This document shows, one piece after another, positions 1 to 64,000 of a stretch of 64,000 nt of DNA. Both the position numbers and the translations under genes were made by a program. The notes under the pieces were generated by a model that was not told the origin of the DNA, searched no databases, and worked only from the letters and a program-made list of their open reading frames with translations. The stretch comes from an uncultured Pelagimonas sp. Its GTDB lineage: Bacteria; Pseudomonadota; Alphaproteobacteria; Rhodobacterales; Rhodobacteraceae. The stretch lies in assembly GCF_947498515.1 (NCBI RefSeq), contig NZ_CANMKO010000003.1, positions 62,001 through 126,000 on the forward strand. Reading direction: 5' to 3'. Numbering within the stretch: the first letter of the stretch is position 1; every line of letters begins with the position of its first letter.

Positions 1-467
1 ATCTGGCTTTTCAATTGGAACGATTGCAGGCGATGCGCGATTGCGCCGCCAAGCTGATGGCGCGTGATCAAAAGGGCCGCGATTTTTTTGTACGCGGTAT
101 TCCCGAACACATGGAACGGGTGCGCAAGGTCAAATACACCGCGACACTCATCGACCTGATGCAGGGCTATGCCCGAATCCGAACCAAAGACGAATTCCGC
201 CCCTTTGTCATGGATCGCGAGAAAGTGTTTACCATGGAAATGGCATTGGACCGGATGCGCGGCATGATCGGGTTTTCCGGACAGTGGACGGATATTATCT
301 CATACCTTCCTGAGGGTTGGGACGACGACCCGGTTAAATGGCGCTCTGCCACCGCCGCGACTTTTGCCGCCTCGCTTGAGTTGGTGAAGGAAGGGAAGGC
401 CGAGATTCAGCAATCGGAAACCTTTGCCCCCATTCAACTACGCCGCAGGGAGATCCCGCGTGAGTGA
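1..467 (+). CDS. scpA: Segregation and condensation protein A, C-terminal part
   Basis: The 5' end lies outside the window: the frame is open from base 3 and no in-window codon is a convincing start. The visible part is the C-terminal half of ScpA, with a helical region and the winged-helix end near FEMALDRMRG-like residues. ScpA is the kleisin that bridges the SMC heads and recruits ScpB for chromosome condensation. The gene ends in TGA at 465-467, overlapping the GTG start of scpB, so the two are translationally coupled. The scpA-scpB pairing is what identifies this short fragment. Confidence 0.85.
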   Translation, partial: LAFQLERLQAMRDCAAKLMARDQKGRDFFVRGIPEHMERVRKVKYTATLIDLMQGYARIRTKDEFRPFVMDREKVFTMEMALDRMRGMIGFSGQWTDIISYLPEGWDDDPVKWRSATAATFAASLELVKEGKAEIQQSETFAPIQLRRREIPRE

Positions 468-1125
468 TACCGTGCACGAGCCCAAGACGGACAGCCTTTT
501 TGACGCCCCGCCGATGGGTGAACAAGAGCGCATGGTCGAAGCCATTCTTTTCGCCAGCGCCGATCCTGTGTCGGTCAAAGAGCTGAATGACCGGATGCCT
601 CATGGCTGTGACGCGGCAGAGGCGCTTGTTCATCTGCGCAAACGCTATGAGGGCAGGGGCGTGCATGTGGTCAAGGTCGGAGATGCCTGGGCAATACGTA
701 CTGCTGCTGATCTTGGTTTCTTGATGCAGCGCGAAACGGTTGAGACCCGCAAACTCAGCCGCGCCGCTATCGAGACCTTGGCGATTATTTCCTATCATCA
801 ACCGGTGACCCGCGCCGAGATCGAAGAAATTCGCGGTGTTGGGGTGTCACGTGGCACAATCGATCAACTGTTGGAAATGGAATGGATTCGGTTTGGTCGT
901 CGCCGTATGACGCCGGGGCGTCCGGTGACCTTTGTCGTGACACAAGAGTTCCTTGATCACTTTGGCCTTGAAAGTGCGCGTGACCTTCCCGGTTTGGCGG
1001 AACTGCGCGCCGCTGGCCTTTTGGAAAGCCGCCCGCTTTCCTCCGGTATGCCACAAATGGGTGACGGCGATATTGATGCCGAAGAAGAAACCGACGAAGG
1101 CCAGAGCGAGCTGTTTGAGGATTAA
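460..1125 (+). CDS. scpB: Segregation and condensation protein B
   Basis: This 221-residue protein has the tandem winged-helix layout of ScpB, with the family-typical segment ETLAIISYHQPVTRAEIEEIRGV followed by a basic RFGRRRMTPGRP stretch. ScpB binds the ScpA kleisin and helps the SMC complex act on the chromosome. I chose the GTG at 460, not the upstream ATG at 424, because it overlaps the scpA stop and has a GGGAG Shine-Dalgarno at about 448-452. The acidic C-terminal tail is common in alphaproteobacterial ScpB. Confidence 0.9.
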   Translation: MSDTVHEPKTDSLFDAPPMGEQERMVEAILFASADPVSVKELNDRMPHGCDAAEALVHLRKRYEGRGVHVVKVGDAWAIRTAADLGFLMQRETVETRKLSRAAIETLAIISYHQPVTRAEIEEIRGVGVSRGTIDQLLEMEWIRFGRRRMTPGRPVTFVVTQEFLDHFGLESARDLPGLAELRAAGLLESRPLSSGMPQMGDGDIDAEEETDEGQSELFED

Positions 1126-1219
1126 ATCTAACGGCCAATCTTGGTGCAGGTCTTGAGAAACCTCTACAAATTCGCGCTATATATGGTATATAGAGGAAAA
1201 GAGTGGAGGGTATCCGAGC

Positions 1220-1498
1220 ATGAATGCCAACCAAGTTTTAAATATGGTAACGCGCATGTTTGTGCGAAAAGCTGTCAAAACGGGCGTGGATGCCGGTTTC
1301 AAACAGGTTGAGAAACTGCGCAAGCCTGAGCCTATGCTAGAGGCACAGCAACCCGAGCAAAACGCCATGTCTCAGGTCGAGTCCGAAGACGGTCAAAGCC
1401 GCGAGGAAATTCGCAAAGCGCGTCGGGAACGACAGGCGATCCGCGAAAAACGTCGGGCTCGCCGGGAGCGCAAAGAGCAAAAGCAGTCTCAGGCGTAG
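1220..1498 (+). CDS. Small basic hypothetical protein
   Basis: This 92-residue protein of unknown function starts at ATG 1220 behind a GGAGGG ribosome-binding site. Residues 1-30 could form an amphipathic helix. The C-terminal third is a run of Arg, Lys and Glu (RRERQAIREKRRARRERKEQ) that predicts a charged helix. In this position after scpB many alphaproteobacteria carry tat translocase genes, but nothing here resembles TatA. It ends 2 bp before the convergent dcd gene. Confidence 0.65.
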   Translation: MNANQVLNMVTRMFVRKAVKTGVDAGFKQVEKLRKPEPMLEAQQPEQNAMSQVESEDGQSREEIRKARRERQAIREKRRARRERKEQKQSQA

Positions 1499-1500
1499 GA

Positions 1501-2577
1501 TTATGCCTTGAAATGTTTGGAGAGTTTTAGGCCTTGGCCCTGATAGTTCGAGGCAATGCCCGCGCCATAAAGTGTCTCTGGAACCTCTGACATCCGTTCA
1601 TAGACCAAGCGTCCAACGGTTTGCCCATGTTCGAGAACGAAGGGAGCTTCGTGGCAACGTACTTCGAGTACGCCACGCGCACCGGTTCCGCCGGCCGCAG
1701 CATGCCCAAATCCGGGATCAAAGAAGCCAGCGTAGTGCACGCGGAATTCCCCGACCATTGCTAAATAGGGGGCCATTTCAGCCGCGTATCCGGGGGGGAT
1801 GTGGACGGCTTCGCGGCTTACTAGAATGTAAAAGGCACCGGGATCAAGGACGAGCTGGCGACCATCGGTGCGCAATTCATCCCAAAAATCCTTGGGGTCA
1901 TATTCGCCGATACGATCAAGGTCGATGACGCCTGTATGTGGTTTGGCGCGATAGCCAACAAGGTTGCCAGAGCCGGGTTCTAGATCGACGGAAAACCCCA
2001 AACCTTCGCCAATTACCGCCGGACCACCGGCAACTAGAACGTCGCTATTGTGTAAGTCGCGCAATTCCTGATCGCTTAGGATCGATTGGCCCTGGCGGAA
2101 CCGAATTTGGTTAAGCCGCATGCCGGGCCGAACAAGAACGGAGAAAGAGCGTGGGCAAATCTCGGCGTATAGCGGGCCGGTGTACCCTGCCGGGATACGA
2201 TCAAACTCAACGCCGCCGTCGGTGATTACCCGGGTCAAAAGGTCCAACCGGCCGGTAGAGCTTTTGGCATTAGCGATGGCTTGAATGTCGCTGGATAGTG
2301 CTAAGTGTTCCATCAATGGAACCACATAGACACAGCCCTTTTCCAGAACCGCCCCATCAGACAGGTCGATCCGGTGCATTTCAAATTCTGTAAGCCGATC
2401 AGCGACCTTGCGATTCTCACCGGTCAGGAAAGAGGCGCGGACGCGATAGGCAACGGTTCCCAACCGCAAATCAAGGCTGGCGGGTTGTACCTGTCCTTCG
2501 ATGAAATCGACGTCCGCAGAGAGCGCCCCGCTCGTGATCAGAGTTTCAATCTGCTGGCTGGCCAGAACACCGGTCAT
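1501..2577 (-). CDS. dcd: dCTP deaminase, long alphaproteobacterial form
   Basis: This 358-residue protein matches 2'-deoxycytidine 5'-triphosphate deaminase, which converts dCTP to dUTP in pyrimidine nucleotide synthesis. Recognisable elements are IQPASLDLRLG-like residues near the N terminus (QVQPASLDLRLG), the NAKSSTGRLDLLTRVI segment (Ser/Arg phosphate-binding region) and a duplicated second half with AGFFDPGFGH. The enterobacterial enzyme is about 190 residues; the two-domain 360-residue form is usual in alphaproteobacteria. The start ATG is at 2575-2577. Confidence 0.85.
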   Translation of the reverse strand: MTGVLASQQIETLITSGALSADVDFIEGQVQPASLDLRLGTVAYRVRASFLTGENRKVADRLTEFEMHRIDLSDGAVLEKGCVYVVPLMEHLALSSDIQAIANAKSSTGRLDLLTRVITDGGVEFDRIPAGYTGPLYAEICPRSFSVLVRPGMRLNQIRFRQGQSILSDQELRDLHNSDVLVAGGPAVIGEGLGFSVDLEPGSGNLVGYRAKPHTGVIDLDRIGEYDPKDFWDELRTDGRQLVLDPGAFYILVSREAVHIPPGYAAEMAPYLAMVGEFRVHYAGFFDPGFGHAAAGGTGARGVLEVRCHEAPFVLEHGQTVGRLVYERMSEVPETLYGAGIASNYQGQGLKLSKHFKA

Positions 2578-2670
2578 ATCGCGCCTCCCGTTGACTTGGC
2601 GAGTTGAATAGCAAGCTCAGGTCGAAAGCAACAGGTCTGATTAACGCATTTAGCGCTGCAATCACTGTGT

Positions 2671-3042
2671 TTAGCTGATCGTGGCTTTGCTTCCGGATTG
2701 GGAGATTTCAAGCAGGTTGGTCTTGGCCATTGCGTCGCCGACGCAAAACCGCAACGTCGCCTCACCCTCGTTGTCGTGATAGCGCAACTGGATGTGGTGG
2801 TTGCCGGGGGCAAGATCGACTTGCTTGGTGAGGTGACCGCTTGTCATGGCGTCATGGTTGTCTAGCAAGAGCGTTCCATTCACCAAAACACGCGCCAAGT
2901 CATGGGCCTGCAAGGTGAAATCGTAGGTTCCCCCACGTGGGCTTTGCAAAAGTCGGTCATATTGCGCCGTCATATCTTGATTGTTTGCGCTCATGTCTGG
3001 ATTGTCACTTGGGTTTGGCTTGAACTGATACTCGGATGTCAT
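2671..3042 (-). CDS. Small PA14-like carbohydrate-binding domain protein
   Basis: A 123-residue protein with no signal peptide. The central part (LARVLVNGTLLLDNHD... LAPGNHHIQLRYHDNEGEATLRF) has the beta-strand pattern of PA14-type domains, which bind sugars or act as jelly-roll modules. The first 30 residues are polar and probably disordered. The domain call rests on pattern resemblance only. It stands alone between dcd and a response regulator, with about 90 bp of intergenic DNA on the dcd side and about 200 bp on the other. Confidence 0.5.
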   Translation of the reverse strand: MTSEYQFKPNPSDNPDMSANNQDMTAQYDRLLQSPRGGTYDFTLQAHDLARVLVNGTLLLDNHDAMTSGHLTKQVDLAPGNHHIQLRYHDNEGEATLRFCVGDAMAKTNLLEISQSGSKATIS

Positions 3043-3248
3043 ACTAGGCCTCGCGCGTCGACGTTATCAAAAAGGCTGAAGACCAAAGTTATCCATAGAC
3101 GCGCCGCGATCGCAGCACGATCAGCCCCAAAGCTCAGATCATCTGAGCACCCCTTGTTGCAAATCATAGGAAATGACAGGTTAACGTCAACAAATAGCGA
3201 GCTAACACACTGTTTCCAAACAGGCGAAATGGTTAATTTCGACGTCGT

Positions 3249-3659
3249 TTAGGAGGATTGTGCCTTGGTAAGCAGCGAGGCGAGCTCAATCTCTTCTTCT
3301 GCAAGCAATTTGCGGAAGGCATCCAGCGTCACTGGTTTGAAGATGCTGCGACCCACAGACAGAGACCGGGCTGATGCAATCATTTTTGCTGCCAAAAGCG
3401 TCACGTCGCTGCCACCAGTGATAAACCGAATGCGCAACGGGCGGTTGATATCAACAATGTCGTCAATAACCTCAATACCGTTCATTTCGGGCATGTTAAT
3501 GTCGACCAGAGCAAAAGCCGCGCCATCTTCAGAGCGGAGTTTCTCAAGAAGTTTTAGGCCGTTGGTGCAAATTGTAACCGTCCACCCTTCACGAGTGGCC
3601 ACAGTCGCAAGGTAATCTGCGAATTCTTCATTGTCGTCCGCAATATAGAGATGGCCCAT
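3249..3659 (-). CDS. Single-domain response regulator
   Basis: A stand-alone CheY-like receiver of about 136 residues. It carries the acidic pair (ADDNEEF), the phosphoacceptor Asp in ALVDINMPEMNG, the Thr/Ser switch (FITGGSD) and the conserved Lys in IFKPVT. There is no output domain, so it probably acts by protein-protein contact after phosphorylation by an unlinked histidine kinase. Start sites at 3659 (ATG), 3668 (ATG) and 3674 (TTG) are all possible; 3659 places the first beta strand directly after the start. No kinase gene is adjacent. Confidence 0.75.
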   Translation of the reverse strand: MGHLYIADDNEEFADYLATVATREGWTVTICTNGLKLLEKLRSEDGAAFALVDINMPEMNGIEVIDDIVDINRPLRIRFITGGSDVTLLAAKMIASARSLSVGRSIFKPVTLDAFRKLLAEEEIELASLLTKAQSS

Positions 3660-3889
3660 ATAGTGCATCGGCAATTTAACTTGCCGCCTTTTGCTTTCAA
3701 TTCCATCGCATTAGAACCGACGATACAGTGTTTTTCACCGCAATCAAGAATGCGATGCAAAACCATTCAAAGTTGAGTGTTTTTTGTTCACTGAACGCCC
3801 TATGGACAGCCAGTTTATGAAAACAAATTACTTTTCAAAGAACCTCGGCCCGAACTAGCCGCGATTGGGGGTTTATATTGGTAGCTAAA

Positions 3890-3966
3890 TGGTCGGGCTA
3901 GCAGGACTCGAACCTGCGACCTTCCGTCCCCCAGACGGACGCGCTACCAGGCTGCGCCATAGCCCG
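3890..3966 (-). tRNA. tRNA-Pro (anticodon GGG)
   Basis: The minus strand folds as a complete cloverleaf. The 7-bp acceptor stem is CGGGCTA/TAGCCCG (3960-3966 with 3894-3900). The anticodon stem TCCGT/ACGGA encloses the loop CTGGGGG, giving anticodon GGG. The T-arm is GCAGGTTCGAGTCCTGC. The 3' ACCA is encoded at 3890-3893. The surrounding stretch from 3660 to 4041 holds nothing else that I recognise. Confidence 0.95.
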
Positions 3967-4041
3967 ACTTGTCGGAGTGTCATACTGGATTTCTAAGCGG
4001 GGGCAACCCCTTGTTTGAGAAAAACCTGTGGATGACCAATG

Positions 4042-5196
4042 TTAGTTTGAGTGACGCTTATTCTGCAGGTCACGCAATGCATCGTAGTGTGGACGCAAGG
4101 CGGCCGCCTGTACTTGGGACAGCGATTCGACTTGAGCGATTAGCGACAAGAGGGCAGGGCGAGGGGTAGTATCGACTTTTGGCTCCGGGGCGTTTTGATC
4201 CTCGGTCGGCGTTTCTGCGTCCTCTGCCTTCAAATCGTCCAAGCTTGTCGAAACAGGCTCTTCTTTTTCAACCGGTTTAGACGGAGCAAGCTCTTCTGCA
4301 AGCGGGGCATCCCTATTCGGTTCATCGCTCTGAGCTATAGGCGCGTCATGTTCCACTTCTTCGCCTTCCGAGGCGTCGATTTGGTCAAGCTCTTGCTTTT
4401 CGTCAACCGGTGTATTGTCTTCCATCACGCTTGGGATGGCGTCATTTTCCGGCGTATCCGTCCGCGATTCGACGTCTTTTTCTGTGGTCGTGGTCAATTC
4501 GACCGAAGAATCAGCGTATTCCTCCGCACGGACAGGTTGTTCATCCGGCACAATACCCTCGCCCATCTGCGCCGGTTCAGGTTTAGCAGTCGGGGTCAAA
4601 TCCTCGTCTTCTAGGTGATCCGGCGTTTTGTTGGTCTCTGGAGTATCAGGCGTTTCTGATGTGACATCCACGTCAGCATCACCGCCCTCCGAGTCGGCAC
4701 CTGCATCTTTTTGCTCGGGTTCGTCGATGTCTGACACATCGTCGGCAACTGGCTCATCAGATGTCTCAGGCTCTGCAAACATATCGGCAGTTTGCGCGGG
4801 CTCGGCTGTTTCTGTAGAGGCTTCTGTGCCGGGGAAGGCCACAACGGAATCGGGTACTTCGACCTCGACATAGGGCGCATCCTCGATGATTTCGGATGAA
4901 GGCATGGCCTCATCCTCATCGACTACAATGGCGTTCAATGACGACACATGGCGCACGCCATGTTCGCGAAGCACCTTTTGCACACCCTTGATGGTCATCC
5001 CATCTTCATGCAGCAACTGTTTGATTCCACCCAGCAATTCCATATCGGCGGGGCGGTAATAGCGCCGCCCGCCAGCCCGTTTTACGGGTTTAATCTGGGT
5101 GAATTTACTTTCCCAAAAGCGCAATACATGCGCGGGCGTTTCCAACCATTCCGCAACTTCGGAAATGGTGCGAAACGCATCCCGGGACTTCGCCAT
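4042..5196 (-). CDS. MerR-family transcriptional regulator with long acidic tail
   Basis: Residues about 5-80 form a MerR-type winged helix ([21 protein letters not shown], then [12 protein letters not shown]). The remaining 300 residues are very acidic and rich in Glu, Asp, Pro and Thr, and look disordered until a short helical end ([33 protein letters not shown]). This architecture, directly downstream of ihfA, is typical of Rhodobacterales. The target genes cannot be inferred from the sequence. It starts 10 bp after the ihfA stop, so the two are probably cotranscribed. Confidence 0.8.
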
Positions 5197-5206
5197 AAGT
5201 CAGGCC

Positions 5207-5515
5207 TCAGTTCTTGTTACCAGCTGCCACGCGGTCTTTCATCAAATGAGAGGGACGGAACGTCAAAACACGGCGTGGCTGGATCGGCACTTCTTCCCCG
5301 GTCTTTGGGTTGCGACCAACGCGGGCCGCTTTGTCGCGCACCGAAAAGGTTCCGAAGGATGAGATTTTCACCTGTTCACCTTCGACAAGCGAATCCGACA
5401 TGTGTTGAAGCACAGCTTCGACAAGGTCGGCGCTTTCATTGCGTGACAGACCAACTTCGCGAAAGACAGCTTCGCTAAGATCCATACGTGTCAGGGTCGT
5501 TTCGCCCATGTTCAT
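5207..5515 (-). CDS. ihfA: Integration host factor subunit alpha
   Basis: A 102-residue HU/IHF-fold protein. It has the N-terminal helices ([22 protein letters not shown]), the [30 protein letters not shown] core and the beta-arm/proline region ([18 protein letters not shown]). The heterodimer with IhfB bends DNA at specific sites in recombination, replication and transcription. ATG 5509 is an alternative start two codons in. It follows fabH in the same direction with a 92-bp gap. Confidence 0.92.
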
Positions 5516-5607
5516 CCCTCCCGGTTTTCACAGGAGATTAGGCGAGGCATAAAAGCCAAGTCAATATCAATAGGTTGAAAGCAGTGCTTTATCAGGCACG
5601 TAAAGCG

Positions 5608-6579
5608 TCACCAGCGTAAAACAACGGCCCCCCAGGCCAATCCGCCGCCAATCGCTTCGGTCACGATGAGGTCACCGGGCTTGATCTGACCGCGTTCCTT
5701 GCCAACCGAGAGCGCCAAGGGAATCGATGCCGCCGAGGTATTGCCGTGGTCTTGAACCGTTACAACAACCTTGTCCCGGCTAAGGCCAAGCTTTTTGGCG
5801 GTGCCGTTGATGATGCGAATATTGGCCTGATGGGGGACAATCCAATCGATCTCATCCGCCGTCATGCCGATCTTGTCCATTGCGGCATTGGCCGTCGAAG
5901 CCAGCTTTTCCACCGCGTGGCGGAAGACTTCTTTGCCCTGCATGCGCAAATGACCGGTGCTATGGGTGCTGACACCGCCGTCGACATACAGAATGTCTTT
6001 GTAACGCCCGTCAGAGTTCAGGTCGGTCGACAGGATGCCGCGATCGGCATTGGACCCTTGGCCGTCTTGTGCCTCAAGCACCAGCGCACCGGCCCCATCG
6101 CCAAATAGCACGCAGGTGCCGCGATCGGTCCAATCCATCAAGCGTGAAAAGGTTTCCGCGCCAATGACCAAGACCCGTTTGGCCTGACCCGAGACGATCA
6201 AGGCGTTGGCATTGGCCAAAGCATAGGCAAACCCGGCGCAAACGGCTTGGACGTCAAAAGCAAAGCCGCGTGTCATACCAAGGCTGGTCTGAATCATCGT
6301 TGCCGCCGACGGAAAGGTTAAATCAGCGGTGGATGTGGCAAGAATGATGGCGTCGATGTCATTGGCCGCCAACCCGGCGTCGTCCAACGCCGCCTGTGCG
6401 GCGCGGGTGCCAAGATCGGATGTGGTTTGACCTTCGGCGGCGAAATGGCGACGTTCAATGCCGGATCGGCTTTTGATCCATTCGTCCGTTGTGTCGAGGG
6501 TTTTCTCAAACTCCGCATTTTCTACAATGCGGTCCGGCAGGTAATGCCCAACCCCGATCACGGTGGCGCGAATTGTCAT
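5608..6579 (-). CDS. fabH: Beta-ketoacyl-ACP synthase III
   Basis: This 323-residue thiolase-fold enzyme condenses acetyl-CoA with malonyl-ACP to start fatty acid synthesis. The catalytic triad is visible: Cys in QAVCAGFAYA, His in VPHQANIRI and Asn in DHGNTSAASIP. The length is normal for the family. The start overlaps the plsX stop by 4 bp (ATGA), which fits the conserved rpmF-plsX-fabH operon of phospholipid and fatty acid synthesis. Confidence 0.95.
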   Translation of the reverse strand: MTIRATVIGVGHYLPDRIVENAEFEKTLDTTDEWIKSRSGIERRHFAAEGQTTSDLGTRAAQAALDDAGLAANDIDAIILATSTADLTFPSAATMIQTSLGMTRGFAFDVQAVCAGFAYALANANALIVSGQAKRVLVIGAETFSRLMDWTDRGTCVLFGDGAGALVLEAQDGQGSNADRGILSTDLNSDGRYKDILYVDGGVSTHSTGHLRMQGKEVFRHAVEKLASTANAAMDKIGMTADEIDWIVPHQANIRIINGTAKKLGLSRDKVVVTVQDHGNTSAASIPLALSVGKERGQIKPGDLIVTEAIGGGLAWGAVVLRW

Positions 6580-7703
6580 GTCTTGCTCTTGTCCTCTGCG
6601 TCGCGGTCGTCTGCCGCTGCGTCATTTTGAGCGAGCTCGGCAGCAGACGCAACCCGTGCCGCCAACCTGTCACCAAATCCGGCTTGTGCCAGCTCAAAGG
6701 CCAGTTTTACAGCCGCGGAAATCCCTGTCGCATCGGCAGAGCCATGGGATTTCACAACAGTGCCATTCAGGCCCAAAAACACCCCACCATTCACCCGGCG
6801 CGGATCGATCTTTTTCTGGAACCGCTTCAAAGCGGGCAGGGCGATCAGCCCGGCAAGACGGGATAAGGGGGAAAGCGAAAATGAATTCTTGAGGTTGTCC
6901 CCAATGAGCTTGGCGGTGCCTTCGCCGGTTTTCAGCGCAATATTGCCGGTGAACCCATCGGTGACGATCACATCACAGCGATCGCCGGGAATATCCCCGC
7001 CTTCGACATAGCCGACAAATTCGAACTGAGCGCGATCGGCATTTGCTGCGATCAGGTCAAAGGCTTCTTTGAGCTCGGGAAACCCTTTGTTTTCTTCGGT
7101 GCCGACATTCAAAAGCCCAACACGTGGGCGTTCGAGATCAAGCCCGTTGCGCGCATAGGACGTGCCCATAAGGGCGTATTGTAAAAGATCTTGTGCATCG
7201 GCGCGGATATCAGCCCCGACGTCCAACATCACGTTGAACCCAGATGGGTTGCGCGATGGCCAGAGAATCGCAATGGCCGGACGATTGATGCCGGGCAACT
7301 TGCGCAGTCGGATCATCGACAGCGCCATCAACGCACCGGTGTTGCCGCAACTTACAGCGACGGTGGCCTCTTTCTGTTTGACGGCCTCAAGGGCGGACCA
7401 CATCGAGGTGCCTTTGCCATTGCGCATAACTTGGCTTGGCTTGTCGGTCATTTTCACGACGCCTTCGGCATCACGAATGACACAGCGACCATCAAGATCA
7501 CGCTTTTTCTTGACCAGTTTTTGGAGCTCTTGCTCAGGCCCATGCAGGATGAAATCCAGCGTTGGGTTCTTTTGCGCAGATTGCGCAATGCCGGCGACAA
7601 CTGCCGCCGGCCCACGGTCACCGCCCATGGCGTCAACCGAAATAACGATCCGGTCCGAGCCAGCCCCGTTTTGCAAAACGCTATGATCCTTCAGAGAGGT
7701 CAT
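6576..7703 (-). CDS. plsX: Phosphate acyltransferase PlsX
   Basis: A 375-residue protein that makes acyl-phosphate from acyl-ACP for phospholipid synthesis. The family signature ISVDAMGGDRGP lies at residues about 22-33, followed by MRNGKGTSMWSALEAVKQKEA and NVGTEENKGF. The frame is open to 7769, but the ATG at 7701-7703 leaves a normal N terminus and avoids overlap with rpmF. It sits between rpmF and fabH, the usual order. Confidence 0.93.
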   Translation of the reverse strand: MTSLKDHSVLQNGAGSDRIVISVDAMGGDRGPAAVVAGIAQSAQKNPTLDFILHGPEQELQKLVKKKRDLDGRCVIRDAEGVVKMTDKPSQVMRNGKGTSMWSALEAVKQKEATVAVSCGNTGALMALSMIRLRKLPGINRPAIAILWPSRNPSGFNVMLDVGADIRADAQDLLQYALMGTSYARNGLDLERPRVGLLNVGTEENKGFPELKEAFDLIAANADRAQFEFVGYVEGGDIPGDRCDVIVTDGFTGNIALKTGEGTAKLIGDNLKNSFSLSPLSRLAGLIALPALKRFQKKIDPRRVNGGVFLGLNGTVVKSHGSADATGISAAVKLAFELAQAGFGDRLAARVASAAELAQNDAAADDRDAEDKSKT

Positions 7704-7725
7704 ACAGGGTGGCCTGACAGGTTGT

Positions 7726-7932
7726 TTATGCTGCGTCTTCGTCCAGTTCGACTTCGTCGGCCTGGGCAATCACTTCGCGCTCAGCGTAGTGGCCGCAAGA
7801 TGGGCAAACGTGGTGTGGGCGCTTAAGCTCACCACAGTTGTCGCATTCGTTAGGGTTTGCAGCAACCAGCGCATCATGCGCACGGCGGTTGTTGCGACGC
7901 GATTTGGATACTTTGTTCTGCTGGACAGCCAT
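7726..7932 (-). CDS. rpmF: 50S ribosomal protein L32
   Basis: A 68-residue protein beginning [20 protein letters not shown], the strongly conserved L32 N terminus. Two Cys pairs (CDNC and CPSC) form the zinc ribbon of the zinc-binding L32 type. The C terminus is acidic. It is transcribed with plsX and fabH. The 156-bp gap to the upstream yceD gene could hold a promoter. Confidence 0.95.
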
Positions 7933-8088
7933 GTCTCAACCTTCTTTACCGTAAGAGGGGAGGCTGTGGCCTGCCCTGATTATCCCGATGTGTTCGGCCT
8001 CATAGCGCTAAGCGTAGGGCAGACACAAGCGTTGTGTTCTCATGAAGGCGCGAAAATACGCAGAACGCCTAAAAGAGCAAGCTGATTC

Positions 8089-8655
8089 TCAGCTTTCGCC
8101 GTCATCTTTCTGTAATTTATCCCGCAGGGAGGCCAAACCAGCAAAGGGGCGCATGTCTTCGTCGCGTATTGGGGCGACTCCTCGGCCAGAAAATTGCGCG
8201 TCTGTGACCTCGGCACCCTCTTTGCGAGGGTAGGCTGGCATCGCCAGCGACAAGGCCTCGGTCAGAATCGCGTCGAAATCGATGGTTTCACCCAGTTCCT
8301 CTATGTCGTCTTCGTCGGTCATCTCGGTTTCGGTACCGGCGTCAGGTATCTCCATTTTATCTAGCGGAACAAAACGGCGCGTCACCTCTGTGTCGATTCG
8401 CGTTGTCACAGGCTCCAGCGTCACAATGCAGGATTGGACAACCGTGGCCCCAAGGTCGGCCTTAAGTTGCCAAGCATTGCGACCATGTGGCGTAATTTCG
8501 CCAACAAAGCGGACTTTACGTAGGGACACGGCATTCAATTCCTCGGCCAAAGCGCTGCGGGCGTCGGCATTTGGCTCCAACAAAAACGGGGTGGCTCCGG
8601 TTTGACGAAGGTCAGAAACGGGGATTTGTGGGGCTGTCGGGTGCTTTGGCGGCAT
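8089..8655 (-). CDS. yceD: YceD-family protein (DUF177), 23S rRNA accumulation
   Basis: A 188-residue acidic protein of the YceD/DUF177 family, regularly found upstream of rpmF. The family features seen are the central ATVVQSCIVTLEPVTTRIDTEVTRRFVP segment with its single conserved Cys, and the ETIDFDAILTEALSLAMPAYPRKEGA motif. Family knowledge links it to 23S rRNA processing or accumulation. ATG 8655 was chosen over the open frame to 8844 because the upstream 63 residues would overlap the divergent lipoprotein gene and look non-coding. Confidence 0.85.
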   Translation of the reverse strand: MPPKHPTAPQIPVSDLRQTGATPFLLEPNADARSALAEELNAVSLRKVRFVGEITPHGRNAWQLKADLGATVVQSCIVTLEPVTTRIDTEVTRRFVPLDKMEIPDAGTETEMTDEDDIEELGETIDFDAILTEALSLAMPAYPRKEGAEVTDAQFSGRGVAPIRDEDMRPFAGLASLRDKLQKDDGES

Positions 8656-8741
8656 CTGGTCGGGTTTTCCTGTGCTTGAATGACGGGCATTCCTTATGTA
8701 AGCGGAATAGGAGGCGTAGCAGGCCAAAGCAAGGGGGCGGA

Positions 8742-9200
8742 ATGCACGGGACGAAGAGAACAGCGAAACTCGCGATCGCAGGGTTGGTGCTTTTGGCGCT
8801 GGCGTCATGCACCTCGCGGTATCGGTCCCATGGCTATATGCCACCCGAAGAAGACCTGCAGCAAATCGTGCCGGGTATCGACACGCGTGCGTCAGTTGAG
8901 GATGTCATTGGTGTGCCAACCGCATCGGGCGTGTTGCGCGATAGCGGCTATTACTACATCGAATCCGAAGTGCGCCACTTTGCTTGGAAACGGCCTGAGG
9001 TGGTCACTCGCGAAGTTCTTGCCATCACATTTGATGAGGCCGGGGTGGTTGATAACCTCGTGACCTATGGACTCGAAGACGGGAAAGTTGTCCCGCTTAA
9101 TCGTCGTGTGACGCAATCTGGTGACGGTGATATCGGCTTTATCCGCAAGCTATTCGGCAATATCGGTGGTCTAAGCACCGACCAGTTGTTTGGTGGCTGA
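8742..9200 (+). CDS. bamE: BamE/SmpA-type outer-membrane lipoprotein
   Basis: A 152-residue lipoprotein. The signal peptide MHGTKRTAKLAIAGLVLLAL ends in a lipobox (LASC, with lipidated Cys at residue about 23). The SmpA/OmlA domain follows: QQIVPGIDTRASVEDVIGVPT, then YYYIESEVRHFAWKRPEVVTREVLAITFD. BamE is an accessory of the BAM beta-barrel assembly complex. The start at 8742 follows a GGGGG-rich ribosome-binding region; the longer frame from 8571 has no signal peptide and overlaps yceD. The divergent promoter lies in the 86 bp between the two genes. Confidence 0.85.
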   Translation: MHGTKRTAKLAIAGLVLLALASCTSRYRSHGYMPPEEDLQQIVPGIDTRASVEDVIGVPTASGVLRDSGYYYIESEVRHFAWKRPEVVTREVLAITFDEAGVVDNLVTYGLEDGKVVPLNRRVTQSGDGDIGFIRKLFGNIGGLSTDQLFGG

Positions 9201-9303
9201 TTGAGCACAAGCCAATTTGAACGGTGGAGGAGTGCTATTGTGCAGTCATCCCGCCGTGATTGGTTTGCGAGCGATTGAAAGCTAAAAAGAGGCTGAACGG
9301 CAG

Positions 9304-10044
9304 ATGATCAATTTGATCAAAGGGCGGTATTCAGCGCGCCAAGCAACAACGGATACGGACATCGATCGTGTTCAGCGGTTGCGCGGGCTGGCCTTTGACC
9401 GGTCTGGTGGTATCGATTCAGATCGCTTTGATGCGCTATGTGACCACGTTTTGATCGAAGATCGCACAACCAACGCTTTGGTCTGTTGCTTTCGGTTTTT
9501 GCAGTTTCCGGATGGCCGAGAAATTGGTCAGAGCTATTCTTCTCAGTTTTATGAGCTGGCCCAGTTGCATGAGTTTGAGGGCCGTATTGTTGAGATGGGG
9601 CGGTTTTGTGTCCATCCCGATTTTTCCGGCGACCCAGATATATTGCGCGTCGCTTGGGGGGCCATGACCGTCTATGTCGATGCCAACAAGGTTGAGCTTT
9701 TGTTCGGCTGTGTGTCTTTTGCCGGAACAAACCCTGTGGTGTATCAAGACGCGTTTGCTGCACTGCAAGAACGGCATTTGGCCCCTAGGAAATGGGCTCC
9801 TATGGTCAAGGCCACAAATGTTATCCCCTTTGAAAAAGACGTAACAATCAAGCGAGATGCCAAGCAAGCCAATCTCCAAATGCCTCCGATGTTGCGGACC
9901 TATTTGTTGATGGGGGGATGGGTGAGCGATCATGCTGTGGTGGACCACGAGATGAACACGCTTCATGTGTTTACCGGGGTGGAAATAGCGACAATCCCGG
10001 ACGCCCGAAAAAGGCTCTTGCGGGCGGTTGCCGGGTCGCGCTGA
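9304..10044 (+). CDS. OlsB-like N-acyltransferase (GNAT fold)
   Basis: A 246-residue member of the OlsB-type GNAT acyltransferases, which transfer an acyl chain from ACP to an amino acid such as ornithine or glutamine in aminolipid synthesis. The typical parts are YSARQATTDTDIDRVQRLRGLAF, a Cys/Arg-rich strand (ALVCCFRF), RIVEMGRFCVHPDF and LLFGCVSFAGTNP. Whether the acceptor is ornithine or glutamine cannot be told here. The start ATG 9304 lies behind AGAGG. Confidence 0.7.
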   Translation: MINLIKGRYSARQATTDTDIDRVQRLRGLAFDRSGGIDSDRFDALCDHVLIEDRTTNALVCCFRFLQFPDGREIGQSYSSQFYELAQLHEFEGRIVEMGRFCVHPDFSGDPDILRVAWGAMTVYVDANKVELLFGCVSFAGTNPVVYQDAFAALQERHLAPRKWAPMVKATNVIPFEKDVTIKRDAKQANLQMPPMLRTYLLMGGWVSDHAVVDHEMNTLHVFTGVEIATIPDARKRLLRAVAGSR

Positions 10045-10134
10045 AAACGCGTACACGCGTTTTGCAAATTCCATGCATGGAATTTGGGCGCGCTAAGCCT
10101 TGACCTTGGGCGCGCCATTGCCTAGCGCTCTGGC

Positions 10135-11961
10135 ATGGCTGTATCTCCACTTCTCCAACTTTCCGGTGTTTCCCTGACCTTTGGCGGCGAACCGGTTTTC
10201 GATGATCTTTCCCTCAATGTACAACCGGGGGATCGTGTGGCGCTTGTCGGGCGCAACGGGTCAGGAAAATCTACTCTTTTAAAGGTGATGGCGGGGCTTG
10301 TTGAACCAGATCGCGGTGACCGCGTCGTGCCGTTGGGCACCTCGGTCGGCTATATGGAGCAAGATCCGGATCTCTCAGGTTTCACCACATTGGGCGAATT
10401 TGCCTCTGCCAACCTGGACCCATCTGAGATGTACAAAGTTGAGCGCGCGGGCGAAGGGTTGAAATTTGACCCAGACCGTTTGGTTGAAACCGCGTCGGGT
10501 GGGGAACGTCGCCGGGCGGCCTTGGCCCGCTTGATGGCCGAAGAGCCCGATTTGATGCTCTTGGACGAGCCGACCAACCACTTGGACATCGAGGCGATTG
10601 GCTGGCTTGAGGATGAGTTGAAATCCACCCGTCGTGCCTTTGTTCTGATCTCGCATGATCGCCGTTTCTTGACCGAACTGACCCGCGCGACGCTTTGGAT
10701 TGATCGCGGACAAGTCCGCCGTCAGGAAAAGGGGTTTGCTGCCTTTGAAATCTGGCGCGATAAGGCCTGGGATGACGAGGACATGCAGCGGCACAAGCTG
10801 GATCGAAAGATCAAGGCCGAGGCGCGGTGGGCGGTCGAAGGCATCTCTGCCCGACGCAAGCGAAATCAGGGCCGCGTGCGGGCCTTACAAGACCTGCGTA
10901 AGGAACGCTCGGGTCAGATTAGGCGGCAGGGGCAGGCGGCTATGGCGCTCTCTGCGGGCCCCAAATCTGGTAAAAAAGTCTTAGATGCCAAAGGTATAAC
11001 GCATGCGTTTGGCGACAAGCAGATCGTGCGCAACCTTGATTTGACCATTCAACGCGGCGACCGCATCGCTTTTGTCGGTCCAAATGGCGTCGGTAAAACC
11101 ACTTTGATCAATATTCTGATGGGAGAGCTGTCGCCTGATGGCGGGACCGTCAAACTTGGCACAAACCTGATCCCAGCGGTCTTTGATCAGGCGCGCGCGC
11201 AATTGGATGGCGACGTTTCGCTTTGGGATAGTCTAGCTGGCGACAAGGAAATCGGTGTGTCCGGCAAGGCCGATCAAGTCATGGTCCGCGGCGAACCGCG
11301 CCATGTGGTTGGTTATCTCAAGGACTTTTTGTTTGATGAACGTCAAGTCCGCGCGCCGGTTCGATCCTTGTCCGGGGGCGAAAAGGCGCGGTTGCTTTTG
11401 GCCAAACTGATGGCCCGTGAAAGCAACATTCTAGTGCTCGATGAACCGACCAATGACCTTGATGTTGAGACGTTGGATTTGTTGCAAGAACTGCTGGATG
11501 ACTATGACGGTACAGTGCTTCTGATTAGCCACGACCGAGACTTTCTGGATCGAGTCGCAACAACCACCGTGGCGATGGAGGGGCGCGGGCAGGCGGTTGT
11601 TTATGCAGGCGGGTGGAGTGACTACCAGCGTCAAAAACACCCCACTCCTGAGGCCGCAAGCAAGACGGGTGACAAGCCAAAGGCCAAGAAAGACATCACT
11701 AAGCCCTCGGAACCTGTTGATAAACCACAAGGGCTGTCCTTTACCGACAAGCATCGATTGGAGGCGTTGCCTGCTGAAATGGAGCGGTTGGAAGCCGAGA
11801 TCGCCAAGCTTGAAGAGTTCATGGCCGACCCGGATCTGTTCCACAAAGAGCCGCTGAAATTCAAAAAGGCCACCGAGGCTTTGGTTGAACGCCAAACTGC
11901 CTTGGCGTCGGCCGAAGAGGAATGGCTCGAGCTTGAAGAAAAGGCCGAAGCGGGGCAATAG
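10135..11961 (+). CDS. uup: ABC-F family ATPase, Uup type
   Basis: A 608-residue soluble protein with two ABC cassettes and no membrane segment. Walker A motifs are GRNGSGKST (about residue 40) and GPNGVGKTT (about residue 317). The signatures are ASGGERRRAAL and LSGGEKARLLL. Walker B regions are LMLLDEPTNHLD and ILVLDEPTNDLD. The C-terminal coiled coil (residues about 530-605) is the Uup DNA-binding-type extension. Members act on ribosomes or on DNA (precise excision of transposons). It is the last host gene before the prophage. Confidence 0.88.
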   Translation: MAVSPLLQLSGVSLTFGGEPVFDDLSLNVQPGDRVALVGRNGSGKSTLLKVMAGLVEPDRGDRVVPLGTSVGYMEQDPDLSGFTTLGEFASANLDPSEMYKVERAGEGLKFDPDRLVETASGGERRRAALARLMAEEPDLMLLDEPTNHLDIEAIGWLEDELKSTRRAFVLISHDRRFLTELTRATLWIDRGQVRRQEKGFAAFEIWRDKAWDDEDMQRHKLDRKIKAEARWAVEGISARRKRNQGRVRALQDLRKERSGQIRRQGQAAMALSAGPKSGKKVLDAKGITHAFGDKQIVRNLDLTIQRGDRIAFVGPNGVGKTTLINILMGELSPDGGTVKLGTNLIPAVFDQARAQLDGDVSLWDSLAGDKEIGVSGKADQVMVRGEPRHVVGYLKDFLFDERQVRAPVRSLSGGEKARLLLAKLMARESNILVLDEPTNDLDVETLDLLQELLDDYDGTVLLISHDRDFLDRVATTTVAMEGRGQAVVYAGGWSDYQRQKHPTPEAASKTGDKPKAKKDITKPSEPVDKPQGLSFTDKHRLEALPAEMERLEAEIAKLEEFMADPDLFHKEPLKFKKATEALVERQTALASAEEEWLELEEKAEAGQ

Positions 11962-12051
11962 TTCCGTTTCGACTTTAATATTGCCCAATAAGCGACTGGC
12001 AAAGAATACATAATTTCTTTGAGGATCGGCGAAAGCACAGGCAGGGGATTT

Positions 12052-12079
12052 TGGAGCGGGTAACGGGAGTGGCACCCGG
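12052..12079 (-). other. Candidate attL: 3' end of a tRNA-Gly gene
   Basis: Read on the minus strand the segment is CCGGGTGCCACTCCCGTTACCCGCTCCA. The last 17 bases (plus strand 12052-12068) match the 3' half of the T-arm, the acceptor strand, discriminator U and CCA of a tRNA-Gly. The T-loop is wrong (TGCCACT instead of TTCGANT) and no 5' half exists, so this is a remnant, not a tRNA gene. Its 3' end points toward uup, the geometry expected for the junction distal to the restored tRNA. Confidence 0.7.
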
Positions 12080-12125
12080 CCCATTTTGACGCCTGTTTTC
12101 CAATAAAATCAACGACTTTACAGGC

Positions 12126-12196
12126 TTTGCAAAAATCAAACTTTGCAAGATGTATGCCAAAGTGTATGCCAAAATGTATGCCAAAATGTATGCCAA
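12126..12196. repeat. Tandem 12-bp repeats plus paired TTTGCAA sites
   Basis: Four consecutive copies of TGTATGCCAAAA lie at 12151-12162 (last base G), 12163-12174, 12175-12186 and 12187-12196 (truncated to 10 bp). Just before them TTTGCAA occurs at 12126-12132 and 12142-12148. The array lies about 80 bp inside the candidate attachment site and before the first phage gene, a position where integrase arm-type binding sites are found. That role is inference. Confidence 0.75.
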
Positions 12197-12219
12197 TTTT
12201 GAGCAATATGGAGCGAGAA

Positions 12220-12534
12220 ATGTTTAACCGAACCTACCAAGTGGACATCGTGAGCCACCAAGACGCAGCGGCGGAAATCAAGCAGTTCGTCACGCTGGCA
12301 AGGCTGGCCTTCGAAACGGAGACCCGGCATGTGAACGTAATCGACGCAACCGATCTGGCCGCAGTCGCCGCCCTGCCATTTGATGTCACCGAAATTCCCT
12401 GCGTCGTCGTCCACAAGCCCGGATCGCCAGACCTGCCCGCCGTGCGGATCGGCACTTGCCCGGAGAAAATGTTGTCAAAGTGGGTGGATCGTCTGGCGCA
12501 GATCGGAATTTTTAACCCTCAAACGACTTTTTAA
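12220..12534 (+). CDS. Small phage protein, possibly thioredoxin-like fold
   Basis: A 104-residue protein of unknown function. The spacing of residues around FDVTEIPCVVV and the later KWVDRLAQIGI faintly recalls the cis-Pro half of a thioredoxin fold, but no CxxC redox motif is present. I placed the start at ATG 12220 because GGAGCGAGAA precedes it, like the leader of other genes of this phage; ATG 12208 is possible. The frame extends upstream into the tandem repeat, which is not credible coding sequence. Confidence 0.6.
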   Translation: MFNRTYQVDIVSHQDAAAEIKQFVTLARLAFETETRHVNVIDATDLAAVAALPFDVTEIPCVVVHKPGSPDLPAVRIGTCPEKMLSKWVDRLAQIGIFNPQTTF

Positions 12535-12544
12535 AAACGAAAAC

Positions 12545-12572
12545 TTGACTTAATACGGGCCTTTGATAAGTT
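12545..12572 (+). promoter_or_regulatory. Candidate late promoter 1
   Basis: TTGACT at 12545-12550, a 16-bp spacer and TAAGTT at 12567-12572. The surrounding block resembles the one at 41203 (both contain a GGCC-TTTG segment and end in a GTT-CA-ACA pattern), and both lie just upstream of a terminator-like hairpin and a virion gene. It would drive the rightward structural genes. Confidence 0.5.
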
Positions 12573-12615
12573 GCAAACATCGAAAGACTTGTGATTTCAA
12601 TACTCCCTCAGACCT

Positions 12616-12652
12616 AAAACCCGTCAGGCTTAACCGCCCGGCGGGTTTTTTT
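12616..12652 (+). terminator. Hairpin with T-run in the leader of the next gene
   Basis: AAAACCCG (12616-12623) pairs with CGGGTTTT (12642-12649), and the T-run extends to 12652. An inner CCGCC/GGCGG alternative exists. The T-run is followed at once by ATGGAGCC, the ribosome-binding region of the 12665 gene, so it may act as an attenuator or processing site and not only as a terminator. Confidence 0.6.
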
Positions 12653-12664
12653 ATGGAGCCTCGA

Positions 12665-13201
12665 ATGGCCGAAAAATACGCCGAAGTTTCACCTAACCGA
12701 GTTCTTGCCGTGCTTGAGCTTGCAGGCGACATGACGCCGTTTATTGCCGTAGGGACCGGCAACAACAGCCACACAAAAAACGACTTCGCCAAGGGGTCGT
12801 ATGAGCGCCGTCTTGACGAGATTGTGCGCCTCTCAATCCGCCCCGTTGCAATCGGCGGTGTAATCACAAGCGTTAAGCCAATTCGCGGCATCAACATCAC
12901 CGGCACTTACGCCGAGGCTGCAGGCATCAAGAACGAAAAATTCGACCAGAATAAACGCCTTGAGCTTCCTCAGTCTGGAGTGATCGACGCATCGTTTGAG
13001 ATTGTCCACAAGCGCCGTTTGGACATGACCGACGCCGAAGCATACCAGCTGCAAGCCTATCCTGAGCTTATCTACGGCGGCGCTCAGAGCATCATTGACG
13101 AGACAGAAGATCAAGGCGGGTCAGGGTTCTACGCGGTCCGAATGACCGACGTAAACAGCGGCTCCTACGCCGTCGAATTGCTCGTTGATGATTTCGACTA
13201 A
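12665..13201 (+). CDS. Phage protein, probably virion-associated
   Basis: A 178-residue protein without recognised motif. It is rich in beta-prone, hydrophilic segments and has no membrane segment or signal peptide. ATG 12665 follows ATGGAGCCTCGA; the upstream ATG at 12653 overlaps the T-run. It opens a block of plus-strand genes with virion-type properties (12.7-16.7 kb), so a structural or receptor-interaction role is inferred only from position. Confidence 0.6.
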   Translation: MAEKYAEVSPNRVLAVLELAGDMTPFIAVGTGNNSHTKNDFAKGSYERRLDEIVRLSIRPVAIGGVITSVKPIRGINITGTYAEAAGIKNEKFDQNKRLELPQSGVIDASFEIVHKRRLDMTDAEAYQLQAYPELIYGGAQSIIDETEDQGGSGFYAVRMTDVNSGSYAVELLVDDFD

Positions 13202-13240
13202 ACCCACCGCCGCCAACTTTCACCGCTGGGACCACACCGC

Positions 13241-13672
13241 ATGAGACAAATCCTTTTCGAAACCGACGACCGACCAAGCGAGGGAACGTCACGCGCGCGC
13301 GCTGTTCTCACGGAAGCTGGCCATAAGACGGATTGGCTGAACATCGGCCATCGCCGCTTTATGCTGTTCCTCTCTGCCTGCGACACATCGGAGCGCAAGC
13401 CTGACCCCGCAAACAACAAGCGTGAGGTCGTAAAAGTCAAAAAGGTGCATGACAGCGGCTTTCAGTCTGTTTGCCATCTGGAATGGCGCGACCACGACGA
13501 TACCGACGAAGAAGCGACCCGCATTTCTCGTCTGGACCCCGGCGTTGACTTGGCGACTTTCGGTGAAGAAGTGCCCGGTGGCGGCTTTATCCGCGTTGTT
13601 ATGGAGACCCATAACCCCGGCGAGGAAATCTACGCTGAAATCCGCACAGAAGCGGAGGACAACAAGCGATGA
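13241..13672 (+). CDS. Phage hypothetical protein
   Basis: A 143-residue hydrophilic protein of unknown function, rich in Asp, Glu and Arg. It has no motif I can name. It ends in ATGA overlapping the start of the next gene at 13669, so the two are translated together and may act together. Confidence 0.6.
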   Translation: MRQILFETDDRPSEGTSRARAVLTEAGHKTDWLNIGHRRFMLFLSACDTSERKPDPANNKREVVKVKKVHDSGFQSVCHLEWRDHDDTDEEATRISRLDPGVDLATFGEEVPGGGFIRVVMETHNPGEEIYAEIRTEAEDNKR

Positions 13673-14460
13673 CTTTGAGCCGCAAGCAAAACATTCTGCC
13701 CGGTCCTATCGACTATTTCGATCAGGACGCCGCAGCAGGCGGTACAGCCGCCACACCACCATTCGATCCCCCGATCACCGTCAACCGTGACGGCCAGTGG
13801 GGGTGGGATACCGCAACCGGCGATCTGATCGAGCGCGTTGCGGTTACTCTGTCTGATGGGACGGAGACAATCACAGACTACATTAACGGAGTTCCTCTAA
13901 TGACCCTCTCTTCCAACTTCTCTCCTGACACTTCTGTTGACGTTGAACGTTCGACTGCATACGCGACCAACACCACCGTAGGTGATGCGCAGTATGGCCG
14001 CGTTGTTGAGCTTGACCGCCACATGCCTTTCAAAGCTGGCGTTCTGCAGGAAAACGACATCAAGTTCTGGGACATGACTGTCACCCCACCTGTTGACCAG
14101 ACCGCCATCGTCACCGTTGCGCCGTTCACTCTGGCCGAAGCCCCGATCCGCCTGCAACTGGCCGGTGAAGCTCTGGCAATCACTGGCGCAGCTGGTGTTG
14201 CTCTGGCCGCGATCCCTGCGACCGCAACCTACGCAGAGATTTACATTGAAGATGCAAACCTGCGCTGGACCAAAGACGGCTCCGCTCCTGCCGACAACAA
14301 CGGCGAACAGGAAAGCACCGGCGGCACCATCCGCTTGCTGGACCGCGCCGAAATTGAGGGCTTCTTGGCTCTGACCATCGACGCAAACGGCGATCTGGAC
14401 GCGGCCCTCACAGCCAACGTCACCGTCAACTATTGGAACGTTGCCCCCGACGAGGACTAA
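13669..14460 (+). CDS. Probable virion fibre or attachment protein
   Basis: A 263-residue acidic, beta-rich protein. Residues 1-77 form one part and residues 78-263 a second part that begins with its own ATG at 13900, preceded by CGGAG 8 bases upstream; both parts begin MTLS. The second part contains repeated short Ala/Val/Thr-rich strands of the kind seen in fibres. Placement before the collar-like and Ig-like genes supports a surface role. The function is inferred. Confidence 0.55.
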   Translation: MTLSRKQNILPGPIDYFDQDAAAGGTAATPPFDPPITVNRDGQWGWDTATGDLIERVAVTLSDGTETITDYINGVPLMTLSSNFSPDTSVDVERSTAYATNTTVGDAQYGRVVELDRHMPFKAGVLQENDIKFWDMTVTPPVDQTAIVTVAPFTLAEAPIRLQLAGEALAITGAAGVALAAIPATATYAEIYIEDANLRWTKDGSAPADNNGEQESTGGTIRLLDRAEIEGFLALTIDANGDLDAALTANVTVNYWNVAPDED

Positions 14461-14488
14461 AGCCCTCGCTCTTTGAGCAATCAAAAAC

Positions 14489-14521
14489 AAGCCGTCCCTA
14501 ATTTGGGGCGGCTTTCCTTTT
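14489..14521 (+). terminator. Hairpin terminator before the first Ig-like gene
   Basis: AAGCCGTCCC (14489-14498) pairs over 10 bp with GGGGCGGCTT (14505-14514; one G-U), with a 6-base loop. It is followed by TCCTTTTATG. The next gene starts 14 bp further on, as in the other leader hairpins of this phage. Confidence 0.75.
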
Positions 14522-14534
14522 ATGTGAGGCCACC

Positions 14535-14909
14535 ATGTCCAAACGAACCTCTGTTGCCGCAATACACGCTGCGCTACTCGGGCCAATTGCGCCCCCGCCG
14601 CCAGCGACATTGACGGCTTCCCCGGTGTCCGCGTCCTTCACCTCTCCGACGAACCCGCAAATCGCATTTTCCAAGGCTGTGAACGCTGCGACACTTCCGG
14701 GGTTCATCCAGACGACCGGTGATTTCTCGGCCAACTTCATTCCATGCACAATTGCCGCGACGGGCGACCCGCTTGTCTTTGATGTGGTGATCAACCACGG
14801 CGATTTGTTCGCATCCCCATCCCTGCTTGAGCTGGGTCTGTTTGGTGTCACAGCCACAGACGGCACCCCGATTTCAGGCGCACTAAACATTGTCTGGAAC
14901 CGCACATGA
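14535..14909 (+). CDS. Small Ig-like virion surface protein 1
   Basis: A 124-residue protein. The N terminus MSKRTSVAAIHAALLGPI resembles those of the next two genes (basic start, Ala-rich, His, then LGP). The rest is a single beta-sandwich-type domain (PVSASFTSPTNPQIAFSKAV... AATGDPLVFDVVI) like bacterial SbsA/Big_5 Ig domains. Such domains decorate capsids or tails and bind surfaces. It overlaps the next gene by 4 bp (ATGA). Confidence 0.6.
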   Translation: MSKRTSVAAIHAALLGPIAPPPPATLTASPVSASFTSPTNPQIAFSKAVNAATLPGFIQTTGDFSANFIPCTIAATGDPLVFDVVINHGDLFASPSLLELGLFGVTATDGTPISGALNIVWNRT

Positions 14910-15388
14910 GTAAGCAGAAGAAGCGCAAGAGCCATTCAGCAGCTTTCCACCATAGCCAAGTTTTGGGGCCGCTGGGAGCGCCTGCGCCAATCCCCGCAAT
15001 GGCGTTCGTCAGTTCGAGCATCCCCGATCTTGCGACTATTGCGGGAACCGACCGTCCATCGTTTGCCTTTGATAAAGCTCCAAACGTTGCAACGTTCCCA
15101 ACGCCAACAGACCTTGTTTCCGGGTCTGCAGTTCCGGGTAGCTGGTCGGTTGCGGGTTCAGTCGCAACATACAACCCATCAACAGACTACGCGCCAGGCG
15201 CGGCGCTGTCCTTCCAGTTCCCTACAACCGTTTTGGCGCAGGACGGCGGCAGCTTGAGCGCCTTCGTCAACCGCAACTATTCGGTTGCTGGCGGCGGTGG
15301 TGGCGGTGGCGGCGGCTTCATCGACAGCGATGGCGACGGCGTAGAAGATCACTTGGACGCCGACCCGTTCGACCCAAGCATTCAATAA
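14906..15388 (+). CDS. Small Ig-like surface protein 2 with Ca-binding-type tail
   Basis: A 160-residue protein. It has the shared N-terminal tag (KKRKSHSAAFHHSQVLGPL), an Ig-like domain (residues about 30-125, with DRPSFAFDKAPNVATF), a linker of nine consecutive glycines and an end reading DSDGDGVEDHLDADPFDP. The D-x-D-x-DG spacing matches thrombospondin type-3 or EF-type calcium loops. It is the longest of the three related proteins. Virion surface adhesion is inferred. Confidence 0.6.
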   Translation: MSKQKKRKSHSAAFHHSQVLGPLGAPAPIPAMAFVSSSIPDLATIAGTDRPSFAFDKAPNVATFPTPTDLVSGSAVPGSWSVAGSVATYNPSTDYAPGAALSFQFPTTVLAQDGGSLSAFVNRNYSVAGGGGGGGGGFIDSDGDGVEDHLDADPFDPSIQ

Positions 15389-15454
15389 GAAACAGGGGGC
15401 CGTGGCGCGATGCTGCGGCCCTCAACCGATCAAGACCCCTCAGAAAGCCCAGCC

Positions 15455-15823
15455 ATGAAAAAGAAGCGTTTTACCTCGGCGGCGTCCGCACATTCTAGCG
15501 TTCTAGGACCGATCAGTGCTGGTCCTTTCATCGAAAGTTTTTCGCCCGCAATGGGCTCCACCCTTACCGGCTTCGAGCAGATCGTAATCACCCTTAACGA
15601 GCCAGTGGGCAGCTTAGGGTTCAGCGTCTATGTGGATGGTTCACCTGTTGGTGTCGGCACCTCGTACACTCACCAAGGCGGCGGTATCCAAATCATTACC
15701 CTCACGCCGTTTACCGCTTGGACCCCCGGTTCGACCATTGAGTTCAACCTACTTTCAACCACGGTAAGTTTGGCGGGCGTCTTTAAGAACGCCACCGAAA
15801 CGCTGAATTTCGTCGGGGGTTGA
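15455..15823 (+). CDS. Small Ig-like virion surface protein 3
   Basis: A 122-residue protein beginning MKKKRFTSAASAHSSVLGPI, the tag also seen in the two preceding proteins. The rest is an Ig-like strand pattern (ESFSPAMGSTLTGFEQIVITLNEP). Upstream ATG or other codons from 15410 would add 15 polar residues before the tag and are unlikely. The three genes probably arose by duplication with rapid divergence outside the tag. Confidence 0.6.
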   Translation: MKKKRFTSAASAHSSVLGPISAGPFIESFSPAMGSTLTGFEQIVITLNEPVGSLGFSVYVDGSPVGVGTSYTHQGGGIQIITLTPFTAWTPGSTIEFNLLSTTVSLAGVFKNATETLNFVGG

Positions 15824-15827
15824 GGCA

Positions 15828-16364
15828 ATGGGAACAAGTAGCGATAGCTTCTCAAAACCGGCGGGTGACATCATTGCCCAACTCGACGCGCATTTCGGCT
15901 CCGACAAATGGCGCACCGCTCGCGCAGATCGTGTTGGCGAGTTCATCCATCGCACCACATCTGGCCGCGACAAGGCCGCGGACCTGAGCAACGGTATCGC
16001 ATGGGTCGAGGGCGGCGAAACCATTGCAGGCGGGGCCACAGCCAATCCGATTTGGGCGGCAATGTATCCCGAATTTGTCTCGGGCGCTGACATCGTGTTT
16101 CCGGCCAACGTTGACGGCATGTTCCTGCGCAACACTGGCGGCAATGCAACCACCCAAGGTGCCTATCAAGCCGACGAGTTCAAGTCCCACACCCACAACT
16201 TCCGAGGGTGGCGATGGGGCGGTTCTGGCGGCAGCAACCGCGTGATGGACGCCTTTACCGGATCAGACCCCACAAAGGCGTCGGTCGCAACCGGTGGCGC
16301 GGAAACGCGACCCAAGAACCGGGCCTATCAGCTCATGACAATTCTCGACGCATACGCGGAGTAA
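15828..16364 (+). CDS. Tail-fibre tip protein with collar-like end
   Basis: A 178-residue protein. Its C-terminal half has the pattern of short-tail-fibre receptor tips: DGMFLRNTGGNA, FKSHTHNF (the HxH metal-binding motif of trimeric fibres) and TGGAETRPKNRAYQLMTIL. Family knowledge: such ends form intertwined trimers with metal ions between His residues and bind the host surface. It starts 5 bp after the third Ig-like gene. Confidence 0.7.
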   Translation: MGTSSDSFSKPAGDIIAQLDAHFGSDKWRTARADRVGEFIHRTTSGRDKAADLSNGIAWVEGGETIAGGATANPIWAAMYPEFVSGADIVFPANVDGMFLRNTGGNATTQGAYQADEFKSHTHNFRGWRWGGSGGSNRVMDAFTGSDPTKASVATGGAETRPKNRAYQLMTILDAYAE

Positions 16365-16367
16365 GGC

Positions 16368-16745
16368 ATGTCCTCAAATGACTTCAATAAGGGCGATCTA
16401 ACACTCGCCCAACAAATCGTGGCGGAACATCGCAACGTTGATCCGTTTGCGATCCGCATCAACAACACGGGCGGCTTCGGGGTTAACGCGGACGTTCCGT
16501 TGACCACGATTGAACCGGCGCTTGCTGGCCGTCGCGGCATGATCAAAAGCATGTGGGAAACCGGCGGCGGAAACGTTCGGTTCTCAATCGACGGCGTGTC
16601 TCCGGTCAACGCAACCGGGTGCCTAATCAACGGCGATGATCAGGCCGTAGAGCTACACGGCGTCAATTTTGATGATGTCGTCTTTCAGTTCAACAACACA
16701 GGCGGCGACCTGCAAATTGCGGTTGAGGCTTACAGAAACCAATGA
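16368..16745 (+). CDS. Phage hypothetical protein
   Basis: A 125-residue protein with no recognised domain and no membrane segment. It contains repeated NNTGG elements (INNTGGFGV, FNNTGGDLQI), suggesting a beta-rich fold. It lies between the fibre tip gene and the holin gene and overlaps the latter by 4 bp (ATGA). Confidence 0.6.
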   Translation: MSSNDFNKGDLTLAQQIVAEHRNVDPFAIRINNTGGFGVNADVPLTTIEPALAGRRGMIKSMWETGGGNVRFSIDGVSPVNATGCLINGDDQAVELHGVNFDDVVFQFNNTGGDLQIAVEAYRNQ

Positions 16746-17041
16746 CCGAGCCTCACACCTCTCAAAGCATAATCTCCTTTTCGACGTTGAGCGGCGCTGT
16801 CATGGCGACCGCTGGCGCGTTCACTTTGCATGAGTGGTTGGCGATTGTCGGCGCGATCTGCGCCTTTGGTGGCCTTGCGTCCAACATCGTGCGCAACCGT
16901 AACACAGCCCGAGAAAACCGGCGCAGCAACGACCTGAAAGAGCGTGAGCTTAGCTTAAAGGAGCGAGAGGTCGCGGCCAAATGGGCCGACATCAACATGC
17001 GTAAAAAGAGCAATTCGCAGGGTGGCAACAAGAATGCCTAA
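16742..17041 (+). CDS. Holin-like small membrane protein
   Basis: A 99-residue protein. Two hydrophobic segments at residues about 15-30 and 34-52 (SGAVMATAGAFTLHEWLAIVGAICAFGGLAS) are followed by a strongly charged cytoplasmic-type tail (RRSNDLKERELSLKEREVAAKW). This matches class II holins such as the HP1 type, which open the inner membrane for the endolysin. It overlaps terS by 8 bp. The endolysin gene is 27 kb away, at 44145. Confidence 0.6.
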   Translation: MTEPHTSQSIISFSTLSGAVMATAGAFTLHEWLAIVGAICAFGGLASNIVRNRNTARENRRSNDLKERELSLKEREVAAKWADINMRKKSNSQGGNKNA

Positions 17042-17711
17042 GCACCCCGACGAAATTTCCGAATTGTTCTGTCAGAACTATGTTCAGGTATTGGACGCGA
17101 AGAAGGCCTATGAGGCGACTTACTCGCAATTCGACACCGGCATGTTGACCGACAAAAAGGCGGTTTCGCGGCGCGCTGGCAACATGATGCGCCGACGCGG
17201 TGTAAAAGGGCGTATCTCTGAGCTTTTGGCGCAGCGCTCTATGGCGACCGAAGACCGGGTTCGCACCGAGGTAGAGCAAATCGCGTTCTCGAACATCACC
17301 GACGTTGTGGAATTTGGCACCAAAGAGATTGCGGTGCAGGACAAAGAGGGCAATCCGGTCACGGACGCCAATGGCGATTTGGTCATGGACAGCGTTCCAT
17401 TTGTTCACGTCAAAGATAGCTCCGAAATCCCGGCATACGCCGCGCGGGCAATCAAGGCGGTCAAGCAGACAGCCAACGGCATCACGGTTGAAATGCACGA
17501 TAAGCTATCGGCCCTGACCACACTGGCCCAAACCCATGCGGGCCTGCAGCGCGTAGGCGAGAAAGACAAGGCCGGGGCTCAAACCCCGACACTGGTCTTG
17601 TTCAACGCCGACGACCCCAATTCTCAAGCGGCCCTGCAAGACCTGCAGAAGCGTGAGGAATACGAAGACGCCCTTGAGGCCGACCAAGACGAGGAAGATC
17701 AAACGTCGTGA
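17034..17711 (+). CDS. Terminase small subunit
   Basis: A 225-residue protein. The N-terminal region (EISELFCQNYVQVLDAKKAYEATY... AVSRRAGNMMRRRGVKGRISELLAQR) is the HTH of XtmA-type small terminases, which recognise the packaging site. The acidic C-terminal end probably contacts the large subunit, whose gene it overlaps by 4 bp. ATG 17034 is preferred to GTG 17022. Confidence 0.8.
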   Translation: MPKHPDEISELFCQNYVQVLDAKKAYEATYSQFDTGMLTDKKAVSRRAGNMMRRRGVKGRISELLAQRSMATEDRVRTEVEQIAFSNITDVVEFGTKEIAVQDKEGNPVTDANGDLVMDSVPFVHVKDSSEIPAYAARAIKAVKQTANGITVEMHDKLSALTTLAQTHAGLQRVGEKDKAGAQTPTLVLFNADDPNSQAALQDLQKREEYEDALEADQDEEDQTS

Positions 17712-19234
17712 GCGCTCCTGTAATCAGCCTCGGGCTGCATACAAAGCAAATTCAGGCCTTCACATCCAAAGCGACGGAAATCCTCTATGGCGGTGCGGCT
17801 GGCGGCGGGAAAAGCCACCTTATGCGCATCGCCTCGATCAACTGGTGCCTCGAAATCCCCGGCCTTCAAGTCTACCTGTTTCGGCGTATCTTTGACGATC
17901 TGGTGAAAAACCACGTCGAAGGGCCAAGCGGCTATCGCTCCCTCCTGCAGCCTTGGGTGGAAAGCGGCGATTGCGAGATTATCGAAAGCGAAATCCGCTT
18001 CAAGAATGGCTCGAAGATCCACCTGTGCCACGTTCAGCAGGAGAAGCACCGCTTCAAGTATCAGGGTGCGGAAATCCATGTTTTGCTCATTGACGAGCTG
18101 ACCCTGTTTACCGACAAAATCTATCGTTTCCTGCGCAACCGGGTTCGTATGACCGGCATCAAATTGCCTGCTCATTACGAAGGAATGTTCCCGCGCATCC
18201 TGTGCGGCTCCAACCCCGGCAACATCGGGCACCTGTTCGTCAAGCGGACGTTCATCGACAACATCGAACCAATGACCATCCGACGCACAAGCGACGATGA
18301 AGGCGGTATGCTGCGCCAGTACATCCCGGCGCGTCTGGACGATAACCCAAGCCTGAAAGAAAGCGATCCGACATATGAGGCCCGCCTGTCTGGCCTTGGT
18401 TCCGAAAGCCTCGTTAAAGCCATGAAAGACGGCGATTGGGATGTTATCGACGGCGCGTTCTTCGACAACTGGTCAGCGGAAAAGCACGTCATTGAACCCT
18501 TCCGGGTGCCCGCTGAATGGACGCGGATAAGGTCGATGGATTGGGGCTTCGCAAAACCATTCTCGATCGGCTGGTGGGCAATCGCAGATGGCAGATACGG
18601 CCCGTTCCCGCGCGGTTCTCTGATCCGGTACAAAGAGTGGTACGGGTGCAAAAAGGATGATCACGGCATGATTGTGCCTGACACCGGCCTGCGCATGAAC
18701 GTGGACGAAGTGCGCGATGGTATGTTGCAGCGCTCAATGGGCGAAGAGTTTGCCTATACGGTTTGCGACCCGGCCATGTGGGGAACGCAGTCAGGGCCGA
18801 GCCCCGCTGAAACGCTCTACAACGAGACCGGCGACGGTATCAAAATGCTCAAGAAGGCCAACAACGCCCGTGTTGGAACGCAAAACGCATCCGGCGGCTG
18901 GGACCAATTGCGCGCCCGCCTAACCGGGCAGATGTGCAACGACGGCGAAAAGCGGCCCCTGATTTACTTCACCCACAATTGCCGGGACAGCATCAGAACC
19001 ATTCCGGCCATGATCCACGATGAAACCCGGATCGAAGACATCAACACCGATCAGGAAGACCACGCAGCGGACGACGTTCGTTACGCCTGCATGAGCCGCC
19101 CCATCATCATCAAGCGCCCGCAGGACAAGCCCACAGCGCCGCAGGGTGGCCACGTCGAGAGCGGGAAAGTCACCACAAGCCCGCTTGGCACACCTTCCGG
19201 GTGGGCCGCACCGCAAGAGGACACAGACCGATGA
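17708..19234 (+). CDS. Terminase large subunit (packaging ATPase and nuclease)
   Basis: A 508-residue protein. Walker A is GGAAGGGKS at residues 28-36; Walker B is VLLIDEL with the catalytic Glu at 130; the coupling motif is in LCGSNPGN. The C-terminal RNase H-like nuclease begins at RIRSMDWGFAKPFSIGWW and carries acidic residues for metal binding. It pumps DNA into the prohead and cuts it. The stop overlaps the portal start (ATGA). Confidence 0.93.
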   Translation: MSAPVISLGLHTKQIQAFTSKATEILYGGAAGGGKSHLMRIASINWCLEIPGLQVYLFRRIFDDLVKNHVEGPSGYRSLLQPWVESGDCEIIESEIRFKNGSKIHLCHVQQEKHRFKYQGAEIHVLLIDELTLFTDKIYRFLRNRVRMTGIKLPAHYEGMFPRILCGSNPGNIGHLFVKRTFIDNIEPMTIRRTSDDEGGMLRQYIPARLDDNPSLKESDPTYEARLSGLGSESLVKAMKDGDWDVIDGAFFDNWSAEKHVIEPFRVPAEWTRIRSMDWGFAKPFSIGWWAIADGRYGPFPRGSLIRYKEWYGCKKDDHGMIVPDTGLRMNVDEVRDGMLQRSMGEEFAYTVCDPAMWGTQSGPSPAETLYNETGDGIKMLKKANNARVGTQNASGGWDQLRARLTGQMCNDGEKRPLIYFTHNCRDSIRTIPAMIHDETRIEDINTDQEDHAADDVRYACMSRPIIIKRPQDKPTAPQGGHVESGKVTTSPLGTPSGWAAPQEDTDR

Positions 19235-21342
19235 ACGAATACGATACCGGCCCCGGCCAGATCGAAACAGCGGACAAAGATTTCGGCAAGTCTTCTATGG
19301 ACCAATGGCGCTATTGGACCGCTGAAATCGAGACATCGGCCAAGGCCCACGCGAAGTGGAAAGCCGACGCAAAGAAGCTCGTTGACAAGTATCGCGGCAA
19401 AAAGTCCAACGCGAATAAGAACAAGATGAACACGCTCTGGTCAAACGTGGCGACATTGCAGCCGGCGCTTTTCCAGAAAATGCCGAAGCCTATCGTTGAG
19501 CGCCGTTTCAAGCAGAAAGACGCTCTTGCCCGTGTGATCGCAATCGTTCTGCAAAATGGCCTCGAATATATGACGGACGTTCACGACGCTGAAACGCACG
19601 TTAAGGCGAGCCGTGACGATTACCTGATTGTCGGCCGGGGCGTTTTGAAAGTGATCTATCGCCCGGAGATTGACGAAGGCCACATGGCGTCAACGGAAGA
19701 ACGCATGGCCGCAGCGATGCAGGGCGTCCAGCTTCCACCGGATCGGCCACCCAGCATTGAAAACCAAGATGTTTTCTTGGAGCATGTGTCATGGGATGAT
19801 TTCTTGTGCAGCCCCGAGGGCATTTGGCGCAAGAAACGCTGGGTCGCGTACCGTTCCCGCATGGACCGTGACGAGCTTGTCGAGCGGTTCGGCAAAAAGG
19901 GCGCGATGGTCAAACTCAATAAGGGCCGTGTCGCCAAGATTGACGACGATGCGCGCGAAGACGACGCGGAACACCAGATGTTCAAGCGCGCCGATGTCTG
20001 GGAAATCTGGGACAAGAAAAAGCGCAAGGTTTACTGGCTCAGCGATGGATACGCGCACGGCCTGCTTGACGAGCAAGACGATCCGTATGGCCTACGCAAT
20101 TTCTTTCCAACGCCCAAGCCGCTGCAGGTGATCGAAACAAGCACCAATGACGAGCCGGTGCCTGAATACATGCTGTACGAAGATCAGGCCGCAGAGATTA
20201 ACCGCCTGACAGACCGGATCTACAAGCTGTCTGACAAAATCCGGGCTGTTGGTGCCTACGCCGGTTCACAACACGAAACCCTTTCCAAGATGCTGACCAA
20301 AGAGGACGGCACACTTGTTCCCATCGAAAACTGGATGGCGACAATGGAAGGGAAGGGCGTTCGGAACATGGTCGAGTGGGCTCCGATCCGTGAAATGGTC
20401 GATACCCTCAACCAGCTGCAAAAATCGCGTGAGGTTGCCAAGCAGGATTTGTACGAGGTTTCAGGCCTGTCCGACATCCTGCGCGGCGCATCAGACGCGG
20501 GAGAGACAGCCACGGCCCAACGGATCAAGGGGCAGTTTGCGACCCTACGCCTTGACGAGCGCAAGCGCCTGTTGGCCCGCATGATTTCCGAGGCCATTTC
20601 CATCATGGGCGAATTGATGGCCGAACACTTCGAGCCACACATCCTGTCAGCCATTTCTGGCGTCGATCTGCCGATTGATGCGCAAGACAAGATGATGAAG
20701 ATCATGAAGGTTGCCCAGACCCAAGGCCCAGATGCGGCCCGGAAAATGCAAGACGATCCGACATGGGAAGACGTGATGAACGTCCTGCAATCGGATTTCC
20801 GCCGATCCTATACCGTGCGCGTTGAGACTGAGGATACGATCGAGGTTGACCGCCAGGCAGACAAGCAACAGCGGATCGAGTTCTTGACCGCCTTCGTTCA
20901 GCTTTTGCAAGCCATGTCGTCAGTCGTCGCTGGCGGGGCAATGGACTACTCCGTCGCCAAAGAAATCATCATGTTCTCTGTCCGTGGCTTCTCGCAAGCG
21001 CGCGAGCTTGAGGCGGTTCTTGAGGACATGCAGCCACCACCGCAGAAGGACGAAGGCCCGAGCGACGGCGAAATCAAGGTCATGTTGCAGAAAATGCAGG
21101 CGCAACTAGAGCTTATGAAGCAGGCGAAGGACCACCAGTTCCAAGCCGCAGAGGGCCAGCAGCAGCGCCAAGCGCAGATTGCGCAAGCCCACATCCAAAC
21201 CGCAAGCCAATCGGTCGAGAACGACAAAGACCGCGAATTGGAAGCCGCACACTCAATCGCTGACATGAACATGCAGCGTGAGGACCGGGCGGCACAGCAA
21301 CAACAGCAACAACAGCAACGGCAGGAGAGCGCCAATGTCTAA
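19231..21342 (+). CDS. Portal protein (podovirus type)
   Basis: A 703-residue protein located directly after terL. Conserved portal-type segments include NKMNTLWSNVATLQPALF, the RDDYLIVGRGVLKV strand and LYEDQAAEINRLTDRIYKLSDKIRA. The C terminus is a long Gln-rich coiled coil (MQAQLELMKQAKDHQFQAAE, ending in a run of Gln) like the barrel extension of P22-type portals. It forms the ring through which DNA is packed and ejected. Confidence 0.88.
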   Translation: MNEYDTGPGQIETADKDFGKSSMDQWRYWTAEIETSAKAHAKWKADAKKLVDKYRGKKSNANKNKMNTLWSNVATLQPALFQKMPKPIVERRFKQKDALARVIAIVLQNGLEYMTDVHDAETHVKASRDDYLIVGRGVLKVIYRPEIDEGHMASTEERMAAAMQGVQLPPDRPPSIENQDVFLEHVSWDDFLCSPEGIWRKKRWVAYRSRMDRDELVERFGKKGAMVKLNKGRVAKIDDDAREDDAEHQMFKRADVWEIWDKKKRKVYWLSDGYAHGLLDEQDDPYGLRNFFPTPKPLQVIETSTNDEPVPEYMLYEDQAAEINRLTDRIYKLSDKIRAVGAYAGSQHETLSKMLTKEDGTLVPIENWMATMEGKGVRNMVEWAPIREMVDTLNQLQKSREVAKQDLYEVSGLSDILRGASDAGETATAQRIKGQFATLRLDERKRLLARMISEAISIMGELMAEHFEPHILSAISGVDLPIDAQDKMMKIMKVAQTQGPDAARKMQDDPTWEDVMNVLQSDFRRSYTVRVETEDTIEVDRQADKQQRIEFLTAFVQLLQAMSSVVAGGAMDYSVAKEIIMFSVRGFSQARELEAVLEDMQPPPQKDEGPSDGEIKVMLQKMQAQLELMKQAKDHQFQAAEGQQQRQAQIAQAHIQTASQSVENDKDRELEAAHSIADMNMQREDRAAQQQQQQQQRQESANV

Positions 21343-21604
21343 GAGTAACGGGAACCTTTACCATCTGATTGTCACCGGGAGTATCAATCAGGCCGCCGAA
21401 GAAATTCGGAGCAACCTCAGTGTGAAGCTGACCGGTCACAACCGGGGCTTTGGGCCAGACGGCAAGCAATACCTCATTGTGCATGAAGACACGTTGCCAA
21501 CCGCCGTTTTGGGCATGGAGCTTTCGAGCTACGAATACATCCTGTCCAACAACGCTGGCGCGCATGACGTTGATCTGAATAGCCGCTTGGTAGGGACGGT
21601 CTGA
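21335..21604 (+). CDS. Small phage protein after portal
   Basis: An 89-residue protein of unknown function, starting at ATG 21335 behind GGAGAGCG, inside the last codons of the portal gene. No motif is recognised. It overlaps the next start by one base (TGATG). The position between portal and scaffold suggests a head-assembly accessory. Confidence 0.65.
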   Translation: MSKSNGNLYHLIVTGSINQAAEEIRSNLSVKLTGHNRGFGPDGKQYLIVHEDTLPTAVLGMELSSYEYILSNNAGAHDVDLNSRLVGTV

Positions 21605-21948
21605 TGGCGATCATGGATCAGGATAAGTTCAACCGCATCTTTGGCGCACACAAGCCAACCCGCGTTCGGAACAAGCCGCGCCGTATGCGCGCTGCGCCCC
21701 TTCGCAATCCCAACCTATCGGCCCCGGCGGTCGTTCAGGATGGTATGGACGCGATGCAGTCAATGGCCGACGGCCTGCACTATGACAGCAAATCGGCCTA
21801 CTACCGGAGCCTGAAAGATCAAGGCCTTACGATTGCCGAAGAGAAGCCCGAGGCACCAATCATCACCGATACCCCGGCGATCACCGGGCATGATGTGAAA
21901 GAGGCCGTTGCGCAGAGCGTGGCGGAATTAGGGGGCGGCGCGATCTAA
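21604..21948 (+). CDS. Small phage protein before scaffold
   Basis: A 114-residue protein. The first 40 residues are very basic (HKPTRVRNKPRRMRAAPLRN) and the rest is acidic. No family is recognised. The basic start could contact DNA, or the protein could be a scaffold partner; both are inference. Confidence 0.6.
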   Translation: MAIMDQDKFNRIFGAHKPTRVRNKPRRMRAAPLRNPNLSAPAVVQDGMDAMQSMADGLHYDSKSAYYRSLKDQGLTIAEEKPEAPIITDTPAITGHDVKEAVAQSVAELGGGAI

Positions 21949-21975
21949 GCGCCACCCGGAGAGCGAAACGAAAGT

Positions 21976-22003
21976 CAGCCGTCCTTTAGGGGGCGGTTTT
22001 TTT
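21976..22003 (+). terminator. Hairpin with T-run before the scaffold gene
   Basis: CCGTCC (21979-21984) pairs with GGGCGG (21991-21996; one G-U) and seven T follow. The T-run runs straight into ATGGAGAGCGA, the ribosome-binding region of the next gene. Partial termination here would lower expression of downstream genes unless the phage antiterminates. Confidence 0.65.
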
Positions 22004-22018
22004 ATGGAGAGCGAGACC

Positions 22019-23167
22019 ATGAATACCAAAGTTACAGACCAGACCGAAAACACCGAAGTAGAGGGCGAAGAGGCGGAAGAATTGACCTTTGCCGAAGAGG
22101 CCGCGGCACTTATGGAAGAAGCCGCGCAGGAGCTTTCAGGCGAGAAGCCAGAGGAAGACCCAGCCCCGGCGGCAGAGGCGGAGCCCGCAGAGGCACAAGC
22201 CGCAGCCGAGGGTGAAGCCCCCGCAGAAGGCGAAGCCCCCGCAGAAGGCGAGCCTGCAGCTAAGGAAGCGCCTGCAGAGGGGGAAGCCCCCGCCGAAGGT
22301 GAAGCGCCCGCAGCGGATCAAGAGGCCAACCAGAGCGGTGAAGGTTTCAAAGTCCCGTCGCTGAACCAAGAGGAACGCGCCCAGCTTGACGCGATGAACC
22401 CGGATACCCGCGCATTCGTGGAAGGCTTCATGCAGCGCCGTGAGGCCGACATGGACCGCCATTTCCAAAAGCGCTTGGGCGAAGTCACGCACCTGAAAAC
22501 CGCATATGAGCCGGTCGCCAAGATGTTTGAGCCGTACAAGGACCAGCTCAAGGCGGCTGGCATGTCCGAGTTTGGCTACATCAGCGAATTGGCCAAGATG
22601 GATAGATTTGCAAGTCAAGACCCTTTGGGCTATATGGAACATGCGGTTAAGTCTTTGAAGATCGACAAGAAGCAACTTGCTGAACGTCTTGGACTAACCG
22701 CTAAGGAAGACGATCCGTTTTCCGACCCCTTCGCAAATGAAGAACCGGCACCGCAGCAACCGCAGGCCCAACAGCCCCAGCAGATGCAGCAAGCCCCGGT
22801 TCAAAACGATCCTGACGTGGTTAAGGTTCAGCAATTCGCCAGTGAAATGGTGGATGGCGTGATCCTGCATCCGCACTTTCAAGCTGTAAGCCGCGACATG
22901 GCGACTTTGGCTGAATTTAACCCAGATGATGATCTGGGTACGCTCTATGAAAAGGCTTGCCTTATTCAAGGCCTTCAAAACCCGGTGCGACCGTCGCCTC
23001 CTGCAAATGAGCAGGCCGACCAATTCGCACAGGCAAAGCAGAAGGTCGCTCGTGCGCAGGCGGCAGCATCCGTTGCCTCATCTACGCCCGCAGCAGCAAC
23101 GCCGCCAAATTTTGACGATATGTCCACCGCTCAAATGGTGCAACATTTCGCTGAGTTCGGCGGTTAA
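22019..23167 (+). CDS. Scaffold-like acidic head-assembly protein
   Basis: A 382-residue acidic protein directly upstream of the major capsid gene, the usual scaffold place. Residues about 45-105 are a repeat of GEAPAE units; residues 110-250 are helical (MDRHFQKRLGEVTHLKTAYE); a Gln/Pro-rich linker follows. The charged, helical, low-complexity make-up fits scaffolding proteins that leave the prohead. ATG 22019 has GGAGAGCGA upstream; ATG 22004 lies in that site. Confidence 0.7.
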   Translation: MNTKVTDQTENTEVEGEEAEELTFAEEAAALMEEAAQELSGEKPEEDPAPAAEAEPAEAQAAAEGEAPAEGEAPAEGEPAAKEAPAEGEAPAEGEAPAADQEANQSGEGFKVPSLNQEERAQLDAMNPDTRAFVEGFMQRREADMDRHFQKRLGEVTHLKTAYEPVAKMFEPYKDQLKAAGMSEFGYISELAKMDRFASQDPLGYMEHAVKSLKIDKKQLAERLGLTAKEDDPFSDPFANEEPAPQQPQAQQPQQMQQAPVQNDPDVVKVQQFASEMVDGVILHPHFQAVSRDMATLAEFNPDDDLGTLYEKACLIQGLQNPVRPSPPANEQADQFAQAKQKVARAQAAASVASSTPAAATPPNFDDMSTAQMVQHFAEFGG

Positions 23168-23196
23168 AACCAACCATTATATAGGAGGTGCCACAG

Positions 23197-24165
23197 ATGG
23201 TTGCCCCAAACATTAACTACGGTGAAGCCACCGTAATGACCCTCAACAAGCTGCGTCCGAAGATCCACGACAACGTGACAAGCCACGCCGCATTGCTTCG
23301 CCGCCTGAAAAAGAAAGGCAATATGTCGAAGGAAGACGGTGGACGCGAAATCCAGCATGATCTGGAATACGCTGAAAACCAGACCGTCAAGCGCTACAGC
23401 GGTTATGAAATCTTGGACATCAGCCCGTCCGACGTTTTCACCGCTGTTACCTTCCCTTGGCGTCAGATGGCCGTTGCGGTCACGATGTCCGGTTTGGAAG
23501 ACCTGATTAACTCCGGCAACTCCGCCCGGTACAATCAGTGGGGCAAGCGGATCGACAACGCCGTGAAATCCATCACTAACGCCATTGCTTCCGACGTGTA
23601 TTCGGATGGTACGGCAGATGGCGGCAAGCAGATCGGTGGCCTGCAATTGCTGGTGCCTGACAACCCGCTGAACACTGTTGGCGGCATTGACGCTAACGTG
23701 TGGGATTTCTGGCGGAATACCGTCTACTCCTTCGCGGCAAACGGTGTGACGCCAGGTTCTAACCGCATCCAAGCGGCCATGAACGCAACCTATCTGAACA
23801 CCACTCGTGGTTCCGATACCGTTGACCTGATCGTCGCGGACAACACGTACTACACCTACTATTGGGAAAGCCTGCAGGCCATTCAGCGGATCACGTCTTC
23901 GGACGGTTCGGCTCAGGCCGGTTACGCTTCGCTCAAGTTCATGGGTGCCGACGTGATCTTTGATGGTGGCCTCTGGGGTTATGCCCCTCCCGGCATGTAC
24001 TTCCTGAATACGGATTACCTGTATTTCTGCACCCACAAAGACCGTGACTTTGTGCCTTTGGATAAGCGTGGCTCGATCAACCAAGACGCCACCACCCAGC
24101 TTATCACTTGGGCCGGTAACATGGGTATCACCAACCGCATCCTGCAAGGCCGGATCGTAGACTAA
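23197..24165 (+). CDS. Major capsid protein
   Basis: A 322-residue protein with the best ribosome-binding site of the block (AGGAGG at 23183-23188), as expected for the most abundant virion protein. Features typical of this podovirus capsid group are NVTSHAALLRRLKKKGN, GGREIQHDLEYAEN, SPSDVFTAVTFPWRQ and IAPGMYFLNTDYL-like residues near the end (APPGMYFLNTDYLYF). An HK97-type fold is presumed. Confidence 0.85.
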   Translation: MVAPNINYGEATVMTLNKLRPKIHDNVTSHAALLRRLKKKGNMSKEDGGREIQHDLEYAENQTVKRYSGYEILDISPSDVFTAVTFPWRQMAVAVTMSGLEDLINSGNSARYNQWGKRIDNAVKSITNAIASDVYSDGTADGGKQIGGLQLLVPDNPLNTVGGIDANVWDFWRNTVYSFAANGVTPGSNRIQAAMNATYLNTTRGSDTVDLIVADNTYYTYYWESLQAIQRITSSDGSAQAGYASLKFMGADVIFDGGLWGYAPPGMYFLNTDYLYFCTHKDRDFVPLDKRGSINQDATTQLITWAGNMGITNRILQGRIVD

Positions 24166-24172
24166 TCGAAAA

Positions 24173-24214
24173 TCAGGCTGTCCATCACTGGATGGCCTGA
24201 CCCACTCTTTTTTT
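24173..24214 (+). terminator. Terminator after the major capsid gene
   Basis: TCAGGC (24173-24178) pairs with GCCTGA (24195-24200) and TCCA with TGGA inside it, giving one interrupted stem; T-run at 24208-24214. It would reduce transcription beyond the capsid gene, fitting the capsid's high demand. Confidence 0.7.
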
Positions 24215-24228
24215 GCGGAGAAAGCACA

Positions 24229-24798
24229 ATGACTGCTAACCCCATTACCGAGAAGTACCACCCTTCCGATCCCATCGCTGGCCTGCCGGGTATGAACCGG
24301 GTCCACGACGAAAACGAAGATGGTCCACACACGAATTACCTCGCCATGCTTGGTCGTCGTGTCAATTTCAACTCTGCCCGTGGTGAACACTCCGGCATCG
24401 CCATGCTGGTGATCGTTCCCGACGATACCGAAGTGGGCGATTGGCTTGTGATGGAAGGTGACAACTTCACCGCCGCCAAGGCCGATGGCACACAGCTTGG
24501 CCGCGTCGGTGTCAGCATGGCTTCGGTCAATCCTGACTACAACGACATTACCAAACCGCTCTTTGGCTGGATCATGATCGAAGGCCGCATGGCCGCGAAA
24601 ATGGAAGCCGGTGTTGTAGAGGGCGACATGCTGACCCTCGACCCCGGTTTCACCCCCGGCCAAGTCGGAACTGGTGGCGCTCAGGCGCTTCCTGCCAAGG
24701 CAATGTCGGATGTCGGGCCCCTGATCGAAAACGTGTCGGTTCCTGACAACATCCCCGAGTATCCCGAGGGTTACGGCGAAATCTACCTCGTCACCTAA
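24229..24798 (+). CDS. Probable capsid decoration or head protein
   Basis: A 189-residue protein immediately after the capsid gene. The sequence is rich in Gly, Val and Met and has strand-loop segments (GDWLVMEGDNFTAAKADGTQLGRVGVS; LFGWIMIEGRMAAKMEAGVVEGDMLTLDPG). The sequence pattern and the location agree with capsid-cementing proteins of other podoviruses. No catalytic motif is seen. Confidence 0.55.
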   Translation: MTANPITEKYHPSDPIAGLPGMNRVHDENEDGPHTNYLAMLGRRVNFNSARGEHSGIAMLVIVPDDTEVGDWLVMEGDNFTAAKADGTQLGRVGVSMASVNPDYNDITKPLFGWIMIEGRMAAKMEAGVVEGDMLTLDPGFTPGQVGTGGAQALPAKAMSDVGPLIENVSVPDNIPEYPEGYGEIYLVT

Positions 24799-24828
24799 GA
24801 CCTGCCACCCGGCACACATTGAGAAGCA

Positions 24829-24857
24829 AGCCCGTCCCTTTGGGGGCGGGTTTTTTT
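24829..24857 (+). terminator. Hairpin with T-run in leader
   Basis: CCCGTCCC (24831-24838) pairs over 8 bp with GGGGCGGG (24843-24850; one G-U) and T7 follows. The T-run continues directly into ATGGAGAGCGA, the same leader found before the scaffold gene. Confidence 0.8.
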
Positions 24858-24873
24858 ATGGAGAGCGAAAAAC

Positions 24874-25749
24874 ATGAATATGCAACGAACAGACTTCTTT
24901 GGCGGTGACAGCGGCGGCACGTCCTTTATGGGCGGTGACGCGGGCGTCCCTACGCAGGCTATCGGCACCATCCCCCGGTTTTACATGGATACAGTGATCG
25001 ACGGCGTTGCAAGCCGCGAAAAGGGCCATGTCTGCTACACTGAGGTCGAAATGGTTTTGATCCTGTTCGCAGGCACCAACAACCAGACTGTGCGCCGCAA
25101 GGTTCTGGATCATGACCGCAGGGTCTACCGTGACGCCTACGCCGCATTCCGCAACGGCATTGAGGGCGATGGTCCGATTGATGGAACCCCGTTGGTCGAA
25201 TGGCCCCAGATCAACCGTGCGGTTGCTGAAACCTTGCGGATGCGCAACATCCGAACCGTCGAAGAACTGGCTAACCTGTCAGACCATCAAGTCATGGACC
25301 TTGGTATGGGCGGTCGTCAGCTTGTTTCGAGCGCTGTCAACTATCTCAAAATTCGGTCCGGTACTGCAGATGCGGTGTCTATGGCTGCAGAGCTTGCAGA
25401 GTTGAAAGCCCAAGTCGAGCGTCAGCAAATTGCCAACCGGAACCTTGAGCAGCAACTAAGCGCATCTGAGCGCGCGGTTGAATTGGCGGCAGCGGTTGCC
25501 GGTCGCAACGTGACGCCTGATCAAATTCAGCAATCGTTCACACCTGGCCCCGAAGACGAGCCAACCGATCCGGCCCTTGATGCGATGCTACTTGAAGCCA
25601 ATGGCCTGAACCCCGGAAACGCCCGCGCGATGGCTGATGTTCAAGCGCGCCAGCCCGAGCCGGAGAAGGACGACGCGTCCAGCCGCAAGCCTCGCACCCG
25701 CAAAATGAAAGACTTGCCTCGCAACGACAAGCCTATTGAGGCCAAGTAA
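24874..25749 (+). CDS. Head protein of unknown function with coiled coil
   Basis: A 291-residue protein. The N-terminal half is globular (FYMDTVIDGVASREKGHVCYTEVEMVLILFAG), with a segment NIRTVEELANLSDHQVMDLGMGGRQL that resembles a small helix-hairpin-helix-like unit. Residues about 170-210 are a coiled coil, and the C terminus is basic and disordered. The position between capsid and adaptor genes suggests a head-completion role. Confidence 0.55.
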   Translation: MNMQRTDFFGGDSGGTSFMGGDAGVPTQAIGTIPRFYMDTVIDGVASREKGHVCYTEVEMVLILFAGTNNQTVRRKVLDHDRRVYRDAYAAFRNGIEGDGPIDGTPLVEWPQINRAVAETLRMRNIRTVEELANLSDHQVMDLGMGGRQLVSSAVNYLKIRSGTADAVSMAAELAELKAQVERQQIANRNLEQQLSASERAVELAAAVAGRNVTPDQIQQSFTPGPEDEPTDPALDAMLLEANGLNPGNARAMADVQARQPEPEKDDASSRKPRTRKMKDLPRNDKPIEAK

Positions 25750-25752
25750 GCC

Positions 25753-26484
25753 ATGCCTTTCAGCCGCCCTATCATCGAAATCATCAACGAGGCGTCGGTT
25801 ACGGCGTCACTCCCTGAGCTTGACGCAGTTTATGGCTCAGCGACCAAAGCCGCGCCCGTTGGTGAAATCGGCCGGCGGCTGAAAAGCGTTGTCAACGACG
25901 CCTGCTACCATTTGAACCGAGAGGTTATTTGGGCAGGCGCTTGGCGCACCGCAGAGTTCACAGTCCCGGCTGGCACTCAGGGTGTCCCATACCCGAACGA
26001 CATGGACCGGATCAGATCGTCCACGTTCTATAACAAGGCTTCCCCCTTCAATTCATCGCATGGCAACGAGACCGCCCAAAACTGGCGCGCTCAAAAGGCT
26101 TTGCCGGTCAACACAATGGAGAACCGCTGGCGCTTGGGCGCTGATCGTATCCTCATGAACCCGGTTCCAGACGAAGAGGCCGTGTTCACCTTTGAATACG
26201 TGAGCGGATGGCCGATTGTTGACCCCGAAGACCATTTCAAGCCGTCCATCACGCAGGACACAGACCGCGTTATCTTTGATGAAAACGTGTTCAAGCTGGA
26301 ATTGAAGTGGCGCATTCTTCGTGAGTTTGGCGAGGCGTTCAACGTCGAACAGCGCGAAGCCGTCAACGCCCTCGATCGCCGCAAAGCGCAGGAGCAAGCT
26401 GGTGGACCGATCACCTACGGCACAGGCGGAAATGACGGCTCCGTTGCCGGGTTCTTCGCAAGCAATAGCGTGGTGCTTGGCTAA
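25753..26484 (+). CDS. Head-tail adaptor protein (P22 gp4-like)
   Basis: A 243-residue protein. The start (IIEIINEASVTASLPEL), the middle (LNREVIWAGAWRTAEFTVPAG, PYPNDMDRIRSS) and the end of the globular part (FKLELKWRILREFGEAFNVEQREAVNALDRRKAQ) match the pattern of ring-forming adaptors that bind below the portal. The order portal, capsid, adaptor, gp10-like agrees. It overlaps the next gene by one base. Confidence 0.6.
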   Translation: MPFSRPIIEIINEASVTASLPELDAVYGSATKAAPVGEIGRRLKSVVNDACYHLNREVIWAGAWRTAEFTVPAGTQGVPYPNDMDRIRSSTFYNKASPFNSSHGNETAQNWRAQKALPVNTMENRWRLGADRILMNPVPDEEAVFTFEYVSGWPIVDPEDHFKPSITQDTDRVIFDENVFKLELKWRILREFGEAFNVEQREAVNALDRRKAQEQAGGPITYGTGGNDGSVAGFFASNSVVLG

Positions 26485-27167
26485 TGGCACAACCGACGAT
26501 CACCGGCATGTCTTCATCCGCGATCCGTAGACGGTCACGGACCTATGACGTTGAGGCCGCAGCGGCCAAGATGCAGGAAGTCATTGCCTTCATCACTTCG
26601 TCTTACGTCTTGGCAACCGATGTGGGGGATTTGAAGCCCACGTTGGCGAAAACTGCCCCTGATGGCTGGCTCATGCTGGACGGCTCCACCTTTGATGCGG
26701 CGCAATATCCCGATCTTTTCGCCGCAATCGGAACCAACCAGCTACCGAATTTCCGCGACCGCTACCCAATCGGGGCAGGCGGAACGGTTGCACCGGGCCT
26801 TCTGGATACCGGGGGCGCAACCAATATCACCCTGACCGCTGCACAGATGCCAGCACACACGCACGGCGTCACAGACGGTGGCCACACGCACGTTGTCAAT
26901 GATCCGGGCCACGCACACGCTGTCACCGATCCGGGCCATTCACACACGGGCCTCGTTGCGGGTCCAGCCGTGGCCGGTGGCGCGGCGGTAGGGGCGGTTC
27001 CGGGCGCAACATCAGTCGATCCGTCCGGTGTCACGGTTGATGCCGCCCAATCGGGAATAACAATCGGCGCTGCGCAATCCGGCATGACCATTGACCAAGC
27101 TGGGGGAGGGGCCCCGGTTCCCATCACACCGCCGTATGTCGGCGTAAACTGGATGATTAAGACATGA
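26484..27167 (+). CDS. Tail collar-domain protein with His repeats
   Basis: A 227-residue protein. Residues about 45-95 form a phage collar domain (PDGWLMLDGSTFDAAQYPDLFAAIG, LPNFRDRYPIGAG). A His-rich stretch follows, with four turns of an H-T/A-H-x-V-x-D-x-GH pattern, then a Gly/Ala/Val repeat. Such His sites hold metal ions along a trimeric fibre axis. It overlaps the 27164 gene by 4 bp. Confidence 0.75.
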   Translation: MAQPTITGMSSSAIRRRSRTYDVEAAAAKMQEVIAFITSSYVLATDVGDLKPTLAKTAPDGWLMLDGSTFDAAQYPDLFAAIGTNQLPNFRDRYPIGAGGTVAPGLLDTGGATNITLTAAQMPAHTHGVTDGGHTHVVNDPGHAHAVTDPGHSHTGLVAGPAVAGGAAVGAVPGATSVDPSGVTVDAAQSGITIGAAQSGMTIDQAGGGAPVPITPPYVGVNWMIKT

Positions 27168-28591
27168 GCGGCGCGCGTTCCACACAGAAAGACATCCCCA
27201 TTGTTGTCCCTATCGGCGGGATGGATACGACCACTTGGGACCACTCATTGAGCGCTGGCACGGCCTCACTGATTGACAACATGATGATCGACAAGCGCCG
27301 CCTTTATACGCGCCCCGGATACGAGCGATTGACCACATCTGAGGGGTCGATTGCCGCAACGCTCATGCCGTTTGAGTTCAACAATCAGAGCGTCTTGCTT
27401 TCGAATAGCAACGGCAAGGTGCGCAACGCCTTGACCGGGGATTTGCTGTTTTCGCACCCCGGCGGCGGTGCCAAGATGTCCTACTCGCATATTTCAAACC
27501 ATCTGGTTTTCTGTTGCACGGTGGGCAGCTGGTACTTTGACGGCACCAATGTCACCCCGTCCAATTGGGTTGGTGGACCCGCAGAGTTTGGCGGCGTGGT
27601 GGCTCACAATGAGCGCCTTTACTATTGGGAAAATGACAGTCTTGATTTCTACTATGCCGCCACGGGCGCAATCGCTGGTGATCTGACGCTATTCCCCTTG
27701 TCTCGCCTTGGGAACATGCGCGGCTCCATCGCAGAAATGGCGAGTTGGACTGTGGATGCTTCGCACGGTGCGAATGACGTGCTGGTGATCATCACGACCG
27801 CCGGTGACGTTGCCGTTTACGAAGGGATCGACCCCGGCGATAGCTTAGACTGGCGCTTGACGGGCCGGTACAAAATCGCCCGACCGATCACGTCCAAGAA
27901 ATCCACCTGCAAGCTGGGTGCGGACCTGCTGGTCCAGACGCAAGCCGGTGTCCTGAGCATGACGAGCGTTTTTCGCGGATCTGAATTGGCGATGCAGGAG
28001 ACATTTTCAAGCAAGGTCGATGCCGAATATCTGGTGGATCACTACGAGAATTGGGGCATTTGGCAGACCTATTTGGACCCAAAGGGCAAGTTCCTGTTGC
28101 TGAACAGCGAAGACCTGCAAGGCAATATCCTGCAGTTCGTCAAGTGCTTGGGCAGCGGCGCATGGGTCCGGTGGTCTACCATCCCGGCGGTGGATTGGTG
28201 CGCCTTGGGTGACGACACGTTTTTCATCAGCAAGGGCGGTCACATCTACCGCTATGGCGTCGGCAATACGGACGCGGGAATTGACATCGTTGGCCACATC
28301 GACATGGGCGGATCGGATACCAAAACGGCCTATTCTGTGTCGCTGGCTGGCGGGACATTCTCTGCAGATGGCGACTTTGATTTGGAGATTTCCGCGCGTG
28401 GTGATCAGCAACTCGAAGGGCTTTCTTTGCTCACGTCCCACGACGACGGGAACGACTATCGGCAAGTGGTGATGCCCGTGACTTCGCGCGGTGACACGAT
28501 GCAGCTGACCTACCGGATTTATGGGCGCGGAACCCGCGTTGACTTCCGAACAGCCGAGGCGCGCGGGCGTGTTTCGAGGCGCAGAGTATGA
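27164..28591 (+). CDS. Packaged-DNA stabilisation/tail hub protein (P22 gp10-like)
   Basis: A 475-residue beta-rich protein. It opens with PIVVPIGGMDTTTWDHSLSAGTA and RRLYTRPGYERL, typical of gp10-like hubs that close the tail after packaging. The repeated aromatic strands (SWYFDGTNVTPSNW, AHNERLYYWENDSLDFYYA, GHIYRYGVGN) suggest a propeller. It overlaps the adjacent genes by 4 bp on both sides. Confidence 0.65.
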   Translation: MSGARSTQKDIPIVVPIGGMDTTTWDHSLSAGTASLIDNMMIDKRRLYTRPGYERLTTSEGSIAATLMPFEFNNQSVLLSNSNGKVRNALTGDLLFSHPGGGAKMSYSHISNHLVFCCTVGSWYFDGTNVTPSNWVGGPAEFGGVVAHNERLYYWENDSLDFYYAATGAIAGDLTLFPLSRLGNMRGSIAEMASWTVDASHGANDVLVIITTAGDVAVYEGIDPGDSLDWRLTGRYKIARPITSKKSTCKLGADLLVQTQAGVLSMTSVFRGSELAMQETFSSKVDAEYLVDHYENWGIWQTYLDPKGKFLLLNSEDLQGNILQFVKCLGSGAWVRWSTIPAVDWCALGDDTFFISKGGHIYRYGVGNTDAGIDIVGHIDMGGSDTKTAYSVSLAGGTFSADGDFDLEISARGDQQLEGLSLLTSHDDGNDYRQVVMPVTSRGDTMQLTYRIYGRGTRVDFRTAEARGRVSRRRV

Positions 28592-29007
28592 TTGTCGGAC
28601 GGTTGCTTTACGGGGCAGATGATCATGTTGCGCAGTTCGTTGGCGGCCAAATTGGCGGTGACGTTATCTATAGTTCACATAGGGCTATTGGTGTGCTATC
28701 CAACAATCGAAGCAAACTAATCGCGGGCGTCGTCTACTACGCTTTTGACGGCTCAAACATCTTGGTCGATATAGCGGCCACATCCCCGCATTGGTGCCGC
28801 AAAGACATTCTTAAATCGCTATTCGATTACCCCTTTGAGCAATTGGGGTGCCGAAGGCTCACAAGCAAAATTAGCGCCGAAAACACCCGGTCCCTCAAGC
28901 TATGCGAGGGATTGGGTTTTTGTCGTGAAGGATTGCTGCGTGAGGGCGGGACCGATGGTCAAGACGCTCATGTTCTTGGCCTACTGAAATCTGAACGGAG
29001 ATTTTGA
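28588..29007 (+). CDS. GNAT-family acetyltransferase
   Basis: A 139-residue protein with the RimJ/RimL-type GNAT order: strands LIAGVVYYAFDGSNILVDIAA, a CoA-binding helix (WCRKDILKSLFDYPFEQLGCRRL) and the NTRSLKLCEGLGFCREGLLREGG motif. It sits within the virion operon between the hub and ejection genes, with ATGA overlap upstream. The substrate is unknown; a virion protein or a host protein met early in infection are both possible. Confidence 0.8.
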   Translation: MIVGRLLYGADDHVAQFVGGQIGGDVIYSSHRAIGVLSNNRSKLIAGVVYYAFDGSNILVDIAATSPHWCRKDILKSLFDYPFEQLGCRRLTSKISAENTRSLKLCEGLGFCREGLLREGGTDGQDAHVLGLLKSERRF

Positions 29008-29008
29008 A

Positions 29009-29776
29009 ATGGGCTCAGGTAAAGGCGGAAGCGCCCCAAGCGCACCCAATCCATACGACACGGCGCAGGCGCAGGCGAACATCAACCGCCTCAACACCTA
29101 TACGCCTTATGGAAACTCTGTTTACGGACACGTCGGCTCTAATGGTGAGTTCGTCGCCGGTCAGGGTGGCCGAGATAGTCAATCCGCTGTCTCCCTAATT
29201 GAAAGCCCGTTCCAACAGCAGCTTCGAGAGGGTCAGGAAGAAGGGGCGCTTGGCCTGCAGTCTGCCTTGCTGGGTGGCGGAATTAACCTGCCAGACCGCG
29301 CAACGCCGCAAGGTACAGATGCCATTGCTCAAGAGTTCTATGACAACAATGTCGGCCTCATTTCGCGTGACTTCGAGCGCGACCAGATGCGGACAGAGGG
29401 GCGCTTGCAGAACCGAGGTATCCCCATTGGTGCCGAAGCATTTGACGATGGTATGCGACCGGTTCGAGAGGCCCAGACAAACGCACTGACAGGCCTCGCA
29501 GCTCAGGCCCAGCAATACGCGGGCAACGAGCAGAGCCGCCGGTATGGCCTCGATCGAACATCGCGCAATGACGCACTTGGCGAATACATGACCGCAATCA
29601 GCGGCGAACAGTTTTCACCATCGCCCCTGATCAACCTGCCGAACACCCAAGGCATTGATCTAGCTGGGATGATTAACAACAACTATCAGGCCGAAATGCA
29701 GCAATACTCAATGGATCAGCAGAACCGAATGCAGAACATTGGCATGATCGGCGGGCTTCTCGGGGGGTTCCTGTAA
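29009..29776 (+). CDS. Probable DNA ejection/internal virion protein 1
   Basis: A 255-residue protein. It is Gln/Asn/Gly-rich and helical, with a Ser/Gly/Pro start and a Gly-rich hydrophobic end (IGMIGGLLGGFL). This end and the gene order (after the tail hub, before the giant protein) fit podoviral internal proteins that leave the capsid with DNA. No enzymatic motif is visible. Confidence 0.55.
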   Translation: MGSGKGGSAPSAPNPYDTAQAQANINRLNTYTPYGNSVYGHVGSNGEFVAGQGGRDSQSAVSLIESPFQQQLREGQEEGALGLQSALLGGGINLPDRATPQGTDAIAQEFYDNNVGLISRDFERDQMRTEGRLQNRGIPIGAEAFDDGMRPVREAQTNALTGLAAQAQQYAGNEQSRRYGLDRTSRNDALGEYMTAISGEQFSPSPLINLPNTQGIDLAGMINNNYQAEMQQYSMDQQNRMQNIGMIGGLLGGFL

Positions 29777-30699
29777 TGTCCATTACGAGCGCAATTCAAT
29801 CCCTCATGGGCGGTAAGATGTCGTCCAATTCTGGCGGCGCTGGTGGCGCAGGAGTTGGGACGCCCTTCATCAATCACGGAACCGGCAACGGCCTTCGGAG
29901 CGCACTCAGCAACTTCGGAACCAAAATGGGTGATGCCGACGCAAAGACCGGGATGCCAGGCTCCACAGCGGCCCCGAGTGAAAGCCTGCGACCGAAATCG
30001 CGTTCAGAAGGTCTTGCGTCTTCGATCCGTCAAAGCGACGGCCAGAAAAAGCCACTCATGAACGACAACGTGCGTATGAAGCTGGCGCGGACATTGGCGT
30101 TTATTGCCGAGGCAAACGGCATGGGCGGGAATACCCCGGCTCACCAAGCAGCCGCCGCGATTTCTGGCCGCATGGAAGAGGAAGAAGCGCTACGGGCCGC
30201 GAACGCCCAGCGTCAAGGTTTGATCGGCGCTCTGAATAGCTCTGGAATGTCCATCCCCGGAGCGGAGTTCTTAGACCCCGACGACCTGCAAAGCATGGTG
30301 ATGTACGGCGCGAAAGAGCGCGCAAAGACAATCCAGATGGCGGCGCGCGCGTCGGCCAAGGCTCGTCGCACCGGGGGCGGTGGGCGCAAATCCAGCGGTC
30401 GTGGCCGACCCGCGTCGAGCGGTGGCGGTGGTGGAACGACGGATGCGGATGGTCGTTATTTCCCACCCGCCAACACGTCGGGAAACAAGAACATTATCGC
30501 CTACATGCGCGGCACTGGTGCCACGTACAAAGAGGCCTTTGAAGCGCTGAACGGCGGTGGAAGTGGCAAATCAAGCGCCGCAGCAAACCCCTATGCCCCA
30601 GCCCCGGCGGGGTCGCCTGCACAACCGGCGGCACCGGCAGCGGGCAGCATAGACGACCGCCTCAAGCAAATTGGCGCCATGATCCAGAGCAGCGGGTAA
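29776..30699 (+). CDS. Probable DNA ejection/internal virion protein 2
   Basis: A 307-residue protein. Residues about 95-185 are helical; the rest is low complexity, with Gly/Ser/Arg-rich (GGGGRKSSGRGRP) and Pro/Ala-rich segments. The start overlaps the preceding stop by one base and the giant gene begins 3 bp after its stop. A role as a small partner of the giant ejected protein is inferred from position. Confidence 0.55.
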   Translation: MSITSAIQSLMGGKMSSNSGGAGGAGVGTPFINHGTGNGLRSALSNFGTKMGDADAKTGMPGSTAAPSESLRPKSRSEGLASSIRQSDGQKKPLMNDNVRMKLARTLAFIAEANGMGGNTPAHQAAAAISGRMEEEEALRAANAQRQGLIGALNSSGMSIPGAEFLDPDDLQSMVMYGAKERAKTIQMAARASAKARRTGGGGRKSSGRGRPASSGGGGGTTDADGRYFPPANTSGNKNIIAYMRGTGATYKEAFEALNGGGSGKSSAAANPYAPAPAGSPAQPAAPAAGSIDDRLKQIGAMIQSSG

Positions 30700-30702
30700 A
30701 CC

Positions 30703-33700
30703 ATGTCTGACATTGAAAAATTCAAGAAAATCCGTGGCCTTCTCCCTGAGCTGGACCACCTGTCCGATGGTGAGTTTGCCGAAAAGGTTCGGACAACCGC
30801 CTTGCCAGATATGGATAAGGTTGATTTTTACCACAAGGTCGGCCTGCAGGACCGGAACCCGTCTGGGTTTGAGGACCGTCCCGCCCTTGGAGCTTTGGCC
30901 GGTGGCCTTGGCGGATCTACACAACCAAAACCGGCTCCATTGAGCCCAACCGAACAGCCTGTAGCCCTCCCGAACGTCGCAACGCAGGCTCCGGCCATGC
31001 CTCGCGCTCCGGGCGTTACCCCAGCTGTCAGCCCCCCGGCTGGAATGGACGCACTGCCTTCGATTGGCGGGCCAGATGTTTCTGCGCCTCGCTCTCCAAT
31101 GCAGGAGCCTATGGCCCCGATTGGCGGCCCCGCGATCAGTCCAGCCGGGGGCAAGCCAGCCCTTTCCGATGCAATCATTCAAGCGTCAAAGCCGGAAGGG
31201 CCGCGCCAGAAACCGGACATGAGTTTTGGCATGGGCGGGTTTAACCCGGATCAAGCCGCGCTGGCACGTCGTCAGGCCATTGAGCTTGGCGGTGCCGAAA
31301 TCGCCGGCCGAAATGATCCAGTCGCGCCGGAACCCGTTGACCCGAACAACCCCGAGGGAACCGCAGTCGGTCGAGCCGTTGAGCGTGGTGTAATCCGCGT
31401 AAAGCAATCGGTTCCCGCATATAAGGCGTCCCGCGCAGCATCAGCGATCCGTGAAGCCCGAGAAGGCTATGCGTCGCAGGGTGGTTATCAGGCCCGCGCC
31501 GATAGCTACGAAGAGGAAGCCGCTGCACTTGAGGCGGAGCTTAGCGTCGTTGCCGAGGCCGACCCCGAAGCCGCCGAACAGCTTCAAGAAGAGATTGATT
31601 TCCTGCGTTCCAAGGCGAAGATGGAGCGCATTGGGGCCGACACACCAACGATCAAGGGCAACCAAAAGCGCCTCGACGCCGTGGCCACCAAGAAGGCCGT
31701 CACTGGCAGTGAAGCCTTGGTGCGCCTGCAGGAGTTGAGCAAAGAGGCCCAAGCCCTGCCGATGTCTGCCGGTGCCGAGAACGTGAAAAAGCGCCTCGCT
31801 GCAGCCGAAGACACATGGTCCGATACCTTCAACGTCCTGATGGAAAGCCCGCTTGAAACCGGCGCATTCTTGGCCGAGGTCGGGCTTGAAAGTTCGCCAC
31901 AACTGGCCGCGTCTGCAGCCGCCGGTATCATTACCAAAAACCCCGGTGTTGCCTCTGCAATCTTGGGTGGCGGTGCCATGACTTCCGAATACGGGTCGTC
32001 TATTGCCGAGTACCTGCAGGAGAAGCGCATCAAGATCAATTCGGTTGAAGATGCGGCCGCAGTCCTGAAAGACCCCGATCTTATGCGTGATGCCGAGGCC
32101 CGAGGCCTCAAGCGCGGCGTTGTGATTGCCGCCGCAGAAGCGCTTGGCATGAAGGCAACAGCGGTCGCGCAAGGGGCCATGTCGCCCGTCAAAGGCGCAA
32201 TCGCCGGGGCTGGTATCCAAGCCACCGCTGGTGGTGGTGGTGAAGCCGCAGCCCGCGCCGCAGCGGGTCAGGAGTTTAGCGCTCAAGAGGTGATCATTGA
32301 GGCATTGGCCGAGGTGTTTACGGCCCCTGCAGAGATTGCGACCGCTGCGTACAGCAAAAAGAAGCCCGACGCCCAGCAAACCCCGCCCATGCCCCCACAG
32401 GCTGGCGTTCCGCCGCTTGACGAGGCCGCGCCCAATGTGAAGACACCGACACCAGACCTGCCAAACAAGGTCCGCCCGGAGCCATTGCAGCCCGAGACAC
32501 CGCCAAGCTCCGGCACCGCAGATGCGATCCGCAAGGCAACTGAGCCAGCACCCGCGCCGGAACCGACACCAGAGCCTACGCCCGTTTCGAAAAAGCCCGC
32601 GGCAGACACCGAAGAAAGCAACCCCGAGGCGTTTGAGGAAGAGGCCGAAGAAAAGCTGAATTACGTTTCAGGCTCAGACGGCAATCTCTACAAGGTTGAT
32701 CGGGACGAAACCGGCAAGGCCGTGTTCAGCGCTGTTGGACCTGACGATGGCGGCGCTGCCACTGCGTCATCTGTGCCGGATGATGCGGAAAGCCGCATTG
32801 CTGAAATTGAGGCAAACGCCCCGAAGAAAGACCTTCAAAAAAAGCCATTCACTTACCTGTTCAAGCGGATGAATTTTGGTGTCAAAGGCGAGAATGCGAA
32901 GGGCATTCACCCTGACGGGCCCATCGGCCAAATCCTCAAGGCTGGCGGCATGACATCGCGCAACAGCCCCGGCGTTTTCAGCCGCAAGGGTTCGCCGTCA
33001 GCTGACAATATCCCTGTCAGTGAAATTCGTGAGCATTACCCGGAAGCGCCCGACGACGGGAACGGGTATGTAGAACCGCAATGGCTTGCAGACAAGTTGC
33101 TGGCAGAGCATGGCGGAACCCCTCAGTTTAGCGCTGATCAATACGACCTTGTGCAGCACCATAAGGCCTATGACGATGCGCTGGCAGAAGTTCGCACAGG
33201 AAGAGTTACACCCGAGGCCGATACCTATGTGGAGCCAACCGGCATTCCGCACCCGGAAAAGGACATGCGCCAGCCCATTGAGCGTCTGAACGATATTCGA
33301 ACAGCGGTCATTTCTGAGGCCCATGAAGACGGGATTGATCTTGACCCCGCATCACTGGCCCGTGTTACTGACAAACTTGATCGGGATGGTGGCGAAGTCA
33401 TTGATGCGATTTGGTCTGATCTATCGAACCCTGATTTCGCGCCGGAACAAAAAGGAGCCTTAGTTGATGAAAACCCAATCCCCTTCCCAGAGCCGGGGAA
33501 TGACCAAGCGCCAGCGGGCAGAGCGGACCCTGCAAGCAGCCAAGGACGGCTGGATCAAGGCGCAACAAGTGATGCGCGACCCGAAGGCGACACGCGAACA
33601 GAAGATCGAGGCCAAGAAGCACTCGGACCGGTGCAACAAAACGCGCCAGTCAGTGATGGCAAACCTGCAAGCGAACAAACCGACGCAGGCGAACAAACCC

Positions 33701-36700
33701 TAATACCTGGCGTTGAGCCTGTCACCGACAAGGCCAAGGCCGAAGTGCAGATGTCCAAGCCGAAGCGCGGCGGTAACGCGCCCGTTGACGATGGCCTGTT
33801 TGACACTGGCGCGCGCGATCAAACGGATATGTTTTCCGACGCGGGCGCATCCCCCAAGCCGAAAGCTGGAAAGAAGCGAACCGCAGCCGATAATTTCCGA
33901 GAAAACTACGCCCGAAAAATGAAGGGTGGCGGCAACGATTTGCGCGGCAATCCAAACCTGTCCGGTGTCGCTGATTACGCTGATTGGCTTGGAAACCTGC
34001 CGGATGCAGATTGGGCGGCGATTGAGGGGCATTTTGGAAATGAACACAACCCATTCCTGAACGCCGCGTCCATTGATGAAGTGGGGGCGCAAAATTTCCT
34101 GCAGGGGAAGATAGACGACGCAGGGAAAAAGACGGTTAAGAAAAAACCCGTTTCAGATCAGGCGGGTAACGCCCAAAATCAAGAGCCGGTCAAGAAACCG
34201 GATGATGAAATCGACCTTGACGACATCGGGTTCTCAGCCGACGAACTGGCAGAGCTTGACGCCATTGGCGCGGCCTTCAAAAAGAAGTTGGACGGTACGC
34301 AGCTTAACGCAGGCCTTGACCCTGAGTTGATTGGATTGGCCTACAAAGCCGCCTCGATTTACATCAAGCGTGGGGTCCGAGATTTCTCCAAATTCGCCAA
34401 GGCTTTTGTCAAGCAAACCGGCCTGCAGATGGACACGGTTGCGCGCTACCTTCGCGATGCTTACAATTCCGTGCGCGACGACATGGAAGACGATGGCGCG
34501 GATGTGTCCGACATGGACGATAGCCGCGCGGTTCGTACCAAAACTAAGGAGCTTCAAGATGAATTTCGGGACAGCGGAAACGATCTGGAACAAGGTCAAG
34601 AACCCACGGACGGAGTGGGGCAAGCAGATGTTCCCAATGACGGACGAAGCACTGAACGAAGCGCTGGACCAAGTGAGGGACCGGATCAAGGCCGATCCGG
34701 TGGTGATCGAACTGTATCTGATGCTGGCACCGCTCCTGCACGAGCGCCCCGCACTGCAGGAGACAGTGGACGAACACCCGGAACTGATGCAGGCGTTACC
34801 CGAAGTCCTGAATACGAAGGAAGCCCTCAATCTGGCGTCGAAGGAACACCCGATGCTGAGCCGGGAGCGATTGTTGACGCTCACGAAGCTGCTACACCGC
34901 GACCTCGGGGCGAGCCTGACGCCAACGCTCAACAACTAGCCAACCAGACCGATACAAAGCCAAAGTTTGGCGACCCTGACAGCATTGATGCGATGCTGCC
35001 TGCGCTGCACCCTGAACAGCGCGACGACGTTCTAAAGATCGAAGAACGGTTCTTTGCCCCGAAGGATGGCCGCAAGGCTGGCTATGGGTACATGAACACC
35101 AACGGCACCGGCACCGGGAAAACCTATGTTGCCGCTGGATTGGCCAAGCGTTTCTATGCGGCTGGCAAACAGAACATCTTGATCATGACGAAGCGCCCGA
35201 CGTTCAAGACCTTCAAAGAGGCGCTTGACGCTTTGGGGGTTCCATACAACGAGCCGAAGGACACCGACACCTCGTATGAGGGCGTCAATCTGGTCACGAT
35301 CAACGGCGCGCTTGGCAAGAACAAAGCCCTTGCAGATATTGAGTGGGATTTGATCATCCCCGACGAGACAAACTATATCTCCGAGAACATGAAGGGCGAT
35401 ATTCTGGCCCGTGGCGATGACTTCCGGGGGCTGGCATTGCACCCGGATCACCTCGTCAACCGCGCCAACATGCACTTGCACGAACAGATCACAGAGCTTG
35501 AGAAGGTGCGCCTTGAAATCTTGGTCGCCGTCGAAGCCGGGAAAAACAATGAAGCCGATCAGCTTGAGAACCGGGCCCGGAGCTTAGAAGAGAGGATCAG
35601 CAAAGAGCGTCAGCGCTTGGTATCGGAATACAAGAAGAAACCTCGCCCACACGTCGCCATGTTCTCTGCCACGCCGTTCACGACGCCCAAGAGCCTTGAG
35701 TACGGAGAGGGCTTCCTGTTCGACTTCGAAAAGATCGACGCCACATCGTACAACCAGCCAAACGGGCGCGAGAAATTCATGATCCAGAATTTCGGATACC
35801 GGATGCGCTACAACAAGCTGACCGAGCCTGAAAACATGGTCGATATGGCGATGATGGCCCGCCGGTTTAACGAGCGCCTGCGCCGTGAGGGCGTCATGGA
35901 TGGTCGTGTCTTGGAAGTGGATCACGATTACCAGCGCATGTGGCTGGACGTTGATGGCGGTGTTGGAACCCAGATCGACGCGGCATTCAAACTGATGCAC
36001 GAAGACAAGCATTTCCGCCCGCTCTATACGGCGTTCAACAAGTCTTTCTCGCATCACAAGCGCATTCAGTTGCTTGAGGCAATCAAGGCGCAGGGTGCGA
36101 TTGAAAACATCCGGGCAGACCTTGCTCTTGGTCGTAAGGTCGTGGTGTTCCATGACCGGCAATATGGCGGCGGGTTCAATCCGTTTGATACGCTTGAGGC
36201 CGCAGATAAGAACCAAAGCGCAGAAGGTCTTGAGGCTCTTTGGAGTGAGTTTCAGGCTGCAAACCCGTGGGTCAGCGAGTTGGATTTCACCGGCATGAAA
36301 CCCGCCCGCGATGCTCTGATTGAGGCATTCCCAAACGCGGCGATTGTCGGGTCAGGCGTAAGCGCGGGCAAGTCGCTGCGAAACCAGACCACGTTCAACA
36401 TGGATGATAGCGGCGTCGATGTGGTTATCACTCAGTCCGAAAGCGGCAAAGACGGCTGGTCCGGTCACGACACCACCGGCAAGCACCAACGCGCCATTCA
36501 TAACCTTGGCATTCCGAACCGCCCGACAACTTTGATCCAGACTGAGGGCCGCATCTATCGCGTGGGTCAGGCCTCGGATGCGATCTTCCGGTATTACAAC
36601 ACCGGGACGCAGATGGAGAAGCGCCTGTTTGCCGATGTCATTTCTGGCCGCGCCGACATGGCGGAAAGCCTCGCAATGGGCGATCAAGCCCGTGGCTTGC

Positions 36701-39700
36701 GCAAATCCATCATCAGCGGGTTTCAATCCAGCGCCACGCACAAGCCAAAGAAGGGCGAAGGCAAAGGCGGCAAAGAGGCCGATCATGACGCGCAGGTTAT
36801 GGACCCGTTTCAGGAAGCCAAGGCGCTGTTCTTTGCCCAACAGAAGGGGCGGCAGAACCACCGTGGAGCCGACTATTTCGCCACGCCTGAGCCATTGGGC
36901 CTGCGCATGGTCGAATGGTTGGATTTGAACGCAGGCGAGCGCGCCTTGGAGCCGTCAGCGGGTCATGGTGCCATTGCTCGGTTCTTCCCCGACACCGTGC
37001 ATCAAACCGCGATTGAGCCGTCCTACAACCTGCAGGCCGATCTGTCATTGAACGCGCCGAACATCGACCGACGCATTGATGAAAACTTCGAGACATTGCC
37101 CGTCGTGAACAAGTTTCACGGTATTGCCATGAACCCGCCGTTTGGCCGTGGCGGCAAGCTGGCAATGGAGCATTTGAAGAAAGCCGCCGGCCACTTGTAC
37201 GACGGCGGTCGAATTGTTGCGATCATCCCGCGCGGACCATCGGCAGACAAATACCTCGCAATGGCAACGCAGAGCATGGAAGGTATGGGCGTTTATATGA
37301 CCGCCTCGATCGACCTACCCGCAGTGACGTTCAAACGCGCAGGAACCAGCGTTCAAACCAAGGTCGTCGTGTTCGACAAGCAAATGACCGAAGACGGCAA
37401 GCGCTATGTCGAAAACCTCTTGTCATACGAGACCATCGGCGGCGACACACTAGAGCAATTCGTTGACAATCTGGAAGGCATGTTGCCCGCGACCGGACCA
37501 CGCCACCTACCGCCCGTTGACGAAGCCGCAGAGCTTGAAATTCCAACAGCCGAAAAGGTCGATGTGGTTTCGGTGGTGGATGATAAGCCTATCGTCCGTC
37601 CTAAGCGCTTCACCAAAGACAAAGAGGAACACCTGCGCCGTGTCGAATTGGCGGCAGAGCTTGGTGGCTCCTATGTCACGCGCAAGAAAGACAAAGAGGG
37701 CTGGGGCTTTGTGTTCCCTGATCGGGAGAAGGCCAATGCCTTTGCAAGCGATCTGAACGGCAAGGCCCGCAAGGCCGGTACAGTCAGCGACGGTTTCAAG
37801 GCCGAGAAGCCACGCACCATGTACGAGCTGCGCAACCGTCTTGATGCCTTGGGTCTTGAGGATGTGGATCTAACCGAAATGGACGGAAGCCCACGCGATG
37901 ATCTGGGCCGGTTCCGGTCGCGAGAGGGCAACATGGAAATCCTGTTGCGCGCCACCTTTGGCGGAACGGATACCCTCAACCACGAGGCAATTCACGCGCT
38001 CCGGGCCATGAACCTTTTCACCAAAGAAGAATGGGCCGCACTTGAAGCCAAAGCGCCAGGGTGGATTGAGCGCTACGGCATTGATGAACGCTATGCCGGT
38101 GAAAGCAAAGAGGTTCAGACGGAAGAGGCCATTGCCGAAGCCTTTGCCGAATGGGCGCGCACCAAGGGGAGTGGAGCCGGTAAGATTGCCCGTAGCTTCG
38201 AAAAGGTGCGTCGTTTCTTCTCCGCCATGCTGGACGCGCTTCGACGCTCCGGCTCAGTGGAAGCCGCCGATGTCTTCAATGGCGTTGACAGCGGCGTTGT
38301 GGGGCGCAGAGCGCGCACAGGACATGCCCGCGCCGTTGATCTGGCCCGTAAGACCACGGGTGCCTATGCCGACGCTGACCCCGGCCTATTCCGCGCAATC
38401 AAGGATAGCGCTTCTGAGCGCGGTTCGTGGTGGCAAACAACCCGCGTTCTCTTTCAGGATGCGTTTGCGCCTTGGAAGAATGTTGACCGGGCGCTTGGCT
38501 TGAAAGGCGAGCGATCCACCTACGACCGCATGTCTCTGGTGGAAAGTAAGGCTGGCGTTGCCCTCGACAAGATGGAGCGCGACTATCAGGAGCCGATTGC
38601 AAAGCTCATGGGCCAGCACGAGTTGAGCCAAACCGCTGTTGGAGCTTACCTGATCGACCGCCACGCCGACGAGCGCGACGAGCGCATTGCGCGGACACTC
38701 GGGCGTACCGAAGGCTCTGGCCTGACGCAAACCGACCGCGCAGCAATCCGTTCTGAGTTGGCAAAGAACAACGCCGACCAGATGCGGGCACTGAAAGAAA
38801 TCGGTGAGCTGGTGGACAAGTGGCATGAGGATATGATCGAGGTTCGCGTAAGGGCTGGCCTGTTGTCCAAGCAAGAGGCCGCGTCTTGGCGCGAGTATGA
38901 CCATTACGTCCCGCTGAAAGGCTTTGAAGAGGTCGAGGGAATGACCGTCACCGAGCAGCTGCAAGGCGAGCGATCACGGGCAGGGAAGGGCAACAGCGTT
39001 TCCGGCCGGGAGACACGCGCCGCGAAAGGCCGTGCCGAAGTGGGTGCAGCCAAATTCGATGAAGTGGTTTCAAACATCGTTGCCGGGGCAGGGGAGGCAC
39101 TTGTGCGCGCCCACAAAAACGAAGTGGGTCAAACCTTCCTGAATACCGTTCGCCAGAACAAAAGCCCGCTTTGGTCAGAGGTGAAACGCAAGTCTCGCCC
39201 CATGCTCAATGTGGAAACCGGCGTCGTTCAGTGGATGCGCGAGTACGATTTCAAAGACCGCAATGACCCGGCGGTGATCAGCATGAAAGAGGGCGGGAAA
39301 GAGGTACTTATTCGCCTGCATGATGCTGGCTTGGCCCGCGCCTATAGCAAGATCGGCTTCGCTCAGATTTCGTGGTTCGCACGGTCGATTGCTCGACCCA
39401 TTACTCAATTCCGATCCGCATCACTGACCCGGTGGAGCCCGAAGTTTCTGGCAACAAACACAGTTCGAGACATCACAACCGGCTTGATTATCTCACAGAA
39501 ATTCAACGCCAAGAATGATGCCCGATACCGCGGAGTTCGGTCCAAGATCGCCAAGTATTATGCGCCTGCGCTCTATTTCTCGGGGCGCAATGCGATTATG
39601 CCGGATGCCGACAAGCACCAATGGGATAAGTGGGTGCGTGAGTTTAAGCGCGAAGGTGGCGCAACAGCGTTCGCCAAATACACCGACGTTCGCACCACAA

Positions 39701-41199
39701 AGTCAGACTTGGCCAAACGCGCAAAGCACCATAGCCGCAGCAAAGCCAGCAAAGCCGCGATCTTCACGGCAAAATCTTACTTTGAGGCTATGCGCGTGGC
39801 CAACGAGGCGACGGAGAACGCCATGCGTCTTGCCACATACCGTGCGCTACGTGAGAGCGGGATTGATGCTGTTGAGGCCGCAAACGCCGCGAAGGACATC
39901 ACCGTCAACTTCAACCGCCGTGGCGAGTGGACATCCGAGATTTCCAGCTATGCCATGTTCTTCAACCCGGCGGTTCAGGGTGCCGCGTTCATTGCTCAGA
40001 ACGCCAAGCATCTTGTGAAGCCGATGATTGCCCTGACCGCGCTTGGCGTCGGCATGGAAGTGATCAACCAGATGATGCAGGGAGAGGAAGAGGAATGGGA
40101 TCGGATGCCGCTCTACATGAAGCAGCGGAATTTGATCATCCCCAACATCTTTTCGGAAGACGAGACAGCGCATTTCAAGATGCCCCTGCCTTACAACTTC
40201 TCGACCTTCGTCACCGCTGGCCGTGTGGCCACAGCGCTTGGCATGGGAACGATGGACCCCGCACAGGCGTTCAAAGACTTGTCGTCTGAGACAATGACTT
40301 CTTGGTCGCCAACCGGCGGTGTGTCGTGGGGCACGTTTGTTCCTGACGCCTTCGAGCCTGTTGCCGAGGTCGTGGCAAACGAGAACAATTTCTTTGGGTC
40401 CAAGGTCCACTATGGCCGGATCGACAACGGAGCGCCCCTGTCAGAACAGATGTCACCAAGTCAGAGCTGGTTGTCGCAGGACATCGCACGGTCGCTCAAT
40501 AAGCTATCGGGCGGAAGCCTGACCAAATCAGGAAGCATCGACCTGCACCCCAAGGCCGTTGATCACCTGATCTTTGGTTACACTGGCGGTATGGGGCGCA
40601 TGGTGGCCGGGATTGCCAATGAGGCGTCGGCTTATGGTGCCGGTCATGACGCGGATAGTAGCGCGCATGAGTTTTCATCCATCTTCTACGGTTCGTATGA
40701 CGACCGGGCCGCTATTTCCCGCTCCTACGAAAACTCAAACAACGTCACGACCAAGGCGAAAGATGCCTGGCTCCGGGCGGCAGAGTTTGGCGCGCGGGCT
40801 GCAGAGGCTTATGGCCAGCCTATTGATGATCCAAAGAAGTTTGCTAAGGCGCACATGCCGTCACTGGTGAAAGACCCTGAGTTCAAAGCCTTTATTGAAG
40901 AGAACAAGCGCGACTTGGCTCTGGTGTTTAAGGGAGAGGGCAATTGGGAGAAAATTCTTGTCGCCGCGATGAAGGCTGGCGTTAGGCGTGAGCATGGCGG
41001 GAAAGAGTATTGGGTAAACATTTACAACAGCGAGTTTGAAAAGACCGAAATCCGCAAGTACCTGAAAGTCATGTCAGATATATCCGCTGCGCGCCGCCTC
41101 GCTCGAAAGACCGATGGCAAAGAGTATTGGGATCAGTGGAAGAAATTGGACGCAGCGCAGGCCCACGCCGCCCGCACGTTCAACAAAATGTTCTACTAA
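30703..41199 (+). CDS. Giant polyvalent protein: helicase, N6-adenine methylase, zincin
   Basis: A 3498-residue protein. In order: an N-terminal helical part; an Ala/Gly-rich hydrophobic segment (about 380-546); disordered Pro/Glu linkers; further associated domains; an SF2 helicase with Walker A GTGTGKT at 1468-1474, DETN at 1554, SATPF at 1655-1659 and QTEGRIYRVGQ from 1946; an N6-adenine methyltransferase with EPSAGHG at 2083-2089 and NPPF at 2144-2147; a zincin with HEAIH at 2427-2431; and about 900 C-terminal residues like the LPD domains of polyvalent proteins, with one hydrophobic segment near 3105-3126. Known relatives (DarB type) are ejected with phage DNA and protect it from restriction. 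Two other genes are nested in its linkers. Confidence 0.85.
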   Translation: MSDIEKFKKIRGLLPELDHLSDGEFAEKVRTTALPDMDKVDFYHKVGLQDRNPSGFEDRPALGALAGGLGGSTQPKPAPLSPTEQPVALPNVATQAPAMPRAPGVTPAVSPPAGMDALPSIGGPDVSAPRSPMQEPMAPIGGPAISPAGGKPALSDAIIQASKPEGPRQKPDMSFGMGGFNPDQAALARRQAIELGGAEIAGRNDPVAPEPVDPNNPEGTAVGRAVERGVIRVKQSVPAYKASRAASAIREAREGYASQGGYQARADSYEEEAAALEAELSVVAEADPEAAEQLQEEIDFLRSKAKMERIGADTPTIKGNQKRLDAVATKKAVTGSEALVRLQELSKEAQALPMSAGAENVKKRLAAAEDTWSDTFNVLMESPLETGAFLAEVGLESSPQLAASAAAGIITKNPGVASAILGGGAMTSEYGSSIAEYLQEKRIKINSVEDAAAVLKDPDLMRDAEARGLKRGVVIAAAEALGMKATAVAQGAMSPVKGAIAGAGIQATAGGGGEAAARAAAGQEFSAQEVIIEALAEVFTAPAEIATAAYSKKKPDAQQTPPMPPQAGVPPLDEAAPNVKTPTPDLPNKVRPEPLQPETPPSSGTADAIRKATEPAPAPEPTPEPTPVSKKPAADTEESNPEAFEEEAEEKLNYVSGSDGNLYKVDRDETGKAVFSAVGPDDGGAATASSVPDDAESRIAEIEANAPKKDLQKKPFTYLFKRMNFGVKGENAKGIHPDGPIGQILKAGGMTSRNSPGVFSRKGSPSADNIPVSEIREHYPEAPDDGNGYVEPQWLADKLLAEHGGTPQFSADQYDLVQHHKAYDDALAEVRTGRVTPEADTYVEPTGIPHPEKDMRQPIERLNDIRTAVISEAHEDGIDLDPASLARVTDKLDRDGGEVIDAIWSDLSNPDFAPEQKGALVDENPIPFPEPGNDQAPAGRADPASSQGRLDQGATSDARPEGDTRTEDRGQEALGPVQQNAPVSDGKPASEQTDAGEQTLIPGVEPVTDKAKAEVQMSKPKRGGNAPVDDGLFDTGARDQTDMFSDAGASPKPKAGKKRTAADNFRENYARKMKGGGNDLRGNPNLSGVADYADWLGNLPDADWAAIEGHFGNEHNPFLNAASIDEVGAQNFLQGKIDDAGKKTVKKKPVSDQAGNAQNQEPVKKPDDEIDLDDIGFSADELAELDAIGAAFKKKLDGTQLNAGLDPELIGLAYKAASIYIKRGVRDFSKFAKAFVKQTGLQMDTVARYLRDAYNSVRDDMEDDGADVSDMDDSRAVRTKTKELQDEFRDSGNDLEQGQEPTDGVGQADVPNDGRSTERSAGPSEGPDQGRSGGDRTVSDAGTAPARAPRTAGDSGRTPGTDAGVTRSPEYEGSPQSGVEGTPDAEPGAIVDAHEAATPRPRGEPDANAQQLANQTDTKPKFGDPDSIDAMLPALHPEQRDDVLKIEERFFAPKDGRKAGYGYMNTNGTGTGKTYVAAGLAKRFYAAGKQNILIMTKRPTFKTFKEALDALGVPYNEPKDTDTSYEGVNLVTINGALGKNKALADIEWDLIIPDETNYISENMKGDILARGDDFRGLALHPDHLVNRANMHLHEQITELEKVRLEILVAVEAGKNNEADQLENRARSLEERISKERQRLVSEYKKKPRPHVAMFSATPFTTPKSLEYGEGFLFDFEKIDATSYNQPNGREKFMIQNFGYRMRYNKLTEPENMVDMAMMARRFNERLRREGVMDGRVLEVDHDYQRMWLDVDGGVGTQIDAAFKLMHEDKHFRPLYTAFNKSFSHHKRIQLLEAIKAQGAIENIRADLALGRKVVVFHDRQYGGGFNPFDTLEAADKNQSAEGLEALWSEFQAANPWVSELDFTGMKPARDALIEAFPNAAIVGSGVSAGKSLRNQTTFNMDDSGVDVVITQSESGKDGWSGHDTTGKHQRAIHNLGIPNRPTTLIQTEGRIYRVGQASDAIFRYYNTGTQMEKRLFADVISGRADMAESLAMGDQARGLRKSIISGFQSSATHKPKKGEGKGGKEADHDAQVMDPFQEAKALFFAQQKGRQNHRGADYFATPEPLGLRMVEWLDLNAGERALEPSAGHGAIARFFPDTVHQTAIEPSYNLQADLSLNAPNIDRRIDENFETLPVVNKFHGIAMNPPFGRGGKLAMEHLKKAAGHLYDGGRIVAIIPRGPSADKYLAMATQSMEGMGVYMTASIDLPAVTFKRAGTSVQTKVVVFDKQMTEDGKRYVENLLSYETIGGDTLEQFVDNLEGMLPATGPRHLPPVDEAAELEIPTAEKVDVVSVVDDKPIVRPKRFTKDKEEHLRRVELAAELGGSYVTRKKDKEGWGFVFPDREKANAFASDLNGKARKAGTVSDGFKAEKPRTMYELRNRLDALGLEDVDLTEMDGSPRDDLGRFRSREGNMEILLRATFGGTDTLNHEAIHALRAMNLFTKEEWAALEAKAPGWIERYGIDERYAGESKEVQTEEAIAEAFAEWARTKGSGAGKIARSFEKVRRFFSAMLDALRRSGSVEAADVFNGVDSGVVGRRARTGHARAVDLARKTTGAYADADPGLFRAIKDSASERGSWWQTTRVLFQDAFAPWKNVDRALGLKGERSTYDRMSLVESKAGVALDKMERDYQEPIAKLMGQHELSQTAVGAYLIDRHADERDERIARTLGRTEGSGLTQTDRAAIRSELAKNNADQMRALKEIGELVDKWHEDMIEVRVRAGLLSKQEAASWREYDHYVPLKGFEEVEGMTVTEQLQGERSRAGKGNSVSGRETRAAKGRAEVGAAKFDEVVSNIVAGAGEALVRAHKNEVGQTFLNTVRQNKSPLWSEVKRKSRPMLNVETGVVQWMREYDFKDRNDPAVISMKEGGKEVLIRLHDAGLARAYSKIGFAQISWFARSIARPITQFRSASLTRWSPKFLATNTVRDITTGLIISQKFNAKNDARYRGVRSKIAKYYAPALYFSGRNAIMPDADKHQWDKWVREFKREGGATAFAKYTDVRTTKSDLAKRAKHHSRSKASKAAIFTAKSYFEAMRVANEATENAMRLATYRALRESGIDAVEAANAAKDITVNFNRRGEWTSEISSYAMFFNPAVQGAAFIAQNAKHLVKPMIALTALGVGMEVINQMMQGEEEEWDRMPLYMKQRNLIIPNIFSEDETAHFKMPLPYNFSTFVTAGRVATALGMGTMDPAQAFKDLSSETMTSWSPTGGVSWGTFVPDAFEPVAEVVANENNFFGSKVHYGRIDNGAPLSEQMSPSQSWLSQDIARSLNKLSGGSLTKSGSIDLHPKAVDHLIFGYTGGMGRMVAGIANEASAYGAGHDADSSAHEFSSIFYGSYDDRAAISRSYENSNNVTTKAKDAWLRAAEFGARAAEAYGQPIDDPKKFAKAHMPSLVKDPEFKAFIEENKRDLALVFKGEGNWEKILVAAMKAGVRREHGGKEYWVNIYNSEFEKTEIRKYLKVMSDISAARRLARKTDGKEYWDQWKKLDAAQAHAARTFNKMFY
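33467..33703 (+). CDS. Nested gene A inside the polyvalent gene (+1 frame)
   Basis: A 78-residue basic protein, starting at ATG 33467 with AAAGGAG at 33451-33457 (9-base spacing). The content is helix-prone and Lys/Arg/Gln-rich (MTKRQRAERTLQAAKDGWIK, REQKIEAKKHSDRCNK), with normal phage codon use. In the host frame the same DNA encodes a Pro/Gly/Asp-rich linker. This makes a real overprinted gene more likely than a chance ORF. TTG 33464 is an alternative start. The function is unknown; a nucleic-acid contact would suit the charge. Confidence 0.6.
   Translation: MKTQSPSQSRGMTKRQRAERTLQAAKDGWIKAQQVMRDPKATREQKIEAKKHSDRCNKTRQSVMANLQANKPTQANKP
34559..34939 (+). CDS. Nested gene B inside the polyvalent gene (+1 frame)
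   Basis: A 126-residue helical protein, starting at ATG 34559 with AAGGAG at 34546-34551 (7-base spacing). The sequence looks like a folded protein (FPMTDEALNEALDQVRDRIK; VVIELYLMLAPLLHERPALQ; LTLTKLLHRDL), with CTG-rich, high-GC3 codons. The overlapping host frame is Gly/Asp/Thr/Pro/Arg-rich with no hydrophobic core. The frame is open upstream to 34331, but that part overlaps a well-formed host-frame segment and lacks a ribosome site. The function is unknown. Confidence 0.7.
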   Translation: MNFGTAETIWNKVKNPRTEWGKQMFPMTDEALNEALDQVRDRIKADPVVIELYLMLAPLLHERPALQETVDEHPELMQALPEVLNTKEALNLASKEHPMLSRERLLTLTKLLHRDLGASLTPTLNN

Positions 41200-41202
41200 A
41201 AT

Positions 41203-41231
41203 TTGACAAAAAACAGGCCTCTTTGTAGGTT
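41203..41231 (+). promoter_or_regulatory. Candidate late promoter 2
   Basis: TTGACA at 41203-41208, 17-bp spacer, TAGGTT at 41226-41231. The spacer contains CAGGCCTCTTTG, close to the CGGGCCTTTG in candidate promoter 1 at 12545. It directly follows the giant gene and precedes a hairpin and the fibre genes. Confidence 0.55.
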
Positions 41232-41245
41232 TCAGACAATCACAA

Positions 41246-41277
41246 ATGCGGCCTCTTCTGGGGGTCGCATTTTTTTT
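41246..41277 (+). terminator. Hairpin with T-run before the fibre genes
   Basis: ATGCGGCCTC (41246-41255) pairs over 10 bp with GGGGTCGCAT (41261-41270; two G-U), with a 5-base loop. T8 follows at 41270-41277. It lies between candidate promoter 2 and the 41289 gene, so a transcript from that promoter would meet it at once. Confidence 0.75.
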
Positions 41278-41288
41278 GGGAATGCCTC

Positions 41289-41837
41289 ATGCCATTGCAC
41301 GGTAATCTAACCGATGAACCCGATTGGGTTTTCAACGGTCACTACTCCTTTGACGAAGACAGAGTTTCACTTGTCCAATCCGTCACTGAGCTTGTCCACT
41401 TCACAGCGACCGACAAGACGCACCTGATCCTTGCAACCAAGGACGTGCGCCAATGGTATGCTGATGTCACCCTGACAGAGCCGGGGCTTGCACCCGTGGC
41501 AACCCCTGCGAATGCGCCTGATGTGATCTTGGCCGCAGATGGTCGCATCTGGAAGGCAATACACGATGCGGACGAACCCGAAGAGGTCGTGACGCGGATC
41601 GTTGTTGGCACCGTTGCCGACATCATCGCCTCGCATGATCCGGCAATCCGGCACATCCAGCTACTCAACGACGATGCGGACGATTGGTATTTCTTGGACA
41701 CGTCAAATCCCGCCGCCGACCCTTACCCCCCCGAAGCCCCAAACGTCGTGATCGACGCTGACGGCAACCGTTGGAGCCGGGTCCATCCCGAACAGCCAAG
41801 CTCCGACCTATTCATGCAAAATGCGGAGATTTCCTGA
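41289..41837 (+). CDS. Fibre-associated protein with internal repeat
   Basis: A 182-residue protein. A short element occurs twice (PANAPDVILAADGRIWK and PEAPNVVIDADGNRWSR, about 80 residues apart), suggesting a beta-repeat as in fibre or adhesion proteins. There is no signal peptide. Its last base is the first of the next gene (TGATG). Function is inferred from context. Confidence 0.55.
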   Translation: MPLHGNLTDEPDWVFNGHYSFDEDRVSLVQSVTELVHFTATDKTHLILATKDVRQWYADVTLTEPGLAPVATPANAPDVILAADGRIWKAIHDADEPEEVVTRIVVGTVADIIASHDPAIRHIQLLNDDADDWYFLDTSNPAADPYPPEAPNVVIDADGNRWSRVHPEQPSSDLFMQNAEIS

Positions 41838-42307
41838 TGTGGATGCGCACCCGATATATCAACATTGTCTTTGACAGCATCAACCGGCGTGTTGCCGGAT
41901 TGCTGGGCATTGGCGACACCGACCGTGATTTTGGCACGTTCCCGTTGGACATTCTGTCCGACAACGCCGACGCCAAAGCCCTGTTCACTGAGGCCGAGGC
42001 CGCGATTGACGACAACAAGAAGAAGGTCGATTGGATCGGAGCCGCTGCGCACACCGCGCCAGCCGTTTCGGCAACCTTCTATGTGTCTGGCAACGACCTT
42101 GGCACCCCCGGCACAGCCGAAAGCGGGACATACGGCCCAATCGCCGCGCCCGATCTTTACAAGCTGATGCTGAAAGACACCCCGAACGCTACCGGATTGA
42201 ACATTGCCGACGCGGGAAACCACTTCCCAACCGACAATGTTGAAGCCGCTCTACAACACCTCGCCGTTCTAGCCGCTGACTGGATCGGGAAAGCGGAGAT
42301 TACCTAA
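41837..42307 (+). CDS. Fibre module protein 1
   Basis: A 156-residue protein. Its centre (NDLGTPGTAESGTYGPI) and end (DAGNHFPTDNVEAALQHLAVLAADWIGKAEIT) recur in the next two genes. The N-terminal part is distinct. The ATG at 41837 overlaps the previous stop; a nearby ATG at 41843 is possible. A tail-fibre role is inferred from the repeats and location. Confidence 0.6.
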   Translation: MWMRTRYINIVFDSINRRVAGLLGIGDTDRDFGTFPLDILSDNADAKALFTEAEAAIDDNKKKVDWIGAAAHTAPAVSATFYVSGNDLGTPGTAESGTYGPIAAPDLYKLMLKDTPNATGLNIADAGNHFPTDNVEAALQHLAVLAADWIGKAEIT

Positions 42308-42802
42308 ATGGCCCTCGACCTCAACACCGACTATGTAAACATCAACCGTGGCGGCACCCCCGGCACCGCTGGGTCAGGCACCGAAGGACCGGCAAAGCTC
42401 AAGGCTATCCTTCTGGCGTCGGTCGCGGTCACGCCTTCTGCAGACCCGGCAACGCTTGCGGCCTATGAGGGCACCGTCGCTTGGTTTGGTGGCAATCCGT
42501 ACCTTTGGACCGGCACCGCCTACAAGCGGGTCGCCACCTTTGCGGCGGTGAATACCGGCCTGATCAACGACGCTGGCAACTTCTTCACCACCGACAACGT
42601 TGAAGAGGCGCTGCAGCAGCTTGGCGGTGATGTCCGTGACTATGATCTATTGCTTGGTCGCCCCGCAAACTCGACGCACCTTGGCACGTTCACCGGGAAC
42701 ACCATCCCCAACAACGTATCGGTCAAGGCCGCCCTGCAAGCCCTCGAAACCGCCCTTGAAGCCCTCGCAGGCGATTGGATCGGTCAGGCTGAATTGACCT
42801 GA
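42308..42802 (+). CDS. Fibre module protein 2
   Basis: A 164-residue protein that starts on the base after the previous stop. It has the shared GGTPGTAGSGTEGP element at residues about 13-26, then LINDAGNFFTTDNVEEALQQL, and ends in DWIGQAELT like module protein 1. The TDNVEEALQ and SVKAALQ segments are the heptad-like elements often found in fibre shafts. Confidence 0.6.
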   Translation: MALDLNTDYVNINRGGTPGTAGSGTEGPAKLKAILLASVAVTPSADPATLAAYEGTVAWFGGNPYLWTGTAYKRVATFAAVNTGLINDAGNFFTTDNVEEALQQLGGDVRDYDLLLGRPANSTHLGTFTGNTIPNNVSVKAALQALETALEALAGDWIGQAELT

Positions 42803-42827
42803 TCCGGTCACGATTGGAGACCCAACT

Positions 42828-43634
42828 ATGACTTTGAACCCCCAAACGACGTTCTTCGATGGCAACGATCAGGGCACACCGGGAACCGCAGCAAGCGGAA
42901 CCTACGGCCCAATTCGCATGTCCGCGATCCTGAACGCGATCAACAACACCTCAGTCTTGCAGAGCATCACTGCAACGGCTCCACCCGGCGGCGCGGCTGC
43001 AGGGAATGCCTACTACGTTGCGGCCCCCGGAACGGGCGCTTGGGCCGGTCAGGACGGCCAGATCGCTTACCTGACCGATACCGGCTGGGCGTTCTTCGCT
43101 CCTGTTGTCGGCAAGGCTTATGGTGATGCTGGAACCGGCGGTATCTACACCTACGATGGTACAACGATGGCTGCACTTGGCGGTGGCGGTGGCGGTGGAC
43201 AAACTGACACGTTCACAAGCGCAAACGGCACTATCCTCAACGCTGGAAACAACGTCGGTCTGAACCTTGATGTGGACGCACAGGCGGTCGTGAACGGTAT
43301 CACCCTCGCAACCGCTGCAGAAGTCGCCGCCTTGGATGGTGACGAGCAGGCAGTTGTTCGTATTGATGATGGCACCCTACGCCGGGTGAACCTTGACGAT
43401 CTGCCCGGTGGTGGCGCGTCAGGTTTCCAGCTTTCGGATTTGGCGGTTGGTGAGTTTAACATCTTACACGACGCCACACTCTTTGTACCAGCGGGCCAAT
43501 CTTGGCTGTGCTTTACCTTCGAAGGCGAAACCGCAAGCCCATATGCTGACGCCAGAATTGTTGTTGGCCCGGATGGGTACAACCCGGACGGAAACGACAC
43601 GTACAAATGGCGGTTCGGCTTCCGCATCGCATAA
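42828..43634 (+). CDS. Fibre module protein 3 (probable tip)
   Basis: A 268-residue protein. It begins with the shared FDGNDQGTPGTAASGTYGPI, then has a Gly-rich hinge (ALGGGGGGGQTD) and a beta-rich C-terminal domain of about 100 residues ending in FRIA. It is the longest of the three modules, and its unique C-terminal domain could be the receptor-contacting tip. No enzymatic motif is seen. Confidence 0.6.
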   Translation: MTLNPQTTFFDGNDQGTPGTAASGTYGPIRMSAILNAINNTSVLQSITATAPPGGAAAGNAYYVAAPGTGAWAGQDGQIAYLTDTGWAFFAPVVGKAYGDAGTGGIYTYDGTTMAALGGGGGGGQTDTFTSANGTILNAGNNVGLNLDVDAQAVVNGITLATAAEVAALDGDEQAVVRIDDGTLRRVNLDDLPGGGASGFQLSDLAVGEFNILHDATLFVPAGQSWLCFTFEGETASPYADARIVVGPDGYNPDGNDTYKWRFGFRIA

Positions 43635-43668
43635 CGGCGGCCAAACCTGACATCGCAGATTTTTGAAT

Positions 43669-43702
43669 ACCCGCGCGGATCGCCCCACCGCGCGGGTTTT
43701 TT
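43669..43702 (+). terminator. Terminator after the fibre genes
   Basis: ACCCGCGCGG (43669-43678) and CCGCGCGGGT (43688-43697) form a perfect 10-bp stem with a 9-base loop. T6 follows at 43697-43702. The next gene starts 25 bp on, behind TTGGAGAGAAAC. Confidence 0.88.
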
Positions 43703-43726
43703 ATTGGGGCACAATTGGAGAGAAAC

Positions 43727-44080
43727 ATGAAACATATCTTTTCGGCTCTGGCCGTTATCATCGCTACTGCACTGTGCATCGCATCGCCTGCCGCAGCATT
43801 CCCTGACCTTGTGCGTGGCACTGTCTTTTCTGGCGAGTACGCCAATCAGATGATCGTCAAGAACGTCCGTACCGGCGAAGTCATGACCCGCGCAGAGCTT
43901 GAAGCGCAGGGCGTAGACATCTTTGACGCCAAGGCTGTTCACGCTGTCTTCGACGCGAAGTATTCCGCCGGCGACTTTACCGGCGACGGTCGCACCATCG
44001 TTGTTGACAAGGGGCCAGACGGCATTGCTGGCACCGACGACGACCGCACCGACCAAACCGGCTCCGGCAAGAGCTGGTAA
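43727..44080 (+). CDS. Secreted small phage protein
   Basis: A 117-residue protein with a clear signal peptide (MKHIFSALAVIIATALCIASPAAA, cleavage after residue 24). The mature part is acidic and ends with DGIAGTDDDRTDQTGSGKSW, an Asp-rich loop that could bind calcium. A periplasmic protein made beside the endolysin gene could serve lysis or superinfection exclusion; both are inference. The start has GGAGAG upstream. Confidence 0.65.
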   Translation: MKHIFSALAVIIATALCIASPAAAFPDLVRGTVFSGEYANQMIVKNVRTGEVMTRAELEAQGVDIFDAKAVHAVFDAKYSAGDFTGDGRTIVVDKGPDGIAGTDDDRTDQTGSGKSW

Positions 44081-44089
44081 GTGCTAAAC

Positions 44090-44122
44090 GCCCCTGGCCT
44101 CGTGCCGGGGGCACCTTCTTTT
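44090..44122 (+). terminator. Weak hairpin before the endolysin gene
   Basis: GCCCCTGGC pairs imperfectly with GCCGGGGGC (44090-44112) and a C-interrupted T-rich tail (ACCTTCTTTTCC) follows. The stem is sound but the tail is poor, so this is a weak or partial terminator. Confidence 0.5.
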
Positions 44123-44144
44123 CCATCAAATTTCAGGTGCAATC

Positions 44145-45005
44145 ATGAAGAAACTCGCAATCGTTGTCGGGCACAACAGCGTATCTCAAGGCGCAATCCG
44201 CATCGACACCCAAGAAACGGAATTTGTGTGGAACTCACGCCTTGCCAAGCTGTTGAAAGCTAACGGTGAAGCATTTGGCTTGGACATCAAGATTTTCCAC
44301 CGGATTGCTGGTGGCGGGTATGCCCGTGAAATCGCCCGCGTGTACGACGAAGTAGATCGGTTTAAACCGGAAGCCTCGATCGAGCTTCACTTCAACGGAT
44401 CAGACAATCCCAGCGCAAGTGGATCTGAGGTTCTATCCAGCGGCACCGCACTGTCCCTACGTCTTGCGGCGGCTGTTCAGCGCGAGATAGTCGCTTCGCT
44501 TGGCCTTCGTGACCGTGGCGTCAAGACCATCGGTGGAAAGAGCCGTGGCGGCAAGTCTCTGTATTCTGGCAAGGCTCCTGCGATCCTCATTGAGCCGTTC
44601 TTTGGTAGCTCTGTCCGCGGCACCGCTGCAACCGACACTGACGCCGAGATAAAGGGTCTGGCGCTTGCGGTCCTGTCTGGCGCGTCTGAGGCAATCGGCG
44701 CGTATCCCCGGAAGGACATCACCGAAAGCCGCACACTGCAGGCAACGGCGCGTCAAAAGACGGCCATTGGTGGAGCCGTGACGGCCATTGGTGGCGTCGG
44801 GTTCATGCAGGTGATCAACAGCATCCTAAGCTCGCCAAGCGCGTCTGCAGAGCTTGTCGTGGCCTTGCAACCGCTGACATCGGTATTCCCCGAGCTATCC
44901 GGCATTTTGTCGGCCGTGTCGGCTGCACTGATGATCTACAGCAATATGCAGGCGAAGAACGTTGACGCCGCCCGCATTGAAGATTTCGGCAAAGAGCGCC
45001 GTTAA
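44145..45005 (+). CDS. N-acetylmuramoyl-L-alanine amidase endolysin with membrane tail
   Basis: A 286-residue protein. Residues 1-190 are an Amidase_3-type Zn amidase: VVGHN with the first His, an Arg-Glu region, ELHFNGSDN with the second His and ILIEPFF with the catalytic Glu. It cleaves the amide between MurNAc and the peptide stem. Residues about 205-265 contain two hydrophobic segments (AIGGAVTAIGGVGFMQVINSIL; LSGILSAVSAALMIYS). This suggests a membrane-tethered enzyme or a holin-like fusion. It overlaps the convergent repressor gene by 4 bp. Confidence 0.8.
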   Translation: MKKLAIVVGHNSVSQGAIRIDTQETEFVWNSRLAKLLKANGEAFGLDIKIFHRIAGGGYAREIARVYDEVDRFKPEASIELHFNGSDNPSASGSEVLSSGTALSLRLAAAVQREIVASLGLRDRGVKTIGGKSRGGKSLYSGKAPAILIEPFFGSSVRGTAATDTDAEIKGLALAVLSGASEAIGAYPRKDITESRTLQATARQKTAIGGAVTAIGGVGFMQVINSILSSPSASAELVVALQPLTSVFPELSGILSAVSAALMIYSNMQAKNVDAARIEDFGKERR

Positions 45006-45604
45006 TCGAATAGATCATCCTCACGGGTGATCCGCATTTCAAACGCGGGGGTGTCTGGGTGAACCAACTCCCGCGTTATCACAATGAGCGGTTCAAACTC
45101 TGACATCCGCACAACGCTTGCCAGCGTTCTTGCCTTTGTGACTTCACCGCCAACAGTCCGCTTAGTCACAAACTCGTATCCAAGGTATCCGTCGCGGATG
45201 ATACCGAGAAATCCCCCGACATCCGAAAACTGATCCCGTGCGTATTCGGATGCGTCTTGCATCGGATTGATCCCGGTCCGATCACCTTTCCCAAATCCCA
45301 TAATGTCGTCTGGGTCGATGGAATACAGGTACTTTTCTGCGTGTAGGCCGACCACCGACACTGATCCGGGCAGTTGCTTTAGCTGGCGGATCAAGGGGTG
45401 CTGGGCCGCGCTGGACCCAATCAACATTAGGTCTTTCAGCTTGGCCTGTTGCCTGATCGACGGCAGAACCTTGCCCCGTTCCCATCTGCTGACTGTCATG
45501 GTGTCAACTCCGATGGTCGCGGCCAAGTCTACTTGAGTGATCCGCATAATCTTGCGGTACTCTTTGATCTTAGCGCTCCAATCTTCGCCATCGAATTTGG
45601 TCAT
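45002..45604 (-). CDS. XRE-family repressor, likely prophage immunity repressor
   Basis: A 200-residue protein. Residues about 9-60 are an XRE helix-turn-helix (YRKIMRITQVDLAATIGVDTMTVSRWERGKVLPS). The C-terminal domain (residues 65-200) is not the LexA/CI protease type: no Ser-Lys pair is seen, so induction would not follow simple self-cleavage. Start ATG 45604. A perfect inverted repeat lies 8-38 bp upstream, suited to autoregulation. Confidence 0.75.
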   Translation of the reverse strand: MTKFDGEDWSAKIKEYRKIMRITQVDLAATIGVDTMTVSRWERGKVLPSIRQQAKLKDLMLIGSSAAQHPLIRQLKQLPGSVSVVGLHAEKYLYSIDPDDIMGFGKGDRTGINPMQDASEYARDQFSDVGGFLGIIRDGYLGYEFVTKRTVGGEVTKARTLASVVRMSEFEPLIVITRELVHPDTPAFEMRITREDDLFD

Positions 45605-45611
45605 TTTCAAG

Positions 45612-45642
45612 ATGCCTAGTGGTTGTCTATTTCACTAGGCAT
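45612..45642. promoter_or_regulatory. Inverted repeat, candidate operator
   Basis: ATGCCTAGTG (45612-45621) and CACTAGGCAT (45633-45642) form a perfect 10-bp inverted repeat around an 11-bp spacer. It starts 8 bp from the repressor start and lacks a T-run, so an operator for a dimeric HTH protein is more likely than a terminator. Confidence 0.7.
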
Positions 45643-45702
45643 TTGCCCTCTCTAAAAGCATTTATCAACCAAAAGGTAAAAAAAACTACAAAGGAAACTG
45701 AA

Positions 45703-45945
45703 ATGTTCGGAAACTCACACACCTCTTATTTGTTGAATGTTTTCAAGGCCAATGGGGTGGCCGGGCTTTCAGCCGCATTGACCGTAATGGTTCTTGGAGA
45801 CCTTGGCGGGCGAATAATTGCCCGATTGTCCAATGATCACCTTTGCCTACTTTGCCCTTGCTCAAAGTGCCTCGATCGGGTCAAGGCCCGCCGCCTCAAG
45901 AACTGCGATAACCTCGTCGTCTTGAATGGTACGACCGACCTTTAG
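45703..45945 (+). CDS. Possible small membrane protein (uncertain)
   Basis: An 80-residue frame. ATG 45703 follows AAAGGAAAC. Residues 16-40 are hydrophobic (GVAGLSAALTVMVLGDLGGRII), and residues after 45 are Cys-rich (LCLLCPCSKCL). The last 84 bases overlap, antisense, the regulator gene at 45862. It is divergent from the repressor, in the place where a lytic-side gene is expected. The overlap makes it doubtful. Confidence 0.35.
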   Translation: MFGNSHTSYLLNVFKANGVAGLSAALTVMVLGDLGGRIIARLSNDHLCLLCPCSKCLDRVKARRLKNCDNLVVLNGTTDL

Positions 45946-46236
45946 AATGGCCTCAACACGTCTGGCGATGTGGCTTTTGACATTCCCGGTTTTCCCGCGA
46001 AACAGAAAGCCCTCGTCAATGCCAAGTTCGAAAATCATTCTCCAAATGTAATCGAAGCGGTACAACCCGCCAGGTTTTTCGAACCTACTTGTGAAGCCTT
46101 TTACACCTATTTTCGCGTCTACTGCCTTGACCGACCAACCGGCAGCTTGGCGGTAGGCGCGGAACCGAAAGCGCAGCATATCTTCTTCATTTTCAATATC
46201 TTTGTAGCTCGTAAGGACTGGAATTGGTTTTGGCAT
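45862..46236 (-). CDS. HTH-type phage regulator
   Basis: A 124-residue protein. Residues about 20-60 read as a helix-turn-helix of the XRE/Cro kind (RFRAYRQAAGWSVKAVDAKIGV... RFDYIWRMIFELG), although it lacks the usual consensus. Start ATG 46236; ATG 46254 is less likely. It diverges from the gene at 46391 with a 154-bp AT-rich region between them. Confidence 0.5.
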   Translation of the reverse strand: MPKPIPVLTSYKDIENEEDMLRFRFRAYRQAAGWSVKAVDAKIGVKGFTSRFEKPGGLYRFDYIWRMIFELGIDEGFLFRGKTGNVKSHIARRVEAILKVGRTIQDDEVIAVLEAAGLDPIEAL

Positions 46237-46293
46237 TTTTGACCCCCTGTGCAACTATAAGAATTTAAACGACTAAAGGTATATAATCATTTT

Positions 46294-46307
46294 TTTGTTT
46301 AAACAAA
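46294..46307. promoter_or_regulatory. 14-bp perfect palindrome, candidate operator
   Basis: TTTGTTTAAACAAA is a perfect palindrome in the AT-rich region between the two divergent genes (46237-46390). Its position fits an operator controlling both. No other element in this intergenic region is recognised. Confidence 0.55.
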
Positions 46308-46390
46308 CCCCATTTTTAGAAACAATTGGTTTGGGATCGAGACATGGGATAAACTCAGTATCGGTTTACTATCATTGATATGGGGTGTTC

Positions 46391-46669
46391 ATGACCGTAA
46401 AGGAGTTTTTCAGAAGTCTTGCCAAAGACTTGGATGGTCTGTCTGCAAAGTGCGGTGTTCCGAAGTACAGCCTGCAAAAATTTGCCCGAGAAAATCACAT
46501 CCCGTCGAGCTACATCGTGATCTTCACGATTGAGGCCGACATCGCGCGGATCGAAATGCCCTTGCAATTGTTCAGCGCGCTATACGCGCCACGCGAAAAG
46601 CGTCTGGCCAAGCTCAAGAAAAGCCGAAAACTCGGGTCTTCACTCTTCCTGCGAATGCTGGGTCTATAA
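46391..46669 (+). CDS. Cro/HTH-like small protein
   Basis: A 92-residue basic protein. Residues about 12-42 (LAKDLDGLSAKCGVPKYSLQKFARENHIPSSYIV) have helix-turn-helix spacing. The C terminus is Lys/Arg-rich. ATG 46391 is used; GTG 46385 is possible. It is divergent from the regulator at 45862 and just upstream of the 46672 gene, so it may be the Cro-like half of a second switch. The call is by pattern only. Confidence 0.5.
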   Translation: MTVKEFFRSLAKDLDGLSAKCGVPKYSLQKFARENHIPSSYIVIFTIEADIARIEMPLQLFSALYAPREKRLAKLKKSRKLGSSLFLRMLGL

Positions 46670-46671
46670 CG

Positions 46672-47211
46672 ATGGTCAGACGATACAAAGACACAAAGAG
46701 CAACCGCCGTAAGCGCAGGCGCTATCAGGCCAAGGCAATCTCTGCCCGTGGCAAATTCTTCACCAACGACGGCAAGGCGCTCGAAGATGGTCACACGGCG
46801 TACCGTCTGGACAAGGCGAAGGAGCTTGAGAGGAAAGGCCTGATTGGGTCGATCCAGATCATGCCGGAATTTCCCTATTATCATGGCCGAGAAGTTTTGT
46901 GGGTTTACCGCCCGCAATTCTCCTATTGGGAGCTTCACCCGGCAACCGGCGCGCGTATGCAAAAGGTCGTGGTTGAGGTATTGCCCGGTCACTATGAAAG
47001 CCGCCCGTGGGTTGACCCCATGGTTGCGGCGTTCATGGCCACGCATCCAGACGTGAGGGTGGATTTTCGCCTGAAAGACGACAACACCACCACCCAGATC
47101 AACTATGTCCAGCGGCGCAGGGCGGGACTAACAACCTTCCGGTCAAAGATTGATGCCTCGCTCCGCTTTCAGAAATCGGCCCAATCGCTACCCGGCTCCG
47201 GGGCCATCTGA
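46672..47211 (+). CDS. Hypothetical basic phage protein
   Basis: A 179-residue protein of unknown function. The first 30 residues are strongly basic (RRYKDTKSNRRKRRRYQAKA) and the core is aromatic-rich (FPYYHGREVLWVYRPQFSYWELHP). It starts 2 bp after the previous stop, so the two are cotranscribed. The last 43 bases overlap the convergent primase gene. Confidence 0.6.
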   Translation: MVRRYKDTKSNRRKRRRYQAKAISARGKFFTNDGKALEDGHTAYRLDKAKELERKGLIGSIQIMPEFPYYHGREVLWVYRPQFSYWELHPATGARMQKVVVEVLPGHYESRPWVDPMVAAFMATHPDVRVDFRLKDDNTTTQINYVQRRRAGLTTFRSKIDASLRFQKSAQSLPGSGAI

Positions 47212-48089
47212 ACGTCCACTTCGAAGTCATCTATCCCGTTCCTGCGCGCCCGGTTCATGGCCTTATTCGCCAATTCGAAGGCCGCATAGTGACCGGCAAA
47301 ATTCAGGTCGTTGTCGCCAAAGATCATGAGCTTGCGCACATTGGGCGGCGTGATGAATTTTTTCATGACGGACGTGTTGATGGTGGACCACACCGGAACC
47401 TGAAAGAGCGCAGCGGCCCTCTGCGCCGTTTCTATGCCCTCTGCGACACCGAGAACGTCACCGTGGTCTGACAGGCGGATTGCGCAGCCGTCAGGCAGAT
47501 TGCCGGGTAAGAGCGCGCGCTGTGTCTCTGTTTCCGCCTTGCCCGGTTTGCGCGGGTTCAGGAAGGTGCGGTGCATGGTCACGACATTGCCGTCAGGATC
47601 GGACACGACGCCGAGCATAGTCGGATAGAAATTGCCATCCAGACCGCGAAGGCTCGGATGTGTGCGCAATCCCATTTCCGGCAACGTCAGGCCGCGAGAG
47701 GCCAGATAGGCCGCCGAATAGTCCCGTTCCCGTGACGGCCATGATGCGCGCCACATATCCCGCTTTTCTTGTCTCCGGCGTTCTTCTTCGGGATCTACAA
47801 TTTGGCGCTCCGGTGACGGGTCGTGGCCGATGATCCGATCCACCTCTTTGGCCGCGTCCTTGAACGTCCATCCGTGGTATTCCTGCAGGAGCTTGAAGGC
47901 GTCACCGGGGCCGCATTGATTGCAGTAGAACGTGCCCGATCCGTTCTTGTTGTCGAACCGGAACCGCTCTTTACCGCCGCACATGGGGCAGGGGCCGTGC
48001 TTATTCTTGAGATAGTCGGCGTTGATGCCAAGCTGGGGCAGGATACCGTGCCAATGCCCGCGGGCTTTCTCCGCTGTTGGGTTGATCAT
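47169..48089 (-). CDS. DNA primase with zinc finger and Toprim domain
   Basis: A 306-residue phage primase. The N-terminal zinc finger is CPMCGGKERFRFDNKNGSG followed by CNQCGPGD (residues about 28-58). The Toprim domain lies in the C-terminal half, with VLGVAEGIETAQRAA (the Glu) and LMIFGDNDLNFAGHYAA (the D-x-D pair). It makes primers for phage DNA replication. ATG 48089 overlaps the helicase stop (ATGA) and follows an AGGGCGG site; the longer frame to 48233 lies inside the helicase gene. Confidence 0.88.
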   Translation of the reverse strand: MINPTAEKARGHWHGILPQLGINADYLKNKHGPCPMCGGKERFRFDNKNGSGTFYCNQCGPGDAFKLLQEYHGWTFKDAAKEVDRIIGHDPSPERQIVDPEEERRRQEKRDMWRASWPSRERDYSAAYLASRGLTLPEMGLRTHPSLRGLDGNFYPTMLGVVSDPDGNVVTMHRTFLNPRKPGKAETETQRALLPGNLPDGCAIRLSDHGDVLGVAEGIETAQRAAALFQVPVWSTINTSVMKKFITPPNVRKLMIFGDNDLNFAGHYAAFELANKAMNRARRNGIDDFEVDVQMAPEPGSDWADF

Positions 48090-49816
48090 TGACCCGCCCT
48101 CTTTTGACCCTTGGCGTACCGTATGTTCTGCGACTTGACCCAATTGCGGGTGGCCTTGGAAACCGGGGCCTCGACCGATTGCAGCTTGCGGGGCCATACG
48201 CCCATTTTGGCGCGGTATTTCTGCCCAACCCATCCGGGGCTGTAGCCTCGCTCACGCTGGATAGTCAGAAGCTCCGAATAGAAGGCCTGCTTGTCAGCCG
48301 TAGATACCTTTCGGCTCTTGCTGATTTCCTTCAATTCGCCCTCTTCGTGCTTGTGCTTGGACGGACCGGCGTTGTGTTCCTTCTTTTCGATTTTGAAGCC
48401 GCATGACGGGCAGATTGGATCGCCTTTGATCTTGAATGACGTGGTGCAACGCGGGCAGACCACGGGCTTGCGTTCTTCGCGCGCCTTCTCGTGCGCTTCG
48501 TCGTATGCCCGTTCGTCGTCGTCCTTTGGCCCGCTTTTCTTCATTTTGTCGTGGTGGATGTCGGTCACGAAACCGAGGTTTTCCGTGGTGGAACTGTGAT
48601 CGAGGATGATCGCGTATTCTTTGCCGTCCGCTGTGCGCAGCGCCCGCCCGATGATCTGGACATAGAGCGCTTCGGACAAAAGCGGGCGCGCAAGGATCAG
48701 TGTTCGCACGTCCCAATCAACGCCCTTTGTGAGCGTCCCGACGTTGCAAACCACCTTGTATTCGCCACTGTGGAACTTCCGTGCGACTTCCTTCCGCTCG
48801 TCGCGGCTGGTGTCCATGTCGATGTATCCGCACGGGATACCTTCTTTGACAAAGGCGTCACGCATGGTCTGCGCATGGGCGCGGTCACAGGCAAACAGGA
48901 GCGTCTTGTCTGGTGTGCCTTTCTCTTTCCACTCTTTGACCACGTTACCGACAATGCGGTCCTCAGACATAAGCTCTGACGTGCTGGCGTCGGTGTATTC
49001 ACCATTGCGCACCTTGAGCTTGGATAGATCGGGGCTGTCCGGGGCAAAGACTTTGAAGTCTGACAGGAACCCCTCGTCAATCATTTCCTGAACGGTTGCG
49101 ACGATGATCAATTCGTCCCAATGGTCGGCCAATCCACGGGTCCAAGGTGTCGCTGACAGGCCGATAAAGATCGTGTCGGGCTCGTCTTCCATCCACTCAT
49201 AGATGGAGCCGTGCTGTTCGTGTGCTTCGTCTACGATCACCAGTTTCACGTCTGGTCGTGAGCCGTGATATGTCTCGCCCTCTGCCTGGCGCATCTGGTC
49301 ATTGATCTGTTGTGACCGTTCATCGAACTGGCGCAGAATTTCGTCGCGCTCCATGTCCATGTCGAAGAGGGTTTCTTTGTCGGCCTCTTCCAGATTGGTC
49401 AGGGCCGTGTCACGCGCCGCCTCAGCCTTCTTGAGCCTGTTCTTGAGGGTGGCTAAGCGCCGCTGCTTTGCCTTCTTGGGTGAGCGCGCAGAGAGGGTCT
49501 GTGCTGACGCCACCTGAACCGGTTGGCTCATGTCCAAATCCGGGTGATCGCCTTGGATCACGCCAATTTGCGTTACCTCTTCTTCGGCAAACGCCTCGAC
49601 CGTCTGGTCGATCAGACTGATTGCCGGAACCGTGAAGCACGTTCTGTTGCCGCGCTCCATTGCGCTGATGATGATCGCCGCTGATGTGAGGGTTTTGCCG
49701 CCGCCTGTTGGCAATTGCAGCATGATCCGCCTGCTTCCCCGCGCGATGGCCTCGCGCAGCTTTGATATGCCCTTAGACTGCTGGGGTCTAAGGGTCCGTC
49801 CACTTGGCATTTGCAT
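48086..49816 (-). CDS. SF2 DNA helicase (SSL2/RadD-like)
   Basis: A 576-residue helicase. Motif I is LPTGGGKT (about residue 36), motif II VDEAHEQHG, motif III GLSATPW and motif VI QIIGRALR. A C-terminal zinc ribbon (CPRC...CPSC) follows the helicase core. It forms a replication pair with the downstream primase, to which it is coupled. A coiled coil near residues 125-185 is unusual for the short phage helicases. Confidence 0.9.
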   Translation of the reverse strand: MQMPSGRTLRPQQSKGISKLREAIARGSRRIMLQLPTGGGKTLTSAAIIISAMERGNRTCFTVPAISLIDQTVEAFAEEEVTQIGVIQGDHPDLDMSQPVQVASAQTLSARSPKKAKQRRLATLKNRLKKAEAARDTALTNLEEADKETLFDMDMERDEILRQFDERSQQINDQMRQAEGETYHGSRPDVKLVIVDEAHEQHGSIYEWMEDEPDTIFIGLSATPWTRGLADHWDELIIVATVQEMIDEGFLSDFKVFAPDSPDLSKLKVRNGEYTDASTSELMSEDRIVGNVVKEWKEKGTPDKTLLFACDRAHAQTMRDAFVKEGIPCGYIDMDTSRDERKEVARKFHSGEYKVVCNVGTLTKGVDWDVRTLILARPLLSEALYVQIIGRALRTADGKEYAIILDHSSTTENLGFVTDIHHDKMKKSGPKDDDERAYDEAHEKAREERKPVVCPRCTTSFKIKGDPICPSCGFKIEKKEHNAGPSKHKHEEGELKEISKSRKVSTADKQAFYSELLTIQRERGYSPGWVGQKYRAKMGVWPRKLQSVEAPVSKATRNWVKSQNIRYAKGQKRAGQ

Positions 49817-49820
49817 GGGG

Positions 49821-50159
49821 TTAGCTCCGCTTCTTGGGAGTAACCTTTTTGAAATTCGACCGCTGGGCCTGCGTAATCAACAGGCCGTTCAGCGGTACGA
49901 TCATTTCCCGATCTATCAGACGGTCAACGATTTCTGCCCCGTTCGGAACACCCCGACCAAGCATTTCAACGAGCATATCAGGGCGATGCGCTGGAACCGT
50001 TGGCGCACCATCTTGAAAAATGAGGTGTGAAATTAGGATGTAAGCGCCAATGTCTTCGAGCGGCATAGACCGAAATTCACGAAGCTCTTTGTGGTGATTT
50101 CTACGGTGGGTCCGACCATTTTGGGTTGTCGGGTTCATGAGCGCTTGATAGGTAGGCAT
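49821..50159 (-). CDS. Hypothetical phage protein
   Basis: A 112-residue protein of unknown function, 4 bp upstream of the helicase gene. Its C-terminal region (DMLVEMLGRGVPNGAEIVDRLIDREMIVPLNGLLIT) could be a small winged helix. The start at 50159 has AGGA upstream. A helper of the replication proteins is possible from context. Confidence 0.55.
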   Translation of the reverse strand: MPTYQALMNPTTQNGRTHRRNHHKELREFRSMPLEDIGAYILISHLIFQDGAPTVPAHRPDMLVEMLGRGVPNGAEIVDRLIDREMIVPLNGLLITQAQRSNFKKVTPKKRS

Positions 50160-50191
50160 CCGTGTATCCTATTCCATGTGGGGTTTCACAC

Positions 50192-50226
50192 GGCCGGTCT
50201 CCCATCTTCACACTAGGAGGCCGGCC
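50192..50226. other. Long intergenic hairpin
   Basis: GGCCGGTCTCC (50192-50202) pairs over 11 bp (one G-U) with GGAGGCCGGCC (50216-50226) around a 13-base loop. Read on the minus strand it has one A-C mismatch and no T-run. It separates two minus-strand genes and may stabilise mRNA or terminate weakly; it lacks a clear terminator tail. Confidence 0.55.
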
Positions 50227-50236
50227 ACTTTTCAAT

Positions 50237-50581
50237 TCATGTCAGATCAGCCGCGCTCACCTTGTCGTCAGGGAACCGCTTCAAAGCGTCGAATTTCCCT
50301 GACGCGAAGTTGATCACGTCGTCCATTGTGTAGAGCAGGTAAACCGGGCTTCCGAGTTTGAGCGCGTGTTTGCGCTGGCTATCGTTCAGCCCTTTGCGGC
50401 CATAGGCCGTGTCTGGATTTTTAACATCAAAAAAGTGCCATCCGCCGCCGTTAATACGGGCCAGTCCGTCCATCAGCTTTCCACCATATTGATAGGTGTC
50501 CAGCACTGGAACCATCTTTGACAACGCACCAACTAAGGCGTCGTGGTTGTTGTCTTTTTTTGAGTATTTACGGCTCGGCAT
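50237..50581 (-). CDS. PD-(D/E)xK nuclease (VRR-NUC-like)
   Basis: A 114-residue protein. The active-site order is Asp in KLMDGLARINGGG, then FFDVKNPDTAYGRKGLNDSQ with D-x-K and a following Gln, as in VRR-NUC and related small nucleases. These cut branched or flap DNA. The position among primase, helicase and recombination genes fits a role in resolving phage DNA. An AT-rich promoter region lies upstream (50582-50665). Confidence 0.65.
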   Translation of the reverse strand: MPSRKYSKKDNNHDALVGALSKMVPVLDTYQYGGKLMDGLARINGGGWHFFDVKNPDTAYGRKGLNDSQRKHALKLGSPVYLLYTMDDVINFASGKFDALKRFPDDKVSAADLT

Positions 50582-50664
50582 GGTATTTTCTTGGTTAATT
50601 GTTGAAATGTTTTTAAATTAAAATGAGAAGTTTTTAAACCTAAAAGTGATTTAAAAATGAAGAA

Positions 50665-50708
50665 AAACCAAAGAAAATGGCCCGCGCACATGGAAGAGGC
50701 GCGGGCCA
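50665..50708 (-). terminator. Rho-independent terminator for the minus strand
   Basis: TGGCCCGCGC (50678-50687) and GCGCGGGCCA (50699-50708) form a perfect 10-bp stem. On the minus strand it is followed by TTTTCTTTGGTTTTTC. It ends transcription of the Rha/KilAC-type gene and separates it from the nuclease operon. The rest of 50582-50755 is AT-rich and probably promoter DNA. Confidence 0.85.
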
Positions 50709-50755
50709 GCTGGGCCGTAGGTGGAATGTGTGAAGAACCTTTCGGCCAGCTATTC

Positions 50756-51724
50756 TTAAATCAGGTTTTGGCTCTGATACCCGCCGCCGTTCCCGCTGAC
50801 TGAGCCGTGCGTGATCCAGCGGTCAAAATCTGGGTGCAGGTCGTCAGATATGGCTTTGTAATACCGATCTTGGAACTCGTATCCGGTCGCCTCAAGCGCC
50901 TTCAACTCGTCACATAGCGCGTCAAATTGATCAGCAATTTCAATGGCGTGGGGCTTGCTGCGCGGCTTGATGAAGGCATGTAATCCGTATTTCCACAAGG
51001 CCAGACGGACGATCTGTGGCGCATGGTCAAGGTATGGCTTCGCCTCATAGGCAATGGATGGATCACCTTCTCGGTTGGTGACGGTCTTGGTCTTTTCAAA
51101 GAAGATGTCCCGGCCAAGATTGTTGACCTTTCCCGCCTGTGTCGCGTGAAGCAAGCCCGCCTCTTGGCACACCTGACGAACCACCCCGGTTTTGAGGCCG
51201 AATTTGATGCTGATGTCGCGGAATGATGTAAACTCCCCGGAACCCAGCAAGCGGCGCAGGATTTGCTCCTGTGCGGTGTTCTGGCCGTCCAATGCTTCGA
51301 TCTGGTCGGCCTGTTCTTCAACCTTGTTCTTCAAGGCTTCTATACGGCGCGTAGAAATTAGCATTGCGCGATGCAGAACTTCGTCTTCGGTCTCCGAGTT
51401 TGCAAGAGCCGCTTCAAGCTCCTGCCATCGGTCAACGATCCGCGCCGTGGCCTCGGGCGATAGCTGCGCCACCACGATCATGCTGGTGCGCTTGTCGCAG
51501 AGATAGACCTGAATGGTGTGCTTACGGCCATGTCCGGTCTCAATTTGATGTTCCTCAGTTTGAGGAAGATCAAAAACCCCCTTATCTGCAAGGGTTTTGA
51601 TGGTGCGTTTCACGTTGTCGTGGCGCAGCTCCAACAGATCGGCAATCTCTTTGCTCGACATGGTGAGCGGTTCGCTGCCCACAAGAGCGATTGGGTTTGG
51701 GGTGTGGTCCGTGTGTGGTGTCAT
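50756..51724 (-). CDS. Rha/KilAC-type phage regulatory protein
   Basis: A 322-residue protein. The N-terminal 100 residues are Rha-like (SKEIADLLELRHDNVKRTIKTLADKGVF, then a TYLCDKRTSMIVVAQLSPE-like strand-helix seen as VYLCDKRTSMIVVAQL). A coiled coil (residues about 118-155) links to a KilAC-like winged helix (SFRDISIKFGLKTGVVRQVCQEAGLL). Such proteins act as antirepressors or regulators during the lytic switch. Confidence 0.75.
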   Translation of the reverse strand: MTPHTDHTPNPIALVGSEPLTMSSKEIADLLELRHDNVKRTIKTLADKGVFDLPQTEEHQIETGHGRKHTIQVYLCDKRTSMIVVAQLSPEATARIVDRWQELEAALANSETEDEVLHRAMLISTRRIEALKNKVEEQADQIEALDGQNTAQEQILRRLLGSGEFTSFRDISIKFGLKTGVVRQVCQEAGLLHATQAGKVNNLGRDIFFEKTKTVTNREGDPSIAYEAKPYLDHAPQIVRLALWKYGLHAFIKPRSKPHAIEIADQFDALCDELKALEATGYEFQDRYYKAISDDLHPDFDRWITHGSVSGNGGGYQSQNLI

Positions 51725-51779
51725 GCTCTTTCCTCTCTCAAGCGACCATCACTGACCCGGCGTACCGGGGCAGGAATTG

Positions 51780-51944
51780 TCATTCGGGGGTGGCGGCCGC
51801 CAGCTTTGCAGCCAGCCAAACAAGACCGATCCCGATCAGCTCCAAAATCCAGTCAAAGAGCGTCGGGGTCACGGCTTCTAGTGCCGCAACGGTGATGGCT
51901 GCACTAAGCAGCCCAGCCAACACCCGTTTCTTTATTCCGCCCAT
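51780..51944 (-). CDS. 54-residue two-helix membrane protein
   Basis: The short frame begins MGGIKKRVLAGLLSAAIT and continues with a second hydrophobic segment (WILELIGIGLVWLAAKLAA). Its ATG overlaps the stop of the TerB-like gene by one base (TAATG), which indicates translational coupling. The basic start and two hydrophobic helices predict an inner-membrane hairpin. The function is unknown. Confidence 0.6.
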   Translation of the reverse strand: MGGIKKRVLAGLLSAAITVAALEAVTPTLFDWILELIGIGLVWLAAKLAAATPE

Positions 51945-52375
51945 TAGATGAAGTTTTCGACGTTCTGGCCGACCGCATCACCGATCTTTTTCAGAACCTT
52001 CATTTCGTCGTCGCAAATGTCACCATCCGCCTCGGCAATATCCAGCGCGGTCAGGATGATGATTTCGCCATCGTCGGCGTCACCGGAAATGTCTTCGATT
52101 TCCTTCATAAGCTGGCGCTGACCAACACGACCACCACCGGCTGTGGTGAGCGCTGTGTTGATGTTCTTGTCGATGTCGCTTGGCGAGAATGCCCCGGCCA
52201 GAGCGGTGTTTGCTTTGACCGCTTTGACGGTTGCATCGACTTCCGCATCAGAAATATCGTTGTCAGCATTGGCGACCAGCGCCGCGGCTGCGCAGACAGC
52301 CTCAAGCAGATCGGTGCGACCCTGCAAGCGGTTGGATTTCTCTTCTAGTGCCTTCTTGGCTTTCTTGAAAAACAT
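51944..52375 (-). CDS. TerB-like protein
   Basis: A 143-residue acidic helical protein with the TerB-family pattern: AVCAAAALVANADNDISDAEV near the start and IIILTALDIAEADGDICDDEM later, each with an Asp cluster that in TerB binds metal. TerB proteins occur in tellurite resistance and in membrane stress or phage-defence contexts. I chose ATG 52375 (MFFKKAKK) behind GGAGAGAAACC. It is coupled to the membrane protein gene downstream. Confidence 0.7.
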   Translation of the reverse strand: MFFKKAKKALEEKSNRLQGRTDLLEAVCAAAALVANADNDISDAEVDATVKAVKANTALAGAFSPSDIDKNINTALTTAGGGRVGQRQLMKEIEDISGDADDGEIIILTALDIAEADGDICDDEMKVLKKIGDAVGQNVENFI

Positions 52376-52459
52376 GGTTTCTCTCCATTCCATGTGGGTT
52401 TCTGGGTCTCTGCCCAATGCTGCCCCGGTTTTGCGCCGGGACAGTGAAAGGCAGAGCGC

Positions 52460-53134
52460 TTAGATCAGCTTCACGGGCGCGAACGGAATTTCGTCGTCAA
52501 TATCGCGCGAACCGCCTTGGCCACCCGAACCATAGCTGCCGCCACCGCCGTTGCCGCCATAACCGCCGCCGCCGCCACGACCACCGTCAGAAGAACCGCC
52601 GCCGCCGCCACCGTAGCCGCGATCACCAGAGCCGCCGCCAGAGTTGCCGTTGCCACCGCCTTGACCGCCGCCAGAATTTCCGTAGCCGCCTCCGCCGTTA
52701 TCTCCATAGCCAGAGCGGCCGTTTCCTCCGCCATTGCCGCCGTATCCGCCACCTTGTTCGCCGCCACGGCCCTGATTGTTTTCAGTTTTGACATGCTGGT
52801 ATGGCCCCATGATCGTGCTGCCGCCCGCGAAGACGACAAGCTCTGTTGAATACTTGTCATTGCCGTTCTGATCCTGCCATTTGCGGGTCTCGGTCTTGCC
52901 TTGAAGGATGATGGTATGACCCTTGCGAAAGCGGTCGCAGATGTACTTGAGGGCCGCTTCTGAGCCGTTGATCACGACACTGTGCCACTCGGTTTTCTCT
53001 TTGCGCTCGCCTGACTGGCGGTCTTTCCAAGTCTCTTTGGTGGCGACGCGCAGATTGACCACGCCGCCACCATTGTTGAATGTCCGATGCTCGGGGTCGC
53101 GCCCCAAGATGCCTACGACGAATTGCAGGTTCAT
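52460..53134 (-). CDS. ssb: Single-stranded DNA-binding protein
   Basis: A 224-residue protein. Residues 1-110 are the OB fold (GILGRDPEHRTFNNGGGVVNLRVATKETW... KTEWHSVVI, LQGKTETRKWQD). Residues about 118-208 are almost only Gly with Ser, Asn and Tyr. The end DDEIPFAP keeps the acidic tip that binds partner enzymes, but residues VKLI follow it. It works with the exonuclease and annealing proteins upstream, with ATGA overlap. Confidence 0.93.
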   Translation of the reverse strand: MNLQFVVGILGRDPEHRTFNNGGGVVNLRVATKETWKDRQSGERKEKTEWHSVVINGSEAALKYICDRFRKGHTIILQGKTETRKWQDQNGNDKYSTELVVFAGGSTIMGPYQHVKTENNQGRGGEQGGGYGGNGGGNGRSGYGDNGGGGYGNSGGGQGGGNGNSGGGSGDRGYGGGGGGSSDGGRGGGGGYGGNGGGGSYGSGGQGGSRDIDDEIPFAPVKLI

Positions 53135-53778
53135 GCGTCCTCTCCCATCACCCGACGCACTTTGGCTTCAAGCTCATTGATTTCGGTCTGGAACTGGACG
53201 ACCTGCGCCTCAATTTCAGCGATCATCGCCGGATCACGCGGGATGCGCCGGATGAATGCGCGCAAGTCAGGGTCTTTGATGCGAGGGTCGAAAACCTCAT
53301 AGTCGCACCATGCGCGGCCAGTGCAGGCCATTTGCCACTGCATCTGCACAAGGTAATCTTCCTTGATTGAGCCGTCCGCGTCGAACATTTCGATGTATTC
53401 GATCATGGTCGAAGTCTCGGGGCACTTAATCTCGACCAAGCCATCCAGACCGGCAAAGCCGTCCGGTGATGCCCCCGCCTTGTCGATGTAGGGGTGATCG
53501 ACAAACGGCGCATCTTCGACCGCGTTTCCTGTCCGCATTTCGTAGATCGCGCGGGCTTGCGGCTCCACGTCATTGCCCCACTTCATGTACTTGTTCTGGA
53601 AGAAATCTTTTGGCTCGCCAGTCAGGCGTTCCCCCAGAAGGTCGCGCATGTACTTGTCATAGTCGGCGGTCTTTTTGCCCGCCTTTGTCCGCTTGGTGAT
53701 CTTGATCACAGCCGAAGCCGTGACCTTCCCGACGCGCGCCGCATACCATTCGTCACTGTGTTGCTGTTCGTTCTTCAT
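53131..53778 (-). CDS. YqaJ-type recombination exonuclease
   Basis: A 215-residue lambda-exonuclease-fold nuclease. It starts with the family pattern SDEWYAARVGKVTASAV, and the active site is seen in ASPDGFAGLDGLVEIKCPE (D, then E-x-K). It resects double-strand ends to give ssDNA for the annealing protein. It overlaps both neighbours (ERF and SSB) by 4 bp, making a compact recombination module. Confidence 0.9.
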   Translation of the reverse strand: MKNEQQHSDEWYAARVGKVTASAVIKITKRTKAGKKTADYDKYMRDLLGERLTGEPKDFFQNKYMKWGNDVEPQARAIYEMRTGNAVEDAPFVDHPYIDKAGASPDGFAGLDGLVEIKCPETSTMIEYIEMFDADGSIKEDYLVQMQWQMACTGRAWCDYEVFDPRIKDPDLRAFIRRIPRDPAMIAEIEAQVVQFQTEINELEAKVRRVMGEDA

Positions 53779-54581
53779 GCTTCACCGCCTTTCTGGGCAA
53801 CTTTCTTCTCAAGAAACGCAATGGCTTCGTCTGCCTGTTGCGGTGACAATTGAGGGATGGTTTCGACCTGATACGACCCAAGGAAGGCTTGCAGGCGTGT
53901 GCCTGTGTCGATCAGCATTTCAGTAATGTAATTGACCATATTGTCGGGCATTACCTGCGCCTCTTGGCCATAGTTCCCGTCGTCGTCCGATCCGGTTGAC
54001 AGGTTGAACGCCATGCGAACCAAGGCGCGCTGCAAGTAGGTCAAGGTGGACATGACCGCCTGAGCGCCGTTCTTGTTCGAGTTACCCTTGGCCCCTGTGC
54101 CGTCGAGCGGCATTTTAAGCTGCGACACTTCTTTGTGACCGTGGCCAGACACATAGATGGACAACCCCTGCCATCCTTCGCCTGCATCCCAAGGCTGGAA
54201 GCTGACGTTCAGCCCGTGCTTTGAGATTGCAGGGACAAGCTGCGCCAAAATCTGGTCGATGTCGGCATACTTGGATTTGGTGTGGGCGTTGTCCTGATTT
54301 TTCAAGATCACACCGACCTCTGCGCGCGCCGCTGATTTCGCCGCGTCAAACGCTGTTTCGGCCTCTTTGGCCTGAACCTCTTTGTGCAGGGTCATGAAGC
54401 GCTCAAAGCGATCCATATCAACGGGCACCGATGGATCAGACAGGCGGGCGATCTGCGACCAGATCATATCGGATTGCTTTACCGGTGCGGGCAGGCCTGC
54501 GTCTGCGGCATGGGCTGCGGGTAGACCACCTTGCGACATGATTTCAGGCGCATTTGTGGTGACGGTTTCGGTCATAGACAT
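53775..54581 (-). CDS. ERF-family ssDNA annealing protein
   Basis: A 268-residue protein. The ERF signature lies in the middle: QAKEAETAFDAAKSAARAEV, KYADIDQILAQLVPAISKHGLNVSF, and MSTLTYLQRALVRMAFNLSTGSDDDGN. It anneals complementary strands for phage recombination and circularisation. Starts at 54581 and 54575 are both possible. A candidate promoter lies just upstream. Confidence 0.9.
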   Translation of the reverse strand: MSMTETVTTNAPEIMSQGGLPAAHAADAGLPAPVKQSDMIWSQIARLSDPSVPVDMDRFERFMTLHKEVQAKEAETAFDAAKSAARAEVGVILKNQDNAHTKSKYADIDQILAQLVPAISKHGLNVSFQPWDAGEGWQGLSIYVSGHGHKEVSQLKMPLDGTGAKGNSNKNGAQAVMSTLTYLQRALVRMAFNLSTGSDDDGNYGQEAQVMPDNMVNYITEMLIDTGTRLQAFLGSYQVETIPQLSPQQADEAIAFLEKKVAQKGGEA

Positions 54582-54628
54582 TTTTTGATTTCTCCATGTT
54601 TGCCATAATCTTCACATTAGGCACGTCG

Positions 54629-54657
54629 TAAGTAAATTCAAAATAGAGTTAAGTCAA
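54629..54657 (-). promoter_or_regulatory. Candidate promoter for the recombination operon
   Basis: On the minus strand TTGACT (54652-54657), a 17-bp spacer and TACTTA (54629-54634) precede the ERF gene by about 50 bp. The -35 and the following TAA match candidate late promoter 1 (TTGACTTAA). The -10 is weak. Confidence 0.45.
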
Positions 54658-54968
54658 CCCGTTCTGGCGATAAGGTTCACTTTGAATTGAGCGGCCTCTC
54701 GGACGCTTGGGTGCCGCCGCATTTCTGGTGGTATCTCAATCCAGAAGCGCTCCAAGCCCTTGCGAGTAACGATCTTATCGACGTTTTCGCATATTTCTTG
54801 AACAGCCGATGCTGGCGGCAGTTTGCCCTTCAAGCGCTCCTTCTCCGCGTTAATGGCCTGAGACTTTTTGTAACTATTTCCTAAGTTTTTCAGCCAAAAG
54901 TCGCGTAAATCCTCAACCGTTCTGCACTTGTGCATCAGGCGAATGATCGTTTTTTCTGCATGTGTCAT
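54654..54968 (-). CDS. Hypothetical early phage protein
   Basis: A 104-residue basic helical protein (TIIRLMHKCRTVEDLRDFWLKNLGNSYKKSQAINAEKERLKGKLP). ATG 54968 has AAGGGGTGA upstream and is preferred to the ATG at 55040, whose extra 24 residues lack a ribosome site. No family is recognised. It begins the leftward set from the divergent region 54969-55153. Confidence 0.6.
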   Translation of the reverse strand: MTHAEKTIIRLMHKCRTVEDLRDFWLKNLGNSYKKSQAINAEKERLKGKLPPASAVQEICENVDKIVTRKGLERFWIEIPPEMRRHPSVREAAQFKVNLIARTG

Positions 54969-55065
54969 GAAGCTCACCCCTTCAATAAAATGGGCGGCTC
55001 CGGGGGTGAACCGGAAGCCGCCTCTGAGAATGTGCTTCAACTCCGAGAAAGCGTCATTCCTTCTG

Positions 55066-55095
55066 TTGACAATCTTTATAAAACCAAAATAGGTT
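55066..55095 (+). promoter_or_regulatory. Candidate rightward early promoter
   Basis: TTGACA (55066-55071), an 18-bp spacer and TAGGTT (55090-55095). The same -35 and -10 words occur at 41203. The imperfect repeat AAACC-AAAATA-GGTTT (55082-55096) spans the -10 and could be an operator. It would serve the 55154 gene; the rest of 54969-55153 shows nothing else clear. Confidence 0.5.
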
Positions 55096-55153
55096 TAACA
55101 AGCCCAAAAAACAGGGCGCGGGTGAAAAACGAAATTTTAACTCCGAAAGACAA

Positions 55154-55879
55154 ATGTCAAATACATCACATCCAGTAGATCACGTCCCAGCCTATGCGCG
55201 GGAAAAGAAGGCTCGGCCCTTCAAAACCGAAATTGATCTGATTGCCCGTCTGGCCGGAAAGGCAATTGATGCGGCCTCGATCAACTCAGGGAAGCGCTCA
55301 AGCGCGATTGGCCGTGTCGCCGCCAGCTTGACCCGCGCATACCTGACCCGCATGGCAGATGGCTTTGACGAGGCGTTCATATCCACCGGTCGCTTGGCAA
55401 GGTCGCTGCGCATTGGTCGGGCGACGGTTTGCCGCCAGATTTCCGCCCTCTGTCAGATTGGCGTTCACATCTACTCTGACAGCGCCCTTGGTGGCCGCGT
55501 GTCCAGTGTAAACGGATGGGTCGGGAAAGCCTGTGGCCGTGCGGTCGATCTGGACGCAGTTCGGGATCTTATTGAGCGCTACTTGCCGCACTCCGATCTG
55601 ATGAAATTTATCAAGGCGTTTGAGGTGGTTAAGGGCGCATTTTTGGCCGACGATAAGTGTCTCACGAGTGAGCTTGGTGAGACACCAACTGTGTCAACAA
55701 CGAAAACCAAACAAAAACCTTCACCAAGAGTTCGGATTTGGATGCCTACCAGACCAGTGAAAACGACTTCTGTTTCTCAAGTATCCACCATCCGTCAGAA
55801 AATCAGCCAAACGCCAAAGGTTTTCTCACGCTGGGTGGCAAATCCACACGTCAAATCAGGGAATGAGGTCGCGGCATGA
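55154..55879 (+). CDS. Phage HTH protein, possible replication initiator
   Basis: A 241-residue basic protein. Residues about 75-105 form a helix-turn-helix (FISTGRLARSLRIGRATVCRQISALCQIGV) of the winged-helix type seen in phage replication proteins (O-like) and plasmid initiators. The C-terminal 70 residues are Lys/Thr/Ser-rich and probably disordered. It is divergent from the recombination operon, which supports a replication role. It overlaps the 55876 gene by 4 bp. Confidence 0.55.
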   Translation: MSNTSHPVDHVPAYAREKKARPFKTEIDLIARLAGKAIDAASINSGKRSSAIGRVAASLTRAYLTRMADGFDEAFISTGRLARSLRIGRATVCRQISALCQIGVHIYSDSALGGRVSSVNGWVGKACGRAVDLDAVRDLIERYLPHSDLMKFIKAFEVVKGAFLADDKCLTSELGETPTVSTTKTKQKPSPRVRIWMPTRPVKTTSVSQVSTIRQKISQTPKVFSRWVANPHVKSGNEVAA

Positions 55880-56271
55880 TCCACAACCTTCCAAACGAGC
55901 GTTGGAGCGCGGACGAAAAGCGCCACTTCGCCTTTTTGCACTCGCTCGGGCGCTGCGCGTTGACCAGACGCACCGATGGAATTGAGCTTGCCCACATCCG
56001 TATGTTCACTGGCATGGCTCTTAAACCGAATTGGCGTCACGTCCTGCCGTTGCATCACACCGTACACGCCGCGCAGGAGAGGGCAGGGGCCGATTGGTGG
56101 GGTGACGTGGGCTTTGAGCTTGATACGCCACAAGACCCGCGCCATTGGGCCGTTCTGCTGGCCTCATTCACCGTGAACCGTGATCGAGAAGGGGCAGAGG
56201 ACGTGCTGATGCGGATGTTCCGACGCTCAAACAAATCAATGCTTCGTGAAATTATGATGGGGGCCAGGTGA
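55876..56271 (+). CDS. HNH/Ref-like nuclease-type protein (DUF968-like)
   Basis: A 131-residue protein. It contains LGRCALTRRTDGIELAHIRMFTGMALKPNWRHVLPLHHTVHAAQERAGADWW, with a His-based arrangement (AHI..., LPLHHTVH) typical of the DUF968/HNH-like phage nucleases. The expected Cys pair is reduced to one Cys, so activity is uncertain. It is coupled to both neighbours. Confidence 0.6.
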   Translation: MIHNLPNERWSADEKRHFAFLHSLGRCALTRRTDGIELAHIRMFTGMALKPNWRHVLPLHHTVHAAQERAGADWWGDVGFELDTPQDPRHWAVLLASFTVNRDREGAEDVLMRMFRRSNKSMLREIMMGAR

Positions 56272-56739
56272 ATGACTGACCAAACTGAAAGCGATATTCC
56301 ACACCTTCAATCTGAGGCGCTATTTTATGGCACTCGGTATTCGACATCCGGCGGAACAAAGCTGACCATGCAAATGCCGGATCGTGAGCTTGCAGACGCG
56401 CTCGACGCGCTGGGGGCGGGCAAGCGGTTCATGATGGTGCTGGTGCCGATCAACGACGAAGAGGAACCCGACGAGGACGCGATGCAGGCGCTCGAAGAGG
56501 GTAAGGCCCGGATCAAGCGCGCGGTCCTTCTGTGCGACGATAAGGCGTTCTGGGATTGGGCAGAGGAAATTCGCGGCGGTCGGCTTGTTCAGTCGAAAGA
56601 TGAAGCCAAGGCCGCGCTGTGTGAGCTGCTGGCGATCAAGTCACGGGCAGAGATTAAGGGCGCAAAAGTCGGCGCCAATTTTCTGAGGCTCGAAGAGGAT
56701 TTCAAGGTTTGGTGCGGTCGGCTTAAACGGCCAGAATAG
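56272..56739 (+). CDS. Hypothetical phage protein
   Basis: A 155-residue acidic protein starting on the base after the preceding stop. No motif is recognised. The segment RIKRAVLLCDDKAFWDWAEEIRGGRLVQSKDEAKAALCELL resembles small phage proteins that often follow DUF968-type genes. It ends at a bidirectional terminator. Confidence 0.6.
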   Translation: MTDQTESDIPHLQSEALFYGTRYSTSGGTKLTMQMPDRELADALDALGAGKRFMMVLVPINDEEEPDEDAMQALEEGKARIKRAVLLCDDKAFWDWAEEIRGGRLVQSKDEAKAALCELLAIKSRAEIKGAKVGANFLRLEEDFKVWCGRLKRPE

Positions 56740-56743
56740 AGAA

Positions 56744-56763
56744 AGGGGGCCGCTTGGCCCCCT
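56744..56763. terminator. Bidirectional terminator between convergent genes
   Basis: AGGGGGCC (56744-56751) and GGCCCCCT (56756-56763) form a perfect 8-bp stem with a GCTT loop. Pyrimidine-rich tracts follow on both strands (TTTCTC on the minus side, AATTTCT on the plus side). It separates the rightward genes from the leftward accessory genes. Confidence 0.8.
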
Positions 56764-56998
56764 AATCAATTTCTATCTCCGCGCAATCTTGGCAAAGGAC
56801 GCGCACATTCCCGTTGCCAAGATCAACTCCATGCCACCCTGCGGCGTCTGTATGACCGGCGCAGTGGCATCTATCGCAAGTCGTCACAAACTCCGCACAA
56901 TCGAAACAATCATCCGGGTTTCCTGAGCAACGCATGGTGAAAATTGCCTCGCATTGCGGTCCTTCTTCCTGCATCCCCCAAATCTCCCTCTCTAACAT
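56762..56998 (-). CDS. Cys-rich zinc-binding small protein
   Basis: A protein of 70 to 78 residues, depending on the start (ATG 56974 lies 12 bases after AGGGAG; ATG 56998 is the first). Nine Cys and three His are arranged as CxxC-type pairs (DCFDC, CDRCHC, CQDC), a double zinc-ribbon-like pattern. It may bind nucleic acid or protein. It is the last gene of the leftward accessory chain. Confidence 0.6.
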   Translation of the reverse strand: MLEREIWGMQEEGPQCEAIFTMRCSGNPDDCFDCAEFVTTCDRCHCAGHTDAAGWHGVDLGNGNVRVLCQDCAEIEID

Positions 56999-57046
56999 GG
57001 ATCAAAACCCGATCTGACAGTTTTGATCCTTTTGATCCCCTTGACT

Positions 57047-57235
57047 TCATCCGCTGTTCACGCTGTGAAATTCGTCAAAAATTTTGGCGGCTTCATCAAG
57101 TTCTCGGCCCGCTTTGGTCAAGCATTCCTCTGCGGTTTCCCCCTCATAAAAGAACGGATAGCCGTCCTGCTTTGCGCGCCAGCCTTTCCCGTCTGGCGCG
57201 CGCTGAATTGTGAATACTGATCTGAGGCGGCTCAT
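57047..57235 (-). CDS. Small hypothetical phage protein
   Basis: A 62-residue protein with a compact alternating pattern (FTIQRAPDGKGWRAKQDGYPFFYEGETAEECLTKAGRELDEAAKIF). Its ATG overlaps the previous stop by 4 bp. No function is known to me. Confidence 0.6.
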   Translation of the reverse strand: MSRLRSVFTIQRAPDGKGWRAKQDGYPFFYEGETAEECLTKAGRELDEAAKIFDEFHSVNSG

Positions 57236-57465
57236 GCGTTGCGCCTTTCCCGGTAGATGCGGACCGACTTCTCAACGTCTTCCGGCTCCGGCTGAACATC
57301 GAACATGGCAAACTGCCAGATGTCGGAGGCCAGACGAACAATGTCCCAATCTTCCATTTCGGGCTGATTGGAAAACACGGTTTCCATAGCCGCCACCACT
57401 TCGTCGTAGCATTCCGGCGGCTCAATCCGTGCGCCTGCTATCAGTTCAAGCTGTTCTTTACTCAC
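57232..57465 (-). CDS. Small acidic hypothetical phage protein
   Basis: A 77-residue acidic helical protein. I chose the GTG at 57465 because GGAGACC precedes it and it overlaps the upstream stop (GTGA). The frame from 57501 lies inside the preceding gene. No family is recognised. Confidence 0.55.
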   Translation of the reverse strand: MSKEQLELIAGARIEPPECYDEVVAAMETVFSNQPEMEDWDIVRLASDIWQFAMFDVQPEPEDVEKSVRIYRERRNA

Positions 57466-58031
57466 GGGTGGGTCTCCTGCGTTTTTCCGCAAGTCGCGCA
57501 ATCGCCCATCGCCATAAGGCTTGGGGTGTAATGGACGCAGTGACCCTTTTCTGCGGCGTCCATCTTCGCCAGAACCTTATCGCCAAGGGTGACGTGCCGC
57601 GATCCGTGAACCACTTCCCTGACGATCCGGCGGGCAACGTTCATCGTGTGGGTGGTAGCGGCCAAAGCGGCCTCGTTTCTTTCCGCTTCTGGTCGGCAAT
57701 CCCGCACTTCATCCACCGATAGGTTGATAAACCGCCCATCGTGAAACTCAGTGTGCGGCCTGATCCATACTTGCCCGTCAAAGAGGGACATATAGACCGT
57801 GCATGGCCGTCCTACCCACTCAAGGTCGTCATTCTGCGCCAGTACCATCCACGTACCGCCGTGGGTCATGTAGGCGGTCACGGTTGTTAGGTCGGCTTCC
57901 ATGAGCGCGCCTTCATGAACCGGCGCGGCATTCTTTGGCACCCAATCGGTCATGATCGTGGCGTCGTCTGTGATGATCGTGTAAAGCCCGCCAGACTTGA
58001 CGTGTTGCCAGATTTCGCTTTGATTATTCAT
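57462..58031 (-). CDS. Hypothetical phage protein
   Basis: A 189-residue protein. The first half is beta-rich (IWQHVKSGGLYTIITDDATIMTDWVPKNAAP... VYMSLFDGQVWIRPHTEFHDGRF), similar to small phage proteins that describe query-type folds, and the end has a Cys/His group (HCVHYTPSLMAMGDCATCGKTQETH) that could hold zinc. ATG 58031 overlaps the preceding gene by 8 bp. Confidence 0.6.
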   Translation of the reverse strand: MNNQSEIWQHVKSGGLYTIITDDATIMTDWVPKNAAPVHEGALMEADLTTVTAYMTHGGTWMVLAQNDDLEWVGRPCTVYMSLFDGQVWIRPHTEFHDGRFINLSVDEVRDCRPEAERNEAALAATTHTMNVARRIVREVVHGSRHVTLGDKVLAKMDAAEKGHCVHYTPSLMAMGDCATCGKTQETHP

Positions 58032-58314
58032 CGGGTTTTCCTTCCAGTTCTGATATGCGCGCCCGGTGAATGTCCAAGCTATCCTCAAGCTCCTTGATCC
58101 GGGCCAATGCGTCGGCCAGCTCGCGCGGTTCTTTGTGGATTGCGCCGGGTGGGTCGCAGTTCTCCCATCCGGCGTAACCGTTCATCTTCTGCCATCGTCC
58201 GAGCTTTTTCCCGGTGTATCCCTTCCGGTATGGCGTCCATCGAACCGGATAGAATGAAAAGGCGTATCCCTCGGTGACTTCGGGCTTTGAAAACCAATTG
58301 TTGGGGTCGCTCAT
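58024..58314 (-). CDS. Hypothetical phage protein with coiled-coil end
   Basis: A 96-residue protein. The first 60 residues are aromatic-rich (YAFSFYPVRWTPYRKGYTGKKLGRW), and residues 65-96 form a short coiled coil (LADALARIKELEDSLDIHRARISELEG). ATG 58314 overlaps the previous stop. No function is assigned. Confidence 0.6.
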   Translation of the reverse strand: MSDPNNWFSKPEVTEGYAFSFYPVRWTPYRKGYTGKKLGRWQKMNGYAGWENCDPPGAIHKEPRELADALARIKELEDSLDIHRARISELEGKPDE

Positions 58315-58628
58315 GCCGCCCACTCCGGCAAAATTGGTAAGCTGACCTTGCCGATGCGCTTGACCATCACGCCGCACAATTCGCGTTCTTCCGGTATGCG
58401 CTTCTCGGCTTCGTCCTTCGCCAAAAGCCACTTGTTCCCATGCCGAAAGCCCACGGGTTTGATGATGCCGGCCTTTCTCAGATTGGCAATGACTGCGGCC
58501 ATTCTCGACTTCACGTCCGTTCTGCCAAGCGCCTCAAGCACCTCTTGCGTTGACTTCGGTGTCACCGGGGAAAGCTGGCTCGCAAACTCTTCCGGGGTGA
58601 CGAGCGGCGCGCGTTTTGTCTCGGTCAT
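58311..58628 (-). CDS. Winged-helix-like small protein
   Basis: A 105-residue protein. Residues about 25-75 (STQEVLEALGRTDVKSRMAAVIANLRKAGIIKPVGFRHGNKWLLAKDE) have the helix-helix-strand order of a winged helix. DNA binding is therefore possible. It is coupled to both neighbours. Confidence 0.55.
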   Translation of the reverse strand: MTETKRAPLVTPEEFASQLSPVTPKSTQEVLEALGRTDVKSRMAAVIANLRKAGIIKPVGFRHGNKWLLAKDEAEKRIPEERELCGVMVKRIGKVSLPILPEWAA

Positions 58629-58825
58629 AGCGGCAATCCTCCGTTGCTGAACAGTGAATAGGCCGCTGCAATCATGGGGATTGGCGGAACAACGAGACCC
58701 ACAACAAAGTAGGTCACGCTTGTATTGAACAGGATCACAAGGCCATGCAGTTCAAGGTAAAGGAACGTGCCGAAAATCATCATCCCGGCGGCGGTCTTGA
58801 GCCACCATTTCGATTGTTCGCTCAT
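58625..58825 (-). CDS. Small two-helix membrane protein
   Basis: A 66-residue protein with two hydrophobic segments (TAAGMMIFGTFLYLELHGLVILF and VTYFVVGLVVPPIPMIAAAYSLF). The N terminus is short and basic. ATG 58825 overlaps the upstream stop (ATGA). A superinfection or membrane role is possible but not shown. Confidence 0.65.
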   Translation of the reverse strand: MSEQSKWWLKTAAGMMIFGTFLYLELHGLVILFNTSVTYFVVGLVVPPIPMIAAAYSLFSNGGLPL

Positions 58826-59127
58826 GTTATAATCGCCTTCAAGTTTGCCACGTCTTCGGCTGCCAAGATCGTGTCGCCGTCTTGATCCGGTTCCATTTCG
58901 CAAATCTCGCGCACGGCGCGGGTCAATGCCTGATCCGATGTGATTAGGATCATGCCGGGGGAAACATCCAGCGCCCGTGAAAGCGCTGGAAGGTGAGGTG
59001 CAACCTCATGCCAAGGGGCTTGCTCAAGCTGGCTAATCCGGCCCCGTGACATATCCATTCGGGCCGCGACTTGATCTTGATTGATCCGCTTGGCTTTTCG
59101 AATGCCTCTGAGAAAATTGACGATCAC
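58822..59127 (-). CDS. XRE-family HTH regulator
   Basis: A 101-residue protein. Residues 5-60 are a standard XRE fold (FLRGIRKAKRINQDQVAARMDMSRGRISQLEQAPWHEVAPHLPALSRALDV). It starts at GTG 59127, overlapping the upstream stop (GTGA). A third HTH protein of this type in the phage may tune the accessory operon. Confidence 0.75.
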   Translation of the reverse strand: MIVNFLRGIRKAKRINQDQVAARMDMSRGRISQLEQAPWHEVAPHLPALSRALDVSPGMILITSDQALTRAVREICEMEPDQDGDTILAAEDVANLKAIIT

Positions 59128-60212
59128 TGAAACAACTCCACGGTAACGTGTGGCACTTCACCGTTCATGATTGCGTCAACGATCTTGGCGCGGGGTTTCC
59201 CGTCAATCGCCTTGAAGATTTCACCGCTGACAAATGCCTTGCGTTCGGCCAGCATCTTTTCGCGCTGCGCCTTCTGCTCGGCCTCTTCGCGCTCCTGCCG
59301 CTCGGCTTCCAGCTTGGCCTTTTCCTGCGCGGCCTTCATGGCTTCCGCGCGTTCGGCTTCGGCCTTTTGTTGTGCCGCGATGCGCTCACGTTCCCGATCT
59401 GCTGCGACCTTGGCCTCTTCCTCTGCCTTGACCTTTGCCGTGCGTTCGGCCTCTGCCTTTTGTTCCGCTGCGATGCGCTCACGCTCTGCCTGCGCGGCTT
59501 TCCGTTCGGCCTCTTCGCGTTCGCGCTGCGCCGCTTCCAGTTCGGCCTTGGCCTTGGCCAGTTCTGCCGCCTGTGCCTCGGTCGCCTTCGCGGTTTCCAG
59601 AGCTTGACCAAGCTGCTCAAGGGTCGATGCCTTCTTGGCGGTCGCCACGTCCTGTTGAGGGCCAAAATCTTCACCAATCTGGATGGCTTCAATCTCTGCA
59701 ATCTTGGCGGTCAGGCTGTCTACATCGCGGTAGATCATGGCTGTTACCGGGTCCAAGGCAATGAGCGCATCTGAAACGCGGTCGGCGCGCTTGGCGTCTT
59801 CGGCCTCCCAATCGGTCAAGGGCTTGCGCACGGTGTCGCGGGTGGTGTCCAGCGTGTCGCGGACGGTCTTGCGGCATTTGTCCACTTTCGCGGTCTGCTT
59901 GCGCCATTCTTCGGTCAGGGCCTTGCCGCGCTTGTCCAAGCGTGTTTTGACCTTGGGAATGCTGGCTGCAATGCTGCGCAGTTCTTCACGATCTACGCGC
60001 TTGCCCATGTCCAAACCTTCGGCCTCTTTCTCTTTGGCCTCTTTCAGTTCTTTGAGCAAATCGGCCATGTCTTCGCCGCTGTCCATCGCCATATCCAGAC
60101 GTTCATCAAGTGGCGGCTGGTTGTCTCCGATTGCTGGCGGTGGCGGGTGGCCTTCCTGCATTGCGACAACGTTGGACGGGGTTTGGCTCTTGCTGACTTC
60201 TAGGGTTTCCAT
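59124..60212 (-). CDS. Coiled-coil phage protein
   Basis: A 362-residue protein. Residues 1-60 are disordered. Residues 60-180 are helical and charged, and residues about 205-330 are an almost continuous coiled coil of Ala/Glu/Lys/Arg heptads (AERERIAAEQKAEAERTAKV). A short globular end follows (EIFKAIDGKPRAKIVDAIMNGEVPHVTVELF). Such proteins often lie near phage recombination genes. The function is unknown. Confidence 0.65.
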   Translation of the reverse strand: METLEVSKSQTPSNVVAMQEGHPPPPAIGDNQPPLDERLDMAMDSGEDMADLLKELKEAKEKEAEGLDMGKRVDREELRSIAASIPKVKTRLDKRGKALTEEWRKQTAKVDKCRKTVRDTLDTTRDTVRKPLTDWEAEDAKRADRVSDALIALDPVTAMIYRDVDSLTAKIAEIEAIQIGEDFGPQQDVATAKKASTLEQLGQALETAKATEAQAAELAKAKAELEAAQREREEAERKAAQAERERIAAEQKAEAERTAKVKAEEEAKVAADRERERIAAQQKAEAERAEAMKAAQEKAKLEAERQEREEAEQKAQREKMLAERKAFVSGEIFKAIDGKPRAKIVDAIMNGEVPHVTVELFQ

Positions 60213-60224
60213 GTGGGGTCTCCG

Positions 60225-60389
60225 TTAGCGGTGTGCGTTGTTGATGGTTGCGGGGCGGTCGATCCGGGCTTTCATTTCCGCCACTTTTTCGTAAACGCCC
60301 TCTGACGTGATGCCGATTGGCTGGTCACTGCCAGTCAGGCCGCGCTCAAGGCGAATTTCCAAAACCGCCATGTCTTCTTTGAGGCTCAT
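60225..60389 (-). CDS. 54-residue hypothetical phage protein
   Basis: The short frame begins MSLKEDMAVLEIRLERGLTG, contains SDQPIGITSEGVYEKVAEMKARIDRP and ends with NNAHR. It overlaps the 60386 gene by 4 bp (ATGA). It is soluble and charged. The coupling is the main evidence that it is real. Confidence 0.55.
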   Translation of the reverse strand: MSLKEDMAVLEIRLERGLTGSDQPIGITSEGVYEKVAEMKARIDRPATINNAHR

Positions 60390-60691
60390 ATGACCGCCAC
60401 CACCGGGCTTTGGCGGTGCCGGATGAATACCGGCAATGTCTCGACCACGGTCGGAACCTCTTGATACAGGTCTAAAATCTTATCGCAGGTGTCTTCGTCC
60501 AAAACCTCAGTGATGCAGGTTTCGCATGTGTTGGAATAATCCAGATCGTTGCCGGTGCCGTGCGGCTCAAATTCTGCGCGCACAAGGTCCAGCGTGATCA
60601 TTTCCGCCGCTTGCTCTGCGGTTTCGGCCTCAACCGTGACAGAGCCATAGGCGCGGACGTATTGGGCGATGTTCACTTGAAACTTGGGCAT
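60386..60691 (-). CDS. Hypothetical phage protein
   Basis: A 101-residue acidic protein. The start MPKFQVNIAQYVRAYGSVTVEAETAEQAAEMI is the common pattern of small phage proteins with a beta-alpha start. Four Cys occur in the middle part (NTCETC, EDTC). No function is known to me. Confidence 0.55.
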   Translation of the reverse strand: MPKFQVNIAQYVRAYGSVTVEAETAEQAAEMITLDLVRAEFEPHGTGNDLDYSNTCETCITEVLDEDTCDKILDLYQEVPTVVETLPVFIRHRQSPVVAVI

Positions 60692-60695
60692 ATGG

Positions 60696-60776
60696 TCAGT
60701 CCTTTTTCTCGAAGTATTCGTAGGCGGTGATTGCGGCCCATGCGGCCAGCCAAATCAGGGAAAGGGTCGGGGTCAT
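60696..60776 (-). CDS. 26-residue single-helix membrane peptide
   Basis: The frame begins MTPTLSLIWLAAWAAITAYEY and ends FEKKD. Residues 4-19 are hydrophobic and the end is charged. Its ATG overlaps the stop of the gene at 60773 (ATGA), the same coupling as in the rest of the operon, which is the main reason to accept so short a gene. Confidence 0.45.
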   Translation of the reverse strand: MTPTLSLIWLAAWAAITAYEYFEKKD

Positions 60777-60955
60777 TCTGGCTCGACCTCTCGCAAATCA
60801 ACGTCCAGTTTCCCGGCGCAATTCGCTCGGGCTGATATGACCCGGTTCGCGTGGCTTACCGCCTCGCGCATGTTCGGCGCGTCAAAGCGGATGCGCGCGG
60901 TTCCCTGTGATCCGTCGGGCGTGGCGTAGGTGGCTAAAGCTGAATAGGTCGGCAT
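60773..60955 (-). CDS. Small hypothetical phage protein
   Basis: A 60-residue protein with an alpha/beta pattern like the 60386 product (YSALATYATPDGSQGTARIRFDAPNMREAVSHANRVISARANCAGKLD). It directly abuts the stop of the 60956 gene. Function unknown. Confidence 0.55.
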   Translation of the reverse strand: MPTYSALATYATPDGSQGTARIRFDAPNMREAVSHANRVISARANCAGKLDVDLREVEPE

Positions 60956-61714
60956 TCAAAGCTCCAATGCTTGTTGTTTTGGGGTGCTGCCCATGACCCA
61001 TGTCCCGCCCTCAAGGGTGAAGCGGGGCCATTTGGTTTTGCAGTGGCTTGGTTTGTGGTCGGCGGGGTTGAACCCGTTGTCGGCCATGTATTTCAGGGCG
61101 TCGTGTATCTGGCCCCACTTGGCCGATTTGATGCGCTCTTGTTCTTCCGGCCCCCATTGGCTCCAAAGGTCGGGGCCATCGAATTGCAGCATGAAAGTCA
61201 GGTTGTTCATTCCCTGCGTGACCGCGCTTGACCACCACGGCTTGAGCTTGCCGCCACATCCGTTCCCATCCTTTGTCGGGGCGTCGATGTAGCGCTCAAT
61301 CGCGGCCTCAATAGCCTCGCGTTCAAATGGCACGTTCGCGCCTGACCATGAGCGGAACCCTGTTTCGGTCCAGCCAAGTCCACCTTCCGGCGCTTGGGTG
61401 TAGGTCTGGAACCCGCCAGAAAACCCGCGCAAAACCGTGGCCTTGCAGCCGCGCACCTCAACGTCAATCGGGCCGGGTTCGTCGTCGTAAACCGTCACCT
61501 CGTAATCATCGCGGCCATAGGCTTTGATCTTGATCGTGGTGCGGGTTGGTTCGGTCCAAGCGGTTTTTTTTGCCACCGCCTCGATCGGGTCTTTCGCCTC
61601 TTCGATGTAATCAAAGATGGATTTTTGACCGATGCTTTCCAGATAGGCTATGCGCTTGGGCGTGGTGGTGTCGCCCTTGCGTAGCACAGGCAGGTCTGAG
61701 AATAGGCCGCTCAT
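60956..61714 (-). CDS. Hypothetical protein coupled to the cytosine methyltransferase
   Basis: A 252-residue protein. It has no recognised catalytic motif. Segments include KIKAYGRDDYEVTVYDDEPGPIDVEVRGCKATVLRGFSGG and a Trp-rich part (KPWWSSAVTQGMNN, LWSQWGPEEQERI). ATG 61714 overlaps the methyltransferase stop (ATGA). A partner or regulator of the methyltransferase is possible from the coupling. Confidence 0.6.
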   Translation of the reverse strand: MSGLFSDLPVLRKGDTTTPKRIAYLESIGQKSIFDYIEEAKDPIEAVAKKTAWTEPTRTTIKIKAYGRDDYEVTVYDDEPGPIDVEVRGCKATVLRGFSGGFQTYTQAPEGGLGWTETGFRSWSGANVPFEREAIEAAIERYIDAPTKDGNGCGGKLKPWWSSAVTQGMNNLTFMLQFDGPDLWSQWGPEEQERIKSAKWGQIHDALKYMADNGFNPADHKPSHCKTKWPRFTLEGGTWVMGSTPKQQALEL

Positions 61715-63180
61715 TGCATCACCACCAAATCGGGGCAATTGGCCTCTGCCAGTGCCTTTGCAATCGCCGGGGAAACCGAATTTCCGCACATGCGCGTCTG
61801 TTCAGTCTTGGTCAGCTTGCGGCCATCGTGACCACGGTCGATCTGATAGCTATCTGGGAAGCCTTGAGCGCGGAATTGTTCGCGCGGCGTTAAGAGCCTC
61901 ATGCAAATGTCGGTGATTGCGTAGGTTTCGCCATCAATATCAACTGTCACCAGCCCAAAGCGCGCCTTGGCGGTCAGGGTGTGCAGTGGGTCGCTCATTG
62001 GTGCCGCGACGGATGTTCCATAATACTTGACCATGAACGCCGCGACCAATGCCGCGTGGTTGCCTTGCGCCGTGACGGTTGCGGCCGGATCGTGCAGAGA
62101 CCGCGCACCACGGCCACCAGAGCCGCGCATGTTCATCATGTGAGCCGCAACAATCTGTTGCTGCGTTCCGCGTGTCGTGATGGTGGACAGTGGCGCGGAT
62201 AGATCACGGCCAACAACGCCGCCATTGTGCTGCGCCATAAACCCGCTGATTGCTTCCAGCTTGGTTGCGACGATCTGGTTTTGATCCTTCGGGCTGGCGC
62301 ATAGCGTGTGCATGGGCGCTGATGCGCTCCGGCTCCGTCCACCTTGTTGCGCGTGGCTCACGAAATAGGGCTCTTTGGCGTCCAGCACATAGCGCTTGAT
62401 GCCCTTGGCAATGCGCGCCATCGTGTTGTCGGCCAGTGGTCGCTGGGCGTGAACGCCCATTGTCTCTTTGATGTGTGCCGTTGTGTCGAAAATTGACGGC
62501 ATGGGGATAGACCAGTCGATGCAGCTACCGGCTGAAACCCAAGGTTTGAGTTTGCCAGTCTGGACGGCCTCTGACTTCGGGTCGCCGTGCGTCGGCTTTG
62601 GCCACACACAGGGCTTGCCATCACGCCGCGCGACCATGAACAAGCGCTTGCGGATCGTCGGTGCGCCATAGTCACACGCGGACAAGACACGAAACTCTTG
62701 GACATACCCGGCTTTGCGGAATGCCGCGCACCATGCGTCAAAGTCTTCCCACGTCCGAAACTCTTCGACGTTTTCGAGCAAGATCACATCGGGGGCAAGA
62801 TCCCGGCCAAGGCGTTCAATCCAATGGACGCAAACCCAAGCCAAATCGCGGATATTTTTCGACACGGGCTTTGAGCCACGGGCGCGGGAAAAGTGGGTGC
62901 AATCGGGCGATGCCCACAACAGGCCGACCTTCTGGCCACGCTTGACCAAATCGCGCGGGTCAACCGCATAGACTGACGTGATTAGATGCTCGGTGCCGGG
63001 GTGGTTTGCCTCGTGCATGGAAAGCGCGGTTTCGCAGTGGTTGATTGCGAAGTCAGGTTCACGGCCAAGCGCTTGCGCAATACCAGTGGACGCGCCACCG
63101 CCACCAGCAAAGCTGTCAACGATCAACGGGGCGTGAATGGGCTGGGCGTCTTCGAATTGGTCAATGTCAAACAGGCTCAT
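61711..63180 (-). CDS. DNA (cytosine-5) methyltransferase
   Basis: A 489-residue C5-methyltransferase. Motif I is DSFAGGGGASTG (residues 22-33). Motif IV is SPDCTHFS (residues 91-98), where the usual Pro-Cys has an extra Asp between the residues, as in one known phage group. Motif VI is LLENVEEF. The C-terminal half carries target-recognition and motifs IX-X (TPREQFRAQGFPD, MCGNSVSPAIAKAL). No matching restriction gene is visible, so self-protection of phage DNA is likely. The start is set at ATG 63180. Confidence 0.9.
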   Translation of the reverse strand: MSLFDIDQFEDAQPIHAPLIVDSFAGGGGASTGIAQALGREPDFAINHCETALSMHEANHPGTEHLITSVYAVDPRDLVKRGQKVGLLWASPDCTHFSRARGSKPVSKNIRDLAWVCVHWIERLGRDLAPDVILLENVEEFRTWEDFDAWCAAFRKAGYVQEFRVLSACDYGAPTIRKRLFMVARRDGKPCVWPKPTHGDPKSEAVQTGKLKPWVSAGSCIDWSIPMPSIFDTTAHIKETMGVHAQRPLADNTMARIAKGIKRYVLDAKEPYFVSHAQQGGRSRSASAPMHTLCASPKDQNQIVATKLEAISGFMAQHNGGVVGRDLSAPLSTITTRGTQQQIVAAHMMNMRGSGGRGARSLHDPAATVTAQGNHAALVAAFMVKYYGTSVAAPMSDPLHTLTAKARFGLVTVDIDGETYAITDICMRLLTPREQFRAQGFPDSYQIDRGHDGRKLTKTEQTRMCGNSVSPAIAKALAEANCPDLVVMQ

Positions 63181-63185
63181 GGGCG

Positions 63186-63503
63186 TCACCAATCGTAAAC
63201 TGGCAGGCCATCAATCTGGTCTGCGTCACGGTCAAAAAGGATGAATGCGGCGTCAGGGCAGCCCATGGCAGCATGGTCTATGCAGGCACGGATGCTGCCT
63301 AATCCGACGACGCTGCTACCAAAGCTGATGTTTCTGCTTATTAGGATTGACGGACCCATATCCCAAATGAGGTATGTTGGCTCAATAACGCCGCAAGACC
63401 GTTCTATAAGGCTATCCGACGCCCGATCCTCAAGCCATATTGCAGCGTCGCGCGTCAAATGAGCGGTGGACATAACGGCTATTTTTTGGGTTTCAATTGT
63501 CAT
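63186..63503 (-). CDS. Hypothetical phage protein
   Basis: A 105-residue acidic protein (HLTRDAAIWLEDRASDSLI... HAAMGCPDAAFILFDRDADQIDGLPVYDW). The end with FILFDRDADQIDGLP resembles small proteins found beside Dcm genes in other phages. Function unknown. Confidence 0.6.
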   Translation of the reverse strand: MTIETQKIAVMSTAHLTRDAAIWLEDRASDSLIERSCGVIEPTYLIWDMGPSILISRNISFGSSVVGLGSIRACIDHAAMGCPDAAFILFDRDADQIDGLPVYDW

Positions 63504-63507
63504 GGGC

Positions 63508-63711
63508 TTACATCCAGTCTGTGCGATTGTTGGTCATTTGCGCGACGGTCGCGCAGGACAAATTTTTGAGGTTTTTTAGGGCCAGGTAGGCGCTATCGGC
63601 TTCGGCGCGGCTTTCGAACACGTCGAAATGGTCGGTTGCGGCTGGCGTATGGCCTTCGGGCTGCACCAGCTGATAGGCGACAAGGTGCCAGTCAGGCTTG
63701 GGCGCATTCAT
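63508..63711 (-). CDS. Small hypothetical phage protein
   Basis: A 67-residue protein from ATG 63711 (MNAPKPDWHLVAYQLVQPEG). It overlaps the upstream stop by 4 bp (ATGA). The longer frame to 63747 lies inside the neighbour. No motif is recognised. Confidence 0.6.
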   Translation of the reverse strand: MNAPKPDWHLVAYQLVQPEGHTPAATDHFDVFESRAEADSAYLALKNLKNLSCATVAQMTNNRTDWM

Positions 63712-64000
63712 CCCCACACCTCTGCGAAGTCGCCTGACCAGTTCCACACGGTCACATCAATGAAGAGGTCAACGCCATTGCCCGCGCCTGCGTGACCGCG
63801 CTTGAACGTCCAAAAGCGGGCGGGTTCTTTGCCCTTGCGGGTCAGTTCGGCCATTTTGATTGAGCCACCGCAACCGCCCGAATACGATCCGCAACCGTCA
63901 TGGTGGCCGATGTAATAGCTGCCGCGCATGTTCTTGGTGGTCTGCATATCGTCGCCGTTATAGGACGGGGTGCAGAAGCGGCGGCGGGTGCCGTTCTTGT
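63708..64000 (-). CDS. Hypothetical phage protein, 5' end outside window
   Basis: The frame is open from the stop at 63708 through 64000, so the N terminus is probably not in the window; ATG 63945-63947 would be a fallback start. The visible residues include NGTRRRFCTPSYNGDDM, then a Gly/Cys-rich part (GCGSYSGGCGG). No family is recognised. It is the first gene of the coupled chain seen here. Confidence 0.55.
   Translation of the reverse strand, partial: KNGTRRRFCTPSYNGDDMQTTKNMRGSYYIGHHDGCGSYSGGCGGSIKMAELTRKGKEPARFWTFKRGHAGAGNGVDLFIDVTVWNWSGDFAEVWG

Follow-up and report, generated by a model that had tools for sequence, protein, structure and literature searches.

Genes nested on the same strand and in a shifted frame inside another gene are long known in phages, Rz1 within Rz of phage lambda being one of them. 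In Rz1/Rz and in the overlaps of phiX174 the host genes are short, and the proteins are unrelated to the one described here.

The ShiLan domain is an out-of-frame HNH endonuclease hidden in a phage methylase gene, in the account of PMC11855218. Two cases from viruses of eukaryotes appear in PMC8227390. The spacer of the hepatitis B virus polymerase lies over the surface gene and is proposed there as an overprinted product, and in apple stem grooving virus a linker lying over the movement protein is ten times as divergent as that protein. We describe gene B, which to judge from its sequence and its relatives is an old gene with a start of its own, lying out of frame inside a DarB-like polyvalent gene, and compare it with these systems.

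The nested frame and its host gene

The window is a stretch of 64,000 nucleotides from an uncultured Pelagimonas sp.; the features discussed are listed in Table 1. Genes for terminase, portal, tail, amidase and a GNAT-like protein precede a giant gene, the host gene of B. The GNAT-like acyltransferase gene (28588-29007) lies shortly 5′ of the giant gene, and the same annotation is found in the phages Parlo, ZX1 (the subject of PMC9505181) and Skulduggery.

Table 1. Coordinates of gene B and of the host-gene features around it, as positions in the window
Feature	Position	Strand	Description
Host gene, DarB-like polyvalent protein	30703..41199	+	3498 codons; PHROG and Pfam matches
Small helical domain of the host frame, just 5′ of B	34303..34557	+	Modelled part, pLDDT mostly >90
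AAGGAG, Shine-Dalgarno-like	34546..34551	+	7-base spacer to the ATG of B
Gene B	34559..34939	+	Nested ORF of 126 codons, +1 relative to the host gene; product predicted to be all-alpha
Host-frame linker over B	34585..34908	+	Predicted disordered, pLDDT <50; near neutral in its amino acids, kept open
Walker A motif NGTGTGKT of the SF2 helicase-like domain after B, host frame	35101..35124	+	Read from the sequence
DNA methyltransferase part, phrog_6263	36868..37254	+	Host residues 2056-2184; PHROG match
LPD38 domain, PF18857	40087..40650	+	Host residues 3129-3316; Pfam match

The host protein matches LPD38 (E 1.1e-31), phrog_10691 (E 0), the DarB-like phrog_10089 (E 1.7e-20) and methyltransferase PHROGs. 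Pfam helicase families match it only below their own cut-offs; the Walker A motif is visible directly. It combines the helicase-like part, the adenine-methylase-like part and the LPD-type domain of a DarB-like protein. Its position after the tail and structural genes, taken with what PMC5512222 relates of P1 DarB, suggests that it would be carried in the virion and injected.

The initial annotation proposed a complete 126-codon +1 frame here, with AAGGAG 7 bases 5′ of its ATG, and both are confirmed from the window sequence. The ORF lies wholly within the host ORF in a different frame; its stop codon occupies 34937-34939 and its product has 126 amino acids. This length hinges on the choice of ATG because the frame is already open from 34331, where a TTG start would give 202 amino acids. 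The GC3 of B, rightly called high in that annotation, is 0.79, against 0.35 when that DNA is read as host linker and 0.65 in the remaining host gene. In 51 distinct sequences the host frame over B is composed of G (16.0%), A (13.2%), R (10.2%), D (10.1%) and S (8.9%), with L at 2.8% and no W.

AlphaFold2, run on B with 34 sequences, predicts a well-folded protein of eight helices (mean pLDDT 85.7, which rounds to 86; pTM 0.79), in keeping with the helix-forming sequence claimed earlier. A model of the host segment 34303-35385 (28 sequences), in which B begins at residue 86, is folded over residues 1-94, has pLDDT below 50 and no secondary structure over residues 95-202, and is folded again in its helicase part. 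Foldseek returned no similar fold for B (best E 1.4 in PDB, 0.99 in BFVD). Searches of Pfam, PHROGs, NCBIfam, PADLOC and PDB sequences gave weak, scattered matches only, none convincing: the best Pfam match has E 0.014, each Pfam family appearing in 1-3 of 34 members, and a single PADLOC match, to type I specificity (E 0.01), appears in one of 13 members. These weak matches differ from member to member. No nuclease family was matched at E<=0.1 in Pfam or E<=0.01 in PHROGs (34 members), nor at E<=0.01 in NCBIfam or E<=0.1 in PADLOC (13 members).

Relatives of B and its start signal

Searched by tblastn with B of the window, phage records yielded four distinct phages (six records) at 29-35% identity, the matches sitting in CDSs named DarB-like, PLxRFG or hypothetical; the B protein of Serratia phage Parlo as query brought in two Vibrio phages more. 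In each of these six phages the match start minus the CDS start is 1 modulo 3, so that B is in the same +1 frame in all. Against viral contigs, B of the window alone found no relatives in 32 matched stretches; when five aligned B proteins served as query, 38 loci were recovered. In all 42 loci compared at that point, B is shifted by +1 against a host frame that is open. Further records came from a helicase search, plasmid records, genome contigs (no relatives in the first scan, four in the second), more viral scans and genome searches. Repeats were removed by hand: L025 (Parlo), L069 (its B equal to that of L061), L063 (equal to that of L041) and contigs fetched again. Identical B genes are common to several of the records.

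B is present in 64 of the 66 remaining records, window included, and in 62 of these 64 it is nested in the +1 frame of a host gene with more than 400 open codons. Adding L091, which comes from a same-family genome and has the host gene most closely related, among those found, to that of the window (one tblastn match spanning B, 40.5% identity to the window's host protein), brings the totals to a B relative in 65 of 67 distinct records and nesting in 63 of 65; the 65 of 67 is not a prevalence, because B itself was the query that brought in most of the records. The relative in L056 is weak only (E 3.4e-5). The carriers are phages and prophages of Alpha-, Beta- and Gammaproteobacteria, including the low-GC3 loci L052-L055.

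Two of the 65 B records, L065 and L067, are not nested in a long open host frame. L065 (Bradyrhizobium lablabi) has stops in the host frame over B, and at 7557-8579 a fragment of the upstream host domain is fused in frame to B; five host proteins found no match at E<=1e-3 in the rest of this locus, which is probably a decayed prophage. In L067 (equal to L062) B, at 9563-9934, stands behind a gene that by eye resembles Sel1 repeats and a trypsin-like part. The host frame is open for 168 codons there, the contig ends about 330 bases further on, the best match of the window's host protein has E 0.65, and no helicase was found nearby. L067 is a possible stand-alone B, at a contig end, and the only one that the suggested search for such homologs produced. 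Matches to B occurred in 1 of 101 and 1 of 385 genomes (in both the window's own) and in 2 of 398, 1 of 18 and 2 of 390, these samples overlapping and the window's own genome being counted in those of 101, 385, 398 and 390.

In none of the eight annotated records examined is a CDS listed for B in addition to that of the host, the gene tables of the plasmids being incomplete; annotation of these eight misses B because the gene is wholly inside another. To what these records list, B adds a conserved protein family. Among the matches listed for open-access PMC papers, judged by title and the start of the abstract, none dealt with a gene nested within DarB-like or polyvalent genes.

The start of B is conserved along with its frame. 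The start codon lies eight codons 5′ of a conserved WN in 40 of 43 sequences and nine in the window; L023 and L036 have WN variants and start at the aligned place. Of 59 starts, 58 are ATG and one is GTG (L006). In 12 of the 59 a stop in the B frame directly precedes the start and therefore excludes an upstream extension. Pairing to the anti-Shine-Dalgarno sequence averages -6.8 kcal/mol before B in 48 distinct loci, against -2.5 kcal/mol at other +1-frame ATGs of the same host genes. A median of 3.4% of these background ATGs are as strong as the site of B, and none of 95 in the window; L024 (too few background sites) and ten repeat loci were left out, and the related sequences are not independent. 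The signal is weak (more than 15% of the background as strong) in eight of the 48, namely L022, L032, L037, L039, L051, L057, L061 and L091, and in L051 and L057 no Shine-Dalgarno-like site was found before B.

These comparisons support the ATG at 34559 as the start. They also favour the earlier suggestion of a complete gene in a tolerant linker: the relatives keep the frame and start of B, and rather than carrying +1 stops or losing AAGGAG-ATG, most keep a sequence like a ribosome site. B might instead be the C-terminal end of a truncated host protein, reached by programmed +1 frameshifting and never free. Its start does lie close behind a folded host domain, the shared frame in L065 would fit such a fusion, and so would the two loci that lack a Shine-Dalgarno-like site. 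We hold this extremely unlikely, as at the 12 starts directly preceded by a stop the shift could occur only within B, and as the relatives conserve the start codon and mostly have a Shine-Dalgarno-like site ahead of it. B is very probably made as a free protein from its internal start. Initiation by ribosomes at the AAGGAG-ATG inside the phage mRNA would yield a free helical protein of 120-130 residues, alongside the full-length host protein from the same mRNA.

Constraint on the two frames

The frames over B were compared by all-against-all blastp of 51 distinct sequences (a set without L056, L065, L067, L070-L073, L077 and L091). At E<=1e-3, 2247 of 2550 ordered pairs match in B, 381 in the host linker and 217 in the third forward frame. 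The antisense frames match in 648, 283 and 686 pairs, two of them outnumbering the host linker, and are stop-free in only 13, 10 and 3 of the 51. B of the window matches 40 of the 50 other distinct B proteins; its linker, and the window in each other frame over B, match none of the 50 at the same threshold.

The initial annotation had proposed a synonymous-site test of both frames. Twelve disjoint pairs, several from one close group, were chosen from the B relatives. Positions 1, 2 and 3 of B differ 256, 203 and 408 times in 1501 codons, and those of the downstream host frame 922, 768 and 1813 times in 5149 codons. The usual pattern of the host is inverted over B because position 3 of B is position 1 of the host and position 2 of B is position 3 of the host. 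As uncorrected proportions, dNN/dNS is 0.42 for B (bootstrap 0.32-0.50) and the corresponding dNN/dSN of the host over B is 1.06 (0.91-1.24). Changes that alter the host alone are, per site of the shared DNA, 2.5 times (2.0-3.3) as frequent as those that alter B alone. The ratios 0.71 and 1.80 from the SS class rest on 3.5 changes, and this class has too few sites to use. By this test the nested frame is under purifying selection stronger than the host frame alone would impose on it. Between the window and L091 the position pattern of B is nearly flat (48, 42 and 51 differences) because the pair is far apart; 52 of 119 residues are alike in B and 44 of 116 in the linker.

Openness was evaluated by re-drawing synonymous codons. 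With B kept and codons drawn by host usage, the host frame stays open in 5.7% of draws on average and in a fraction of 0.000 for the window (2000 draws). It is open in all 39 distinct sequences tested, where 2.2 would be expected if only B were kept (the later-found L065, with its host-frame stops over B, and L067 are not in this set). Both frames therefore look selected, and in this set the host frame also codes through the overlap. In the reverse re-draw B is open, given the linker residues, in 43% of cases on average and in 46% for the window. The earlier remark that a second frame stays open because stops are rare in such DNA accordingly holds for B, whose openness is cheap, and fails for the host frame, open far more often than expected. 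Taken together, these comparisons show a host linker over B that is kept open but, as far as substitutions can tell, unconstrained in its residues. The host protein would tolerate B because only a flexible spacer is needed there.

As a control, 50 other-frame ORFs of the host gene, each of at least 60 amino acids, were searched against 62 loci. The ORF holding B (in its 202-codon form) matches 49 of the 62. Of the 13 other +1 or +2 ORFs, 12 match no locus and one, in the +1 frame, matches a single locus. Five antisense ORFs match 39, 11, 10, 3 and 1 loci, the one with 11 (34234-34935) lying over B. The one with 39 (35584-36216, minus strand, 210 amino acids) lies opposite the conserved helicase, and its similarity is probably mirror similarity.

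That antisense ORF seems to present, elsewhere in the host gene, just the similarity expected of a shadow ORF: a +1 frame open by chance in GC-rich DNA, whose similarity is a by-product of conservation in the host frame. The cheap openness of B would also fit such an origin. Over B, though, the host frame is the unconserved one, as the blastp pairs attest, the substitutions favour the frame of B, and the other forward ORFs match next to nothing. The shadow reading is contradicted by all three lines and we consider it next to impossible. B is almost certainly a genuine conserved protein-coding gene, on the strength of these sequence comparisons. For tailed phages it presents a clear division of labour between frames, one folded and the other a free spacer.

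Module, origin and comparison with known systems

The host segment after B matches 143 phage records, of which eight hold at least 80% of it; these eight (six phages) are the eight phage records that hold B. Among loci fetched with the helicase, B is present in 10 of 12 (one a contig already known, one weak). The two without it, L048 and L059, have other gene layouts by eye, L059 resembling a type III restriction gene. In L048 a separate helicase gene of the same type and 863 codons (3893-6484) stands without B, a possible outgroup for the question of origin.

The Walker A motif follows the B stop by 39-66 codons in 42 of 45 sequences. In L018 it is broken after NGTGTGK, about 60 codons past the B stop, by an insertion that is intein-like by eye. 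L026 and L029 have no Walker A within 80 codons after B; a different stretch takes the place of the helicase motif (after 5755 in L026 and after 10366 in L029), so B can stay while the part that follows changes. The stretch in L029 has a motif reminiscent of ADP-ribosyltransferases.

Distances in B correlate with those in the 400 host codons after it at rho 0.59, a value reached in none of 300 permutations (49 sequences). With the 85 host codons before B rho is 0.26 in the same number of sequences, which may be noise because this upstream part is only 19% identical on average. The eight of eight records, the spacing of the Walker A motif and the rho of 0.59 together indicate that B is inherited with the helicase-methylase module. 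We tentatively infer that B is a partner of this module, somewhat against the odds as we see them. B could be dedicated to the SF2 helicase-methylase module encoded after it, serving in the folding of that module, in holding it inactive or in loading it into the virion, and such a role would explain why B stays locked to the module. B may then be a needed partner of DarB-like anti-restriction proteins.

The same distribution bears on whether B could be a present or former homing-type element that entered the host gene and does no harm when read through, as with the HNH gene of ShiLan. The layout is that of ShiLan in PMC11855218, with an out-of-frame ORF in a host frame that is open and modelled as a loop. 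Such an element is nonetheless very unlikely here. The hidden frame of B has no nuclease domain, in that no nuclease family is among its matches at the thresholds used. ShiLan has a disjunct spread; B accompanies the full module in all the phage records that hold it, is present in most helicase loci and co-varies with the helicase, and a B-free version of the same host joint was found in none of the records compared.

How gene and linker came together is a separate matter. B may have been inserted into a linker, may have arisen in one, or may have come first. In the last case B would have been an ordinary gene between two others, read-through in another frame would have joined these neighbours into the giant protein, and the linker would be the overprinted product; this reading concerns origin only, leaves B functional and does not conflict with B being a gene. 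It would account for conservation and folding being found in the frame of B, and for the lack of constraint on the linker. By codon usage B resembles the rest of the host gene more closely than the linker does in 39 of 50 sequences (median z -1.1 vs -4.2), a lean towards B as the older, but the test reverses in 11 of the 50, ten of which have a host GC3 of 0.52 or less, and base composition confounds it. Host genes whose part upstream of B is shorter (L037, L039, L052-L055), the annotated CDS of L060 that starts 128 codons before B, and the helicase gene without B in L048 all fit; against them, the single possible stand-alone B lies at a contig end. On this evidence the joining of separate neighbours is a serious contender that falls a little short of an even chance, and B being older than the linker is a view we entertain with the same reserve. 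In L052-L055 and L060 (Acinetobacter oleivorans plasmid) GC3 is low and the helicase gene that bears B has only about 1300 codons.

A further step is conceivable, if on balance doubtful. Giant polyvalent proteins may have been built at this joint by out-of-frame reading of a neighbour gene: B would be the older, would still be made and needed as partner of the module, its other frame would have become the disordered linker, and the overlap would lock partner and enzyme together through mosaic recombination. The locus offers a concrete, testable example of a route by which proteins of great size and many domains may acquire linkers, and the disordered linkers of other polyvalent proteins are worth re-reading in their other frames.

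The host gene itself is like the methylase-helicase dyad of P1 DarB and other polyvalent proteins in having helicase-like and methyltransferase-like parts and an LPD domain (PMC5512222). The order of the two parts differs: methylase first in the dyad described there, helicase first in the window. The section of PMC5512222 on the dyad mentions no nested gene, and in the main text the words 'overlap' and 'linker' occur 0 times. No P1 record was found with B in the phage collection at E<=1. The overlapping genes of phiX174, as PMC8227390 presents them, share with B the same strand, a shifted frame and a place inside another gene.

The nearest described system in kind is ShiLan. According to PMC11855218 it too is a complete out-of-frame ORF in a phage DNA methylase gene, with the host frame open and predicted to form a loop, and like B it was missed until other frames were read. 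As a homing insertion of disjunct distribution it occupies the third frame, where it starts at a GTG and encodes HNH and zinc-finger domains. B, unlike ShiLan, is in the +1 frame, occurs in all eight phage records with the full module, is mostly preceded by a Shine-Dalgarno-like site, and is helical with no nuclease match at the thresholds used.

In logic, B stands nearest to the polymerase spacer of hepatitis B virus and the linker of apple stem grooving virus. As with B, the other frame in these cases is a linker that joins two domains (PMC8227390). Those are small viruses of eukaryotes; B belongs to tailed phages (the six annotated ones have records of 53-63 kb), lies in a gene for a giant host protein and begins at a Shine-Dalgarno-like start.
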